Below are positions 1-64,000 of a stretch of 64,000 bases of DNA, one piece after another. Below the pieces are notes generated by a model. It was not told the origin of the DNA, did no database searches, and saw nothing but the letters and a program-made list of their open reading frames with translations. Position 1 is the first letter of the stretch, and the number at the start of each line of letters is the position of its first letter. The translations under genes were made by a program, and so were the position numbers. The stretch comes from Galerina marginata (Eukaryota > Basidiomycota > Agaricomycetes > Agaricales > Galerinaceae): NCBI GenBank assembly GCA_023014335.1, contig JAECYW010000021.1:744001-808000 (forward strand), given 5' to 3'.

Positions 1-255
1 GCTACGACTGCCTCTTTTGCCAAGGCAGCCGCCTGCCTGGTTTGCCAGTCGGCATGGTCCTTCAGACATCGCCATGGGACGCATCCAAGACGAATCATCT
101 GTCAGCTCGCTCGTTTCCCAAGCCGCAGCGGTAAGCTACGAGGGCCAACCACCACGACCAGCAGCAGCGCTTGTCACCTGCGCGGCGCTGCTATGGCGCC
201 TTTTTTTCTAGGGATTCCCTTGAAAGCTTGGCGAGCTTATTCAAACTGCGTGTAT

Positions 256-408
256 GTTCCTCGCTGCGCGCATGTCCGTCGCTGCGTGTAAGTTCCTCGC
301 TGCATGTAAGTTCCTCGCTGCGTAGATGTTCGTCGCTGTGCACATGTCCGTCGCTGCGTGTATGTTCCTCGCTGCGTACATGTGCGTGTATGTCCGTCGC
401 TGCGTGTG
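256..408. repeat. 18-bp minisatellite, about 8 units
   Basis: Tandem units close to gttcctcgctgcgtgtaa, with variants starting gtccgtcgctgc or gttcgtcgctgt, follow each other with 18-bp spacing. One unit is lengthened. The repeat opens frames on both strands that should not be read as genes. Confidence 0.8.
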
Positions 409-419
409 TCGATGAGTGC

Positions 420-870
420 GCGCTCTTCGCGCGATCATCGTGACGAAGAGCGAGTCGATGTCTGTATATTTGCCTGTTTCTTTTGTGAACAGAATATATA
501 TATATATAATGTCTGTTTCTTTTGTAAACAAAAATTCTTTTTCCTTACCTGTTTTTGATTTATATATTAGATATATAGACACGAGATACAGAAAAGTGAG
601 GAGTGATTGTCTTTCTCTCGTAAATAGACAAAGAAATATGACTTCTATTTCCTTTATTAACATAAAGACAACAGAACCTATGTTGTCTGACCGTTTTCAA
701 TGGAAACAACGTGTGAAATATGTCACATATTCGCTCCAAAAACAGTGCAGCAAAATCCTTTGTGTTTCTCAGATCTTCATTAAAGAAACATATTTTCTCT
801 TGGCTAAAGAAACAGATAGGTATGTCATGAAACCTGTTTTTTAATCCCTGTTTCTAAAAGAAACAGGGGT
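420..870. repeat. Cluster of short inverted repeats
   Basis: At least six dyads follow each other: 421-429/444-452 (CGCTCTTCG arms), 474-492 (CTGTT/AACAG), 514-530 (TGTTT/AAACA), 607-631 (TTGTCT/AGACAA), 717-731 (AATATGT/ACATATT) and 846-868 (CCCTGTTTCT/AGAAACAGGG, 3-nt loop). Several share a pyrimidine-rich centre such as TTCTTTTG. The background is AT-rich. Function unknown; the arrangement resembles the dyad arrays near the transposon ORFs further on. Confidence 0.65.
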
Positions 871-1175
871 CGGCGCCAGCAGTGCGAGGTTTTTCCATCG
901 TACGAAATAGTCGTATCGTCATCCGATTTTGCGAGAATCTATAATAGTTCGAATGTTTTCGGTAGGATTAAACTTGTAAGGAATCGAATCCCAAATAGAT
1001 TGCAAATTGAGGAAAGAGGATGTAATTCAGAGAAGAGATCGTACACTGTTGATCCTACGACTAGATACAAATAAACGAGCGAGCTTATATAGAGGCGAGG
1101 AGTGAGGAGCTGAGGTTGACGGACGTGTTGAGAATGGAACTAGAGGCTGACGAGTATTTACAGCGCTTCCATAAT

Positions 1176-2910
1176 CTAATGAGAATCGATTAAGAATTTC
1201 TCAATTTGGGAATTTGGAGCACGTGCACTTCGCCTATCATCGATCCGACGCTTCTCGTTCTCAAACTCGGTACGTTGTGCAAGCAACTCTTGTCTATGCG
1301 CCAGCGCCGTCTCCTGAAGTTCGGTTTGTGCTTCTAGCAACCGGCCTTCGTGTTCGTCTTTGAAGTTCGCCCAGGCAGCCTGACGATCTCGCTCCGCCGC
1401 GGCAGCCTTGCTGCGTTCCTCCGTCAATTTCTTTTCAGTCTCCGCCCATTGATTTTGCATCCGCATTTCAGCGTTCGCGAGCTCCTGTGCACGCTGCTCG
1501 AATTCTTTGCGGGCCTTCTCCTTCTCCTTCATTGCCTATTCCAGGGGAGTTTTTGCAGTCAATACCGAAAAGATCAGAGTTGGGATTACATACGTCCTCT
1601 AGGCGCCTTCCAAGCTCCCTGCCGTCCTTTTCTTTCTCTCGCTGTAGCTGATGGAAAGCCTCTTCGTCAGGCTACCACGAAGGCCGGTCTTGCAGCAATA
1701 ACATACCTCCTCAAGCTGCTTCCCGACAGCTTCAAGTGCCGTTTTGAGCGATGCCTTCTCCTTCATAATATCGTCAGCTCGGCCTTTGCAAAAAGACGAA
1801 ACTTGCTGAAATGACATACCGTTACAAGCTCCTCGCTTACTGTGTCGAACTGTCGCTGGAGCGCGTCCTTCTCTTCTTTAACAGCTGCGGCTAATTGCTC
1901 CCATTTTTTCCCCTTCATTCAAAACCCCAAGAAAATCTTGACAAAAAAGTTAAGAGAACGTACTTCAATCAGTTGAGTCGCCAGATCATCTCTTTGTTTG
2001 GATATGCCAAAAAGTTCTCTCTCTTGTCTTGCTACCTATAGTAACGAGCAAAGGGCCGTATAAGACGACGACAGACATTACAAAAAAAATGCCTCACTTG
2101 ACACTCGAGATGATCAAGGCCGCTTCGTAGAATCCGGACCTTTGATTTGGCCTGCCCTCCAAATAAGCAATGGTACTACGAAAGGACGAGCGGACACCCA
2201 CGCCGAACTCATCGCGTTCTTCAACTACTCTGTACAACTCTTCTGTCCCAGTTTCACTGATCCCGCGCTTACGAAGAGGCCGGCCGCTGGCAATAATGTA
2301 TTGCATGTCAGATTCTTCTACCTGGTTGACGGTAGAAGCCGAGGGCTGGTTTATCGATGCATTGCCAGATGCATGATCAGTCTGAAAGTCGATGAGCCAA
2401 AGAAAACTATAGCAGCCGGGTTGAAAAACGAAAGCAAGTAAAACCTGTCGTGAAATACTCACTAAAACTTCTATCCAACCGTTCCGAGTGGTATTTTTGT
2501 GGCCACTCCCAATTCCTTCCCCTACATCCGGGCCAGACGAAGACTTGGCCTCTGCGGCTCTGCCCCAACGTCCGGCGCAGAAGCAGGGACAGGGCGCAGC
2601 TCCCACAGCGTAACATCTTCCACCGGGCCTGTGCTCGTGAACTACGCTTTGAGCGGGGTCATGGGGAGCCCGCTCGTACTCGCATCGCTGTCCGTGCCGG
2701 AGTAAGTATTTGTTGTCGTATTACTGAGAATGAAGACTTACCTTACCTTGAAAGTAGTCGAGACCGCCGTTCATCAGCAGATCATCGTGATATTGCAGGA
2801 CAAGTGACAACGGAAAATGCAAATACCCTGGGGGACGAGTACCTCCACGCACACCGTCGGCCTGCAAGTCAAGTGGGTTTCTATACTTTTCTGAGATGTA
2901 GCGGCAGAAG
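1176..2910 (-). CDS. Multi-exon coiled-coil protein, unknown function
   Basis: Reading leftwards, exon-like blocks are joined by short GT-AG introns. The upstream part (about 2,600-2,130) encodes a polar, low-complexity region. The following blocks near 2,000-1,850, 1,800-1,700 and 1,532-1,176 are rich in K, E, Q, R and A with heptad spacing, typical of a long coiled coil, for example KEKEKARKEFEQRAQELANA. The last block ends with a stop at 1,176. The start is not fixed; it lies above about 2,600. It resembles the coiled-coil part of the ORF A copies at 8.7-11.5, 17.5, 32 and 58 kb in composition, but I do not see their conserved SSDESD C-terminal block, so it may be a separate gene. No enzymatic motif is recognised. 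Confidence 0.5.
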
Positions 2911-3074
2911 TTAACGACTCAAACAGCTTTTCTAATTATTTCCACTCCGACTTCATGACATATCATATCACCTTCGCATCAAGATGCCTAACTCCAAAGT
3001 GAAACTATGAACCACGGTTTCAACCACCACACTTTCAAACCTGCTCCCAAACCGGTACCGAGCCCGTACGGTCA

Positions 3075-3275
3075 CAAACGCCGACGAACGGGAATAGGAA
3101 CACCGACAAATGGAAATGCCGCCAAACAAGAACATCATTAGGCGCCGGCGAATGGGAATGAACAGAATCTAACCGCCAAGCAAATAGGAATGCCGACAAA
3201 CGAGAACACCAGCCAATGCGAGAACGTCATTGAACTTGAAGAAGAATGCTAATGGGAATGGGAACGGGAACACAG
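3075..3275. repeat. Degenerate short tandem repeat
   Basis: Loose repetition of words such as cgaacgggaataggaacacc, gacaaatggaaatgccg and aatgggaatgggaacggga. Units are imperfect and of uneven length. Confidence 0.5.
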
Positions 3276-3537
3276 TCAATCATTGACCTCACGGCCATCA
3301 AGGTGAGCACTGTTTCAGTAAACTAGACCGCCCACCCGTACTTACCCAAGCTCCTCACAGCATCCCTCCTTTCCTTTTATGCTGACTCCCGCCTTGATGG
3401 CCAGACGGGTTCGGGCTTGAAGTGGCTGAACGGGAAATGCCTCGGGTGTAGTCACGTCAGTACTGCTAAGTAGACGTTGAACAAGTAGCATAGCATGTGT
3501 TTTGTATAGATATGATCAATATATTATCCCTCTTTGT

Positions 3538-3770
3538 CCGACTTTTGCTTGACTTTAGCACACTGAAATCAGACTGTTGTTTGACTTCTGTTTGACTTCT
3601 GTGGACTGCAAGAAATTCTCGTTTTTTCTGTGCCCTGCCGAGGCTGGGTAAAAGTCATACCATAGTCATACAGTAGTCAAAAAATTTAGTCGAGCTCTAG
3701 TCAGACTTCTTGCAAGTACGACTTTTGATTGACTTTGCCTGACTTTGCCTGACTTTTACCTGACTAATGC
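3538..3770. repeat. TTGACTT/AAAGTCA word cluster
   Basis: The words gactttt, ttgacttc, agtcata and agtcaaaa occur more than a dozen times in both orientations, including three close copies of tgactttgcc or tgactttacc near 3,731-3,765. It could be a promoter-proximal binding-site cluster for the gene starting near 4.0 kb or a transposon terminus. Not resolved. Confidence 0.4.
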
Positions 3771-4002
3771 AAAATTTCCATTTTTACTGAGCATCACTCA
3801 TGTATGTAGTCCAGGTTTATGATTTATCATGTCTCGAGAAACGGTCATGTGATGTACCCGAGACGCGTCGCGCGATAAATAAACTCTGTTGACTTTGAAC
3901 AGAGATAATAGAGCCATCCCACCTCGTATTCGGTCAATCCACATCTACTATAGCCTCAATGTCAAGATCCCGCCGTAACTTTGACTTCTAACATTCCGGA
4001 CA

Positions 4003-5134
4003 ATGCTAATGATATTTCTTTTGCTAGGACAAAAACGGCCCCGTGGTGTAATCCCCCCGCAAAAAATCAGTTACAAACGTCAACTTAAACGGGCGTGGAA
4101 GCTGGAGAATAACAATTTGCTATTCTATAAGGTTGAGGTTAGTATGCATTGCGATTCCATCCGTTCCAACTTCATATTGTCCTCTAGATGTTCCTGCAAA
4201 CCCTTGCCCACCAACACTTGTCATTGGCACGGACGGCATCAGTTCAAGGACAAGCTATCAATGAGATTAAAACTGAGGTATGGTTCATGGTTTTCATTCT
4301 ATCCTACAACCCTCATTTCTCTGGCACCAGCTTGTTCGAAAGTACCCAGACTCATTCATAGGACCAGACGGAGATGGGCACATGTATTTGGCTATGAGGT
4401 TAATCTTTTTGTACCACACAGCGGCGCGCGCCACCTCTAGGGCCAAGGTATGTTACCATCTGTTATTTTGTGGTTGTATTCTGAGAGTTTGCACCAAGGA
4501 GGCCATCAACAAAAAGGTCAAGCAGGTTAGGACTTTGAGGGTTCGCACCAAGGAGACAGCTCCCATGCCTCACAAAGTCAGCAAAAAAGTCAAGCAGGCT
4601 AGAGCAGAAACCAGTCAGCACATTCAAGCTGGTGCCAAGTCTCCTACGCGACTTGACACACAACCAGCACTTCCATGCACCAAAGCACTGGCCTCACATT
4701 CTCGAAAGGCACAAGCACTACCTCCACTAGTTACTCAAAGCCAACCAGAAAACCGATATCCCCGTTGGATAACAGCTGTCATTCCTCAGGCTGCTGCACA
4801 AAAACCACAAGTGACTTTACCAGCAATGCAGAATATTGGTGACGAGGTGGCTCTCCCGATAGGGTCCCCACTCAACAATGGCCCTTGTGACGTAGAGAAA
4901 TTTCTATCCTCTGCCATTCCTGACATGTCTAGCCTTGTTGCTGACTTTGCCTACTTTGGTATTACGGATGATTCTGACCTCCACACCATGTCGATCTGGC
5001 CAGATGATCGTATTCTTGCCGTGCTGGAAGATCTATCTTGTCAGAGACAAATCCATCTCAGTCGAATGCAGATGTGGATTATCTTGCAACATTTAAAAAC
5101 ATATTTTGTGGAAGCAGGAGTTGTGGACAAGTGA
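4003..5134 (+). CDS. Uncharacterised multi-exon protein
   Basis: An N-terminal exon ends at KVE near 4,138 before a GTTAGT donor. A second exon (MFLQTLAHQHLSLART and on, 4,189-4,277) ends at KTE before a GTATGG donor, and a third starts after CACCAG near 4,331 (LVRKYPDSFIGPDGDG). The frame then stays open to the stop at 5,132. The middle is basic and contains a twice-repeated VRTKE..KKVKQ type segment, which looks nuclear or nucleic-acid-binding but is not diagnostic. The C-terminal 70 residues (from MSSLVADFAYFGITDD) look helical and SAM-like. I do not recognise the family. Internal splice sites between 4,400 and 4,510 are uncertain. Confidence 0.5.
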
Positions 5135-6185
5135 GGTCTACCTTCATGCCCCCCCATTGATGATAGGTGGTGGTACTCATAGGACATTGGGATCACTACT
5201 TGGTTCGCTCTCATTGTACTTTAAACTTTGTAGAACTGGATGTACTGTACTATAGCTTGAAAGCTTCTTGATAGTGTGAATTGGAGGTTCATTTATATGT
5301 TTAAGCAGTACAGACAAGGGAGATAAATGTAACTTGGCTTGCAAGTCAAGGAAAAGGAAATGAGGGTGACAAGGATATCTAATAAGGGTGTGGTATCAAC
5401 ATGGAAGCAAAACTGGGCCCAGGGTTGAAAAGGGCGGCCAGCAGCGCTCGTCGGGTTTGTGAAAGACGGCCCCACTTTAACGGGGTATCACTGTTAACGT
5501 TGTCGTCATTGCTGATCACAACAGTGGGCATTGTGGTCGACCTGAGCTAGTGGTTTGGGAGTCGGATTTAGATCCTTGGACCATTCTAGGGGCGTAGAAG
5601 GTGATAGTGGTGGCCGTGGTGTGCGGTTGAATGCAGAGGTGGAGGTAGAGATTGACGATGGTATGGGTCGGTCAGGGGAGTTCATGTTTCGGTTGCCATT
5701 AACAGATTGAAATGTCGGGACTGGTGTTATCATTTGAAGCGGAAGTTCCATCGCAAGTCGATGACCAGTTCAGGTCCGCCACGCAGCAGCACCGGGTTGG
5801 GCATCGCAACACAGTGTGTCAGGACAAGCCGCAAAAGGCGGAGGCATCTGTGACGGATTGGGTTGGGACAACAACGGCTATAACAACGTCAAACGACGAG
5901 GTGCAGGCACCGTTGGAGGAGACGGATACGTGGGCAATCCTCCATCGATGTGGGTGGAGGAAGCCACGGTGATAGGGCCATGTCATGCACGTTGACGTTG
6001 AAGGTAGAGGCGATGCAGCGGCATCATATGATGTAAAAAGTCGAAAGGGCAATTGGAGGACTATAGAGAAAGCTGTGGCGGCATGATCTCACTTGCTTCA
6101 GTGTCGTAGGCAGTGGTGGAGGGTGGAAGCGGAGGCGGCAGTAGTTGGCGTCACGTCATCCGCATTGACGCCCCATGCGGTGATG
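5135..6185. other. No resolved gene
   Basis: Short open frames occur on both strands, for example Ser/Thr/Pro-rich frames on the minus strand at 5,506-5,751 and 5,819-6,052, but no set of exons with consistent splice sites emerged. The sequence may be an eroded transposon or gene remnant. Confidence 0.35.
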
Positions 6186-6615
6186 GATATGATGTGGCAG
6201 CCATCCGTCGCCCTCGTCCGAGCTCATGCCCTCATCTTCAAACAACTCGTAAAAGCTCTTCATATGTTTCAACATCTAGATCTCCTCGGCCTTTCCTCGT
6301 TTACGTCATGAAAATGCCATGGCGGCGCAACAACATTGAGGGGGCGCAGGGCGCAGGAGATAAATCGACCGAAAGCGGCGCAAGGACATGGACTTGTTCT
6401 CCAACAAGGGGGCGAAGCCAAGAAGAAGGATCCGGGATGGAATGAAGTACACGCGGAGCGGTCTCTAAGCTCCCGAAATCTCTCAACGAGAAAACCTGGC
6501 TTGCAACTCTGTCGAAGGAAAAGAAGGTCAAACTTCAGCCGCGAAAGGATGCTTCCATGTCAAAACACTGCGACAAAGAATTGGAGCGACTGCTTAGAAA
6601 AGAGGCAACCAGGTG
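6186..6615 (+). pseudogene. ORF A C-terminal fragment, flipped internally
   Basis: From 6,301 the plus strand reads VMKMPWRRNNIEG, then a frameshifted relative of the ORF A C-terminus (FSNKGAKP-type block near 6,400-6,450, KTWLATLSKE-type block near 6,485-6,540). The immediately preceding block, 6,190-6,300, encodes the adjoining ORF A motif FEDEGMSSDEGD on the minus strand. In the intact order (34,329-34,868) these two pieces are contiguous in one orientation. The fragment carries frameshifts and is not functional. Confidence 0.7.
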
Positions 6616-6679
6616 ATTAGTATTTTTAGATAACGTAGTATGTATGAATAGAGCGACCGTACCTGGCAGACAAAACTTG

Positions 6680-6985
6680 AGAATGGGGAGGCGTAGGTCT
6701 GGTTATCACAGGAGCCATACGGGGTGGTCGGTGCTGCCCAAATGCGCCATCGAAGTTCTTCTGGAGACGGCATTGTGCCAAGTTGAGCATAAAGAGGAAG
6801 CGAATCCGGCAAAGCTTCTCAATTGGGGGAGATAGAGACATGGTCATCCTTCATTATCTGGTAGTTTGGTTTACGATCGCGAAAAAAGTATGACGCCGGT
6901 TTTTGGTTTTGGGCATCTAATAGGGGCTAGAGAGAGAGAGAGAATGAGAAGGTTAGAACGTATTGGATAGTCGGATCGCTGCGAG
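6680..6985 (-). pseudogene. ORF B N-terminal fragment
   Basis: This block matches the start of ORF B (54,250-54,516 on the same strand): the 5' exon, the RDR.PNYQ region and the LGxMPSPEEL.CR.WA block are recognisable. Differences in the region preceding the start shift the frame. It is joined to plus-strand ORF A remnants at its left, unlike the order in the complete module. Only the N-terminal part is present; the rest of ORF B is missing. Confidence 0.7.
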
Positions 6986-8470
6986 TACTTACACACATAT
7001 AATATTATGTGGTGTGGGATGGGACTACATTCTTTATGACACAAGGGGAGTCCTCGCCTATGAGCGCGAGATGGACGGATGCGAGTCGGAGACCTTTCGT
7101 AAGTAGCATGTGCTGTATCGGTGAGTTGACGCCTTTGAACATGAATGTACCACCGACCAACCGTAAACGGTCACCGAGATCTAAGTAGAACCGTTAGAAT
7201 AGTATTGTGGATAAAAGCGAGCTCGACACACCGCCTAACCCTCTCAAACCGTAAAGGATCCTGTTCTCCAACTCGTCTTCGCTGTTTTGCGATACAAAGC
7301 TTCCTGAAGAAAACGAGCAGCCTATATGGGCAGTTCAAGCGTCGAAACCGCTATTTTCTGTTGGTGGTGGTAGTGTGGGGCCACGCAAAGCAGAAGATGC
7401 CTAGAAGATCCCGCCAAGGCAGGACGGCTAGATCTCGAAGGTGATTTAACGTCGGCGTCGAAGGAAGTGGTTTGGCTTCATCTCCATCGGCAGAGCTGGG
7501 AGCGTTTACGGTCCGCCGCAGGCCAACTTGGAGGGAACACAATACTTGGGGTTGAAATCCCTGAAGAAACCGCGGAGGAACGTCGAGATGGGCGTCGTGC
7601 AAGTTGAGGTTGTTAGGAATGGCCGGTATTTGTCGCAGCTTACAGCAGATTGCAAAAAGGTTGACACTAAAGCGTCGTGAGAAGTTTGAAAGTAAATAGA
7701 TGCAATTCAAACCCAATTCAAACCCTAAAATAAGACTTCGAGCCTCCATGCTAGCAACAGTGCTTCCAAGTATATTTCTGAAGTTACCAGATGATACATT
7801 TCATCCTTCTAGGACAGTTAGGGTCCTTTTTGTGTCTCAAGGGGTGAGGAAGTGTATGGGGAACCCATCTTTGACTGTGAGGTAACCCGAAGACCGAATC
7901 TAGGGTTTGCTAGTCAACCCCTTGTCAACTCTTGTTCATTGCTGGGCGGATTCAAGCTCATACCTCCCCAGTCCATGGCTTAGGGCATCTAATCTACATC
8001 TGAAGATATTCACAGAGCTCGACGGTCTATTTATTGAGCAAACGAGGTGGAATGCAGTAAACCCTAAGGTTGGGTTTCTCTTCTGTCTCTTCACTTCCGA
8101 AAGCGGTAGTGTCAACCTTTTTGCAATCGGCTGTAAATACATTCACTCACATTCGGCTGTCATAATTTCGGTCACTTGATATTCACTGTCATCGATTATC
8201 CTAGTTATGCACTTTTGCTGATGCTAAGGCATAGTCCCCCCTCCTTGTGGAATGCCCGTCTTGATCATGAAGTTCCTCTTGAACCGACATTACTGATTGC
8301 TAAATCCTCATGCACGGTTTATAAGTCGAATTCAGGGGGAAGCATAACGCATGGCTGCGTACTTCTTCTAGTTATCCTCACGCATGGTACTGCGGGCTGG
8401 ACTTGGCCAAAGTTTCCTGTCGTTTGCTGACTTCTTCCTCCTCTCTTAGGCTCTCTGTCTTGGGGTTTAC
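6986..8470. other. No gene seen
   Basis: The stretch contains scattered short frames only. The left edge still resembles the sequence upstream of ORF B (acttacacacata, near 6,990). From about 8,440 it becomes homologous to the dyad region downstream of ORF A at 55.14 kb. Confidence 0.4.
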
Positions 8471-8479
8471 GTTGTTAAA

Positions 8480-8560
8480 TATCACTTGGACAGCTCTGGT
8501 GATACTTGTTTTGCACCACTGGCCATTCACAGCGGTTATCACCTGGCCCTCTCCGGTGAT
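8480..8560. repeat. Two family-1 dyads
   Basis: 8,480-8,504 has arms TATCAC/GTGATA around TTGGACAGCTCTG. 8,538-8,560 has arms ATCACC/GGTGAT around TGGCCCTCTCC. They correspond in position to the dyads downstream of ORF A in the two large arms (34,971-35,054 and mirror). Confidence 0.85.
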
Positions 8561-8663
8561 GATTCGGACTCTAAATCCACTCCATAGTCAAGCTTTACAG
8601 CAGGTATGTTTAATCTCTTCACCGTTTATCGCCCAAATACCGATTATTATACCACCTCCTTCC

Positions 8664-11560
8664 TAAGAGCTGCTCCGCCTCTGTGTCGGAGTTTCCTGAC
8701 GTGGAAGTCATCCCTTGGGCTCTGAAGTTGGGCCTTTCGTTCATTCGACAGAGCAGCCAGCCAGGTTATCTCGTAGAGGGACTTAGGGAGCTCTGGAGTC
8801 GGTCCCCATCGAGAATTCTTTCTTCCCTGCTCCCTGGCTTTGCTCCCTTGTTGGAGAACAGCTCATTGTCCTTGCGCCGCTATCGGTCGACGAACCTCAG
8901 TTCCGCCTCAATGTCGCGCCCCACGGCATTGACATGTCGTAGTAAACTTCGTTTCCGGCCTCATCCACGTCGCTCTCGTCCGAGCTCATACCCTCATCTC
9001 TAAGCAGCTTGAAATATTTCTCCATATACTCCCAGAGTTCGACATCTGAGTCTCCTCAATCTTTTTTTCTCGCAATGGTCTTCCCAATAATTTCGATGCG
9101 ACGTGCGTATCTCTGAAAAAATGCGTCAGCTTCGCCAAAGAAGAGGTGTTGAAGCACATATACTAATCCGCCTCGATGTCGCGCGCCCAAGCATTCCCAC
9201 TTCCTTCTTCCTCGCAGCCATCCTCTGTTCGACCTCGTTCAAGGTTTCGATCTGTCCATCCTCCTTGACTTTTGGTAGGGCGTCCTTCCAAACTGTCCTT
9301 GCACGTTGCACTTGGTCGCGAAGATAGGCCTCTGAACGTTGGGGAAGTGATTCCTAAGCCTCAGTTTGCAACTTGGTGCGCATAAGGTCAATTATTAGGT
9401 CAAGCACTTGGACATTCCATTTAGACGAGATGTTTCCTCTCATGTCGATGCGAAGATCCGTTGCATCTGGCACTGAACCTTTTCCGTTGTTGTAGAGACA
9501 AACAGCATCTTTCTCGGGTGGGTCATGCAGAGCAAAGTCTTCGAATGCGTTGACGCTGAAGCAGTCATCCCTGACTTGTCGGGCGAGATTCTATATTCGT
9601 TGTAAGTAATTCGCTGACTAGATAAATCGAGAAATTACTGACAAGATAATTTTTCCTTTCAGAGGCTCATCGTTATCCTTCTCCTCTTCCATTCGTTATT
9701 TCGCAGACTTTTTGCGAGAGGCGCTGGTGGGCTTTTTAGAGTTCTGGGGACCTTTGGTGAATTTGGCCTTCCAGATCGATTTCCCGGTCAACCTTTTTGC
9801 AAGGTCGTTCATAAAGCCGCCAATCATCGCCTGGAATTCTTCCTTTGTCATGCGTGACGATTGTTTGTTGCTGTCGCCGTCGTCGTCGCCATTATCTTCC
9901 TCGTCTCCTTCTCCACCGTCGTTTCTGCCCGTCTGCTTGCGTTTGCCATGCCATTTGCGGCGTCTCTCATCTACGTCGTCCTTTTCGACATCCTCATCGA
10001 CGTTGTCATTGTCTTCGTCCCGTTTTCTGTCAGCAACACAGGATAAGATAATAGGTTAATGAAACCCACAGAGACTTCAACCAACACAGTCGATGTTCTG
10101 ACCCCCCTCCTTGCGTTTAATTTCCTTCCAGTTTGCTCCAGTCGATTTGTGGGCCAATTTGGATGGATTCTGTGCCTCGGATGATGTGGCCAAAGATTGT
10201 CTTCGTCCTGCACCCGCTTCAATGATTTCGTCTCCCATATGCGTAGCGCTTGCCATTTCCTGATCGGTATGGACAGCAGGTTCTCTGCCAGGATTTGCAT
10301 CGGTCGGTTTCTGGCCTTCGGGACGTGCGTTCTGCGCAGATTGACCTGTTTGAGTTTTAATCTCAGGCCCCTTCTGAGAAATAATTAATTCAAGTTAAAG
10401 GAAAGGCTCGAGTCACCCACTCGTTGCCCATGGAGTCACTCTACTTTTTGTACTTTTGAACCAATGCTGCCATTTGGAGCTCGCTATCTGCCTGCATCAA
10501 CTATCAACCATCATGTTCAAGATCGGTTCAAGCCGGAATAGTCACCCGAAGACGCTCAAATCTGTCCTTCCACTCTTTCTTCAGCTTCTCAGCCTCCGCT
10601 CTCCGTTCCTCCTAACCAGGTTGTCACTCTCCATCCTAGTATGGAACTATGATTAAATTTACCTCCATGCGCACGATTGCTGTTTTTGCGGCCTGTTCAT
10701 GTCGTTCAGCGATGGCGACCACATCCACAACCTGATCCTTCCCTCGCTATGAAGGCGTTAGTAAAGGCTGAGCAAATAACTTTAATTTGACTCACTTCAA
10801 TTTGCTGGATTCTCGCCTCTGCTTCCGCCTCCCTTTTCTGGGCAAGCACCGCCTGTCCTCCCTTTTCCTTAGCTAGCTTGGTTGCTTCAAGAGCCTCAGC
10901 CTCGCTTTTCCGAGCAAGGGCCGCCCCTCATTCCTTCTCCTTCCAGGCCAGGTCAGCGGCCTCAAACGCTCGTTGTTTATCATACAGGCTGGAGATAAAT
11001 TGACATTGTCTGATCAAACCCGACGAAACGCACCTCTATCTGGTCTAATTTTAACTAAAAGTCCTTTTCCCTCTCACTACTCTCCATCAAGCTTGCGGAT
11101 CGCGCCTCCCACTTCTTCAGCACTCCTCGATACTTCTTGAGCATTGTTTGTCATCTCGTCAAGCGCTGCTTTCTCAGCGTCCAATTCTAGCGTCCTCGCG
11201 TCTTCCCATTGACACGCTCGCGTTTCTAGCTCTTCCTGGAATTGTTTGATCTTCTTCGTCTGCTCCTTTGGAGGTCTTCTTGGAATACCCGCATCCGTCA
11301 TGCAATTTGTTGTTTGGTGGTCCATCCCTTCTTACGCGCATTTTTTTAATTCTTGGATGGGTCAGAGTTGAAGGTTCAGTGGAAGCCTGTCCACCGGCTT
11401 GCCTCTTCATTGGAGCTGCCCCGCCTTTGAACCAATGGGCCAGGGTCTGGAATAGTGTCGTGATCAAGTCGGAATTTAAAAACAGTCCTACTGGGTACGG
11501 TATTGGCGTCGTGGCGCTCGTCGTATGCCTGTGACGCGTTTAATGCACCGGACGTCTCTT
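8664..11560 (-). pseudogene. Degraded ORF A copy
   Basis: Full-length relative of the transposon ORF A. Blocks in order on the minus strand: an N-terminal segment with DGVGVLAEEE and FKFRLDHDTIPDPGP (near 11,560-11,410), coiled-coil exons (11,320-10,630), an exon with TGQSAQNARPEGQKP absent from the 32-kb copy, an acidic D/E-rich exon (near 9,900-10,050), a middle block of the PEKDA type and the C-terminal SSDESD/RR block (9,000-8,690). A TAG stop replaces Trp at 9,354-9,356. At two sites where the 32-kb copy has stops, this copy reads Gln, which helps reconstruct their mutational history. A 12-bp deletion relative to the 34-kb copy removes four residues next to RDQVQR. Confidence 0.75.
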
Positions 11561-13830
11561 CTTCTGCCAGTACTCCTACGCCGTCTGATATTTCAAACTT
11601 GCCGCCAAGTACACATATCTCTCAATTGAGGGATACCATTCCGCAAGTCTCGTACTTTACTACACAATCGCTAAGCAATGTTAACCACTCTTCGACATAA
11701 CTAGAGCAGTCTCTCCATATCCAATTGGCAAAGACACCGGTGGGGTCGCTGAATGCCGTCCTGAGGATGTTTCTCGCAACAGGAGTAGGCACCAGAAGAG
11801 GCCCAAAGCGTGGCAGAAGAAACACCTGGGTTGTTCGAAGTCTAGAGCAGCGGCGGCTAGATTGGCGAAGAACCTGAGTAATGGGGGATGGGTGTCAAGC
11901 GGTCCCATTGCAGGCGGCAACGTTATTGAGAGTGTGAATGATTGGGGCAGTATGACTGCATTACTGCCCAAACACTCAGGTGTGTTTTTCTTCCTGTTTT
12001 GAAGTGGGATTCCTTTTTTTGACAGAAGTTTGTTGTCCTAGCACTGTCGACTATCAACTCGAGTTGGCGAATCTGTGGGCTGTTCGCTCGCCGCATCTAC
12101 CCCTTGTGTCGTCGCAGAATCCGAATCTTCGTCGTCTTTCTCGGTGGTTGCTGGCTTTTGGCCTCTTCCTCAAATTACCGGATGCTGATCAGGAAGACGT
12201 AGCCTGGAACGCACCAGAGCTGTTCTCCGCCGAGGCAGCCTGGGGAAAACCAAAGGTGTCTTGAACTGAGCGTCAGCTCAAACAAGTTTTGATGTTTACT
12301 CGTAGTCATACTATTTATTTATAGGTGTTGAGAGAGAAGCAAATGACTACACTTTCGACGAAGCCTCCTGAGGACAACCGTCGATGCAAGAACTGAGGCT
12401 AATGCAGAAGCCGAGGCTGGTAATTCATGAGGTGTCGACGTCTCATCCTCATTTCCTCTCGTAGCCTCGCATACGATCATTGTCAATTCCTCGAAGAATC
12501 AACCGAATCTCGATCAGGAAGACGTTGTCTAGAACGTACCAGAGCTGTTCTCCGCCGAGGCAGCCCCACTACCATTCTGCTAACCTCTTTCAGGTCGACA
12601 TTCGGCAACCAGTGCTAATTAATTAAGGCGAAGACTGAGTAGAGTTGGGTATGAAACGCTCAGAGGGCCCAAGACTGACATAACTTGTGTGTTTTCCGTT
12701 CATTTTCCCTCGCCCTTGGTCTTGTCCGACATTTTCGCGCTCAGGCAACATATGTTTTGACTGCTGCCCTACCAGCGGACGACAACGGAGGGTGATTCAG
12801 ATTGGCCCACCTTCTGGGTGTACGCTGTCTTGAGTTTGGGCACTCATCAACGGTTAGATCAGCGGGGAGAAACGATGCGGGTTTGATGTACCCTCACCAC
12901 ACCCGCACCACCGACGGAGCCTGAACCCAGGACTCAAGATGGCGTGAAATGGACAACTGAGGCGAAGTACGATAGGCGGGAGCGGGCGATTGGATAGTCA
13001 AGACGCCATCCGTGTCATCGGACGGCGGGCAGCTGGGTAAGTCTTCCCTTCCACCTTCTCCTCACGGACGGGGTAGTTAATTCCCGCCAGTCTCGCAGCC
13101 TTCCTCTCCGAGCCTCGCTCACATCCCGCACTCCGCACCTCAGTCATCTGCGCTTCCAGGTCCAGCTTCAACCTCCGAAGGCACAAATTAGGGGGCGATC
13201 GGTCCTGAGGATGAGGTGGAGCTTTGAGAATGATCGGAAGCGAGGTGAGTGAGTAGTCGACAACGACGATATCATGAACCGTTACTTACTTTGTTATCTT
13301 ACTCTAGAGTCGACATGGCGACTGCGCTCGCGGAACATCGCATACCGAGCTCTTGAATGCCCGATATTGATGTGAGGTAAGTAAGTTTTCGAACACATAT
13401 GAACTGATCAAGAACTGATACTTACAAACTTTTAGCTCTGATAGGCCCCTCCCATGTACTGTCTGATGAGGTTCTTCCACCCTCCAGCTTGCTATCCTGC
13501 TGACATCATCTTGAGGACAACAGCATAGACAAGATAACCCTTTCCCACAAGCCCCAACTGCCCCCAGCACTGGTCCAATTTCTAACCTCACTGTGTGAGT
13601 GTTGGCCCAACGTTCACAACTAACTTGAAGAGGCTGCTTTACCTTCCATCATTTTACTTTGGCCAAAGTTTGATACCTGCTGCCATTTGATATTCTCATT
13701 CACAATGCATACACATAGCAAAAAATTGGACTCATGTATGTGATACAAAGCAATGGCCCACAAGTGAAGGTAATTGTCAAAAATTGAATGAATCTGAAAA
13801 TGGTTGATACAAAATCCAAGAAGAATAGTG
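11561..13830. other. Unresolved, with gene remnants
   Basis: A plus-strand block near 11,770-11,970 reads like coding sequence (basic, KRPKAWQKKHLG, then a glycine-rich segment) but no complete gene could be built. A 55-bp segment around 12,187-12,240 is repeated at 12,511-12,566. Minus-strand 13,186-12,998 encodes a short helical peptide of unknown relevance. Confidence 0.35.
12187..12566. repeat. Direct repeat pair, about 55 bp, 324 bp apart
   Basis: The block containing gatcaggaagacgt and ccagagctgttctccgccga occurs at 12,187-12,240 and again at 12,511-12,566 with a few substitutions. The sequence between is not repeated. Confidence 0.7.
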
Positions 13831-14790
13831 CTACTTGTCTTCCTCTGGGTTTTCCTCATCTTCTCCCTCAATTCCTCCTTCTGCATCTGTGTCATACAAG
13901 TCAACATCTTCTTCAGGCATAAGCATCCAAGGTGATGGCTTTCCAAATGGTATTCTATCACCAAAACCCTCTGGTCTGATATCTATTGAGTTCCAACTGC
14001 TTGTAGTGGCAGACAATGAGGCTCCAGTTGTTTTGTGTGATATGCGTTCATACAGCTTGTTTGAACCAGTCCAATAATAATCGCCTATTCCTGTTTCTTC
14101 ATCATAGCCATGGAACAGGTATACTCTTGAGACATGGTTGTTTTCCTTGAACCAATGATCCACCAAGGGGCTGAAGACCCTGTTTGCAATTGCAAGTGGT
14201 GTCTTTAGCAAAAACACATTGAGGGAAGTGCAGGATGAGATTAAAGGAATCCATAAAGGACCATCCCAAGGATATGCAGCAGTCTCATTCTACATGTGGA
14301 GCAGTGTGAATTGAAGATCAAAGACAAGTGACATAAATAGACATACATCTTCCACAGAACAAATATATTTCACTCGGAGTATCTGCAAACGCTGAAGGGC
14401 AATTTTCCAGCCAGGTGTCTGCAACTCTTCTAAGAAGTTTGGGCAATGTCCACAGTGGAGGTTTAGCTCTGTTATTCCTGATGCTGACAGGGTATCACCC
14501 AGTAAGCAGGATAACTCAGAGCTATCTGGAATGGAGACTTCTAAAAGGTAGAGACTGCCAAAGTTGACTATGCCACAGAACCTTTCATCAAAACCTTTGG
14601 ATAGGCCAATGAACTTCTCCACAGCTTCATCATCTTCTAGTTCGGCATGCTCCTGGTTACCAACCAGCTTCCTACAAATTCGGTGTTGAGAAATGAATGC
14701 TCGATAAGTTTTAGGGAGGTCCTGTTTGATGTTTGAACAAAGGTAAAAAGCGAGAATCTCATCACGAAGTTCCTGTGGGACTTTGGTCAT
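13831..14790 (-). CDS. F-box-like protein of 300 aa, intact
   Basis: Two exons, 14,790-14,347 and 14,289-13,831, joined by a 57-bp GTATGT..TAG intron in phase 0, give 300 aa. The start MTKVPQELRDEILAFYL resembles the P-x-E-L-x-D-E-I-L opening of fungal F-box proteins, and the middle has LRR-like spacing of leucines (SLYLLEVSIPDSSELSCLL). The C-terminal part is aromatic and acidic, ending in an E/D-rich tail. If F-box-like, it would recruit a substrate to an SCF ubiquitin ligase, but this rests only on the N-terminal pattern. No transposon motifs are present; it looks like the best-preserved ordinary gene in this part. Confidence 0.6.
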
Positions 14791-16672
14791 GGGTCAGTAA
14801 ATGAATAAAATTCAAGTTGAAAGTATGGATCATGCATTGGGCAGGAAGGGCTCTTATGTGTTCTGGTTTGCTAGGTGTCGGTGCCATGAGATGAGTGTAG
14901 TTACTAGTGCTGCTGCCATCGCGTGGTTGGAATCCTCGTTCCCGATTCGGGTATTTACCTGTGTTATCATTATTAGATCTTGGGTTCTTGCTGTGGTTAC
15001 TATTGTTACTATCATGTGCAACGGGATTCAAATGGACCGGGAGATTCAAAATCGACTTTGTAGCTTCCACAACACACATTTTGGCCAAATTTTTTGCACA
15101 TTCTGAATGCCTTACATCTCAGCTCCACAAATATGTAAAAATATTGAGGAAGAACTGAGATGGTGTTGTTGTGGACACTGCGCTTTGGTGAGAGCTTACG
15201 AAAATTTTGACTAAAATGTTTCTCAACCTTCAACGACTTCGAGTTTAGACACCAGATTTTGAGAATACTTTCTAATTGCAGTTAAGAATGTGCGTACCAA
15301 AAATCAGGATATATGAGTAAGTTTTGCCAAGAGATGTGGATGGAAAGGTAGAAAGGCGTGACAAAATCGTGACAAATCGAATATTCTCCCCTTTCGGTTT
15401 GGTGGGAATCTCCGTGACTTTGCGTTACTTTCGATTTGCATCTCCTTGATTTTGGGACCTTCAGACGCGGAACTGTCCCGGTGCTCTTTATGTTCATCCT
15501 TTCCTGAAAATTTTTAGAGATAGCGGTATAAGATATGTTTGTTTATGGATGTACCAAATTTTGAGGCCAAAGAGCATGAACTCATGGCAAACCGCTTCAA
15601 ATACAAAATTTTTTGAATCTCCTTGCACTTGATAGTACTATTTGATATCTATCTACAAGTGTTTGGGGCTGCGCCGCGCTCTGTTAGACGAACGTCTCGT
15701 AAATGCAAACTTAAAGTTGTGTTTATCAGTGAGGACTCTTTATCCAGGACTGATGACTCTAAAACTCTAAATTAAAAAGGTAGGAATACATTCGTACTAT
15801 GTCGATTGTTTGAGTCGTTTGGAGTCAAGATCGGAAGAAGACGAATATACTGTGATGGACGTAGAACGCAGAAGAAAGCAAGAAAGGATGGAGGCATGGA
15901 GAGCAGTGAAGACGGCAATGGTTAAGAGGATGTAAGGCTCGAAGGAGAAAAATTCGTGAATGTGCTGGAAGGCTGTGGTCGAAGCGGGGCGCGGCATATC
16001 GGAAAGAGACGGCAAGTGGGGCTCAAGCAGGGGCTCGGCACTTGCAAAACCACGGCCTGTGATCCGTGCTTATGTGAAACGTTCTCATCCGCAGAATTTG
16101 GCGGATGGGAAAAGGAATGTTCGGTGACGTTCTTCTCGCCATAAGATTATATTCTTCTTATGTCTTCAAGAGACTCGGGCTATTCTAAAAAGGTAACCTC
16201 GATAGACCAGTTGAAAAAAAGTGGGGGTTCGTTCTCTGATCTCTTAACACCACGGTTATGCGATATATACGTGAGTGAGTCGGGACGGGATGTTTGGGTG
16301 GATGGCTGGCAGGTCCAGGACTGGTGTGAGTAGTCTCCTCCACGGAAGCTTCAACCGATGCAGGAGGTGCTGTCCCAGACTACAGCGAAAAAAGTCAGGG
16401 GTTGAAGTCAGAAAAGCAACTGCATACATACTTGAACAAGGGATATAATATCCTCGGTTGGTCGCTCATCTTGAAAGTTTTCGGAATCTGCCTCCCCTCA
16501 GTCATCACGAGAGCTAGGTTCAAAGTCTTGGCCGGATAACTTGGTTCAGATGCTCCAGGCCACGCTGTTCCTCGGCGACGATGACCGCGGGCTCTGCCAC
16601 CGGATACTCTGGTGCATGACGTGAAAAATCATCTATTGAGAACGAAGAGGGACGAGAGTGAGGTTTGACTGA
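14791..16672. other. No convincing gene
   Basis: Minus-strand frames at 15,233-15,012 and 15,088-14,762 overlap and together have a Cys-rich stretch followed by an Asn/Ser-rich stretch that could be a remnant of a Gag-like zinc-knuckle protein, but the two frames are shifted. From 15,280 to 16,670 I see only AT-rich or mixed sequence. The segment 16,170-16,215 resembles the 27,680-27,730 region (tctattctaaaaagg, aacctcgatagacca). Confidence 0.3.
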
Positions 16673-17298
16673 TCACGGCTTGTGAATGATAACCAGATCA
16701 AGGAGGGCCGCAACCGGCACATTGATGCTGGGGTGCTTCCCCAACCTGAAAGACATACTCGTAAATGCAAGTTTCCTTTGATAAGACGAGTACAATTACC
16801 TAGGCACAAGCCAGTCCGCGAGTAGAATGTCTTTGTTGCCAAAGTTAATATAGTTCCCCATAGAACCTTTCCTCATAACGATGATATCGGATCTCAACTG
16901 GGTGGCATTGGCCGAGCCGAAGAGGAGAACTTTCAGGCATTCTGAACGTGGAAGGTAGTGGTCTTTCTTGTAGAAGATCGTGAATTTAGTCATTTTCTGA
17001 GACGACATGTCGACCACGAGCACGTCGGTTGACTGCACCGCGGAATGTGGGTCGCGCATCACAATTTCCACAAGAGGATACCTTTGCAGGTAGCCAGTGG
17101 GACCGCCGGCTTGCCGAGTGGGAACGATGACTTGTCGAGGGGGGGCTCCCCGAGTGTCCTGGATAACAGAAGGGTAGATCCGGGACCGAAGTTCAACGGT
17201 GGTGGTCTGCATAGTAGTCGGCAAGCGTATAGAGTTGATGAAAGAAGATTCAAACTTACAGTGGGAGAGGGTGCGATAAAGACGCGAGTATTGGGCAT
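16673..17298 (-). CDS. Uncharacterised 172-aa protein, intact, three exons
   Basis: Exons 17,298-17,260, 17,206-16,800 and 16,745-16,673 with introns of 53 and 54 bp (GTAAGT..CAG, GTAATT..CAG) give an uninterrupted 172-aa protein beginning MPNTRVFIAPSPT. The core contains VVDMSSQKMTKFTIFYKKD and a SDIIVMRKGSMGNYINF block. This pattern (a hydrophobic D-I-I-V-M-R strand followed by an N-rich turn) recalls a multicopy Agaricomycete family of unknown function. The start is chosen because the small first exon is conserved in the truncated paralogue at 19,276 (MGNARLYIAQSPS). It lies divergent to the ORF A copy at 17,517, 219 bp away. Confidence 0.65.
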
Positions 17299-17516
17299 AT
17301 TAGAAGTTGGTTGACTAATGGTTGGCGGGCGAGAGAAGCGGGCGAAGATGGTGGGTGTAAAAAGACAAAGGTTTTGCTCAGCGACGCTCGCCATTGGACG
17401 GCAATGATGACTAATATTGAAAACGTGCCGATAGTAGCGGCTGGGCTTTCATTACTTTCGATTCCTGGGGTATATTCATCTTCATCCACTGGTTACCGAC
17501 GCCACTCAGAACGATA

Positions 17517-19145
17517 ATGACGCCCGCCGACGCTGGTGATTCCTCTGGTGGCGAAACACAATACTTGGAGTTCGACAGCGACAGCGACAGTGCCATGGAT
17601 GTCGCTACCCCTCGTCCGAGTTTTGCACAAAGTCCTGAACTTGCTGCTTCGTTGCAGCAATATGTCGGGGAACCTTCCTCCTCTGAAGAACCAGGTCAGA
17701 AATACGACGAGCGAGCGACACGCCGACAAATATCGTACCCAGCAGGACTGCGTTTAAATTCCGGCTTGATCACGATATTATTCCTGACCCTGGCCCAATG
17801 GTCCAAAAGCGGGGCAGCTCCAATGAAGAGGTAAGCCAGTGGAGAGGCTTCTACTGAACCTTCAAATCTGACCCATCCAAGGAAACTAGAAAGCGCCCAA
17901 GAAGGGATGGACCGCCAAACAACAAATTGCATTCGGCTAATAGGCTCCTCAACCAGCTGACGGTGACTCAAAAGGAGCAACTCCTCCAACAGGAGGCGCG
18001 GATGCGGGCATTTCAGGAAGACCTCCAAAAGAAACAGACGAGGAAGATCGAACAATTACAGTATGACCTCGAAGCAGAAGCGCGTCGATGGGAGGATACG
18101 AGGACAAAGGAAATAAACGCTAAGAAAGCAGCGCTTGATGAGATGACAAACAATGCTCAAAAAATCTTGAGGAGTGCTGAAGAAATGGGAAAGAAATGGG
18201 AGGCGCGAACGGCAAGTTTGATGGAGAGTAATGAGAGGGAAAAGGACTTGGAGTTAAAACTAAACCAGATAGAGGTGCGTTTCGTTGGGTTTGATCGGAC
18301 AATGTCAATTTATCACCAGCCAGTGTGATAAACAACGAGCGTTTGAGGTCGCTGAGCTTGCCTTGAAGGAAAGGGAAAAAGAGGCGGCCCTTGCTCGGAA
18401 AAGCGAGGCTGAGGCTCTGGAAGCGACTAAGCTAGCCAAGGAAAAAGAAGAACTGCTCAAAAAAAGGGAGGCGGAAGCAGAGGCGAGAATCCAGCAAATT
18501 GAAGTGAGTCAAGTCAAAGTTATCTGTATCTTCTCAGCCCTTACTAACGCCTGCATAGCGAGAGAAGAAACAGGCTGTGAATGCAGTCGCCATCGCTGAA
18601 CGACATGAGCAGGCCGCAAAAGCAGCAATCGTGCGTATGGAGGTAATTTGAATCATAATTCCATACTCGGAAGGAGATTGACAACCTGGTTAGGAGGAAC
18701 GGAAAGCAGAGGCTGAGAAGCTGAAGAAAGAGTGGGAGGAGAGATTTGAGCGTCTTCGGGTGACTACTCTGGCTTGAACCAATCTCAAACAGGTCAATCC
18801 GCGCAGAACGCACGTCCCGAAGGCCAGCCTGCTGTCCATACCAATCAAGAAGTAGCAAGCGATACGCAAGTTATTGAAGAAGATGCAGGACGAGGACAAT
18901 CTTCGGCCACATCATCCAAGGCACAGAATCCGTCCAAATCGGCCCATAAATCGACTGGAGCCAACTGGAAGGAAATTAGAAGCAGGGAGGGGGCCAAAAC
19001 ATCGACTGTGTTGGTTGAAGCCTCCGTGGGTGTCATCGTTCTATTGTCTTAGCGTGCGTTGCTGAAACAGGACGAAGATAATGACAACGTTGATGAAGAT
19101 TTCGAAATGGACGACGTAGATGAGAGACGCCGCAGGCGCAACCGA
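17517..19145 (+). pseudogene. ORF A copy truncated at 3' end
   Basis: Begins MTPADAGDSSGGETQYLEF with acidic DSDSDS, continues through TPTNIVPSRTAFKFRLDHD, a GTAAGC..AAG intron, then the coiled coil (LTVTQKEQLLQQEARMRAFQ, 17,930-18,270), further coiled-coil exons (18,330-18,510, 18,560-18,645, 18,690-18,775) and the TGQSAQNARPEGQ exon. The acidic exon (DEDNDNVDEDFEMDD) breaks off near 19,145, directly joined to an oppositely oriented fragment of the 172-aa gene family. The C-terminal half with SSDESD is missing. This copy supplies the N-terminus lacking in the 32-kb copy. Confidence 0.75.
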
Positions 19146-19276
19146 GCAGGGTATAAGCGTCCTCGAAGATTGATGTTCTTTGTCTGGATGGCGGAATCAG
19201 TGGGACTTGAAGAGAAACTGATGAGTGTAAGACTTACACTTGGACTTTGAGCAATATAAAGACGAGCGTTGCCCAT
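19146..19276 (-). pseudogene. Truncated paralogue of the 172-aa gene
   Basis: The first exon MGNARLYIAQSPS, a GTAAGTC..CCAG intron and the first residues of exon 2 (TKNINLRGRLYPA) align with the intact gene at 17,298 (MPNTRVFIAPSPT, TTTVELRSRIYPS). The copy stops where it meets the ORF A fragment. It is divergent to the next coiled-coil gene starting near 19.5 kb, repeating the arrangement at 17.3-17.5 kb. Confidence 0.75.
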
Positions 19277-19507
19277 ATTGACTTGACGAATGAGTGGCAG
19301 AGCGTCGGGGGAGTGGGCGATGGAGGTGGGCGATCAAGTGGGCACAAGCTCCCTAATAAACGATTTGGCATCGGAAAAAATGAGTGGCGAAGACATGAAG
19401 GTCTTTGTCGGATGTAAGGCTAGTTTGGGCGACGAAGTGGGCGCGAGGCATTCCAATATCGTGACGGAAAGAAAAGTCACGTCACAGAACCGCCTGAGGA
19501 CTTTGAT

Positions 19508-22500
19508 TTGGTTTCGAGAAGGGGCGCGAGGCATTCCAAATTCCTCTTGCGACAGACCACTATGTACGAACGCCAGGAAGCTGACCGTCAGGAAGACCCA
19601 ATGGACGACCAAGACGACGACCATAACTTGAACGTTTCTCGGGCAGGAAGCGTGTATCTTGACGCTGAAGACCATAACTCGAACGCATCTCGGGCAGGAA
19701 GCGTGTATCTTGACGCTGACGACCACAACTCGAACGCCTCTCGGGCAGAAAGCGTGTGTCTTGACCCTGATGATAAGTCTGAAAACGGCCCCATGAGTGC
19801 CCAAACGACACCTCGACCCCTTCATAGTAAACTCCCCACCAACCCAGCTGCCTTTGCCCTTTCCTCTGGCAGGAATGGCCCCAGGCACCCAATCCATTCC
19901 CAAGTGCCAACAACTTCTCATTTTGGCGTATCCTCCTTCTTGGGCCCACCAGACTCGATCCGCGCGCTCGCCCTGGGCCGAGTACATTCTCAGATGCCTT
20001 CAGCAGCGGGCTTCCCCACCTGGGACCCATAACGCAACACCACCCTGATATCAACATGGACATGAACATGGTACTCGGCTCCAATCCTTGGGAAGAGTCG
20101 TCCGTTCTCGGTAAGCGCGTCGAGCACGATAGGCCTTTGTTGTTTTTACCAGATCCGGATTCTCCACTGAATCAAACCAATGCCTTGGTTACGCCGGTAA
20201 GCCGCTGTAAAGGACCTAACAACCTGTCTGGCTGACGTCGAACACCTATAGACTCCAAAGCGTCCAAAGGTATTCAAAGAGCTAGAACCTGTGCCGATTT
20301 ATCCCACACACAGAGTTCGCCAGACCAATGCGACTCTGGTGAAGATGAATTCGAAATATAAGACGGAGCTGAATAACCACTTCGATCCGACAGGAACCTT
20401 TCAGAAAGGTTTACTGGCAACATTCAGGGCGGAAGCCGAGTCAATGCTCAACACCGTTCAGCGAGAGCATGAACAGCGCATGCAGAAGTTGGAACATGAC
20501 TACGGGGTGAGGGAGAAGGATTTGGAGGCAAAGGCAAAGAGCTTGCATGCGGAAGCAGAGAGGTTGAAACGCGAATCGGAGGCAAAGATGGAAGTGGAGC
20601 AGCAGGAGCAGCAGGTATCGACGAGGGAACAGCAGGTGGGCCAATGTTGATCGTTCTGGATGGGTCTTGTTGATAAATCCGTTTGCAAGGAGAGACTTGC
20701 GTGGTGCACAAGAGGTCGAAAGGTTGAAGGCCCTCATTGTTCGACAGGTCGAAGAGGCGAAAGAGCGCATTGCTCAAGAGCTCGAAGAAGCGAACGCGAA
20801 GGTACGCGTGATTTCCAACTGTGATCGTTACCGAGCCCATTCAAACTTCTTGCAGAACGCAGACCAAGAAAGGAGACGCGTAGAATTGGAGCAAGAAATT
20901 GAAGAGACCCGGCGCACGAAGCGTCAGACAGAAAATTTATTGACTGATAGATTGAAAGAGCTCCAGGTCAGTCATAGTGGCTGTGAGGACTGGCAAAAAC
21001 TGACAACTCACTTAGGCCAAAAAGGATGAGGAGATAGCTGCCGCCATCCAAAGGCAAAACCGAATGAATTCCGAAAAGGTTCGCCCATGCTCAAATTTCC
21101 GCTACCGTCGTCTTCTTATCTTTTTGTAGGAAAAAAATAAGGCATCATCATCCATGGGGACCAATGGACAGGCCAACAAAGGGAAAGAGCGCGAAGTGGT
21201 ATGTGTTCATGTTTTGTCTTCTGCATTGCCTCATGTCGTGCACAGAGTGATGAGGGGCCGCCCTCCAACAAATCAGCGTCGACTAAACCTCCGCCTCGAG
21301 ATCAGAACTGACAACCACCCGATTCAGGAGAAAGCCGTCCTGAAGGCGTGGACGATTGCGAACCATCTGAAGACGAGGTATAAGACAAACGCCCAAAACT
21401 TCAGCGCCGCCGAACGCAGGGCCTAAGCTGGGCTTCTATCAAGAGCAAAAAATCAAAGCAGTACGCTCAGGAGCGACCGGTCCTTGAGGCATCGGTACGT
21501 CGTATTGAAATTTCAATGGCGCCTGCTAGATAAAATATTGCAGGAAGCAGTCGACGAAGACGTTGACATGAGTGAACCAGAAGGAAAATCCAACGAGACC
21601 GACGACGGCGAATCCAACGACGGCGAATCCGACAATGACGACGAGGCACCGCTAACGTTGGGAGCACTGAAAAAATTATTGCGAGAAGTCCTTAAAGGAC
21701 AAACCAAACGCGGTGGCCGCAAATCCGATACCATTAGAGGCCGACGATCCAAGGTAAACCCCGTAGAAGAGGAAAAGAAAATGGATGAAAAGTGGGAAAG
21801 AGCCAGCTACTGCGTTCGTGTTCCCCTCGGCCATTGAAACCTCCATTGACCCTGACCGATATATAGCGCTTGGTTGGAACAGTCATGAAAGGGATGTTTG
21901 GAATTGAATCCGTGGAGGAGTACGCCGTCCACGAACCACCTGAATCCACACATGTCCGGCACTTTGATCGAGAAGAACAAAATGGGCCTGATAAAGATGA
22001 CCTCCGAATCGATGAGAGACAAGATCTCATCGGCCTGGAATACGAGAGTGATGGAAATCCTCCTTGATGCCGTGTTAGAAGGAAAGAGGAAAGCAACAGC
22101 CTGGGACGATCTCCCAGACCGTTCCGATGATTATTTGATGGAGATAATCCAGGATCAAATAGAACGCGCCCGGACAACCTGGAGGAATGCTCAACCAAAA
22201 CTCCTGGAATCTGGCGAGGTTGAGAGCTTGAATGAGGTTGAAAAGAGGATGATAGAATCGAAGGAGGTCACGGAAAAGATGAAACGAGCGAACATGAGGC
22301 GCATCCACGTAAGGTTTTCGATTCTTCATGTCCTATGGAGTGTCTGAAGGCCGTTGTAGCGACGTGACCGTAGGGTTGAAACAATCAAGCGCACGATCGA
22401 GAGAAAAAGGGATGAAGGGGCAACCGACATAGCGATATGGGAATGGTTGGAAACACTGGTTACGCAACTCGGCCCCGAAGGTATGAGCTCTGACGAAAGC

Positions 22501-22820
22501 GACATAGCGGCATGGAGGTCCTCTATGTCAGATCCCTCAATTGGCGAAGGAGTGCCGAAAAGGAAATGGATTTCATCGACAAGCAAAGGAGAACCGACAG
22601 GAAATTGTTCTCCAATAAAGGTAGCAAACCCACTCTTCGGCTGCGGAAGTCCGGACATGGGAATACCGGGCGAAACCCGCCGAAAGGAAAATCCAAGAGC
22701 CTCTTCGACAAGCACTATTTGGCCAATCACAAGAACGTGAAAAACCTGAAGCTGAAGAAGGGCGACGGCGAGAATCTGCAATGGCTCAACATCGGAGTCC
22801 ATTCTATGTTAAGGAAATGA
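19508..22820 (+). pseudogene. Diverged ORF A-type gene, degraded
   Basis: Exon-like blocks: a repeat-containing N-terminal exon (19,508-about 19,990), PDINMDMNMVLGSNPWEE (20,040-20,195), a coiled-coil exon (20,255-20,635), further coiled-coil pieces (20,700-20,965), a short basic exon (21,130-21,198), an acidic exon (EAVDEDVDMSEPEGKSNE, 21,545), a middle block ending KRANMRRIH (to 22,308) and the C-terminal block GPEGMSSDESD then KLFSNKGSKP, with stop near 22,820. In-frame stops near 21,315 and 21,380 and a frame change near 22,520 indicate decay, though unrecognised introns could explain some. It is clearly older than the 32-kb copy. Confidence 0.6.
19618..19773 (+). repeat. 51-bp coding tandem repeat, 3 units
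   Basis: The unit encodes 17 residues of the type DHNSNASRAGSVYLDAD, starting at 19,618, 19,669 and 19,720. The units differ by a few substitutions, all keeping the frame. Confidence 0.85.
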
Positions 22821-23628
22821 GTTCGAGCTTTGTATTTGCCTAAGTCGATACTTACCCTGAATACATCGGGATTTACGATGAAGATAAGCGCATAACGGAA
22901 AGTAAGACGTCAGAAGGGACTAGAAGAGAAAAAGTAAGCACAACTTTTCAAATGAAATAAGGGCGGAAAGTGACTCACGGTAAGAGGGTAGGGAGTGGTG
23001 AAAACGCAGCAGCAGATGGAGAAGTTCGTAGTTAGTAGGAGAGATAAAATTAATGCGACAGTCCTCAGAGCCGTCTGTAGGACCGTCTTCGTCGCGGAGG
23101 GTTGAGGGCCGACAGTCTTCAGAGCTATCTGTAGGACCGTCTTCGTCGTGGAGCGTTGAGGGCCGTGGCCAGGAGAGAACGAGACGAGCTCGTGCGACAG
23201 TCCTCAGAGCTATCTGTAGGACCAGTGCGAAGAGAAGTCCTGCTTGACAGTCCTCGGAGCATCACGAGGACCGAGACCAATGCGTGTAGTTGACGTTGAG
23301 TAATCGCCATAAAATTCTTCTTGAAATCAGGCCGCAGATCGGTCCTGCTTGACGGTAGTTGGATAGATTAAATGTTAGTATATACAAACAATCATTACAT
23401 GGGCTGAATGAACCATAAGCCATACGTTGACCAAAGAAGGGAGGAAAACTTACAGTAGTAGTAGCAATACTCGACGAGGACAAGATGAGATTTACCGCTG
23501 GTCAAACGACGGTAATTGGATCAAGAACATTATAGATACATATGTATACCTGAATATAGAGAACCGTAAGACATAGATTTGAACGCAAAAAAAAGAGGCA
23601 AACCTACAGTAAGACTTCAAACCAACTC
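22821..23628. other. Intergenic with dyad array
   Basis: No gene. The main structure is the family-1 dyad array at 23,057-23,275. The rest (23,280-23,620) is unassigned. Confidence 0.5.
23057..23275. repeat. Family-1 dyads with GTCCT arms, four copies
   Basis: 23,061-23,083, 23,115-23,137 and 23,200-23,222 have GTCCT (one GTCTT) and AGGAC arms around a CAGAGCNNTCTGT centre. 23,250-23,271 has GTCCTCG/CGAGGAC arms around GAGCATCA. The first two lie in a 54-bp tandem unit. The AGAGC centre matches the dyads near ORF A although the arms are different. Confidence 0.8.
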
Positions 23629-24086
23629 CTACAACACCGTAATCGAAAAAAAGCTCATGTTGAATTTACGTTTGCTCCACTTTTTCGCCTTCCTTCGCGA
23701 ATGCGGCTTGAAACTCGGGGAGGTGGACGACTGAGCGGGGTACATATGGATACCGCCGAGGTATCCGTGCCCGTCCGACCCTTCAAATACGCGAATAGTG
23801 AAATGTGGTTCCGAGCATGTGTCGGAGGGCGACGCGACAGCCCTAAAAATGGGAGCAAATGAGATAGGCCGAGGGAGAAAAGTAAGTCATATAGTCAGGC
23901 GTACCTTGTTGCCACCAGATGTACTCCTTCCATTCCTCCAAGTGCACTTCGAAGTGCAGTCTGCACGGCCTCTGTATTCATCGCGACAATGAGTGCATCC
24001 GCAAGGCTTTGACGGTTGTAGCCTTCGAGTCGAGTTGCGTCGTTCAGGACCCAAGCGAAAAATTCGATTTGTCGTGGTCGGCTCAT
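23629..24086 (-). CDS. Small uncharacterised protein, 131 aa
   Basis: Exon 1, 24,086-23,905 (MSRPRQIEFFAWVLNDATRL), and exon 2, 23,842-23,629, are joined by a 62-bp GTACGC..TAG intron that keeps the frame. The first exon looks like a compact helical segment and the second carries FEGSDGHGYLGGIHMYPAQ and a basic stretch KPHSRRKAKKWSKRK that could be a nuclear targeting signal. No family is recognised. Upstream frame continues above 24,086, so a longer N-terminus is possible. It could also be a chance join in a repeat-rich area. Confidence 0.4.
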
Positions 24087-24470
24087 CTGAGTGCTCGGTT
24101 GGGGTGCGTCAAGCGTGGAGCCGCGTGAAGGGAGAAGGTAGGAAGTAGCCAGAGGCCGGACGACAATACGGCTGTCCATGTAGGAAGATGGTGAGCAATG
24201 AAGTGCGAGTCTGCGACGGTGTTTGGGAGAAATGAGAATCAGAACGCGAGAAAGCGTATGAGGTAATCGTCGAACGTTCAATTAAGCGTCGCAAAATACC
24301 AGCTTCGCCCAGAAAGAGGATTATACCATCGTTCTACGCATAGTCAAATAGTCGATGGAGGGAATAGATATAAATTTGAATCGCATTAACAAAGCGTTGC
24401 TGTGGGAGGACCAGACGATCGGCCATTTGGTTTCTCAGTGACACATCGAGGGGTGGGACCTATGAAAGTA

Positions 24471-25455
24471 GAATTTCTACGTATCAAATACAAGAGAAAT
24501 CCTTCGCGAATTCGACATGAAATTGGGCTTAATAAGCCTGGAGATAAAATCGGTGGATGAGTTGGGGTACTGCGAGGTTGATGGAAAGGCCTTGCCAGCA
24601 TTCGATGTAGTAGATACAATCGAAATACATACGCTGCCGACGAGGACAGTTCGACAGACGTTCAACGGCGGAAGCTGGGTTCAGCTTGTATTGATGAACA
24701 ACGTGCAAGTTCGCCGCATTCAGTTACCTTCCAAAATAGCCAGCAGGAAAGGAGAATCATGTATTATATACAATGGTTCTCACCAAGTAGGAGGCTTAGT
24801 GGTTGGTTTCAATTACCAAGACACCGCATGAAATGAAATCAGTGGGCGACCAGAGCGGGTTAAGGGAATAAACAAAAAGAATGGAAAAGGTCGCTGGCAC
24901 GGCAAGCGAGCGACATATGCCTGAGGCGATGGGCAGATCCAGATCCAACAGTAATACGTGCGAATTTCTATGTATCATATACAACAGAAATCCAGAGTAT
25001 ATTCAATTTACAGGATAAGATCGAATTTTGTGAGCATATGAGAACTGGGAGCAAGAGATTATTATAAGTAACAAAGTGTTCGAATGAAGACAAAACGTAC
25101 GTCGAAATATTGCGTAATTCCTGGCCAGTCTGCCCATGCGACCGCATTCTAGCCGTCAATAATGCCCTTGACGATAGCCAATAAGAGTAAGGTGGTTTGA
25201 ACAGCTAAATTAGTGCAGAGTGCGATGGGTGAAGCCGGGCGGTAATGGTCGAATAGCTGGAACAACGAGTGGGGCAAGGTTTGCTGTGCATTGATACAAC
25301 GAACATCCTGGTCGACGGGACGCGCTTTCGATGTATCAGATACAAACGAACTCGACAAATAGGTAGGCCAGGTAGAAGCAAACCGAGTATCAATGCATGG
25401 GTTCTCCGGCTGGTCTTTGGGTGTAATTTCGCTGTATCAGAGACAAGCGAAAGAC
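24471..25455. repeat. Family-2 dyads (GTATC..ATACAA centre), four copies
   Basis: Positions near 24,474, 24,963, 25,322 and 25,427. The centre is close to TGTATCNNATACAA; flanking arms are variants of ATTTC/GAAAT. The dyads are also found at 31,834-32,020, 35,477-35,612 and 39,266-40,135. Confidence 0.75.
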
Positions 25456-25664
25456 GTGGGCGACGACAGTGGGCGACGATAGCGGCGAAAAAGGAGGTAG
25501 ACGGGCGCAGCTAAAAAAAAGAGCGAATAATGTCAAAAAGATAGGAAATAAATGGGAATAAGACAAAAACCATCGACGCCGACGGCGCGATGGAGACATA
25601 CCTACTCTGGTGGAGGGACATGGCGGTGGTACTTATTGATTGGGGAAAGAATCAAGCCAAGTTC

Positions 25665-25880
25665 ATGTTTGTTTGGCCGCAGTGTTGTCGCTAAACAAAG
25701 TGACGCCAACGCCCCCAATTGCAAGTCCCTCGGGCCCTTGAATCCCGTTTAGTGGGCTACAAGCCACGTTCATCTGGACCTCTCCGATGAACTGGCTTCC
25801 TCTCTGACCTCTCCGATGAACTGGCTTCCTCTCTGACCGATCCTATCAGACAGCTTTCATCTGGACTGCTCCGATGAATG
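25665..25880. repeat. Family-3 and family-1 dyads with 29-bp duplication
   Basis: A TGTTTGGC..GCTAAACA dyad lies at about 25,669-25,696. Family-1 dyads are 25,768-25,792 (GTTCATC/GATGAAC around TGGACCTCTCC) and 25,856-25,878 (TTCATC/GATGAA around TGGACTGCTCC). Between them a 29-bp unit beginning acctctccgatgaactgg is tandemly duplicated (25,778 and 25,807). Confidence 0.85.
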
Positions 25881-26039
25881 GCTCCTTTGCTTCCCATTAT
25901 GATCACCGACCCTCGCACCCCGCACCCAGTTGTACCGAGCGAGCAACAAAAAAGAGTACGACAACGATGAGGAGGCAGCAGTCCATACAGCGCCGATCTG
26001 CCATCCCAACCCACTCACTCTGCTGCCGTCAATCCCGTC

Positions 26040-26730
26040 TTCCCTCACACGGACATCAACACTCTCGCAACTAGTTTCAAAGCCGACAATTTTATTCTAA
26101 CTCTCTCAACATATATCTGTCGCCTCATCCCACCCCCTGCTCTTCCTGTATCTCCCAACATTGTGGACCGCTTTGATGTCTACAAGCGTATCACAATTTC
26201 TCAACCTTCAAATCCAGCACCTGGATTTACGAAATCCGTCGAACGACTTCGAGCGACGCCTTTAGTTCCAGCCAAAGGTCGATCTAAATCACTACCCGCA
26301 TATTTTGATACTGTGTTCGTACGCATGGCGGACGCCAGGGAGAATCAACATACCCAAGGGGCCTGCTTGGAAGGTCAGTTAGTCATCCTGGAATCTCTCG
26401 TTCAAATATCCAATGCAATCCGTAGGACTTCGATTTTTGAGCAAGTCTTCCAGAGCACCTCCGTCACACTCGTTTACCCAATCATCTAGCCTACGTCGAA
26501 TGGTTTACACCCTTTTCCGCCCCGCATCCCGATTCTGTCCTCTATCCTTTTACTCGCGCTTCATGATCACGGAACAATGTACAACAACAACCACCACCAC
26601 CTTACCCGCTGGTGCTGTTCCGGCCACCTGTCGAGCTCCGGGCCCTCGACAGTCGTCGTCAGCATCATCGTAAGCTCAGTACCATTAGGCCGTCCTAGTG
26701 AGGTTCCGTACACACACTAAAATCCCATTT
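26040..26730 (+). pseudogene. TE-associated Agaricomycete protein remnant
   Basis: The reading block TSFKADNFILTLSTYICRLI, FDVYKRITISQPSN, PAYFDTVFVR and then, in another frame, PNHLAYVEWFTPFSAPHPD recalls a widespread Agaricomycete family that often lies next to transposons; this identification is from memory. The conserved LEGL..V segment is damaged: around 26,410-26,450 the sequence looks shortened and the frame changes, and a TGA follows the LYPFTRAS block. The start is not defined. It lies downstream of the transposase 3' end in convergent orientation. Confidence 0.5.
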
Positions 26731-26818
26731 TCAACCACTCCAACATCGAAAAACCCCAGATCACTCTCTGCCACGTATACAATTCTCAGCTACTTTCAAC
26801 ATTCTATTAACACTGATC

Positions 26819-27634
26819 ATGTTCTTTTGCCCACCATTTCAACCTCGTCTTCCACTTCCTGAACGCCGTTCGCCTTCGAGAACATGGAAATCTATACGTC
26901 GTATCAGTATCTTTCCTCACTATCGCCCAAACCTTCCAACATCCAACGCCTCATGTGCTCGCTTTCGCTTATGGAGGAAGGACTTTACAGCAAGGGAAAA
27001 GCAGCTAACTCAGTTCAAGGCCCTCGAGGAGAAAATGTATAGACTAACCGACGATGCTCACAAGATCAGAGAGCAACGATGTGCTTTGTTTGTTCTGCGC
27101 GCTGAGGTCCACAAGATCTCTGTTGCACTTGAACAACTTAACAAGGATCCCCAACCAGTGTTGCTCACCCTAATGGTTCGAGAACCAGCTGTGAAATCCT
27201 CATTCAAACTTCGTGTTCATGTACACAACATTACCTCCGATTTCAATCCTACATATCTCGAGCTCGAGTCTCGCCCGTCTACACCTATTTCACCCCCTCC
27301 GACACCGAGTCTGACACCTAGTACTGCACCACCATCCCGTCCCACCACTCCACCACCACTAATGGTCGAAATTTGCACTCATTTCCCTATTGACGAAACA
27401 GCAACACTTTATCATGGCCAAATCGAAGATGTTACAGACTCCTGCTACCGTGGAGGTTGGTGCTACAGAGCTCTTCGCAATTCTCTCAAAAAACGCAGAC
27501 CCGGTCAACCCCCCGAATCAGACGACAAAAACCCAAGCATTAGCTTTTCAACCCTTATTCACCCAGTATCACGGTCATATTATATGTACCCCAATGGTTT
27601 TCGCCCTTGTACCCCCTCCAGCCTCTCTTTTTGA
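26819..27634 (+). CDS. Uncharacterised 271-aa ORF (left copy)
   Basis: Single open frame of 271 codons. Residues about 55-100 are charged and helical (FKALEEKMYRLTDDAHKIRE), suggesting a short coiled coil. Residues about 150-180 are a Pro/Thr/Ser-rich linker (SPPPTPSLTPSTAPPSRP). The remainder is mixed, ending at SSLSF. No known domain is seen. It converges with the transposase gene and is perfectly copied in the other arm (62,581-63,396). It may be an accessory ORF of the element or a host gene caught in the duplication. Confidence 0.5.
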   Translation: MFFCPPFQPRLPLPERRSPSRTWKSIRRISIFPHYRPNLPTSNASCARFRLWRKDFTAREKQLTQFKALEEKMYRLTDDAHKIREQRCALFVLRAEVHKISVALEQLNKDPQPVLLTLMVREPAVKSSFKLRVHVHNITSDFNPTYLELESRPSTPISPPPTPSLTPSTAPPSRPTTPPPLMVEICTHFPIDETATLYHGQIEDVTDSCYRGGWCYRALRNSLKKRRPGQPPESDDKNPSISFSTLIHPVSRSYYMYPNGFRPCTPSSLSF

Positions 27635-27639
27635 GTGTT

Positions 27640-28070
27640 AGGTTGTAGAAGGATGAACGTTTACACTTCCGCACCATATTCACACATATTCACTCAACCA
27701 CTTGGTCTATCGAGGTTATTCTTTTTAGTGTAACCTGAGTCTCCTGTAGACGTAGATAGATGTCAAATCGTAACAATCGCAACAACGGACCAGTCAAGTC
27801 TATGACAACCTGCCGAGCCCTATGATGGACCAGCAGAACCCGTAATAAAGGCCAATACCACTCAGTTGCAGCCAGTTGTATGGCTGCTCAATTGTAGACT
27901 ACAAAACTTATAATGTACTGACTTGACATTTAGAACAGAGAATTCACTTAATAATCACACAAATAGAATGTCCTCGGTACTAGAAAAGAAATTGTATACA
28001 GAGTAATAGTACATTTAGATAGAACCACACAGCTGGGTACCAAAGCGAGAATGACACAGAACCACCAATG
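27640..28070. other. 3' region between convergent genes
   Basis: No gene seen. Near 27,700-27,745 the complement reads cactaaaaagaataacc followed by tcgatagacca; a related segment is at 16,170-16,215, with similarity extending on both sides of the CACTA word, so I do not call it a transposon end. Confidence 0.4.
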
Positions 28071-28073
28071 TCG

Positions 28074-31000
28074 TTAGTCCTAAGAAGAATGAGTTTATAT
28101 CCCAAAAGCAAATGAGTGAAAAACATACACGGGAAAGAGTAAGAACAACAGTTCTTGTATCATCTAAGTTCCACCGAGCACAATGTGATACGACCCACTC
28201 AGGACGAATACGGAAGAGCTCAGGCGATAGGGCTGGGGAATAAACCATTGCCGGAAAGTGAGGATAATGGCGAAATGGGTCGACAGACCCCGGAGCAGCA
28301 GGTAGTTGTTGGCGAACGACATAGTCAAGTTGACCATTCCGCTGTGCGACAATGTACTCGATGGAAGCAGGAACAAGGGCGCCTGACATCTTGCCATCTG
28401 GGCGATACATGATAAGACTGTTGCCGACATGTGTGCTTGAACGGGAAAAGAAGACGCCATTAGACTGGTGGCGGGCCCGTAGCGCTACTTTAGGATCATG
28501 GAAGATGTTTTTCAAGGCAGGGGGAACGGGCAGGTAAGCAGAGTCGGCAATGTCGTCGTTGTCGGATGTGCGCATAGCATTACCGGCAAATTTGTCGAAT
28601 AGAGTCTTGCATTCCTTGATAAACGGTGGGCAATTTGGACGGGCGAGCCAGTGCTTCAACTTCGCAGCCTTCGAATAATAGGTGAGCATGGTGGCTTCCA
28701 ATTCACCTACAAAAGAGTCAGGTTGATTCTTAATTGCGATAAAATAGACTTACCAAATTTATGGTTATGAGGAAGACGCTGCAGCTGGCCAATCAGACGT
28801 TCAAATGGGAAGCACCACCAGGAACGTACAGGGCCAAACAGGCGTAAGAAGTCAAAGATATGGAGCACCATATGGCAGTTGACACGGGGTTTAGTGTCAG
28901 GATGAAGGACCGTAAGGTTGTGTAGCCAGAATTTCATGTGTGTCAGGTAGGCGTTCGATCGAGCTTCAGTCATCGTGCGCATACAAGCCAATGTGATGGC
29001 AGAGACCAGTGCCATTGTGTGGTCAAGGGCTTGACGCAACGACAAAGCAACCGAATGAACACTACCTTCTCCCCATGTGCTAATAAGAGCAACAGGAAGG
29101 TAAACAGTGGCCAAGGTTCGCCATTCATCCGCCTTTAGCGTACCCGCAGCTGGCAAGCCAAAGTTACGTGGGACAGAGGGAAGCCAAGACGGAGTAGCCA
29201 TATCACGAATGACTGCTCGGATATGGTCCATGACTTCTGGAGTCCCGAATTTGACAGGTGCATTGAGCATTGTATATGGATGCATCTTCCGCTGAGAGAT
29301 AACAGGGTTAGCTTGAATCGAGACCACAACTTATGGGTACATACCCAATCCATCAGGAGCTTTACATAGGAAGCCTTACTCGCACGTATGGTTGTTGGCA
29401 GCTTTAGGCCAAGGCTGCTAGAAACAAATTCGAGTGCTTTGGAGTTTTTCGAAGAGAGACGGCGTTCCAAGGTCTTCAGATTGTCTTCTAAGGTTTTGGT
29501 ATTCGGCTCATCTTGACCCTCTATCGGTTCCAATAGGCGTCTGTGGATGTGAGGGATGTGCTTCAAATCGTTCTCAGATACATCTTTCCGATCCTTGAAA
29601 TCCTTGCCTGGTTCTGTGAATTTGTGTTCGAAAGCAGGGACAAATTCTGCCTTTTCTGTTACTTCCCTCAGGCAAAGGACATCCCGAAAATGAAACTGGG
29701 CCAGGCCCAACAAAAGACAGTGCATTGAGTCGACGACCAACATACGGGGTGGATCCCAATACGGAAGGCGCCATACTTCAGACCATCGGATACCGTTCGC
29801 TTGAAAAAGTTTTTCTTGGTCTCTGACAGTAGGGGCATCTCTCCAAGCCTCGACTTGACGACGAAGCTGATCCCGGTCTTTGGGTTTCCAATCAGCGGCT
29901 TCAACATCGGTCCTCCCGAGAGTATCTTGATGATAGCAGCGGCAGCGGCTGCAGCAATGGTTACTGCTGTGATTTGCCGATTGGTTGAATTTGCGTGCAG
30001 CTGGAAGGTCATTGACGGACAAAGCTATTGCACAGCGAGTTAGTCTTCCATTGGGGTAGTTGGCCGTGCGTGAAAAGTGTACGCCGCGTTCCCAAGAAAC
30101 CAAGAAATCGTCAATTACCGGACGAAGGTAGTGGTTAAGTTCTGTATTGTGTGGTTCATTTGGGCCAGGGATAACACACGCGACATATATATTCTCGGGC
30201 TTGTAGCGAACACTGAAAGGGAGGCTGAGGCACACCGCCGATATTATCCCACAAGATGCAGAGGCTCCTCTGGGTGTCGAACCTTCAGCGCTGAAAAAAT
30301 CAACATTGATTGCAAAAAGGTAACGGCCTTCAGTACCGGGCCTATCGACGAAGAGGCGGTTCCCATCCGGACCTTTGAAGGTACGAATGAATTCCGCTTG
30401 AGATATATCGGTAACGTAGGCCGGAACCGGTTCACCCCTATTGATCGACGCCATCAAGTCGTCATTGGTACGATCCGCCATGTTTTCCAGATCTCCCTGT
30501 GATATGAGTCCCCCGAGATAGTCGTGGAAACTATGATAGATAACAGTTTTCAAAGGTTTGGCGCCTTCGTCAGGTTCAGAAAGGGCCGTCTTGCAAATAT
30601 CCGAGTCAGGAGTGGGGCGATTACTGCATTCACGAGGATATGAGGGGACAGCTGACCCTAGAGCAAAGGTGGGGGGGTATGTGCAGTGACAACTCGGACA
30701 AACTGCGTTGGCAACAGTCATGGGCTCCAAGTTAAATCTAGCCAATGCGGGTTCGAGGGTAAGGGGTATTTGGTCGATAATGTACTGTTGATTGATGGTA
30801 AAACTTCCTGATGGATCCCGAAAGGCGCAGCGAAGCATTACTGAGAGCAGACCCAGGATAAAATCTCCCATGCGGCGACTGGCGCCCATGATGACTGCGC
30901 AGACGACTGAAATGAACATGGCTATCTGGGCGACCTGGTCATGACGATCAATTGGCATATTAAAGTGATGATCTGTGGAAGCACAAATAAGAAGAATTTC

Positions 31001-31803
31001 CAACCATGTCTGCAGGAAAACCTTACCAGACTTGAACAGAAGTGGTACGCTTTCATCCACAGGTATTGCCTTCCGAACTTCGACGAAGCGGTCGTGAAGA
31101 TCGGCGACAAATTTAGTAACGGTGGCTTTCGCCGTGATGACTGAATGGACACTGCGCGTAACGCTCTTAAGAGACACTTGCAGTTGAATCAGTTCGTGAA
31201 TCAGTTCGGCTTCCACGTGGGTCAGAGTCTCAGATGAGGGCGACAAAAGTTTGGCAGAACATGTTTCAGCGCGCTCCTGGATGGCTTTGAGGGCCAGGTG
31301 TGCTTTCTCGGTCTTGCGATTTCCCTCGCGTTTTTCCAAACGACTCTTCATCTTGATCAGAGGAGGGGGCTGGTCATCATTCTCGGTGTTCTGGGATATA
31401 ATGTCGGGGGCAAGATGCAGGAGATCGCCAGCCTGGGGAGACGGGTCCGAAATCTGAAGATTCTGAATGCCGGCAAGAATGTCGTTGAGGGGAGGGGGTT
31501 CAGCAGCCGCAGGTACTACTGGGCACGATCGTTGATATTCATCTCGTGAAACCATAGTTTACTGGGTTGTCTCTCGGTACTGAGGCCGCCGTCCGCTAAA
31601 GTATCGGCGAAAAGAGACGACGCGGCTTCACGAACGGCCGCGAGGCGAGACTGCTCAGTTTCAAGCTTGACACGATTGAGGTGAGCGATACGCTCCGATG
31701 CTTTCAGCGTTTTGCCTAAAGATCTACCATCGGGTCCAACAGGGCCGGAACTTGTGCACTCTTGACAAAGGCACTGAAAAACTGCATTGCCTCGAGCAGG
31801 CAT
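28074..31803 (-). CDS. tnp2: CACTA-type (Tnp2/CMC) transposase, left copy
   Basis: Five exons: 31,803-31,563, 31,518-29,345, 29,291-28,754, 28,706-28,129, 28,079-28,074; introns 44-54 bp; 1178 aa. It cuts and pastes DNA of CACTA elements in the nucleus. Visible marks are an N-terminal Cys-rich CLCQEC motif, a conserved helical block (VVCAVIMGASRRMGDFILGLL), CPSCHCTYPP, the first acidic core FAINVDFFSAEG, IPGPNEPHNTELNHYLRP, a CxxC pair inside HCCSRCRCYH, the second acidic core LVVDSMHCLLLG with the D-x2-H arrangement, and the C-terminal FGPVRSWWCFPFERLIGQLQ block. No frameshift or stop is seen. The start exon is supported by its relative at 40.5 kb. The last exon is short; skipping it could give an end at 28,015 instead. 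Divergent from ORF A, with a dyad-rich 245-bp spacer. Confidence 0.87.
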
Positions 31804-32047
31804 ATCGAGTTAAATAGTTAACCGCAGTACAAGTTTTGAGTTCTATGTACTGAAACAATAGAACTCGAGCCCAACTTCGACAGCGCAGCAGGATTTCTAT
31901 GTATTTGATACAAAGGAAATGAAAGTCGTCCAAAGAAATTGCCTTAGCAAAGTAGAACCGTGTATGAATACAACAGTTCCAACTTGAGCGAATTTCGTTG
32001 TATGCGATACAGACGAAATGGGTGGGCGACGACGGCGGGCGCTGCAG
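31804..32047. promoter_or_regulatory. Divergent spacer with three family-2 dyads
   Basis: Between transposase start and ORF A. Dyads at 31,834-31,863 (GAGTTCTA/TAGAACTC arms), 31,888-31,915 (ATTTC/GAAAT) and 31,989-32,020 (ATTTCG/CGAAAT), all centred on TATGTAN..GATACA-like sequence, plus a shorter one near 31,958 (AACCGTGTATG..ATACAACAGTT). Position suggests a shared promoter or transposase/accessory protein binding region; this is inference. Confidence 0.6.
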
Positions 32048-34868
32048 CTACCCAGCAGGACTGCGTTTAAATTCCGACTTGATCATGACACTATTCCTGA
32101 TCCTGACCCGTTGGTTCAAAAGCGGGGCAGCTCCAGTGAAGTGGTAAGCTAGTGGAGAGGCTTCCACTGAACCTTCTAGTCTGACCCATCCAAGGAAATC
32201 ACAAAGCGCATGAGAAGGGATGGTCCACCAAACCACAAATTGCATTCGGCAAATAGGGTCCTCAACCAGCTGACAGTGACTCAAAAGGAGCAACTCCTCC
32301 AACAGGAGACGCGGATGCGGGTATTCCAAGAAAAGCTCCAAAAGGAGCAGTCGAAGAAGATCGAAAAATTCCAGGAAGAGCTAGAAATGCAAGCACGTCA
32401 ATGGGAAGACAAGAGGACACGGGAATTGGACGCTAAGAAAGCGGCGCTTGATGAGATGACAAACGATGCTCAAGCAGTATTGAGGAGTGCTCAAGAAATG
32501 GGAAAGCAATGGGAGGCGCGAACAGCAAGCTTGAAGGAGAGTAGTGAGAGGGAAAAGGATTTGGAGTTAAAACTGGACCAGATAAAGGTGTGTTTCATTG
32601 AGCTTGATCGGACAATCTCAATTTATCTCCAGCCAGCATGATAAACAACGAGCGGTTGAGGCCGCTGAGCTTGCACGGAAGGAAAAGGAAAAAGAGGCGG
32701 CCCTTGCTCGGAAAAGGGAGGCTGAGGCTCTTGAAGCAACTAAGCTAGCTAAGGAAAAGGAAGAACAGGCGGTGCTTGCCCAGAAAAGGGAGGCGGAAGC
32801 AGAGGCGAGAATCCAGCAAATTGAAGTGAGTCAAATTAAAATTCTCTGCTTAGCCTTTACTAACGCCTCGGTAGCGAGAGAAGGCACAGGCTGTGAATGC
32901 GGTCGCCATTGCTGAACGACATGAACAGGCCGCAAAGGCAGCAATCGTGCGTATGGAGGTAATTTTAATCATAGTTCCATACTCGGATGGAAATTGACAA
33001 CCTGGTTAGGAGGAACGGAAAGCGGATGCTGAGAAGCTGAAGAAAGAGTGGAAGGACAGATTTGAGCGTCTTCGGGTGACTACTCTGGCTTGAACCAATC
33101 TTGAACATGATGATTGATGCTTGATGCAGGCAAGTAGCGAGCGCCAAATGGCAACATTGATACAAAAAGTCGAGCGACTCCATGGGCAACGAGTAGGTGA
33201 CTCGAGCATTTGCTGTCCATATCGATCAAGAAGTAGCAAGCGATAAGCATATGGGAGACGAAGTCATTGAAGAAGATGCAGGACGAGGACAATCTTCGGC
33301 CACATCATCCAAGGCACAGAATCCATCCATATCGGCCAATAAATTGGCTGGAGCCAACTGGAAGGAAATTAGACACAAGGAGGGGGCCAAAACATCGACT
33401 GTGTTGGTTGAAGCCTCTGTGGGTGTCATCATTCTATTGTCTTGTCGTGCGTTGCTGACAGAAAACAGGATGACGATAACGACCCCGTCAATGAAGATGT
33501 CGAAATGGACGACGTAGATGAGAGACGCCGCAAACGGCACGGCAAACGCAGGCAAACGGGCAGAAACGACGGTGGAGAAGGAGATGAGGAGAATAATGGC
33601 GACGACGACGACGACGACGATGACGATGATGACAGCAACACAAAATCGTCACGCATGACAAAGGAAGAATTCCAGGCGATGATTGGCGACGTTATGAACG
33701 ACCTTGCAAAAAGGTTGACCGGGATATCGATCCGGAAGGCCAAATTCACCAAAGGTCCCCAGAACTCTAAAAAGCCCACCAGCGCGTCTCGCAAAAGGTC
33801 TGCGAAAGGCCGACTGGAAGAGGAGAAGGATAACGATGAGACCTTTGAAAGGAAAAATTATCTCGTCAGTGATTTCCCGATTTATCTAGCCAGCGAATTA
33901 CTTACAAGGAATATAGAACCTTGCCCGACAAGTCAGGGACGACTGCTTCAGCGTCGATGCTCTCGAAGATTTTGCTCTGCACGACCCACCCGAGAAAGAT
34001 GCTGTTTGTCTCTACAACGACGGAAAAGGTCCAGGGCCAGATGCAGCGGATCTTCGCATCGACATGAGAGGAAAGATTTCGTCTAAATGGAATGTCCAAG
34101 TGCTTGACCTCATGGTTGACCTCATGCGCACCAAGTTGCAAACTGAGGCTTGGGAATCGCTTCCCTAACGCTCAGAGGCCTATCTTCGCGACCTTATCTA
34201 TGACCAAGTGCAACGTGCAAGGACAGTTTGGAAGGATGCCCAACCAAAAGTCAAGGAGGATGGGCAGATCGAAACCGTGAACGAGGTCGAATAGAGAATG
34301 GTCGCGAGGAAGAAGGAAGTGGGAATGCTTGGGCGCGCGACATCGAGGCGGATTAGTGTATGTGCTTCAATACCTCTTCTTCGGTGAAGCTGACGCATTT
34401 TTTCAGAGATACGCACGTCGCATCGAAATTATTGGGAAGACTATTGCGAGAAAAAAGGAGCGAGGAGACCCAGATGTCGAACTCTGGGAATATATGGAGA
34501 AATATTTCGAGCTGCTTGGAGATGAGGGTATGAGCTCGGACGAGAGCGACGTGGATGAGGCCGGAAATGAAGTTTACTACGTCATGGCAATGCCGTGGCG
34601 GCGCAACATCGAGGCGGAGCTGGAGATCGTCGACCGACAGCGGCGCAAGGACAAGGAGTTGTTCTCCAACAAGGGAGCAAAACCAGGGAGGAGGATACGG
34701 GACGGAAGGAAGAATTCCCGAAGGACACCGGCTCCAGAGCTCCCTAAGTCCCTCTACGAGAAAACCTGGTTTGCTGCTCTGTCGAATGAAGGAAAGGCCA
34801 AACTTCAGATCCGAAAGGATGAGTTCCATGTCAGGAAACTTCGACGCAGAGGCGGATCAGCTGCTTAG
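32048..34868 (+). pseudogene. ORF A (coiled-coil/acidic protein), left copy
   Basis: Blocks in order: truncated N-terminus (PSRTAFKFRLDHDTIPDPDP), GTAAGC intron, long coiled coil (32,210-32,580, LTVTQKEQLLQQETRMR), more coiled-coil exons (32,650-32,825, 32,875-32,957, 33,010-33,075), ASSERQMATLIQKVERLHGQ, then an acidic exon with eleven Asp in a row and MTKEEFQAMIGDVMNDLAKR (33,470-33,858), a block NLARQVRDDCFSVDALEDF to RRI (33,917-34,357) and the C-terminal exon with GMSSDESD and KELFSNKGAKPGRRIR. In-frame stops TAA 34,166-34,168 and TAG 34,292-34,294 replace Gln codons of the 9-kb copy, and the exon after HGQR has lost its acceptor. It may once have been a TnpA-like accessory DNA-binding protein, which is only inferred from context. 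Confidence 0.75.
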
Positions 34869-34970
34869 GAAGGAGGTGGTAGAATAATCGGTATTTAGGC
34901 GATACACAGTGAAGAAATTAAACATACCTGTTGTAAAGCTTGACTATGGAATGAATTAACAGTTCGAATC

Positions 34971-35612
34971 ATCACCGGAGAGGGCCAGGTGATAACCGTT
35001 TGCCGATGGCACCAGTGGTGCGGAATAAGTATCACCAGAGCTATCCAAGTGATATTTATCAACGTAAAACCCAATCCAGAGCGACCATTGGTTTGGAGGA
35101 GGGAAATCCGTTCATCGGACCTGTCCAGATGAACGGTGCTTGGTGGTTTCGGTCAAAGATACAGCCAGTTCATCAGAGCGATCCAGATGAACTTGGCTTG
35201 TAGGAAGGGAAGACATCGAGGACTTGGCCAAATGCGTCGTTTTGTTTGGCGACACCCTCGTGGCCAAACAATCAACCCGAATCATTTCTATTCTCAGTTC
35301 AACTTCCTCCGTCAAATCCACCACCACCACCAAGTCCAACATCACATCACTGACACTGCTGGGTATGCTTCCATCGCGTCAATTTCTTTGTGTTTTACAT
35401 CTTACTCACGTTGTTTTGCGTTTTCTTTCAGCCGTGCCCGCTTACCGCTGCAGCGCCCGCCGTCGTCGCCCGCTTAGTTCGTTTGTATCCCATACAACGA
35501 AATTTGCTCAAGTTGGCTAACGCTTGCAGCACCCGCCGCCGTCATTTTGTTTGTATTGCATACAACGAAACGTGCTCAAGTTGGAACCGTTGTATCCATA
35601 CACAGTTCTCCT
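34971..35612. repeat. Mixed dyad array between ORF A and ORF B (left)
   Basis: Family 1: 34,971-34,993 (ATCACC/GGTGAT), 35,030-35,054 (TATCAC/GTGATA), 35,108-35,136 (CCGTTCATC/GATGAACGG), 35,167-35,193 (AGTTCATC/GATGAACT); all have a central RGAGCNNTCCA-like 10-11 bp. Family 3: about 35,241-35,271 (TTGTTTGGC/GCCAAACAA). Family 2: about 35,477-35,510, 35,549-35,580 and 35,587-35,612. The array occupies the whole spacer upstream of ORF B. The mirror array is 54,603-55,244. Confidence 0.85.
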
Positions 35613-35698
35613 TCGCTCAGGCAATTCGCGTCCTATTGGCCAGGACTTTTCTGGTGTAGATAATCTGAAATTGTAGCTCCATCTCACAGTACTCAATT

Positions 35699-38600
35699 AT
35701 GTGTAAGTACTCACATTGATCTGACTACTTTATCAATTCTAACCTCCTCGATCTCTCCGTCTAGCCCTATCAACTGTCCCAAAACCGGCGTCATACTTTT
35801 TTCGCGATCGTTTACCAAACTACCAGATGATGTGTGATGGCCATGTCTTTACCTCCCCAAACCAAGAATCTTTGCCACATCCGCTTCCCCTTGATACTGA
35901 ACTTGGCCCAATGCCGTCTCCAGAAGAACTTCGATGTCGCGTTTGGGCAACACCGACCACCCCATATACCGCGTTCATCTTCAAAACGCCCTTATTTGGT
36001 CCTATGATGGGTCGCTTTGACAAATACAAGATCGAGAACGATGCTCATAACTGGCATTTGCCCCGAAACACCTGCAAATCGTGGAAGCGGTTTGAGCACG
36101 GCATGCGTGATGCTGCGGCGAAGCTATCGTCCCTTTTCTTTTCTACACACCCTGACTTTCGACCCTTCTGGGATATCCCTCAAAATCCTAGTTCCTACGG
36201 CTATTTCGATACCCATGATTCTGAACAAGCGGCTCTTGAAGCCGTCACTTCTTCAATTGACGGTTTCATCGTCTTTTCGGGATATCTATCCTTTCTTATC
36301 GCCCTCTGCCGGTTTTGTCCCCCATCCAGGGGCCCTTTACAAACCACAGCAGAGTTGTTTAAGTCTGCTGGCGTCGAAGTACACCCCGAGTGGATACAGG
36401 GTCTTCATGATTCGGGTATCGGCAATTTCAGTGTGGACCAACGGTCCCGCATAGGATTAATCGTCAAGATTTCCGATTGCAATTGGATCAACCTGGTACC
36501 CATTGTAATCAAGGCCAATGTCTCGGTTTGGCTCTTCTGGGGTAAACCGCCTTTCTCGATACCTCGGCAATCCTGGGTGTCAGACTTGGAACCAGCACCT
36601 TTTTGGACACCCTTGTCGACCCCGCCCGAGCATTCTTCCTCATCTGCGCCCAATCAACCCTCCTCGTCAATCCCAGGTGGCTTTCCTCCTGTTATACCTG
36701 GAAGCGGTCAGCGACCGGGGGAAACAATACGGGCATTTCTGGCGCGTCATAAAGAGAAAAATGCACGAACCCTTTTAGAGGAAACGAGGCAGGAGAGGCA
36801 GATACGATTGAATCGTCAGCTCGCGAATGCGAATCATCACAAACCTGGTAATAATGGTGCCAGAGTGTATCGCTGGGTGGACGTTGACGGATTTCGCATT
36901 AGAACCCTTCTTAATCGTGATTTGGTTGAGGAATACTGGTTCGAGTGGGGTAAATCGCAGCGGAGGTACGACGCTTTTTCAAACCAGTGGGACTGTTGCT
37001 CAGACCTACCGTCCGATTCCGATGACGAGGACGATTGTGTATCGGATGCTTCTTCCACAATATTGCCCATAAATACAAAACGAAGAGCACCTCAATTGAA
37101 TCAAAGATCATCTCCCCCTGTTAAGGCTACATCTGATGTGACAGTCAACACATCGTCTGTCGTTTCGCCGGAGGTTTCACTATCGTCTTCTCAATTTAAC
37201 CACATTGCCGCTCCGTCTGTCGAGTTCGGTTGCTCTGCAGACCTCCCGACCACCTCTTTCCCGATGCCACCTCCAGCTTCCTCTTCACCTCCCAGAATGG
37301 CACCTGATATGTCAGTTGATGCACCACCTGAGGTCTCAGTGGAAGATCCCCGGTACCTTCCGCACCGTGAGGTTCCTGGGCGAGTCTCGTCTTCCAGTGG
37401 CTCTTCATCGAGAGTTCTTGTCAGTAATGCACCACACTCGCCAGGTGTGGCACAATGTCCTCCAGCGCCTCCTCCAGTGACATCACACGCTTCTCTTCCA
37501 CCTCGTCGTACAACGCCTGATGTGGTACTTGAGCCGCTGGCTGAACAGGGGTACGATTCGAATGGTGCTCGTGTTGCGTGGTCAACAAACGACGACGACG
37601 ACAGCTATGACCCTCTCCGCACCTCAGTGGAGGACGTTATTGCAGTAAATCGCTCCACGCAAACTAAGCTCCCACCGCCGCCGTTTCAGTCTATCGAGGA
37701 TATTGTCTACTATAGATATGGCTTCGCTTTCAATGAAACTACATATGATGGTCTCCCACCATATTTTGATAAAGCCGAAAATCCCTTTAATCACTGGACA
37801 ACAGTCTGCCATGCTGTTGGTGGATATGGTCTCTCCTCGTCGACTGCCAACCACCGACCTATAACGGATTTCCTGGTGGCTCTGCTCAATTCCAAGCGTC
37901 CGTTCCATGATGTTCCTGGGATGTTCTGGGACTTGAGTCCTGCAAATGGCGAGCAGCTGAAGGATTTAGAGCCGAAGTGTCTTACTATTGAAGTCAAGGA
38001 GTTCCAAACCGGAGTCCTCTGCCTCCTCCACCCTCGTGCCTCAGACTCTGTAGAGAATCCACCGTGGGTGGTTGCTGTTCCACCTATAACTGCCTTGGAG
38101 TGTATTCGGCGCGACCTTGGACCTTCTTCGATTGACATCGCCGAGTATCTGATGGAGCAAGGGATGCCATTTAATACGTTACTTCCTTTTGAGCGTTGCT
38201 CAGGCTCATCTCATCGTCCGCCTCAACCTCTGGAACGCCCACTCCTGGGGGACCGGTCAGCTGGGCACAACTTTGACCGTGCTGATTCCGCGGCATATGC
38301 AACACTTCGGGACTCGTTTTTACTTGCTCAGCATAACAGTCGTCGGGCCCTTTCCTTTGGTGGTATCATTGCTCGCTTGGCCAGGAATGTCCTGCCAGAC
38401 TCCGATATTCTTGCCGGTCCCTCCTCGAGTGCACGCAGAGGAGAGCAAATACTTTTTATAAGTGGGCAGGAGACCATGGTTGATGATCAACTCTCGGAGG
38501 AGGAACTGGATTTGATATGTGGGACCTACAGAGTAGCAACTGGAAAGGGCGGTAGGTATCTCTATTACTGGCTGTCCTCCCACCTGACTAATCCCTGCTG

Positions 38601-38889
38601 TTTATTAGCCCAGACATCTATGTGCTCTTGGTTTCCTCGGGCTAATGTATGGGCATCCACTGGGTACAACGTCGGTTATTGGAATCGAGAATGCGAGGAT
38701 TGGTACATCAACCGAGTTGATTCCATACTGGACGGAACAGCGAAGCCATTAACTACACATCAATGGCGGCAGCAAATTCGAAAGAATAGGCAGGCACCAA
38801 AGCTCGTCTTCCAGATGAACAAGGTGGCAGAGGCGTATCTCCAATCTTCGCTAGCATCATCGTTTACCATTACCCCTATGTCGCATTAA
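35699..38889 (+). CDS. ORF B, large transposon-associated protein, 1042 aa
   Basis: Exon 1 is only ATGT (35,699-35,702), followed by a 62-bp GTAAGT..TAG intron and one long exon 35,765-38,889. The joined start reads MSLSTVPKPASYFFRDRLPN, a continuous and conserved beginning (also seen in the fragment at 6.9 kb), so I prefer it over the downstream ATG at 35,827. N-terminal third is globular (LGPMPSPEELRCRVWATP; WHLPRNTCKSWKRFEHGMRD). The middle has a Pro/Ser linker, a helical segment RQERQIRLNRQLAN and a YRWVDVDGFRIRTLL..YWFEWG block, followed by an acidic SDSDDEDD patch. The C-terminal half contains YYRYGFAFNETTYDGLPPYF and long helical parts. It recalls a large uncharacterised Agaricomycete family found near transposons. 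No catalytic motif recognised. This left copy has no stop or frameshift. Confidence 0.7.
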
Positions 38890-39000
38890 ATCTTGTCGCT
38901 TTGGCCGCCTTAATTTGTATCTTATATTGTATAATCTCGCGTTGTTTTTGGGTTCGCTTTAATGATACATAATTCAATTCTAACCCCACCTCCGCCATTG
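36177..39000 (+). repeat. Inner diverged inverted repeat, left side
   Basis: This part of ORF B and about 110 bp after its stop pairs with 53,601-51,140 on the minus strand. Unlike the outer arms, it differs by numerous substitutions and by indels (Cyc8-like insert, about 445-bp deletion, 115-bp insert and a 51-bp indel, all relative to the left copy). Confidence 0.85.
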
Positions 39001-40489
39001 AGATCATAGATGACTTTTGAAGCAATCAATATCCGTGTCACGTGGAAATGCTTACGCTGCCAGTACCAGCGCAATCGTCGAGTGTCAAGTTTGATCAATT
39101 CCTTCGCCGAATCCCACTACCGCTCCAGGTGCTTCTCAATTGCGCTGTCTCCATCGCATCGTCGGCATCGATGATTTGTATCTTTATCATTTTGTTTCGT
39201 ATCTTACTCACATTATACGCGTTTATTTTCTGCTGTGCCCTCAGCGCCCGCTGTCGTTTCGCCCACCTATTTCGTTTGTATCTGATACAGCGAAATCACT
39301 TTTGAATGTCAGGATCTGATACATCGAACTCACCACTCATCGACCAGGATTTCTTTTGTATCGATACGCAGAAATCTTAGCCCCGTTCGCTGCTTTACCT
39401 ATCCGACGTTACCCCCTGGCTTCACCTCTGCACCAATTTCACTTTTTGTGCTATGTACCTCATGCAAACGAATTCAACCTTGGCGTGGCCGTTCGTCTTA
39501 TGGATGAACCCTCTCAGCGTCTGATCAACTATTCAAACACCTTATGCTCATCGGACAGGAAATGCCCGATCCTTCGACGTACGTTTTTTCCTTCATTTGA
39601 ACACTTTGTTACTCATAATTATCTCTTGCTCCTAGTCCTGACCCGATCGTACTGCGAGAAAATAACATTCAACACTGACAGCGGCTTCGTCGTGGCCACC
39701 GCCGCTCCAGGAGTCCAGGTACTTCTCAATGGCGCCGTCTCCATCGCACCGTCGGCGTCGATGGTATGTGTCTTTATTATTTGTTTTGTGTCTTATTCTA
39801 CTCACATCATACACGTTTACTTTCAGCTGTGCCTCCAGCGCCCGCTGTCATTTCGCCTACCTTCGTCTGACCAATGGTTCAGACACCTTATTCTCATGAT
39901 GGGTACGTGCGCTAGCATGGGCGGCAATGCCAAATCTTCCGAACATTCGCCCAACAAAGCATTGTATCAGATACATGCTTTTTAGAAGGCGGGCTCGTAT
40001 GTTGGTACCACCTCTGCCCATCAGTCTCGGTGTCTCCGTCGACATCGCCCGCTGTTTCCTACATCAGGGGCTCATCAGCCTCGATCTTATTCAGTAAACC
40101 AAATATGCTGCGGATTTCTTTTGTATATAATACACAAAAATTTGCACACACACTACCATTGGATCGCACAATTTATCGCTCGCCAACCGTGTCAGTTCGG
40201 CAGTGTACAAATTTCAGTTATACACACTGAGTTGGCATTGCGAACAATGGCATCCTCCCCGTTGGATCACCGTTGCCCCCGTAACTCCTTCGCGCTGATA
40301 CGCACTGAGTTGGGCTCTTCAACAGACCATCGCAGTTGACCGCGCTCTTCGACGCCAGGATCTTTATCCCGGATACTCCTCTCTTTTGTGTATGATCCAT
40401 TGAGACTGAGTTATCCCGGAAGCCGAGACTGCCGACCTCAAGGCATTTCCTATCCTTCAACAACCTCTCTTCGTCTATCCATGTTATTC
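38890..40489. other. Gene-free spacer with family-2 dyads
   Basis: No gene seen. Family-2 dyads occur at about 39,266-39,296, 39,350-39,376 and 40,106-40,135, separated by pieces that resemble each other (for example 39,120-39,250 and 39,715-39,850, which share ggtacttctcaat..gccgtctccatcgca type sequence), so the stretch contains an imperfect internal direct duplication. Confidence 0.55.
39115..39880. repeat. Imperfect direct duplication
   Basis: The block ccaggtgcttctcaattgcg through ctatttcgtttgtatctg (39,125-39,280) is related to 39,712-39,870 (ccaggtacttctcaatggcg and onwards, including the tctttatcatttt and cttactc words). Spacing is about 590 bp. Confidence 0.6.
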
Positions 40490-41915
40490 CTTCTAGAAAC
40501 GCAGCAACGACATACAACTGTCTTTGCGAACAGTGCATCCTGGATTGTGGGCATGGCCCTGATGGTTCACCTCTGGGGAAAACCCTGCCGCTAGCCCAGC
40601 GCATCCCCCATCTCAGGCGTGTGCAAGCTGAGGCGGCTGTCCGTAAAGCCACGGTTAGCCAGCAGCGACTGGACACTTCTTCTATTCTCCGAGGTCCCTC
40701 GCAATCGGCTTCGACTCCCCGTGCTCGTCCAGAGGTTCTTCCCTCTGGGCCTCTCTCCCCTCCTGCGGGCAGCAAGGCTAAGCTTGACAAGCGCGAGCGA
40801 GACCGCCGCACCGCGAAAGCCCACAAGATCCTTGATGTCGTCGAGCGTAGGTCGCAAGAATGCCGCCAAGCACTTAGTTCTCCTGCGTTCTCACTTGCCG
40901 ACCTCACAAACTTGCGTCAGGAAATTAGCCAACTTCAGAAGTCTTTCGATGCTGTGAAGCGCGACGTACCCACAGTTAATCAGCCCGCAAAGTCATTGTT
41001 GGCGAACGTCTTGCCCACCTTCAGAGCAGCTATAGCGAGTTTTGTACCGCACATCCTGTACCTGAAGAACCGGAACTCTACAATACAGGTGAATTTGATT
41101 TCGCCTCGAATCTATGCTTCTTTTATCTTACTCCTGATCTATTCTTCAGATCATCTTTTTGACTTGCCAATCAATGCCAATGATCCTTTTGCTCAGATCG
41201 CCATGCTCATTGCTGTTGTTTGCAACGTGATGATCGGTGCGAGCCGCCGTCTTGGGGATCTCATTGTCGGCCTCCTCACAGTCATGCTGGCTTGGTCTGT
41301 TTACGGTCGTTCTGGGAAGCTGGACGCACACCAGCAATTTGTTGTTGATCAAGTTCTGGTCACTCTCAATACGGTGTTGAAGAGGTTCAATCTAGATGGC
41401 AAGACAGAGATTCATGCAGTTTGCCCAGCCTGCCATTGTACATACCCCCCCTAAATTTATTCCAGGATCTGATAGGCCCATCTACCCCGAAGAGTGCACC
41501 AACAATCCAGACCCTGATATGACCTGCACAGGTACATCCTGTCTTGGATGGAAGACCTAACCGCTCTGCATCCTGACGCAAAGCATAGCGTCAACGGACA
41601 TATGGCCATCCACATATATGAATTCCTCCGATTTTTTGGCCCAGTACGCTCATGGTGGTGTTTCCCTTTTGAACATGTGATTGGGCAGCTCCAACAACTT
41701 CCAAGTAATCATAAATTTGGTATGTTGTTTCTTGATGCATCGACACATCGACACAGTCTTTTGTTGATAATATCCTTAGGTGACTTAGAGGGCTCCATGC
41801 TGTCATCATTTTCATGCACAGCTCAATTAAAGCACTGGCTTTTCTTGCCTGGATTGCCCTCTGGCCCTCAAGGTGTGCAAGACTGTGTTTGATAAGGCCC
41901 TTGGTATGGTATACA
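40490..41915 (+). pseudogene. tnp2: Internally deleted Tnp2 transposase copy
   Basis: N-terminal part from TYNCLCEQCILDCGHGPDGS through PLGKTLPLAQRIPHLRRV and the block IAMLIAVVCNVMIGASRRLG to CPACHCTYPP matches the transposase of the arms. A run of seven C at about 41,446-41,452 shifts the frame; the following FIPGSDRPIYPEECTNNPDP continues the family sequence in another frame. At about 41,530 the sequence jumps directly to the C-terminal MEDLTALHPDAKHSVNGHMA..FGPVRSWWCFPFEHVIG block, so the whole catalytic centre with both acidic motifs is gone. It ends near 41,915 at VCKTVFDKALG, abutting the REase-kinase gene 3' end. Confidence 0.8.
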
Positions 41916-41927
41916 CAATGCCTAGCT

Positions 41928-43877
41928 TCAAATATCCTCATCTTCATCCTCCCCATCCTCATCCTCATCCTCATCCTCATCCTCATCCTCATCCTCATCC
42001 TCATCCTCATCCTCATCCTCATCCTCCTCATCCTTATCCTCCTCATCCCAATCCCCATCCTTCTCCTCATCTCCATCCCCATCCCCATCCTCATCCTCAT
42101 CCTCCCCATCCCCATCCTCTCCATCCTCCCTATTTCTATTCTCCCCATCCCCATCCTTTCCATCCTCCCTATTTCTATTCTCCCCATCCCCATCCTTTCC
42201 ATCCTCCCTATCTCTATTCTCCTCATTCCCATCCTTCTCATCCTCATCCTCATCATCCTCATATGTTCCATCCTCCCGGAGTGTTTCATGTTCAATCTTC
42301 TGTGGCCATTTTTCTAACCAACTTGTAACTTGTTCCAGCTCTGAATCCAACGTAATTTGTAATGAACCCAAAGGCAAGAATCCCCTAGACAGGAAAGAAT
42401 ATTTGCCTTTCCCAGACTCTCCTGAGAGGCTAAAGTCAACAACTTTCAGGCTGATGCCACCTTCCTTTTCTTCGAGAAACCCTTGAGAATTGATTTTGGC
42501 CAGGATGTGGTGTGGGTATAAACCACCATGAACATAATTTTTCTGCTGAAGTGTTTCAACAATCTTCAACACTGCTTTTTCAACTGCAGCCTTTGCAGCC
42601 TTTGCCTGTGCGTAGTTGTCATGTTCTAAGTCATTGAGTGTTGCCCATCCTGGCTGATCCTTTGATGGTGGCTGTAGATACTCCATGAAGACCGTTGTGA
42701 GATAGTCATCTGGTGGACTGTGATGCATCAGAAACTGGGGTGCAAACCCTTCTTTGTAAAGATAATCGTGTACAGCTTCCCCATATGTCTGCTTTTCAGC
42801 ACGGCTCAGGATCTTTGCAATGTAGGTTGAGTGTTGTTGTAGAGTTTTCCTGTTGGATATCTCAAGCTTCTGCAGATCCACATTTTCTTGAAATTTGCCA
42901 AGAAAAACACGGTTTGTCTTTAAAACCCGCAATGCCCTTGTGAAGGGAATTAAGAGTGGAAGTGTGGGATTTGCAATATAATACTCCGGGACCTGAGGGG
43001 CATTCCTAAATTATATGTAAAGATGCAGAATAGATGAATGAAACAATAGGGCTTACTCCAGGTATGGTACAGCCTGTTTCAGACTATAAAACAAGCAAGC
43101 CATCATTTGGATCGTTGGCTCAAAAGTCGTTTCCAAAAAGCTCGTGGTTTTTAAGTGTTCTATAAAGGGACCCACAGGGCTTGAAAAGCCAGCACTTATT
43201 GTCATTTTGGTCCCTGAAGAAAGTATAAGATCATGTAAAAAGGTGAGAGGATTTTACAAACCACTGAGGGAGATCAGAAAGACTGCATGGCCAGTATAGG
43301 GACCAGTCTTTGCAAGATCCGAACTAAGATACTCCTGCCAGTAACTTCCCACCTGAATGTTGGCATCACCTCCAGTTCCTTCCTCGGTTTTTATTTCAAC
43401 CATTGCCCATGGCTTGATTATTTTGCCTGTGGAGTCTGCCTCACCATAGACAATATCAAGAGGCCGAGGATTCTTTTCTCTGGAGACATCATTGAAACTC
43501 TCACTCTCTTTCCATTTGTGGGTGTCATCCTCTGGAAGGATTTGTTTGAGACCATCAAGAAAAGCAGCAAGCCAAAACTTGTGCTTCTTGTGCAACTCAG
43601 CAAGGGAAAACATCAGCTTCTGGACAGCTGCAGAGCACTGATTCATTGATGGGCTGCTAGAGTCATATGTATCCCTTGAAGAAGAAAAGTAGGATTGGGA
43701 TGAAAAGTTCCTGAAAGCCCGATGCAGTAGGATTACTGATATGGGAGGATTGGTTGAATAAGGCCGACCATTATACACTACTGTCTTGGGATTGAGTTGG
43801 TGTTTGTACCAGTTGTCACTTTTGCAGAGTGTGGAGGGTGCAGCTTTGACTGTGTGCTTATAAGGATTAGTTGCCAT
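41928..43877 (-). CDS. REase-kinase fusion, Crinkler-associated type, 616 aa
   Basis: Three exons, 43,877-43,262, 43,213-43,057 and 43,005-41,928, with GT-AG introns of 48 and 51 bp (the first with donor GTTTGT), give an uninterrupted 616-aa protein. Residues about 137-183 fit a PD-(D/E)XK nuclease: Asp141 in LDIVYGE, Glu161 and Lys163 in MVEIKTEEGTG, then Gln175 and Tyr179. The second half looks kinase-like: FMEYLQPP hinge, KNYVHGGLYPHHILAKIN where HGD would be expected, and VVDFSLSGESG. The catalytic-loop Asp is therefore replaced by Gly, so kinase activity is doubtful. The C-terminal 100 residues are almost pure D/E with K and G, encoded by a CATCCT-type microsatellite. Fungal proteins with this REase-kinase layout are described among Crinkler-related effectors or conflict proteins; assignment is by motif and memory. 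Stop lies 13 bp from a transposase remnant. Confidence 0.65.
41940..42040. repeat. CATCCT hexanucleotide microsatellite
   Basis: Near-perfect catcct/tcatcc repetition with decay toward 42,260. Read on the minus strand it encodes the Asp/Glu tail of the REase-kinase gene; the plus-strand Pro/His or Ile/Leu frames are antisense artefacts. Confidence 0.95.
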
Positions 43878-43899
43878 TGTACAGGCTTTAGATGTTCAC

Positions 43900-44053
43900 A
43901 AGGTTGGAGGTGAAAGGCAAGGATGGATCAGATTTGATGGCACCACATCACATTTCATGGGAACAAAAGTTTGGAGGTGATCACTTTTCAGATTCAGAGA
44001 TCAGTGCGGGTTTGCTTCTATTCTACAATGACGACCCTCCCTCCTCTTAAGTG
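43900..44053. other. Upstream flank of REase-kinase gene
   Basis: Short intergenic sequence between the REase-kinase start (43,877) and the MITE. No recognisable promoter element. Confidence 0.4.
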
Positions 44054-44061
44054 CCAGAAAG
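44054..44061. repeat. Target site duplication of MITE, left copy
   Basis: CCAGAAAG, identical to 44,441-44,448. Removing the element and one copy restores a continuous sequence. Confidence 0.9.
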
Positions 44062-44440
44062 AGGACCCGGGAAGCTCCCTATAGTTGGTGTCCGCGAATT
44101 TGCGTTTTTGAGGCCCCAAATTTGTCAAATCTGTGTCCGATTTTTGCGTTTTTGAGGGCAGATTGGGTCCGGTCGGTACTATTGTTGGGGCAACAGAACC
44201 CAACGGAAGCTCGCGTTATCATGCATATATCATGACTGGACCACCCCCAACTTCACCTGCTTTTTGGGCAATCACAAATCACCAATACGAGCGCAAAAAA
44301 CCAAAAAATTTCCTTTTTTCGGATGTCACGTGTTAAAACCTCTGTCCGAAAGTGCGTTTTTGAGGGCGTCGAGCTTGCGTTTTTGAGGCCGATTTTTGGG
44401 ATTTTTGCGGACACCAAATATAGGGAGCTTCCCGGGTCCT
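44062..44440. mobile_element. 379-bp hAT-type MITE with 8-bp TSD
   Basis: Terminal inverted repeats of 34 bp with one mismatch: both ends read AGGACCCGGGAAGCTCCC then TATA, and after the mismatched base TTGGTGTCCGC. The 8-bp sequence CCAGAAAG flanks the element directly on both sides (44,054-44,061 and 44,441-44,448). An 8-bp target duplication fits the hAT superfamily. The inside is non-coding and repeats the phrase gcgtttttgagg several times. No transposase is present. Confidence 0.92.
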
Positions 44441-44448
44441 CCAGAAAG
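44441..44448. repeat. Target site duplication of MITE, right copy
   Basis: CCAGAAAG, identical to 44,054-44,061. Confidence 0.9.
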
Positions 44449-44554
44449 TCTACCGTGGAATACCAGAACCAGAACCAGAAACGCCTGCACTCTCAGTGAC
44501 TGAAAGGGTTGCAGAATCTTGAATTTAGTTCTTGCCCAATCTCCACTTGTATTC

Positions 44555-44725
44555 ATCCAGAAATGCGACATCACCTCATTGGGCTTCTTCGTCAAGGATG
44601 GCACGGTACGCGTATGGTCGATGCTTACGCGGAGGTCAGAGTATACACTAGGTGGCCATTCTGCGAGCGTCAATGTCATGAAATGGGGAGGCGGCGGAGG
44701 CAAGGGTGTTCTATCCTAATGCACA
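44555..44725 (+). pseudogene. WD40-repeat fragment
   Basis: KDGTVRVWSMLTRRSEYTLG followed by GHSASVNVMKWGGGGGKGVL reads as one WD40 blade and the start of the next. The WGGGG-GVL pattern reminds me of Notchless/Rsa4-type ribosome-assembly WD40 proteins, but the match is short. The reading frame decays after VLS. Treated as a gene fragment. Confidence 0.5.
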
Positions 44726-47540
44726 GTTACAAGATAGACGCGGCGGGAATGGAGAAGATCAGTACTAGTGCTGTCCCGCAAGGGCCAAAATGAGGAACAA
44801 GTATCAATATATCGATTGCGGCCGACAAGGATCAAGCTGCAACGGACGGGTGGTCAGTGGTGGACGATATCGAACAGTCAAAATGTATGTTCTCGTTGTT
44901 GAGGTCTCATTTACTTTACTGACCCGGTATTTCAGATGGAAAATTAGGCCGCCGTTTCGAGGACGTATTTTATTGAACGGTTCGTGTCAATTAACGGATA
45001 GAGTAGCAGACGATGGTGTCAAGACGAGATCCTGGTTTCGTCGATGCCGGCCAATTTATCATACGTGTACGCATTGCGAAAAGACGACATTTGAGCATTA
45101 TACTGAGGGTTTGTCGGCCATCGATGTTGTGTGCGAGTTCTACCAGCGCCAATTACCCATAATATAGGCTACCAAGACCGAAAGGGTAGCTGACACCAAG
45201 AGGACGAGGTACCGTAACTAACTGTGTTCGGGTCTGAATTGGGTCTGAAGTTTAAAATTCAGCGAATGTGCTCCTTGCTCCAATCTTGTCGATAGTTATT
45301 GAGGCAGGTGGATTAGAGTAAGTTGCGGTAGCCTATCCTCTCGTAACAACCTTCGCTAGCAATACACGGGCCTTTGTCCGACAGAGTGGCATCATTGTGA
45401 CTGGAGTGCATCCTTCATTTTCGCAGTTATTCGGTAGTTGTATACGGTTCCTGTAGAGAACAGATGGTTGGACAATCAGGTCAACGGCAGAGATCATAAG
45501 GTTGATTATTAGCCCCACAGTCCAGATTGGCCTAAGGATAAGCACGATTGTCAATGACACTCTCAGCAGCCTCGGGGTGGTCAACAACGACCGCACTTTC
45601 TCTGAGGACTCGGAAACTTCATAACGTCTATGTCCAGGTCTCGGTAAGACTTCTCGTCGACGAATGGAAGGGACCTCACCAGTCGAAAAGAAACAGTTCA
45701 GGTCGGCCTCACCGGAACTCCGGATCAAAATGGTTCCATGGTAGATCCTCCTAACACCTTGAGCAGCATATGCAACCGAACGAAACAATTTCTTCAAGTT
45801 CGCCATCAATGTCGAAAGGTTGGTAAAAGAACCAGTTGTTTATTGCAAAGCTTCTCACAGGAACTGATTACCCACTGGAATCTGCCGGCAGTCAAGAGCA
45901 GTCCATCTCGTTCTTGCTAAACTTGTACAACTTGGAGTCGCTTCTCTCCCGAAAATGGACAATCATGGACAATCTGACACTACTATAGTAAAATCAGGCG
46001 TCTATCGCAAGGACAGGATTGGAAGAAAGGAGTACGGTTGTACGATCGGCTTTGGAAGTTAATCGACATTTGAAGGGAGAGATATTTGCTGGTGAATGCT
46101 GAGGTTGATGTATTTCTGCGGAGCCGTTAGATGGGCATTTTGAAGCTGATAGATACGTACTTCGGCCTTTGGCCAAGACCCAGAAGGAGTTCTCCCAGAA
46201 ACGTAATGCCTTTGGTCTGAGCATACCGGCTGCTGTATACCTGGGAAATGGCAGGGTTCAGGTAAGTGGAGGAATATTACAGGATAAACGCAGGTAGATG
46301 CACATACCTGACGTGAAGATGAGCATCCAGAAGGTGGAACGCGGTGTATGGGAAAGCGTTGCTTCTGATAAGGCCCAAAAGCGGACATCTTGTGTTTTGA
46401 TACGGGAGCAACAATGCAAAGTTGTGGGTGGAGTGGCCTTGGTATTGGAAGCCAGCTAAATGGAGGGCTCAAAGGACCAAGGTGTGATTTCCTTGTCCCT
46501 TCCTTCCTAGTGGAGCTCAGCGACAACATTTCACCATCTTCGCAGCCCTAGGGGTTCCCGAAGACACCGGAGTCATGAATGCGCCGTTACCGAAGCTGGA
46601 ACATCTCCAACTTACCAAAAACGAGTCAAGCTTATGCAAGATGCTCTTTTCCATACCATCCTGTCAGTGATTATAGAGGAAAACAAGATCACTGGCGTCA
46701 TCCTTACCGAGGAGATCAACGAAGAGCTGAAGCTAGATTCTGAAAATCCAGAATACCAAATCTATCAAAATCATTGCTTGTGACCGCGTCCAGCTAACGA
46801 TCGGACGGCAGCGAGCTATGGGACACGAGGTCGGACTAGAGATGTAGATGTGGAAACACCTCGTGTGAGTGACAGGTCTGTTCCATGTCGAAATCGCACG
46901 GAAGGTTTCTGACAATTTGGAGTGTCGTCAACACGCAGTCATGCTAACCTAGCACTCCACAATGCCTTCCTCCTTTGCCATCGTAACGGCCTCACTGTAT
47001 ATGCGAATTCTCCATTGCTTGCTCTCGGTTTCGAACAAAGAGTCTCTGGCGAGCTATGCACAGAAGGTTAAAACATGGACAGAATTGATGACTTATGCAA
47101 AGGAGATCCTTACCCAGTTTGCGAATGCAGATCAGGTGCAAGAACTTCGAGAGCCACAACTCAGTTGAAAAGAGAGCGGGGGCAGAAAACAGGGCAAAGA
47201 TCAAGAACAAAACGGCCCAAACTACAAGCGAAGAGGACCGGGCCAACGGGCGATGCTTGAAACGCGATCTCTGTGTGTACAAACACAAAAGAGAGGGCGG
47301 CAGGCAGTCGGCGAAGCGCGATCTCAATGTGTACCAACACAAAAGAGAGGGCGATGGGGCTGACGGTGACACTCCAGACGGCGAAAACGGCGGATAGACG
47401 GCAGGCGAGAAGAGCATGGGAGGCTAAAAGAAGAGAATCGTCAGAAAAGAAAAGGGGAGGTGACGATACTTACTTTGAGGCTAATCCCAGGTGGAATTTG
47501 GAAGACGCAACGGGGGGTCGGAGCAAGTCGGCGAATCGAG
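44726..47540. other. Mixed gene remnants, unresolved
   Basis: Open frames on both strands (minus 45,809-45,333, 158 codons; minus 46,380-46,150 with MSAFGPYQKQRFPIHRVPPS and possible introns; plus 46,545-46,800 with a leucine-rich segment PLPKLEHLQLTKNESS) look like pieces of host genes, possibly an F-box/LRR type for the last, but none can be completed. 47,260-47,365 holds two copies of a 55-bp unit starting cgcgatctc with a GTGT..ACAC-type dyad. Confidence 0.3.
47260..47365. repeat. 55-bp direct repeat, two units
   Basis: Units begin aaacgcgatctctgtgtgta (47,260) and aagcgcgatctcaatgtgta (47,315) and share acacaaaagagagggcg. Each contains a short CTCT..AGAG-like dyad. Confidence 0.65.
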
Positions 47541-47542
47541 TG

Positions 47543-47645
47543 GTATATCGGTAACGTAAGCCGAGACTGGTTCACCCCTATTGATCGACGCCATCAAGTC
47601 GTCATTGGTACGATCCGCCATGTTTTCCAGATCTCCCTGCGATAA
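47543..47645 (-). pseudogene. tnp2: Tnp2 internal fragment, about 103 bp
   Basis: Nearly identical to 30,400-30,502 of the left transposase: it encodes the GDLENMADRTNDDLMASINR segment in the same orientation, with a handful of substitutions at its edges. It is followed directly by sequence related to 25,560-25,880 (gacaaaaacatcgacgccaa type), so a small internal piece of the transposase is joined to element-terminal DNA. Confidence 0.85.
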
Positions 47646-47714
47646 GACCAAAAACATCGACGCCAACGGCACGATGGAGACGTACCGGAGGATTGGTATT
47701 GATGGATTTGGAAG

Positions 47715-47796
47715 GTGGACTTAGAAATGTTCGCGTGATTTTGTTTGGCGACGGGGATGTCGCCAAACAAAATCACGCGAACATTTCTAAGTCCAC
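47715..47796. repeat. Perfect 38-bp hairpin, 6-nt loop
   Basis: Arms 47,715-47,752 and 47,759-47,796 are exact reverse complements; loop is ggggat. The inner part of the arms is TTTTGTTTGGCGAC, the same word as in the shorter family-3 dyads at 25,669 and 35,241. Confidence 0.95.
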
Positions 47797-47829
47797 GATT
47801 TCTTCCCTCCCTAATACTATACAAGCCAC

Positions 47830-48207
47830 GTTCATCTAGACCGCTTTGATGAACTGGCTTCGTCTCTGGCCGACACCACCAAGCACCGTTCATCTGGACA
47901 AGTCCGATGAACGGTTTCGTCGTCGTTACATCTCTAATCCAGTCAAGATGCTGAATCTCACTGCACTGGACCACTCCAATGCACTGGCGCCGGTCTCTGA
48001 CTCTCGTCGATTTCACGATGTAGCATTCATCTGGACAGCTCTGATGAATCGTCGTCGTTACGCCCTCTAGTCCAGTAAAGGTACTGAACCTCTCTCCGCC
48101 AATCTTATTGTTGTCCGTGCTGAAATCTATTCCCTTTTCTTAGCCTATTTGTCTTGGATCGTTAGCAATGCCGACAACGGTTATCACATGGATGGCTCCG
48201 GTGATAA
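47830..48207. repeat. Family-1 dyad array, five copies with different arms
   Basis: 47,830-47,854 (GTTCATC/GATGAAC), 47,885-47,915 (ACCGTTCATC/GATGAACGGT), 47,963-47,984 (TGCA/TGCA), 48,025-48,049 (ATTCATC/GATGAAT) and 48,181-48,207 (TTATCAC/GTGATAA). Centres are of the form TGGACNNNTCC or close. Confidence 0.85.
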
Positions 48208-48389
48208 TCAGATCTATGCCTCCCCATTTTCATGTTCTATCTCTTACGAGTCAGGTATGTTCGCTTCATTCACATCATATCAAACAAAAATCCTAATTCC
48301 TTGGCCGTGGTCATTCTGTAGAGTCCCAATGCGCCTCCCAACTTCCGTCGCCGCTCTTCTTGTTCCAAGTAGTGAACCGGAAGCCTCTG

Positions 48390-49156
48390 GCGGAAAGATA
48401 CCCTGGAGCATCTCTCAGATACAAATACGGCGGGAAAGACGCCAAGAGCATTTCGAAGCACCAGCTTGGGTCTCAGATGTAAGTCTCTTCCAAACCTCAA
48501 TAAAAATGGGCTAAAAGGAAACGTAGCGGGAATGCGGCAGTCGACACAGAACGCAGGTTGGGTGTTGTAGACAACGTCGGGAATGGTTTCGACATCTACA
48601 AAATGGACTCCGGTCATTTCATCAGGACATTCGCAACTCGGGAGGCTGATAAGACACAGCCCAAGGGGGTCGTCTTCGGTGACAATTCATATTTGGTCGT
48701 GGGCGGAAGTGATCATGGGCAGGTTTACGTTTTCGAACGAAAGACTGGCAAACTCTTGAAGACCTTAATGCATGCCAAAAAGGGAGGGGCGGAAACCATA
48801 GCCGTGAGGTTTTTCTCCTGGTCATTTTGAGCTTGAATACTAATGACTGACAATGATAGGTGCACGACGACGACGACGGCAGCGTAAGCATCGCCTCGGC
48901 CTCTTCGACGGCCACCGGACCAAGTCCGATTCGACTCTGGAAGTGGACGACAAACAGAAGGCCAGTGAAGCAGAATAACGGTGAAAATGAATGGACTGTG
49001 TTCCAGGTTCTCGAGTTGATCGGCAAAGTGATAATGGTGCTCGCAACCGCCGCCTACTTGGTGGACTTCATGAAGTCTCATATACGACAAGACGCGGTGG
49101 TTGAGAATGCCGGAAATGCAGAGCCAAAGGTGTATATGAAGAAAACCGACACTTGA
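48390..49156 (+). pseudogene. WD40 protein, C-terminal half
   Basis: Exons to 48,478, 48,518-48,803 and 48,860-49,156. The spliced reading goes SGNAAVDTERRLGVVDNVGN, GFDIYKMDSGHFIRTF, YLVVGGSDHGQVYVFERKTG, IASASST and a C-terminal hydrophobic segment VFQVLELIGKVIMVLATAAY that looks like a membrane anchor. These are the expected last blades of a fungal WD40 protein. The first half of what seems to be the same kind of protein lies on the opposite strand at 49,871-49,181, so the gene is broken. The first intron is only 39 bp, which is very short. Confidence 0.65.
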
Positions 49157-49180
49157 TACAGGCGATGGCGATCGACTCAC

Positions 49181-49871
49181 AATCCTCCGTGATAAAGGCC
49201 GAACACGTAGAGGTCACGATCGATATTATTGTCGAAGGCCAGGGTCTTGGGTAGGATCTCTTTATCCTCTCCATAGGCCTTGGAATACATCGGAACAAGT
49301 TTTCGGCTGCTCGAATCGAATGTCCAGACCTGGACGCATTTGTCGCGCGTTCCGGTTGCAATGCGGGTTGGACCATTGACAGAGGTATCGACTGCGATGC
49401 TGACTATTTCGCCGCCCCGGGCGATGCGGCAGGAATGGATGACCTCAAACTGGGCCTGCAATGCTTGTTTAACCGTTTTAGTTTTCTACGAAAGTGCATT
49501 CAACGTACCTCTGCCGGGCGATGCTGGAGGAATACCAAGAACCCAAGGACATTTCCATAACACAATGTGTCGTACATTTCGTTCTTTCGTGTGACCCAGC
49601 ACAAAGACGAAACCTGGCCTCGTTCGTAGAAGGATTGCATAGGGTGTCGATCTCGCCACCGGTCTTGATATCCCATATCTTAACACCCTCTATACCTTCA
49701 TGACGCTCAGAGCTCGTGTTAATAGGCTATTCACAACGACTTACCGCCACTTGCCAGCAGTTTGCCATCAGGAGAGATGGCCATGCCAAATACGGGACCA
49801 GTATGCTCGCGGAAGGTGGCCACAAGTTTCGAACTTCGTGAAAACAGGTCTTGAAGCCAGTTCAAGAACAT
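49181..49871 (-). pseudogene. WD40 protein, N-terminal half
   Basis: Exons 49,871-49,745, 49,695-49,508 and 49,455-49,181 read MFLNWLQDLFSRSSKLVATF, TGPVFGMAISPDGKLLASGG, IEGVKIWDIKTGGEIDTL, IATGTRDKCVQVWTFDSSS and DLYVFGLYHGG, i.e. the first WD40 blades. Exon 3 ends at a proper GTGAGT donor, but no acceptor or following exon exists on this strand; 25 bp further on ends the C-terminal half in the opposite direction. Splice phases inside this half are consistent, so the break is probably recent. Confidence 0.7.
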
Positions 49872-50118
49872 TTTGAATAACTTGATTAGGTGGTGTGGGT
49901 GCTCAGTTCTAAATCTACGGGCGATGGGGGCTGAGGGTCTCTTATACCCAGAGCGTTCGCCTCGCCACCTCGGCCTCTTTGTTATACACGGTTGTTGCCG
50001 CAGGGCGTGGTGGCGGAGATTCGTTTCCTTTGTCTTGTTATATTTATACCGGCCTCCTTCCATCGCCCACCATCCATACCTACCCATCATCCTTCAGCTT
50101 ACCAGCCTTTCAACTCCA

Positions 50119-50961
50119 ATGTCTCATCGCCCAACCATTTCCACCGGACATTCTTTCGTCGATGTTCCAGCCATGTTTGAGCCTGGTGCTCCGCCGCCAC
50201 TCGACCGGTTCCTATTGCTCAGATCGAGGTCGGTCGAACGCAAACACCGAACAAGTTGCTTGCGCAAGAAGAAATCGGACCAGCCCCAGTCGTAATGGAC
50301 GCAGCCGTGTTCGCTATACCCCCTATGTCAAGGATCCCCCAACTCGGGGCGGCCGTTCGTCCAATACTCGTCGCTCGGTAACTCCGTCTCCGAACAAAGC
50401 TGGAAAGTCGCGCGACGCAACCCCTTCTGGTTCAGACTCCTCATCGTCTACGTCTGAAATCTCCGAAGACTCTGACAATGAGGGCCTCATTCCTAAGCCG
50501 AAGGGTGAAGCTGGTCGGCCCGGTCGGGGGGGGGGTGGTACAACTTCGAGGAAGCTTTGGCGTGGACAAAGGACTTCCAAAAACTCAAGGTATGCGTCTG
50601 ATCGTTCACCCCACACATACGAATTCACTTTTTTGAGTAGAAATTCATGAACGACCTCATCGACACCCATCTCGACGCTTCGAAGAAGCCTTCATCGCAG
50701 TCAAAAGCGTCAATTAACACCGTACGGAAGCAGGTATGTGGTCGTCATCCTTGGTATCTATAATAGGCTTACCTGTAATCGGTAATTCAGGCGGTCGATA
50801 AATTCCCAACGTTGAACAACTACGAGGATGTCTGGCCTGTGATGGACCTCATCCGTATTCGTCTTAAATATTCACGCGGACAGGCACGTAAGGCTGATGC
50901 TGTGGTCAGCAAGTCGAAAAGCGTTCGAAAAAAGTTCACAAGTAGTCATTGTACTGTATGA
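50119..50961 (+). pseudogene. Basidiomycete-type uncharacterised gene, G-run frameshift
   Basis: Starts MSHRPTISTGHSFVDVPAMF; a change of frame or an intron lies near 50,190-50,230. The second block is Arg/Ser-rich (RNGRSRVRYTPYVKDPPTRG) and ends in an acidic SSSSTSEISEDSDNEG segment. A run of ten G (50,526-50,535) separates it from YNFEEALAWTKDFQKLK, which is in another frame and is followed by introns and the exons KFMNDLIDTHLDASKKP (50,641 onwards) and AVDKFPTLNNYEDVWPVMDL (50,792 onwards), with stop at 50,959-50,961. The last blocks match the pattern of a common Agaricomycete family of unknown function (W-P-V/I-x-D-L-x-R near the C-terminus). Either the homopolymer is mis-sequenced or the gene is broken. 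Confidence 0.55.
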
Positions 50962-51139
50962 TTCTGATTTTCTCCAGTGGTTACAATTGCATGTACTTTT
51001 TTTTTGTACCTATGTGAAACTAAGTTGTAGCTAACAACCTTACAGTTAATGTAAGGCGTGATGAGAGCAATTCATCTTAAAGACCGAAGGTGATCGCATG
51101 GTTGCTGCCCTTTTACAGGAATTAAATTCTAAATTCATT

Positions 51140-53601
51140 CAGTGGTGGAGGCAGGGTTAAATTTGAGAAGCATGTATCATTAATGAGCCCAAAAACATTG
51201 CGAGAGATTATACAATATATGATACAAATTAAGGCGGCTAAACGACAAGATTTAATGTGACATGGGAGTAACGGTAAACGATGATGCTAGTGAAGATAGG
51301 AGATACTCCTCTGCCGCCTTGTTCATCTGGAAGACGAGCTTTGGTGCCTGCCTATTCTTTCGAATTTGCTGCCGCCATTGATGTGTAGTTAATGGCTTCG
51401 CTGTTCCATCCAATATGGAACGAACTCGGTCGATGTACCAGTCCTCGCATTCTCGATTCCAATAACCGACGTTATACCCAGTGGATGCCCATACATTAGC
51501 CCGAGGAAACCAAGAGCACATAGATGTCTGGGCTAATAAACAGCAGGGATTAGTCAAATGGTAGGTCCCACATATCAAATCCAGTTCCTCCTCCGAGAGT
51601 TGATCATCAACCTTGGTCTCCGTTCCACTTATAAAAAGTATTTGCTCTCCTCTGCGTGCACTCGAGGAGGGACCGGCAAGAATATCGGAGTCTGGCAGGA
51701 CATTCCTGGCCAAGCGAGCAATGATACCACCAAAGGAAAGGGCCCGACGACTGTTATGCTGAGCAAGTAAAAACGAGTCCCGAAGTGTTGCATATGCCGC
51801 GGAATCAGCACGGTCAAAGTTGTGCCCAGCTGACCGGTCCCCCAGGAGTGGGCGTTCCAGAGGTTGAGGCGGACGATGAGATGAGCCTGAGCAACGCTCA
51901 AAAGGAAGTAACGTATTAAATGGCATCCCTTGCTCCATCAGATACTCGGCGATGTCAATCGAAGAAGGTCCAAGGTCGCGCCGAATACACTCCAAGGCAG
52001 TTATAGGCGGAACAGCAACCACCCACGGCGGATTCTCTACAGAGTCTAAGGCACGAGGATAGAGGAGGCAGAGGACTCCGGTTTGGAACTCCTTGACTTC
52101 AATAGTAAGACACTTCGGCTCTAAATCCTTCAGCTGCTCGCCATTTGCAGGACTCAAGTCCCAGAACATCCCAGGAACATCATGGAACGGACGCTTGGAA
52201 TTGAGCAGAGTTACTAGGAAATCCGTTATAGGTCGGTGGTTGGCAGTCGACGAGGAGAGACCGTATCCACCAACAGCATGGCAGGCTGTTGTCCAGTGAT
52301 TAAAGGGATTTTCGGCTTTATCAAAATATGGTGGGAGGCCATCATATGTAGTTTCGTTGAAAGCGAAGCCATATCTATAGTAAACAATATCCTCGATAGA
52401 CTGAAACGGCGGCAGTGGGAGCTCAGTTTGCGTGGAGCAATTTACCGCAATAACGTCCTCCACTGAGGTGCGGAGTGGGTCATGGCCGTCGTCGTCGTCG
52501 TGGTGTGTTGACCACGCAACACGAGCACCATTCGACTCGTACCCCCGTTCAGCCAGCGGCTCAAGTACCACATCAGGCGTTGTACGACGAGGAGGTGGAA
52601 GAAAAGCATTTGATGTCACTGGAGGAGGCGCTGGAGGACATTGTGCCACACCTGGCGAGTGTGGTCCACTACTGACAAGAACTCTCGATGAAGAGCCACT
52701 GGAAGACGAGACTCGCCCAGGAACCTCACGGTGCGGAAGGTGCTCGGGATTCTCCACCGAGACCTCAGGTGGTGCATCAACTGACATATCAGGTGCCATT
52801 CTGGGAGGTGAAGAGGAAACTGGAGGTGGCATCGGGAAAGAGGTGGTCGGGAGGTCTGCAGAACAACCAAACTCGACAGACGGAGCAGCAACCTGGTTAA
52901 ATTGAGAAGACGATAGTGACACCTCCGGTGAAACGACAGACGATTGGAAGACGGGAGAGAGTGCCGGCGCTCAACCGTTCCAGCCAAAAGGCGTCTTTTA
53001 GGACTGGTCATTGACCAGTCCTGCCGGCACTATATATGGAAGTGAGCACCAGCCTTACAACGATGGGTTGACTGTCACATCAGATGTAGCTTTAACAGGG
53101 GAAGATGATTTTTGATTCAATTGAGATGCTCTTCGCTTTGTATATATGGGCAAGATTGGCCGACGACGGTGTCCAAAAAGGTGCCGGTTCCAAGTCTGAC
53201 ACCCAGGATTGCCGAGGTAACGAGAAAGGCGGTTTACCCCAGTGGAGCCAAACCGAGACATTGGCCTTGATTACGATGGGTACTAGGTTGATCCAATTGC
53301 AATCGGAAATCTTGACGATCAATCCTATGCGGGACCGTTGCTCCACACTGAAATTACCGATACCCGAATCATGAAGACCCTGTATCCACTCGGGGTGCAC
53401 TTCGAAGCTAGCGGACTTAAACAACTCTGCTGTGGTTCGTAAAGGGCTCCCGGACGGGGGACAAAACCGGCAGAGAGCAATAAGGAAGGATACATATCCC
53501 GAAAAGACGATGAAACCGTCAATTGAAGAAGTGACGGCTTCAAGCGCCGCTTGTTCAGAATCATGGGTATCGAAATAGCCGTAGGAACTGGGATTTTGAG
53601 G
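51140..53601 (-). repeat. Inner diverged inverted repeat, right side
   Basis: Counterpart of 36,177-39,000 with many substitutions and the indels described for ORF B right copy. It ends at 51,140 where flanking sequence becomes unrelated. Confidence 0.85.
52945..53059. mobile_element. 115-bp MITE-like insert with nested hairpins
   Basis: Absent from the left copy. Flanked by ACGAT on both sides (52,940-52,944 and 53,060-53,064), consistent with a 5-bp target duplication. Ends are weakly inverted (TGGAAGAC / reverse TGTAAGGC). Inside, GTGCCGGC (52,961-52,968) pairs with GCCGGCAC (53,023-53,030), and GGACTGGTCA (53,001-53,010) pairs with TGACCAGTCC (53,012-53,021). Confidence 0.65.
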
Positions 53602-54038
53602 GATAGCTCGAGAATAAGCATCGAGAGCGTCACGGAACCAATTGATCTGCAAATAGAGGACGCCAATGGAGCACCAGAAAGTTGGGTTGCGTCCATCTCG
53701 GTAGACTGCTTGTTGATATGCTTCGTAGGCTTTGTTGTATTTTTGACCAGCTATGTATCCTCGGCCAAGGAGATACCAACTTCGGGCATCGGACGGATCT
53801 AAGCGGTAGGTCTGTTAAGTTGTCCACAAGCTGACGTGTCATACCCAAACATACCAGCTTCGAGGCTCTTGGTAAGATATTGTATGACTAGCTCCTGATT
53901 CTGGGAGGAGCCGCCTTCTTGATAGAGCCAGCCAAGTTGTTGAAGGACTTTGGCATGTCCTGGCATGTCCTTAGTTCGCTTCGACGACGCGCTCGTATAA
54001 GAAAGACATATTTACGCTCCGCTCCTAACGCCATCAAT
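53602..54038 (-). pseudogene. Captured Cyc8/Ssn6 TPR gene fragment
   Basis: On the minus strand: GHAKVLQQLGWLYQEGGSS, then NQELVIQYLTKSLEA, an intact 57-bp intron (GTATGT..GCTTAG), then DPSDARSWYLLGRGYIAGQK, YNKAYEAYQQAVYRDGRNPT and CSIGVLYLQINWFRDALDAY. This is the TPR region of the general transcriptional co-repressor Cyc8 (Ssn6), a partner of Tup1. The kept intron shows capture at the DNA level. The upstream side is damaged: ggacatgcca is tandemly duplicated and a stop precedes GHAK. It interrupts ORF B between FWDI and PQNPS, with GGGATAT at the left and CTATCCC at the right junction. Confidence 0.9.
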
Positions 54039-54602
54039 ATATCCCAGAAGGGTCGAAAGTCAGGGTGTGTAGAAAAGAAAAGGGACGATAGCTTCGCCGC
54101 AGCATCACGCATGCCGTGCTCAAACCGCTTCCACGATTTGCAGGTGTTTCGGGGCAAATGCCAGTTATGAGCATCGTTCTCGATCTTGTATTTGTCAAAG
54201 CGACCCATCATAGGACCAAATAAGGGCGTTTTGAAGATGAACGCGGTATATGGGGTGGTCGGTGTTGCCCAAACGCGACATCGAAGTTCTTCTGGAGACG
54301 GCATTGGGCCAAGTTCAGTATCAAGGGGAAGCGGATGTGGCAAAGATTCTTGGTTTGGGGAGGTAAAGACATGGCCATCACACATCATCTGGTAGTTTGG
54401 TAAACGATCGCGAAAAAAGTATGACGCCGGTTTTGGGACAGTTGATAGGGCTAGACGGAGAGATCGAGGAGGTTAGAATTGATAAAGTAGTCAGATCAAT
54501 GTGAGTACTTACACATAATTGAGTACTGTGAGATGGAGCTACAATTTCAGATTATCTACACCAGAAAAGTCCTGGCCAATAGGACGCGAATTGCCTGAGC
54601 GA

Positions 54603-55244
54603 AGGAGAACTGTGTATGGATACAACGGTTCCAACTTGAGCACGTTTCGTTGTATGCAATACAAACAAAATGACGGCGGCGGGTGCTGCAAGCGTTAGCC
54701 AACTTGAGCAAATTTCGTTGTATGGGATACAAACGAACTAAGCGGGCGACGACGGCGGGCGCTGCAGCGGTAAGCGGGCACGGCTGAAAGAAAACGCAAA
54801 ACAACGTGAGTAAGATGTAAAACACAAAGAAATTGACGCGATGGAAGCATACCCAGCAGTGTCAGTGATGTGATGTTGGACTTGGTGGTGGTGGTGGATT
54901 TGACGGAGGAAGTTGAACTGAGAATAGAAATGATTCGGGTTGATTGTTTGGCCACGAGGGTGTCGCCAAACAAAACGACGCATTTGGCCAAGTCCTCGAT
55001 GTCTTCCCTTCCTACAAGCCAAGTTCATCTGGATCGCTCTGATGAACTGGCTGTATCTTTGACCGAAACCACCAAGCACCGTTCATCTGGACAGGTCCGA
55101 TGAACGGATTTCCCTCCTCCAAACCAATGGTCGCTCTGGATTGGGTTTTACGTTGATAAATATCACTTGGATAGCTCTGGTGATACTTATTCCGCACCAC
55201 TGGTGCCATCGGCAAACGGTTATCACCTGGCCCTCTCCGGTGAT
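54603..55244. repeat. Mixed dyad array between ORF B and ORF A (right)
   Basis: Exact mirror of 34,971-35,612, containing the same family-1, family-2 and family-3 dyads in reverse order. Confidence 0.85.
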
Positions 55245-55346
55245 GATTCGAACTGTTAATTCATTCCATAGTCAAGCTTTACAACAGGTATGTTTAATTT
55301 CTTCACTGTGTATCGCCTAAATACCGATTATTCTACCACCTCCTTC

Positions 55347-58167
55347 CTAAGCAGCTGATCCGCCTCTGCGTCGAAGTTTCCTGACATGGAACTCATCCTT
55401 TCGGATCTGAAGTTTGGCCTTTCCTTCATTCGACAGAGCAGCAAACCAGGTTTTCTCGTAGAGGGACTTAGGGAGCTCTGGAGCCGGTGTCCTTCGGGAA
55501 TTCTTCCTTCCGTCCCGTATCCTCCTCCCTGGTTTTGCTCCCTTGTTGGAGAACAACTCCTTGTCCTTGCGCCGCTGTCGGTCGACGATCTCCAGCTCCG
55601 CCTCGATGTTGCGCCGCCACGGCATTGCCATGACGTAGTAAACTTCATTTCCGGCCTCATCCACGTCGCTCTCGTCCGAGCTCATACCCTCATCTCCAAG
55701 CAGCTCGAAATATTTCTCCATATATTCCCAGAGTTCGACATCTGGGTCTCCTCGCTCCTTTTTTCTCGCAATAGTCTTCCCAATAATTTCGATGCGACGT
55801 GCGTATCTCTGAAAAAATGCGTCAGCTTCACCGAAGAAGAGGTATTGAAGCACATACACTAATCCGCCTCGATGTCGCGCGCCCAAGCATTCCCACTTCC
55901 TTCTTCCTCGCGACCATTCTCTATTCGACCTCGTTCACGGTTTCGATCTGCCCATCCTCCTTGACTTTTGGTTGGGCATCCTTCCAAACTGTCCTTGCAC
56001 GTTGCACTTGGTCATAGATAAGGTCGCGAAGATAGGCCTCTGAGCGTTAGGGAAGCGATTCCCAAGCCTCAGTTTGCAACTTGGTGCGCATGAGGTCAAC
56101 CATGAGGTCAAGCACTTGGACATTCCATTTAGACGAAATCTTTCCTCTCATGTCGATGCGAAGATCCGCTGCATCTGGCCCTGGACCTTTTCCGTCGTTG
56201 TAGAGACAAACAGCATCTTTCTCGGGTGGGTCGTGCAGAGCAAAATCTTCGAGAGCATCGACGCTGAAGCAGTCGTCCCTGACTTGTCGGGCAAGGTTCT
56301 ATATTCCTTGTAAGTAATTCGCTGGCTAGATAAATCGGGAAATCACTGACGAGATAATTTTTCCTTTCAAAGGTCTCATCGTTATCCTTCTCCTCTTCCA
56401 GTCGGCCTTTCGCAGACCTTTTGCGAGACGCGCTGGTGGGCTTTTTAGAGTTCTGGGGACCTTTGGTGAATTTGGCCTTCCGGATCGATATCCCGGTCAA
56501 CCTTTTTGCAAGGTCGTTCATAACGTCGCCAATCATCGCCTGGAATTCTTCCTTTGTCATGCGTGACGATTTTGTGTTGCTGTCATCATCGTCATCGTCG
56601 TCGTCGTCGTCGTCGCCATTATTCTCCTCATCTCCTTCTCCACCGTCGTTTCTGCCCGTTTGCCTGCGTTTGCCGTGCCGTTTGCGGCGTCTCTCATCTA
56701 CGTCGTCCATTTCGACATCTTCATTGACGGGGTCGTTATCGTCATCCTGTTTTCTGTCAGCAACGCACGACAAGACAATAGAATGATGACACCCACAGAG
56801 GCTTCAACCAACACAGTCGATGTTTTGGCCCCCTCCTTGTGTCTAATTTCCTTCCAGTTGGCTCCAGCCAATTTATTGGCCGATATGGATGGATTCTGTG
56901 CCTTGGATGATGTGGCCGAAGATTGTCCTCGTCCTGCATCTTCTTCAATGACTTCGTCTCCCATATGCTTATCGCTTGCTACTTCTTGATCGATATGGAC
57001 AGCAAATGCTCGAGTCACCTACTCGTTGCCCATGGAGTCGCTCGACTTTTTGTATCAATGTTGCCATTTGGCGCTCGCTACTTGCCTGCATCAAGCATCA
57101 ATCATCATGTTCAAGATTGGTTCAAGCCAGAGTAGTCACCCGAAGACGCTCAAATCTGTCCTTCCACTCTTTCTTCAGCTTCTCAGCATCCGCTTTCCGT
57201 TCCTCCTAACCAGGTTGTCAATTTCCATCCGAGTATGGAACTATGATTAAAATTACCTCCATACGCACGATTGCTGCCTTTGCGGCCTGTTCATGTCGTT
57301 CAGCAATGGCGACCGCATTCACAGCCTGTGCCTTCTCTCGCTACCGAGGCGTTAGTAAAGGCTAAGCAGAGAATTTTAATTTGACTCACTTCAATTTGCT
57401 GGATTCTCGCCTCTGCTTCCGCCTCCCTTTTCTGGGCAAGCACCGCCTGTTCTTCCTTTTCCTTAGCTAGCTTAGTTGCTTCAAGAGCCTCAGCCTCCCT
57501 TTTCCGAGCAAGGGCCGCCTCTTTTTCCTTTTCCTTCCGTGCAAGCTCAGCGGCCTCAACCGCTCGTTGTTTATCATGCTGGCTGGAGATAAATTGAGAT
57601 TGTCCGATCAAGCTCAATGAAACACACCTTTATCTGGTCCAGTTTTAACTCCAAATCCTTTTCCCTCTCACTACTCTCCTTCAAGCTTGCTGTTCGCGCC
57701 TCCCATTGCTTTCCCATTTCTTGAGCACTCCTCAATACTGCTTGAGCATCGTTTGTCATCTCATCAAGCGCCGCTTTCTTAGCGTCCAATTCCCGTGTCC
57801 TCTTGTCTTCCCATTGACGTGCTTGCATTTCTAGCTCTTCCTGGAATTTTTCGATCTACTTCGACTGCTCCTTTTGGAGCTTTTCTTGGAATACCCGCAT
57901 CCGCGTCTCCTGTTGGAGGAGTTGCTCCTTTTGAGTCACTGTCAGCTGGTTGAGGACCCTATTTGCCGAATGCAATTTGTGGTTTGGTGGACCATCCCTT
58001 CTCATGCGCTTTGTGATTTCCTTGGATGGGTCAGACTAGAAGGTTCAGTGGAAGCCTCTCCACTAGCTTACCACTTCACTGGAGCTGCCCCGCTTTTGAA
58101 CCAACGGGTCAGGATCAGGAATAGTGTCATGATCAAGTCGGAATTTAAACGCAGTCCTGCTGGGTAG
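55347..58167 (-). pseudogene. ORF A, right copy
   Basis: Mirror of the left ORF A, including both shared stops (now 56,048-56,050 and 55,922-55,924 on the minus strand). In addition it has its own stop: AAG to TAG at 57,856-57,858 inside the first coiled-coil exon. The C-terminal exon with SSDESD and FSNKGAKP remains open (55,886-55,347). Confidence 0.8.
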
Positions 58168-58411
58168 CTGCAGCGCCCGCCGTCGTCGCCCACCCATTTC
58201 GTCTGTATCGCATACAACGAAATTCGCTCAAGTTGGAACTGTTGTATTCATACACGGTTCTACTTTGCTAAGGCAATTTCTTTGGACGACTTTCATTTCC
58301 TTTGTATCAAATACATAGAAATCCTGCTGCGCTGTCGAAGTTGGGCTCGAGTTCTATTGTTTCAGTACATAGAACTCAAAACTTGTACTGCGGTTAACTA
58401 TTTAACTCGAT
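58168..58411. promoter_or_regulatory. Divergent spacer with family-2 dyads (right)
   Basis: Mirror of 31,804-32,047 with the same three dyads between the ORF A and transposase starts. Confidence 0.6.
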
Positions 58412-61400
58412 ATGCCTGCTCGAGGCAATGCAGTTTTTCAGTGCCTTTGTCAAGAGTGCACAAGTTCCGGCCCTGTTGGACCCGATGGTAGATCTTTAGG
58501 CAAAACGCTGAAAGCATCGGAGCGTATCGCTCACCTCAATCGTGTCAAGCTTGAAACTGAGCAGTCTCGCCTCGCGGCCGTTCGTGAAGCCGCGTCGTCT
58601 CTTTTCGCCGATACTTTAGCGGACGGCGGCCTCAGTACCGAGAGACAACCCAGTAAACTATGGTTTCACGAGATGAATATCAACGATCGTGCCCAGTAGT
58701 ACCTGCGGCTGCTGAACCCCCTCCCCTCAACGACATTCTTGCCGGCATTCAGAATCTTCAGATTTCGGACCCGTCTCCCCAGGCTGGCGATCTCCTGCAT
58801 CTTGCCCCCGACATTATATCCCAGAACACCGAGAATGATGACCAGCCCCCTCCTCTGATCAAGATGAAGAGTCGTTTGGAAAAACGCGAGGGAAATCGCA
58901 AGACCGAGAAAGCACACCTGGCCCTCAAAGCCATCCAGGAGCGCGCTGAAACATGTTCTGCCAAACTTTTGTCGCCCTCATCTGAGACTCTGACCCACGT
59001 GGAAGCCGAACTGATTCACGAACTGATTCAACTGCAAGTGTCTCTTAAGAGCGTTACGCGCAGTGTCCATTCAGTCATCACGGCGAAAGCCACCGTTACT
59101 AAATTTGTCGCCGATCTTCACGACCGCTTCGTCGAAGTTCGGAAGGCAATACCTGTGGATGAAAGCGTACCACTTCTGTTCAAGTCTGGTAAGGTTTTCC
59201 TGCAGACATGGTTGGAAATTCTTCTTATTTGTGCTTCCACAGATCATCACTTTAATATGCCAATTGATCGTCATGACCAGGTCGCCCAGATAGCCATGTT
59301 CATTTCAGTCGTCTGCGCAGTCATCATGGGCGCCAGTCGCCGCATGGGAGATTTTATCCTGGGTCTGCTCTCAGTAATGCTTCGCTGCGCCTTTCGGGAT
59401 CCATCAGGAAGTTTTACCATCAATCAACAGTACATTATCGACCAAATACCCCTTACCCTCGAACCCGCATTGGCTAGATTTAACTTGGAGCCCATGACTG
59501 TTGCCAACGCAGTTTGTCCGAGTTGTCACTGCACATACCCCCCCACCTTTGCTCTAGGGTCAGCTGTCCCCTCATATCCTCGTGAATGCAGTAATCGCCC
59601 CACTCCTGACTCGGATATTTGCAAGACGGCCCTTTCTGAACCTGACGAAGGCGCCAAACCTTTGAAAACTGTTATCTATCATAGTTTCCACGACTATCTC
59701 GGGGGACTCATATCACAGGGAGATCTGGAAAACATGGCGGATCGTACCAATGACGACTTGATGGCGTCGATCAATAGGGGTGAACCGGTTCCGGCCTACG
59801 TTACCGATATATCTCAAGCGGAATTCATTCGTACCTTCAAAGGTCCGGATGGGAACCGCCTCTTCGTCGATAGGCCCGGTACTGAAGGCCGTTACCTTTT
59901 TGCAATCAATGTTGATTTTTTCAGCGCTGAAGGTTCGACACCCAGAGGAGCCTCTGCATCTTGTGGGATAATATCGGCGGTGTGCCTCAGCCTCCCTTTC
60001 AGTGTTCGCTACAAGCCCGAGAATATATATGTCGCGTGTGTTATCCCTGGCCCAAATGAACCACACAATACAGAACTTAACCACTACCTTCGTCCGGTAA
60101 TTGACGATTTCTTGGTTTCTTGGGAACGCGGCGTACACTTTTCACGCACGGCCAACTACCCCAATGGAAGACTAACTCGCTGTGCAATAGCTTTGTCCGT
60201 CAATGACCTTCCAGCTGCACGCAAATTCAACCAATCGGCAAATCACAGCAGTAACCATTGCTGCAGCCGCTGCCGCTGCTATCATCAAGATACTCTCGGG
60301 AGGACCGATGTTGAAGCCGCTGATTGGAAACCCAAAGACCGGGATCAGCTTCGTCGTCAAGTCGAGGCTTGGAGAGATGCCCCTACTGTCAGAGACCAAG
60401 AAAAACTTTTTCAAGCGAACGGTATCCGATGGTCTGAAGTATGGCGCCTTCCGTATTGGGATCCACCCCGTATGTTGGTCGTCGACTCAATGCACTGTCT
60501 TTTGTTGGGCCTGGCCCAGTTTCATTTTCGGGATGTCCTTTGCCTGAGGGAAGTAACAGAAAAGGCAGAATTTGTCCCTGCTTTCGAACACAAATTCACA
60601 GAACCAGGCAAGGATTTCAAGGATCGGAAAGATGTATCTGAGAACGATTTGAAGCACATCCCTCACATCCACAGACGCCTATTGGAACCGATAGAGGGTC
60701 AAGATGAGCCGAATACCAAAACCTTAGAAGACAATCTGAAGACCTTGGAACGCCGTCTCTCTTCGAAAAACTCCAAAGCACTCGAATTTGTTTCTAGCAG
60801 CCTTGGCCTAAAGCTGCCAACAACCATACGTGCGAGTAAGGCTTCCTATGTAAAGCTCCTGATGGATTGGGTATGTACCCATAAGTTGTGGTCTCGATTC
60901 AAGCTAACCCTGTTATCTCTCAGCGGAAGATGCATCCATATACAATGCTCAATGCACCTGTCAAATTCGGGACTCCAGAAGTCATGGACCATATCCGAGC
61001 AGTCATTCGTGATATGGCTACTCCGTCTTGGCTTCCCTCTGTCCCACGTAACTTTGGCTTGCCAGCTGCGGGTACGCTAAAGGCGGATGAATGGCGAACC
61101 TTGGCCACTGTTTACCTTCCTGTTGCTCTTATTAGCACATGGGGAGAAGGTAGTGTTCATTCGGTTGCTTTGTCGTTGCGTCAAGCCCTTGACCACACAA
61201 TGGCACTGGTCTCTGCCATCACATTGGCTTGTATGCGCACGATGACTGAAGCTCGATCGAACGCCTACCTGACACACATGAAATTCTGGCTACACAACCT
61301 TACGGTCCTTCATCCTGACACTAAACCCCGTGTCAACTGCCATATGGTGCTCCATATCTTTGACTTCTTACGCCTGTTTGGCCCTGTACGTTCCTGGTGG

Positions 61401-62141
61401 TGCTTCCCATTTGAACGTCTGATTGGCCAGCTGCAGCGTCTTCCTCATAACCATAAATTTGGTAAGTCTATTTTATCGCAATTAAGAATCAACCTGACTC
61501 TTTTGTAGGTGAATTGGAAGCCACCATGCTCACCTATTATTCGAAGGCTGCGAAGTTGAAGCACTGGCTCGCCCGTCCAAATTGCCCACCGTTTATCAAG
61601 GAATGCAAGACTCTATTCGACAAATTTGCCGGTAATGCTATGCGCACATCCGACAACGACGACATTGCCGACTCTGCTTACCTGCCCGTTCCCCCTGCCT
61701 TGAAAAACATCTTCCATGATCCTAAAGTAGCGCTACGGGCCCGCCACCAGTCTAATGGCGTCTTCTTTTCCCGTTCAAGCACACATGTCGGCAACAGTCT
61801 TATCATGTATCGCCCAGATGGCAAGATGTCAGGCGCCCTTGTTCCTGCTTCCATCGAGTACATTGTCGCACAGCGGAATGGTCAACTTGACTATGTCGTT
61901 CGCCAACAACTACCTGCTGCTCCGGGGTCTGTCGACCCATTTCGCCATTATCCTCACTTTCCGGCAATGGTTTATTCCCCAGCCCTATCGCCTGAGCTCT
62001 TCCGTATTCGTCCTGAGTGGGTCGTATCACATTGTGCTCGGTGGAACTTAGATGATACAAGAACTGTTGTTCTTACTCTTTCCCGTGTATGTTTTTCACT
62101 CATTTGCTTTTGGGATATAAACTCATTCTTCTTAGGACTAA
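58412..62141 (+). CDS. tnp2: CACTA-type (Tnp2/CMC) transposase, right copy
   Basis: Exons 58,412-58,652, 58,697-60,870, 60,924-61,461, 61,509-62,086 and 62,136-62,141; 1178 aa, identical in translation to the left copy. The 44-bp first intron (GTAAAC..CCAG) joins RQP to VPAAAEPPP in frame. All motifs described for the left copy (CPSCHCTYPP, FAINVDFFSAEG, VVDSMHCLLLG, FGPVRSWWCFPFE) are present. Two identical open transposase genes in opposite orientation mean the locus could still supply transposase, if expressed. Confidence 0.87.
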
Positions 62142-62580
62142 CGACATTGGTGGTTCTGTGTCATTCTCGCTTTGGTACCCAGCTGTGTGGTTCTATCTAA
62201 ATGTACTATTACTCTGTATACAATTTCTTTTCTAGTACCGAGGACATTCTATTTGTGTGATTATTAAGTGAATTCTCTGTTCTAAATGTCAAGTCAGTAC
62301 ATTATAAGTTTTGTAGTCTACAATTGAGCAGCCATACAACTGGCTGCAACTGAGTGGTATTGGCCTTTATTACGGGTTCTGCTGGTCCATCATAGGGCTC
62401 GGCAGGTTGTCATAGACTTGACTGGTCCGTTGTTGCGATTGTTACGATTTGACATCTATCTACGTCTACAGGAGACTCAGGTTACACTAAAAAGAATAAC
62501 CTCGATAGACCAAGTGGTTGAGTGAATATGTGTGAATATGGTGCGGAAGTGTAAACGTTCATCCTTCTACAACCTAACAC
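62142..62580. other. 3' region between convergent genes (right)
   Basis: Mirror of 27,635-28,073; no gene seen. Confidence 0.4.
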
Positions 62581-63396
62581 TCAAAAAGAGAGGCTGGAGG
62601 GGGTACAAGGGCGAAAACCATTGGGGTACATATAATATGACCGTGATACTGGGTGAATAAGGGTTGAAAAGCTAATGCTTGGGTTTTTGTCGTCTGATTC
62701 GGGGGGTTGACCGGGTCTGCGTTTTTTGAGAGAATTGCGAAGAGCTCTGTAGCACCAACCTCCACGGTAGCAGGAGTCTGTAACATCTTCGATTTGGCCA
62801 TGATAAAGTGTTGCTGTTTCGTCAATAGGGAAATGAGTGCAAATTTCGACCATTAGTGGTGGTGGAGTGGTGGGACGGGATGGTGGTGCAGTACTAGGTG
62901 TCAGACTCGGTGTCGGAGGGGGTGAAATAGGTGTAGACGGGCGAGACTCGAGCTCGAGATATGTAGGATTGAAATCGGAGGTAATGTTGTGTACATGAAC
63001 ACGAAGTTTGAATGAGGATTTCACAGCTGGTTCTCGAACCATTAGGGTGAGCAACACTGGTTGGGGATCCTTGTTAAGTTGTTCAAGTGCAACAGAGATC
63101 TTGTGGACCTCAGCGCGCAGAACAAACAAAGCACATCGTTGCTCTCTGATCTTGTGAGCATCGTCGGTTAGTCTATACATTTTCTCCTCGAGGGCCTTGA
63201 ACTGAGTTAGCTGCTTTTCCCTTGCTGTAAAGTCCTTCCTCCATAAGCGAAAGCGAGCACATGAGGCGTTGGATGTTGGAAGGTTTGGGCGATAGTGAGG
63301 AAAGATACTGATACGACGTATAGATTTCCATGTTCTCGAAGGCGAACGGCGTTCAGGAAGTGGAAGACGAGGTTGAAATGGTGGGCAAAAGAACAT
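62581..63396 (-). CDS. Uncharacterised 271-aa ORF (right copy)
   Basis: Identical translation to 26,819-27,634: short charged helix, Pro/Thr-rich linker, no recognised domain. Confidence 0.5.
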   Translation of the reverse strand: MFFCPPFQPRLPLPERRSPSRTWKSIRRISIFPHYRPNLPTSNASCARFRLWRKDFTAREKQLTQFKALEEKMYRLTDDAHKIREQRCALFVLRAEVHKISVALEQLNKDPQPVLLTLMVREPAVKSSFKLRVHVHNITSDFNPTYLELESRPSTPISPPPTPSLTPSTAPPSRPTTPPPLMVEICTHFPIDETATLYHGQIEDVTDSCYRGGWCYRALRNSLKKRRPGQPPESDDKNPSISFSTLIHPVSRSYYMYPNGFRPCTPSSLSF

Positions 63397-63484
63397 GATC
63401 AGTGTTAATAGAATGTTGAAAGTAGCTGAGAATTGTATACGTGGCAGAGAGTGATCTGGGGTTTTTCGATGTTGGAGTGGTTGA

Positions 63485-64000
63485 AAATGGGATTTTAGTG
63501 TGTGTACGGAACCTCACTAGGACGGCCTAATGGTACTGAGCTTACGATGATGCTGACGACGACTGTCGAGGGCCCGGAGCTCGACAGGTGGCCGGAACAG
63601 CACCAGCGGGTAAGGTGGTGGTGGTTGTTGTTGTACATTGTTCCGTGATCATGAAGCGCGAGTAAAAGGATAGAGGACAGAATCGGGATGCGGGGCGGAA
63701 AAGGGTGTAAACCATTCGACGTAGGCTAGACGATTGGGTAAACGAGTGTGACGGAGGTGCTCTGGAAGACTTGCTCAAAAATCGAAGTCCTACGGATTGC
63801 ATTGGATATTTGAACGAGAGATTCCAGGATGACTAACTGACCTTCCAAGCAGGCCCCTTGGGTATGTTGATTCTCCCTGGCGTCCGCCATGCGTACGAAC
63901 ACAGTATCAAAATATGCGGGTAGTGATTTAGATCGACCTTTGGCTGGAACTAAAGGCGTCGCTCGAAGTCGTTCGACGGATTTCGTAAATCCAGGTGCTG
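63485..64000 (-). pseudogene. TE-associated protein remnant (right copy, cut by window)
   Basis: Mirror of 26,215-26,730 with the LAYVEWFTPF block near 63,720. Its 5' part lies beyond the window. Confidence 0.5.

Follow-up and report, generated by a model that had tools for sequence, protein, structure and literature searches.

The nearest precedent for the structures described here comes from soybean, where the subterminal motifs of the CACTA element Tgmt* form 14 stem-loops (2 at the left end and 12 at the right) and differ between families (PMC2613891). The soybean elements Tgmt*/Tgm1 and the present locus share a tnp2-type transposase and, close to either end, arrays of motifs in direct and inverted orientation that can form stem-loops, in unequal numbers at the two ends, whereas the soybean stem arms carry the repeated motif and here a centre is common to several classes of dyads, with arm classes that differ within one end (PMC2613891). 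Additionally, the host here is a fungus, and the CACTA termini and target duplication of Tgmt*/Tgm1 were not found at this locus. In maize En/Spm, subterminal repeats are bound by the element-encoded protein TnpA (PMC2613891), and a similar protein would be expected here to read the repeats near both ends. Unlike in maize, no homologue of TnpA was identified at this locus, and the reader protein is putative. The motif bound by TnpA in maize is 12 bp long.

In fungi, EnSpm and Plavaka have been described as transposons of the CMCT clade, with Plavaka present in Agaricomycotina; the account gives their termini and target duplications, and the word "subterminal" occurs 0 times in its text (PMC12730594). 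Among the open-literature matches listed (titles and abstracts), none described fungal elements with a shared centre and class-specific arms. Outside transposons, template switching within hairpins yields loop inversion together with arm repair, and the compensatory multi-base changes and inverted loops it predicts are of the kind seen in a 38-bp palindrome of this locus; the published cases are rRNA genes (PMC8794818), and the process may extend to dyads of 7-10 bp such as those considered here. The minute hairpin inversions of plastids (cited in PMC9653739) are similarly short and lie between palindromic flanks that form a miniature stem-loop, but the DNA is that of an organelle and no transposon is involved.

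The window, that is, the whole stretch of 64,000 nucleotides of Galerina marginata DNA that was analysed, is part of contig C14 in a genome of 69.3 Mb and 43 contigs. All five of the dyads that a preliminary description had placed in the 47.8-kb array are present, four in regular register and the fifth (D3) in a shifted one, and the other places that it named also hold dyads (Table 1). It gave about 17 distinct dyads; our own count, mirror copy excluded, is 17 places and 16 distinct sequences in the window. Each site is an inverted repeat that could fold into a bulged hairpin made up of arm, one unpaired T, GGA, a 4-nt loop, TCY and arm. We distinguish three arm classes by our own lettering, namely A (GTTCATC/GATGAAC), B (TATCAC/GTGATA) and C (GGTCCTA/GAGGAC). 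Class A lies nearest to the flanking hairpin and class B further inward in the arrays E1R, E4 and E2, while class C builds arrays at 23 kb and, among relatives, on C17, C14 and C12, those on C17 and elsewhere on C14 being longer. In every array with a flanking hairpin (E1L, E1R, E2, E2' and E4), all of the asymmetric centres point away from the hairpin, inward. No class B dyad was seen at the left end of the transposase segment, and neither a class A dyad nor a hairpin at 8478-8563. D3 pairs poorly in register in all three of its copies (E4, E2 and E2'), with the E2 copy pairing in the shifted register, and in D4 of the C40 copy a T:A replaces the innermost C:G pair. A search for phage relatives of 47700-48300 found none.

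Table 1. Coordinates of the dyads, hairpins and coding features in the window.
Feature	Position	Strand	Remark
Class B dyads D5, D6 of related copy	8478-8563	+
Class C dyads: three GGTCCTA-CAGAYNGCTCT-GARGAC and one GTCCTCGTGATGCTCCGAGGAC	23058-23271	-
Second-family dyads (centre GTATnnnATAC)	24481-25343, 31901-32010, 35485-35602, 39278-39974		e.g. near 25.33, 31.9-32.0, 35.48-35.6, 39.28-39.36 and 39.96 kb
Imperfect hairpin, equivalent of that at 35242-35271	25668-25699		opposite end of segment
Two class A dyads (25768-25792, 25854-25881) with truncated duplicate between	25768-25881	+	opposite end of transposase segment
Transposase open frame, PF02992 Transposase_21 (tnp2)	29138-31558	-
Gene with coiled-coil-like and acidic/basic segments, several open frames	32180-34865	+	last exon: six homologues
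Dyads D6, D5 (class B) and D2, D1 (class A)	34968-35194	-	starts ~100 bp past last exon of plus-strand gene
Hairpin TTGTTTGGC-12-GCCAAACAA	35242-35271		outside D1
Perfect 38-bp palindrome, 6-nt loop GGGGAT	47715-47796		outer side of 47.8-kb array
Dyad D1, class A, arms GTTCATC/GATGAAC, centre TAGACCGCTTT	47830-47854	+
Dyad D2, class A, perfect 10-bp arms ACCGTTCATC/GATGAACGGT, centre TGGACAAGTCC	47885-47915	+
Dyad D3, arms TGCA/TGCA, shifted register TGCA-C-TGGA-CCAC-TCCA-A-TGCA	47962-47983	+	weak member
Dyad D4, class A, arms ATTCATC/GATGAAT, centre TGGACAGCTCT	48025-48049	+
Dyad D6, class B, arms TTATCAC/GTGATAA	48181-48207	+
Mirror copy of 34.97-35.27 kb array	54944-55247	+	own hairpin 54944-54973; inside the 9,962-bp inverted repeat

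The arrays and hairpins flank a transposase segment of 9.6 kb, at 25.67-25.88 and 34.97-35.27 kb. The open frame within it matches PF02992 at 1.4e-07 (31.4 bits against a cut-off of 28.6), the tnp2 match characteristic of CACTA/EnSpm elements, and has 92 homologues, PF02992 being listed for 84 of these; the genome holds at least 72 matches to the transposase family, 66 of them above the cut-off. One tnp2 frame lies in each arm of an inverted repeat (26215-36176 and 54039-64000; 9,962 bp at 99.98% identity), and the right-end array has six copies in the genome. Class A dyads are inverted around the transposase (25.77-25.88 kb on the plus strand against 35.11-35.19 kb on the minus strand), the arrangement of CACTA subterminal repeats, which suggests that the arrays may be transposon ends. 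No CAC..GTG termini were recognised, and an inverted similarity between 25041-25598 and 39639-39146 had no clear end. Comparison of copies, whose flanks are shared as larger duplications, gave neither target duplications nor an empty site that would fix the limits of the element. "Subterminal" is used here on the strength of symmetry, copy number and transposase. We consider the chances about even that the dyads are subterminal repeats of CACTA/EnSpm-type (tnp2) transposons, palindromic through folding-based recognition, hairpin-templated copying or both. Against this view stand the missing termini and target duplications, together with the near-invariant arms of classes A and C, the relatives with kept arms and altered centres, the weak pairing of D3, the mostly one-sided changes within classes, the small number of independent class changes and the lack of class B at the left end. 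A candidate transposon protein would recognise the conserved middle TCnnn-YRGAYnGCTCYG-nnGA; the recognised form would need paired arms, i.e., a hairpin or cruciform, and hairpin-templated copying during replication could keep or reset the arm match.

The excess over chance lies in the arms and not in the centre alone. Taken by itself, RGAGCNNTCC is mildly enriched in the window, with 10 matches against 4.84 +/- 2.12 expected and 10 or more in 3 of 100 shuffles, and a genome-wide search for TGGAYNGCTCYG, with one loosely defined letter at each of its ends, yielded 94 matches, the reversed control 56. As judged by eye, class A arms accompany about 16 of the 94 matches and almost all of the rest lack arms; the mild enrichment of the centre together with the unpaired state of most genome matches makes the paired sites look confined to these elements. 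A scan for the centre only (12-base consensus, at most one mismatch, pairs scored at arm positions 2-7) returned 20 distinct sites in the window, of which 12 had 4-6 of 6 Watson-Crick pairs and 8 had 0-3; when 19 further loci, a selection from 98 of which most were picked as relatives, were included, the corresponding numbers were 29/45 and 16/45. Among the 14 regular-register dyads of the window, 78 of 84 cells pair, compared with a mean of 55.0 and a maximum of 72 over 5000 swaps of right arms, and for 36 regular-register dyads the sum was 189 of 216 (swap mean 141.8, maximum 164; 5000 swaps). This larger set covers neither the three D3 dyads nor E4 D6, E5 D5, E2' D6 and the C11 sites with other centres, nor the site at 23250 with its 10-nt centre, the truncated 25.8-kb duplicate and several class C variants (L093-L095). 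The centre-only scan and the arm-swap controls rule out a chance origin of the dyads.

Comparison of the arm classes showed where pairing is kept and where it is not. The mean number of Watson-Crick pairs out of 6 was 4.8-5.8 for arms of the same class and 1.9-3.7 for arms joined across classes; since pairing is high within a class and collapses on a cross-class swap, the proposition that pairing is kept while the letters change is true between classes. In classes A, B and C, respectively, the pairs are T:A, C:G and T:A at position 2, A:T, A:T and C:G at position 3, and T:A, A:T and G:C at position 6, with C:G at position 4, T:A at position 5 and mostly G:C, T:A and G:T at position 7. The independent class changes are few in number. 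Within classes (14 class A, 4 class B and 18 class C distinct sites), classes A and B show no variation at arm positions 2-6, and class C has one deviating site each at positions 3, 4 and 6; this constancy of class C is partly due to selection, as sites were admitted to it by a left-arm GT at positions 6-5 and class C letters in one arm, and 15 of the 18 were also recovered by the centre-only scan, which has no such filter.

Most arm changes within classes are one-sided. Positions 1 and 7 of class A contain eight non-Watson-Crick cells (three T:G, three C:C, one T:T and one A:C) and three cells changed on both sides (one T:A and two A:T), all three from D4 and thus from one lineage, D4 of E2 and its C40 relative. 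Position 8 of class C is C:G in 8 sites, T:G in 6 and T:A in 4, and never C:A. Arm swaps within classes, in which kinship is not removed, are weak controls: class A has 98/112 paired cells against a swap mean of 91.7 (p 0.0018), and the values for classes B and C are p 0.17 and p 0.066. The preliminary description had called the arms interchangeable, each changing to match the other, and this is borne out across the three classes, where complementarity outlives the letters, but not inside them, where arms are nearly fixed and changes rarely find a partner. Similarly, arms no more complementary than mutation of one ancestral palindrome would leave are largely what is seen within classes, but not between them.

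The centre, for its part, is less constant than the arms at some sites. At the C11 locus, class A arms surround the centres TGGCTCC, TGGTCTGCTT and TGGTCAGTACT besides the usual one, these centres differing in length (7, 10 and 11 nt) and occurring in both orientations within one 3-kb locus. Arms are likewise kept around a shortened centre in E4 D6 and E5 D5, which with the 7-nt C11 site makes three relatives with arms kept and the centre lost or shortened; in E2' D6 it is the right arm that is lost. These changes under kept arms indicate that the inverted repeat, and not the centre alone, is stable overall. Because positions 2-6 are nearly invariant within a class and C11 keeps its arms while the centre changes, interchangeability of the arms was overstated. 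The suggestion of selection for a hairpin or cruciform with a recognised loop is strengthened by the pairing kept between classes and weakened by the C11 arms kept under changed centres.

The near-invariance of arms within classes and the persistence of class A arms at C11 around changed centres could also be explained if these were ordinary double-strand palindromic binding sites, in which a dimeric transposon protein contacts two inverted half-sites, with a different half-site (A, B or C) for each transposon lineage, and folding is irrelevant; matching of the arms would then follow from recognition of both halves by one and the same monomer. The argument that binding-site repeats would keep their arm sequence does not tell against such sites, as classes A and C do keep theirs at positions 2-6, and subterminal motifs of CACTA elements are described as diverging between families while staying repeated (PMC2613891). 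On the other hand, A and B occur in the same ends, some 50-130 bp apart, and would both have to be accepted by a single reader, and the centre, a mere spacer on this account, is nevertheless common to A, B and C. We regard ordinary binding sites as a serious but somewhat unlikely explanation. If it holds, the stem-loop subterminal repeats of soybean CACTA elements have a fungal counterpart in which divergence of motif classes is seen.

A second, unrelated dyad family, with the centre GTATnnnATAC, occurs beyond the same hairpins, on their outer side, as well as upstream of the transposase. The window holds 16 distinct centres of this family; at the best offset, 5 or more of the 7 arm positions pair in 15 of them and 6 or more in 11, compared with 13% of random positions reaching 5 pairs and 2% reaching 6; the summed pairing of 92 was attained in 0 of 5000 swaps (mean 71.5, maximum 91). 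By eye, about four arm types (ATTTCG, ATTTCT, AAAGCAT and GGAACCG) surround the one centre. This family is an independent case that strengthens the point, made in the preliminary description for the first family, that the arms match. It also speaks against ordinary binding sites, given that clearly different arm pairs surround one centre within ~110 bp (35485 and 35592).

Compensation between classes would also be expected of RNA hairpins, were the arrays transcribed and the hairpin active in a transcript read inward from the end. The non-canonical pairs of the inward strand are G:T in 8 position-by-class types against A:C in 3, which leans toward a single-stranded inward form, although this difference is not significant (one-sided binomial ~0.11, by hand) and the cells are not independent; over positions 1-8 there are 34 G:T cells against 4 A:C cells, 18 of the 34 representing one fixed position of class C. 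Outside the dyads, six comparisons with imperfect masking of class C dyads gave totals of 141 C/T and 123 A/G transitions, a near balance between strands that does not parallel the G:T excess. Of the two strands, the inward one forms the more stable fold at 17/18 class C and 4/4 class B sites, but at just 6/14 class A sites, with 2 ties. Furthermore, intron-like signals were seen by eye inward of the class C array. Such signals had raised the suspicion that the 35-kb array is the promoter of an inward gene, a possibility weakened by the plus-strand homologues of the neighbouring gene. Codon-position counts alone are ambiguous on the strand of that gene, and its scanned frames had no Pfam match at the curated cut-off; the six homologues of its last exon indicate that the plus strand is coding, and since the gene ends near 34865 the array lies just past its 3' end. 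The gene with homologues is thus coded on the other strand, toward the array, which argues against an inward transcript. There is little compensation within classes, and the window gave 0 Rfam matches, so no known RNA family is indicated there. An RNA structure, one of the explanations raised at the outset, appears quite improbable to us.

The 38-bp palindrome beside the 47.8-kb array bears on how matched arms may arise. Its C12 and C14 copies differ at 7 sites in 3,196 bp, and 6 of these differences are the loop, which is inverted to ATCCCC in C12. The loop of the C40 copy, ~81% alike over the neighbouring 0.8 kb, also reads ATCCCC, and the loops of the related E1R and E4 hairpins (GAGGGT and GAGGAT) resemble the C14 orientation, which implies at least two loop inversions, provided that there is no assembly error. 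The outer arms of E1R and E4 are alike (27) and dissimilar to their own inner arms (11 and 9.5). In the comparison of the palindrome, which rests on its C12 and C40 copies, the C12 outer arm scored 18.5 and 16.5 against the E1R and E4 outer arms and 18.5-24 against their inner arms (a tie for E1R), and the C40 outer arm 12.5 and 12.5 against 20.5-26. The outer arm of the palindrome thus looks like a copy of its inner arm, the trace expected of hairpin-templated template switching. Repeated template switching within hairpins, also proposed in the preliminary description, gains from this loop inversion and outer-arm likeness in the neighbouring palindrome, and for the short dyads it may be suggested by extension. 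That it is the whole explanation, with template switching making or restoring matched arms, a fold without function and a centre simply inherited, is very improbable despite the loop inversion and likely arm rewriting next door, as the centre keeps a single orientation within each of the E1, E2, E4 and class C arrays whereas the palindrome flips, and is kept across classes of differing arms, unlike under drift.

Returning to subterminal repeats that are palindromic through folding or copying, a more specific version would have the ends of these DDE transposons read as folded hairpins in which the bulged loop is recognised and the arms need only pair, leaving the arm letters free for hairpin-templated rewriting, in two unrelated motif families placed back to back around a flipping palindrome. 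We put this forward as a conjecture that is rather unlikely to hold in full. To our knowledge, mobile elements whose ends are recognised as hairpins are few, and should it be pairing, not sequence, that is conserved here, CACTA-type elements would be added to their number, and searches for binding sites based on sequence would miss sites of this type. The near-identical copies with an inverted loop would provide a naturally occurring example of hairpin-templated mutation in nuclear DNA.

Several further features of the region were recorded. The inverted repeat continues as pieces of 92-94% identity out to ~39.0 and 51.1 kb, and an open frame with tetratricopeptide repeats lies at 53095-53814. 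Pieces of the element recur at similar spacing, some of them reversed, at 601-848 kb of C14, 4138-4424 kb of C12 and 1140-1191 kb of C16, so that the three contigs appear to carry duplicated or allelic versions of a single region. An open frame of 1048 aa at 35743-38886, whose 1020-aa ATG form has no Pfam match, has 10 homologues, four of which are named (Agrocybe, Psilocybe, Arthromyces and Steccherinum), while Grifola is named for one of the 92 transposase homologues; all five are mushroom-forming fungi.
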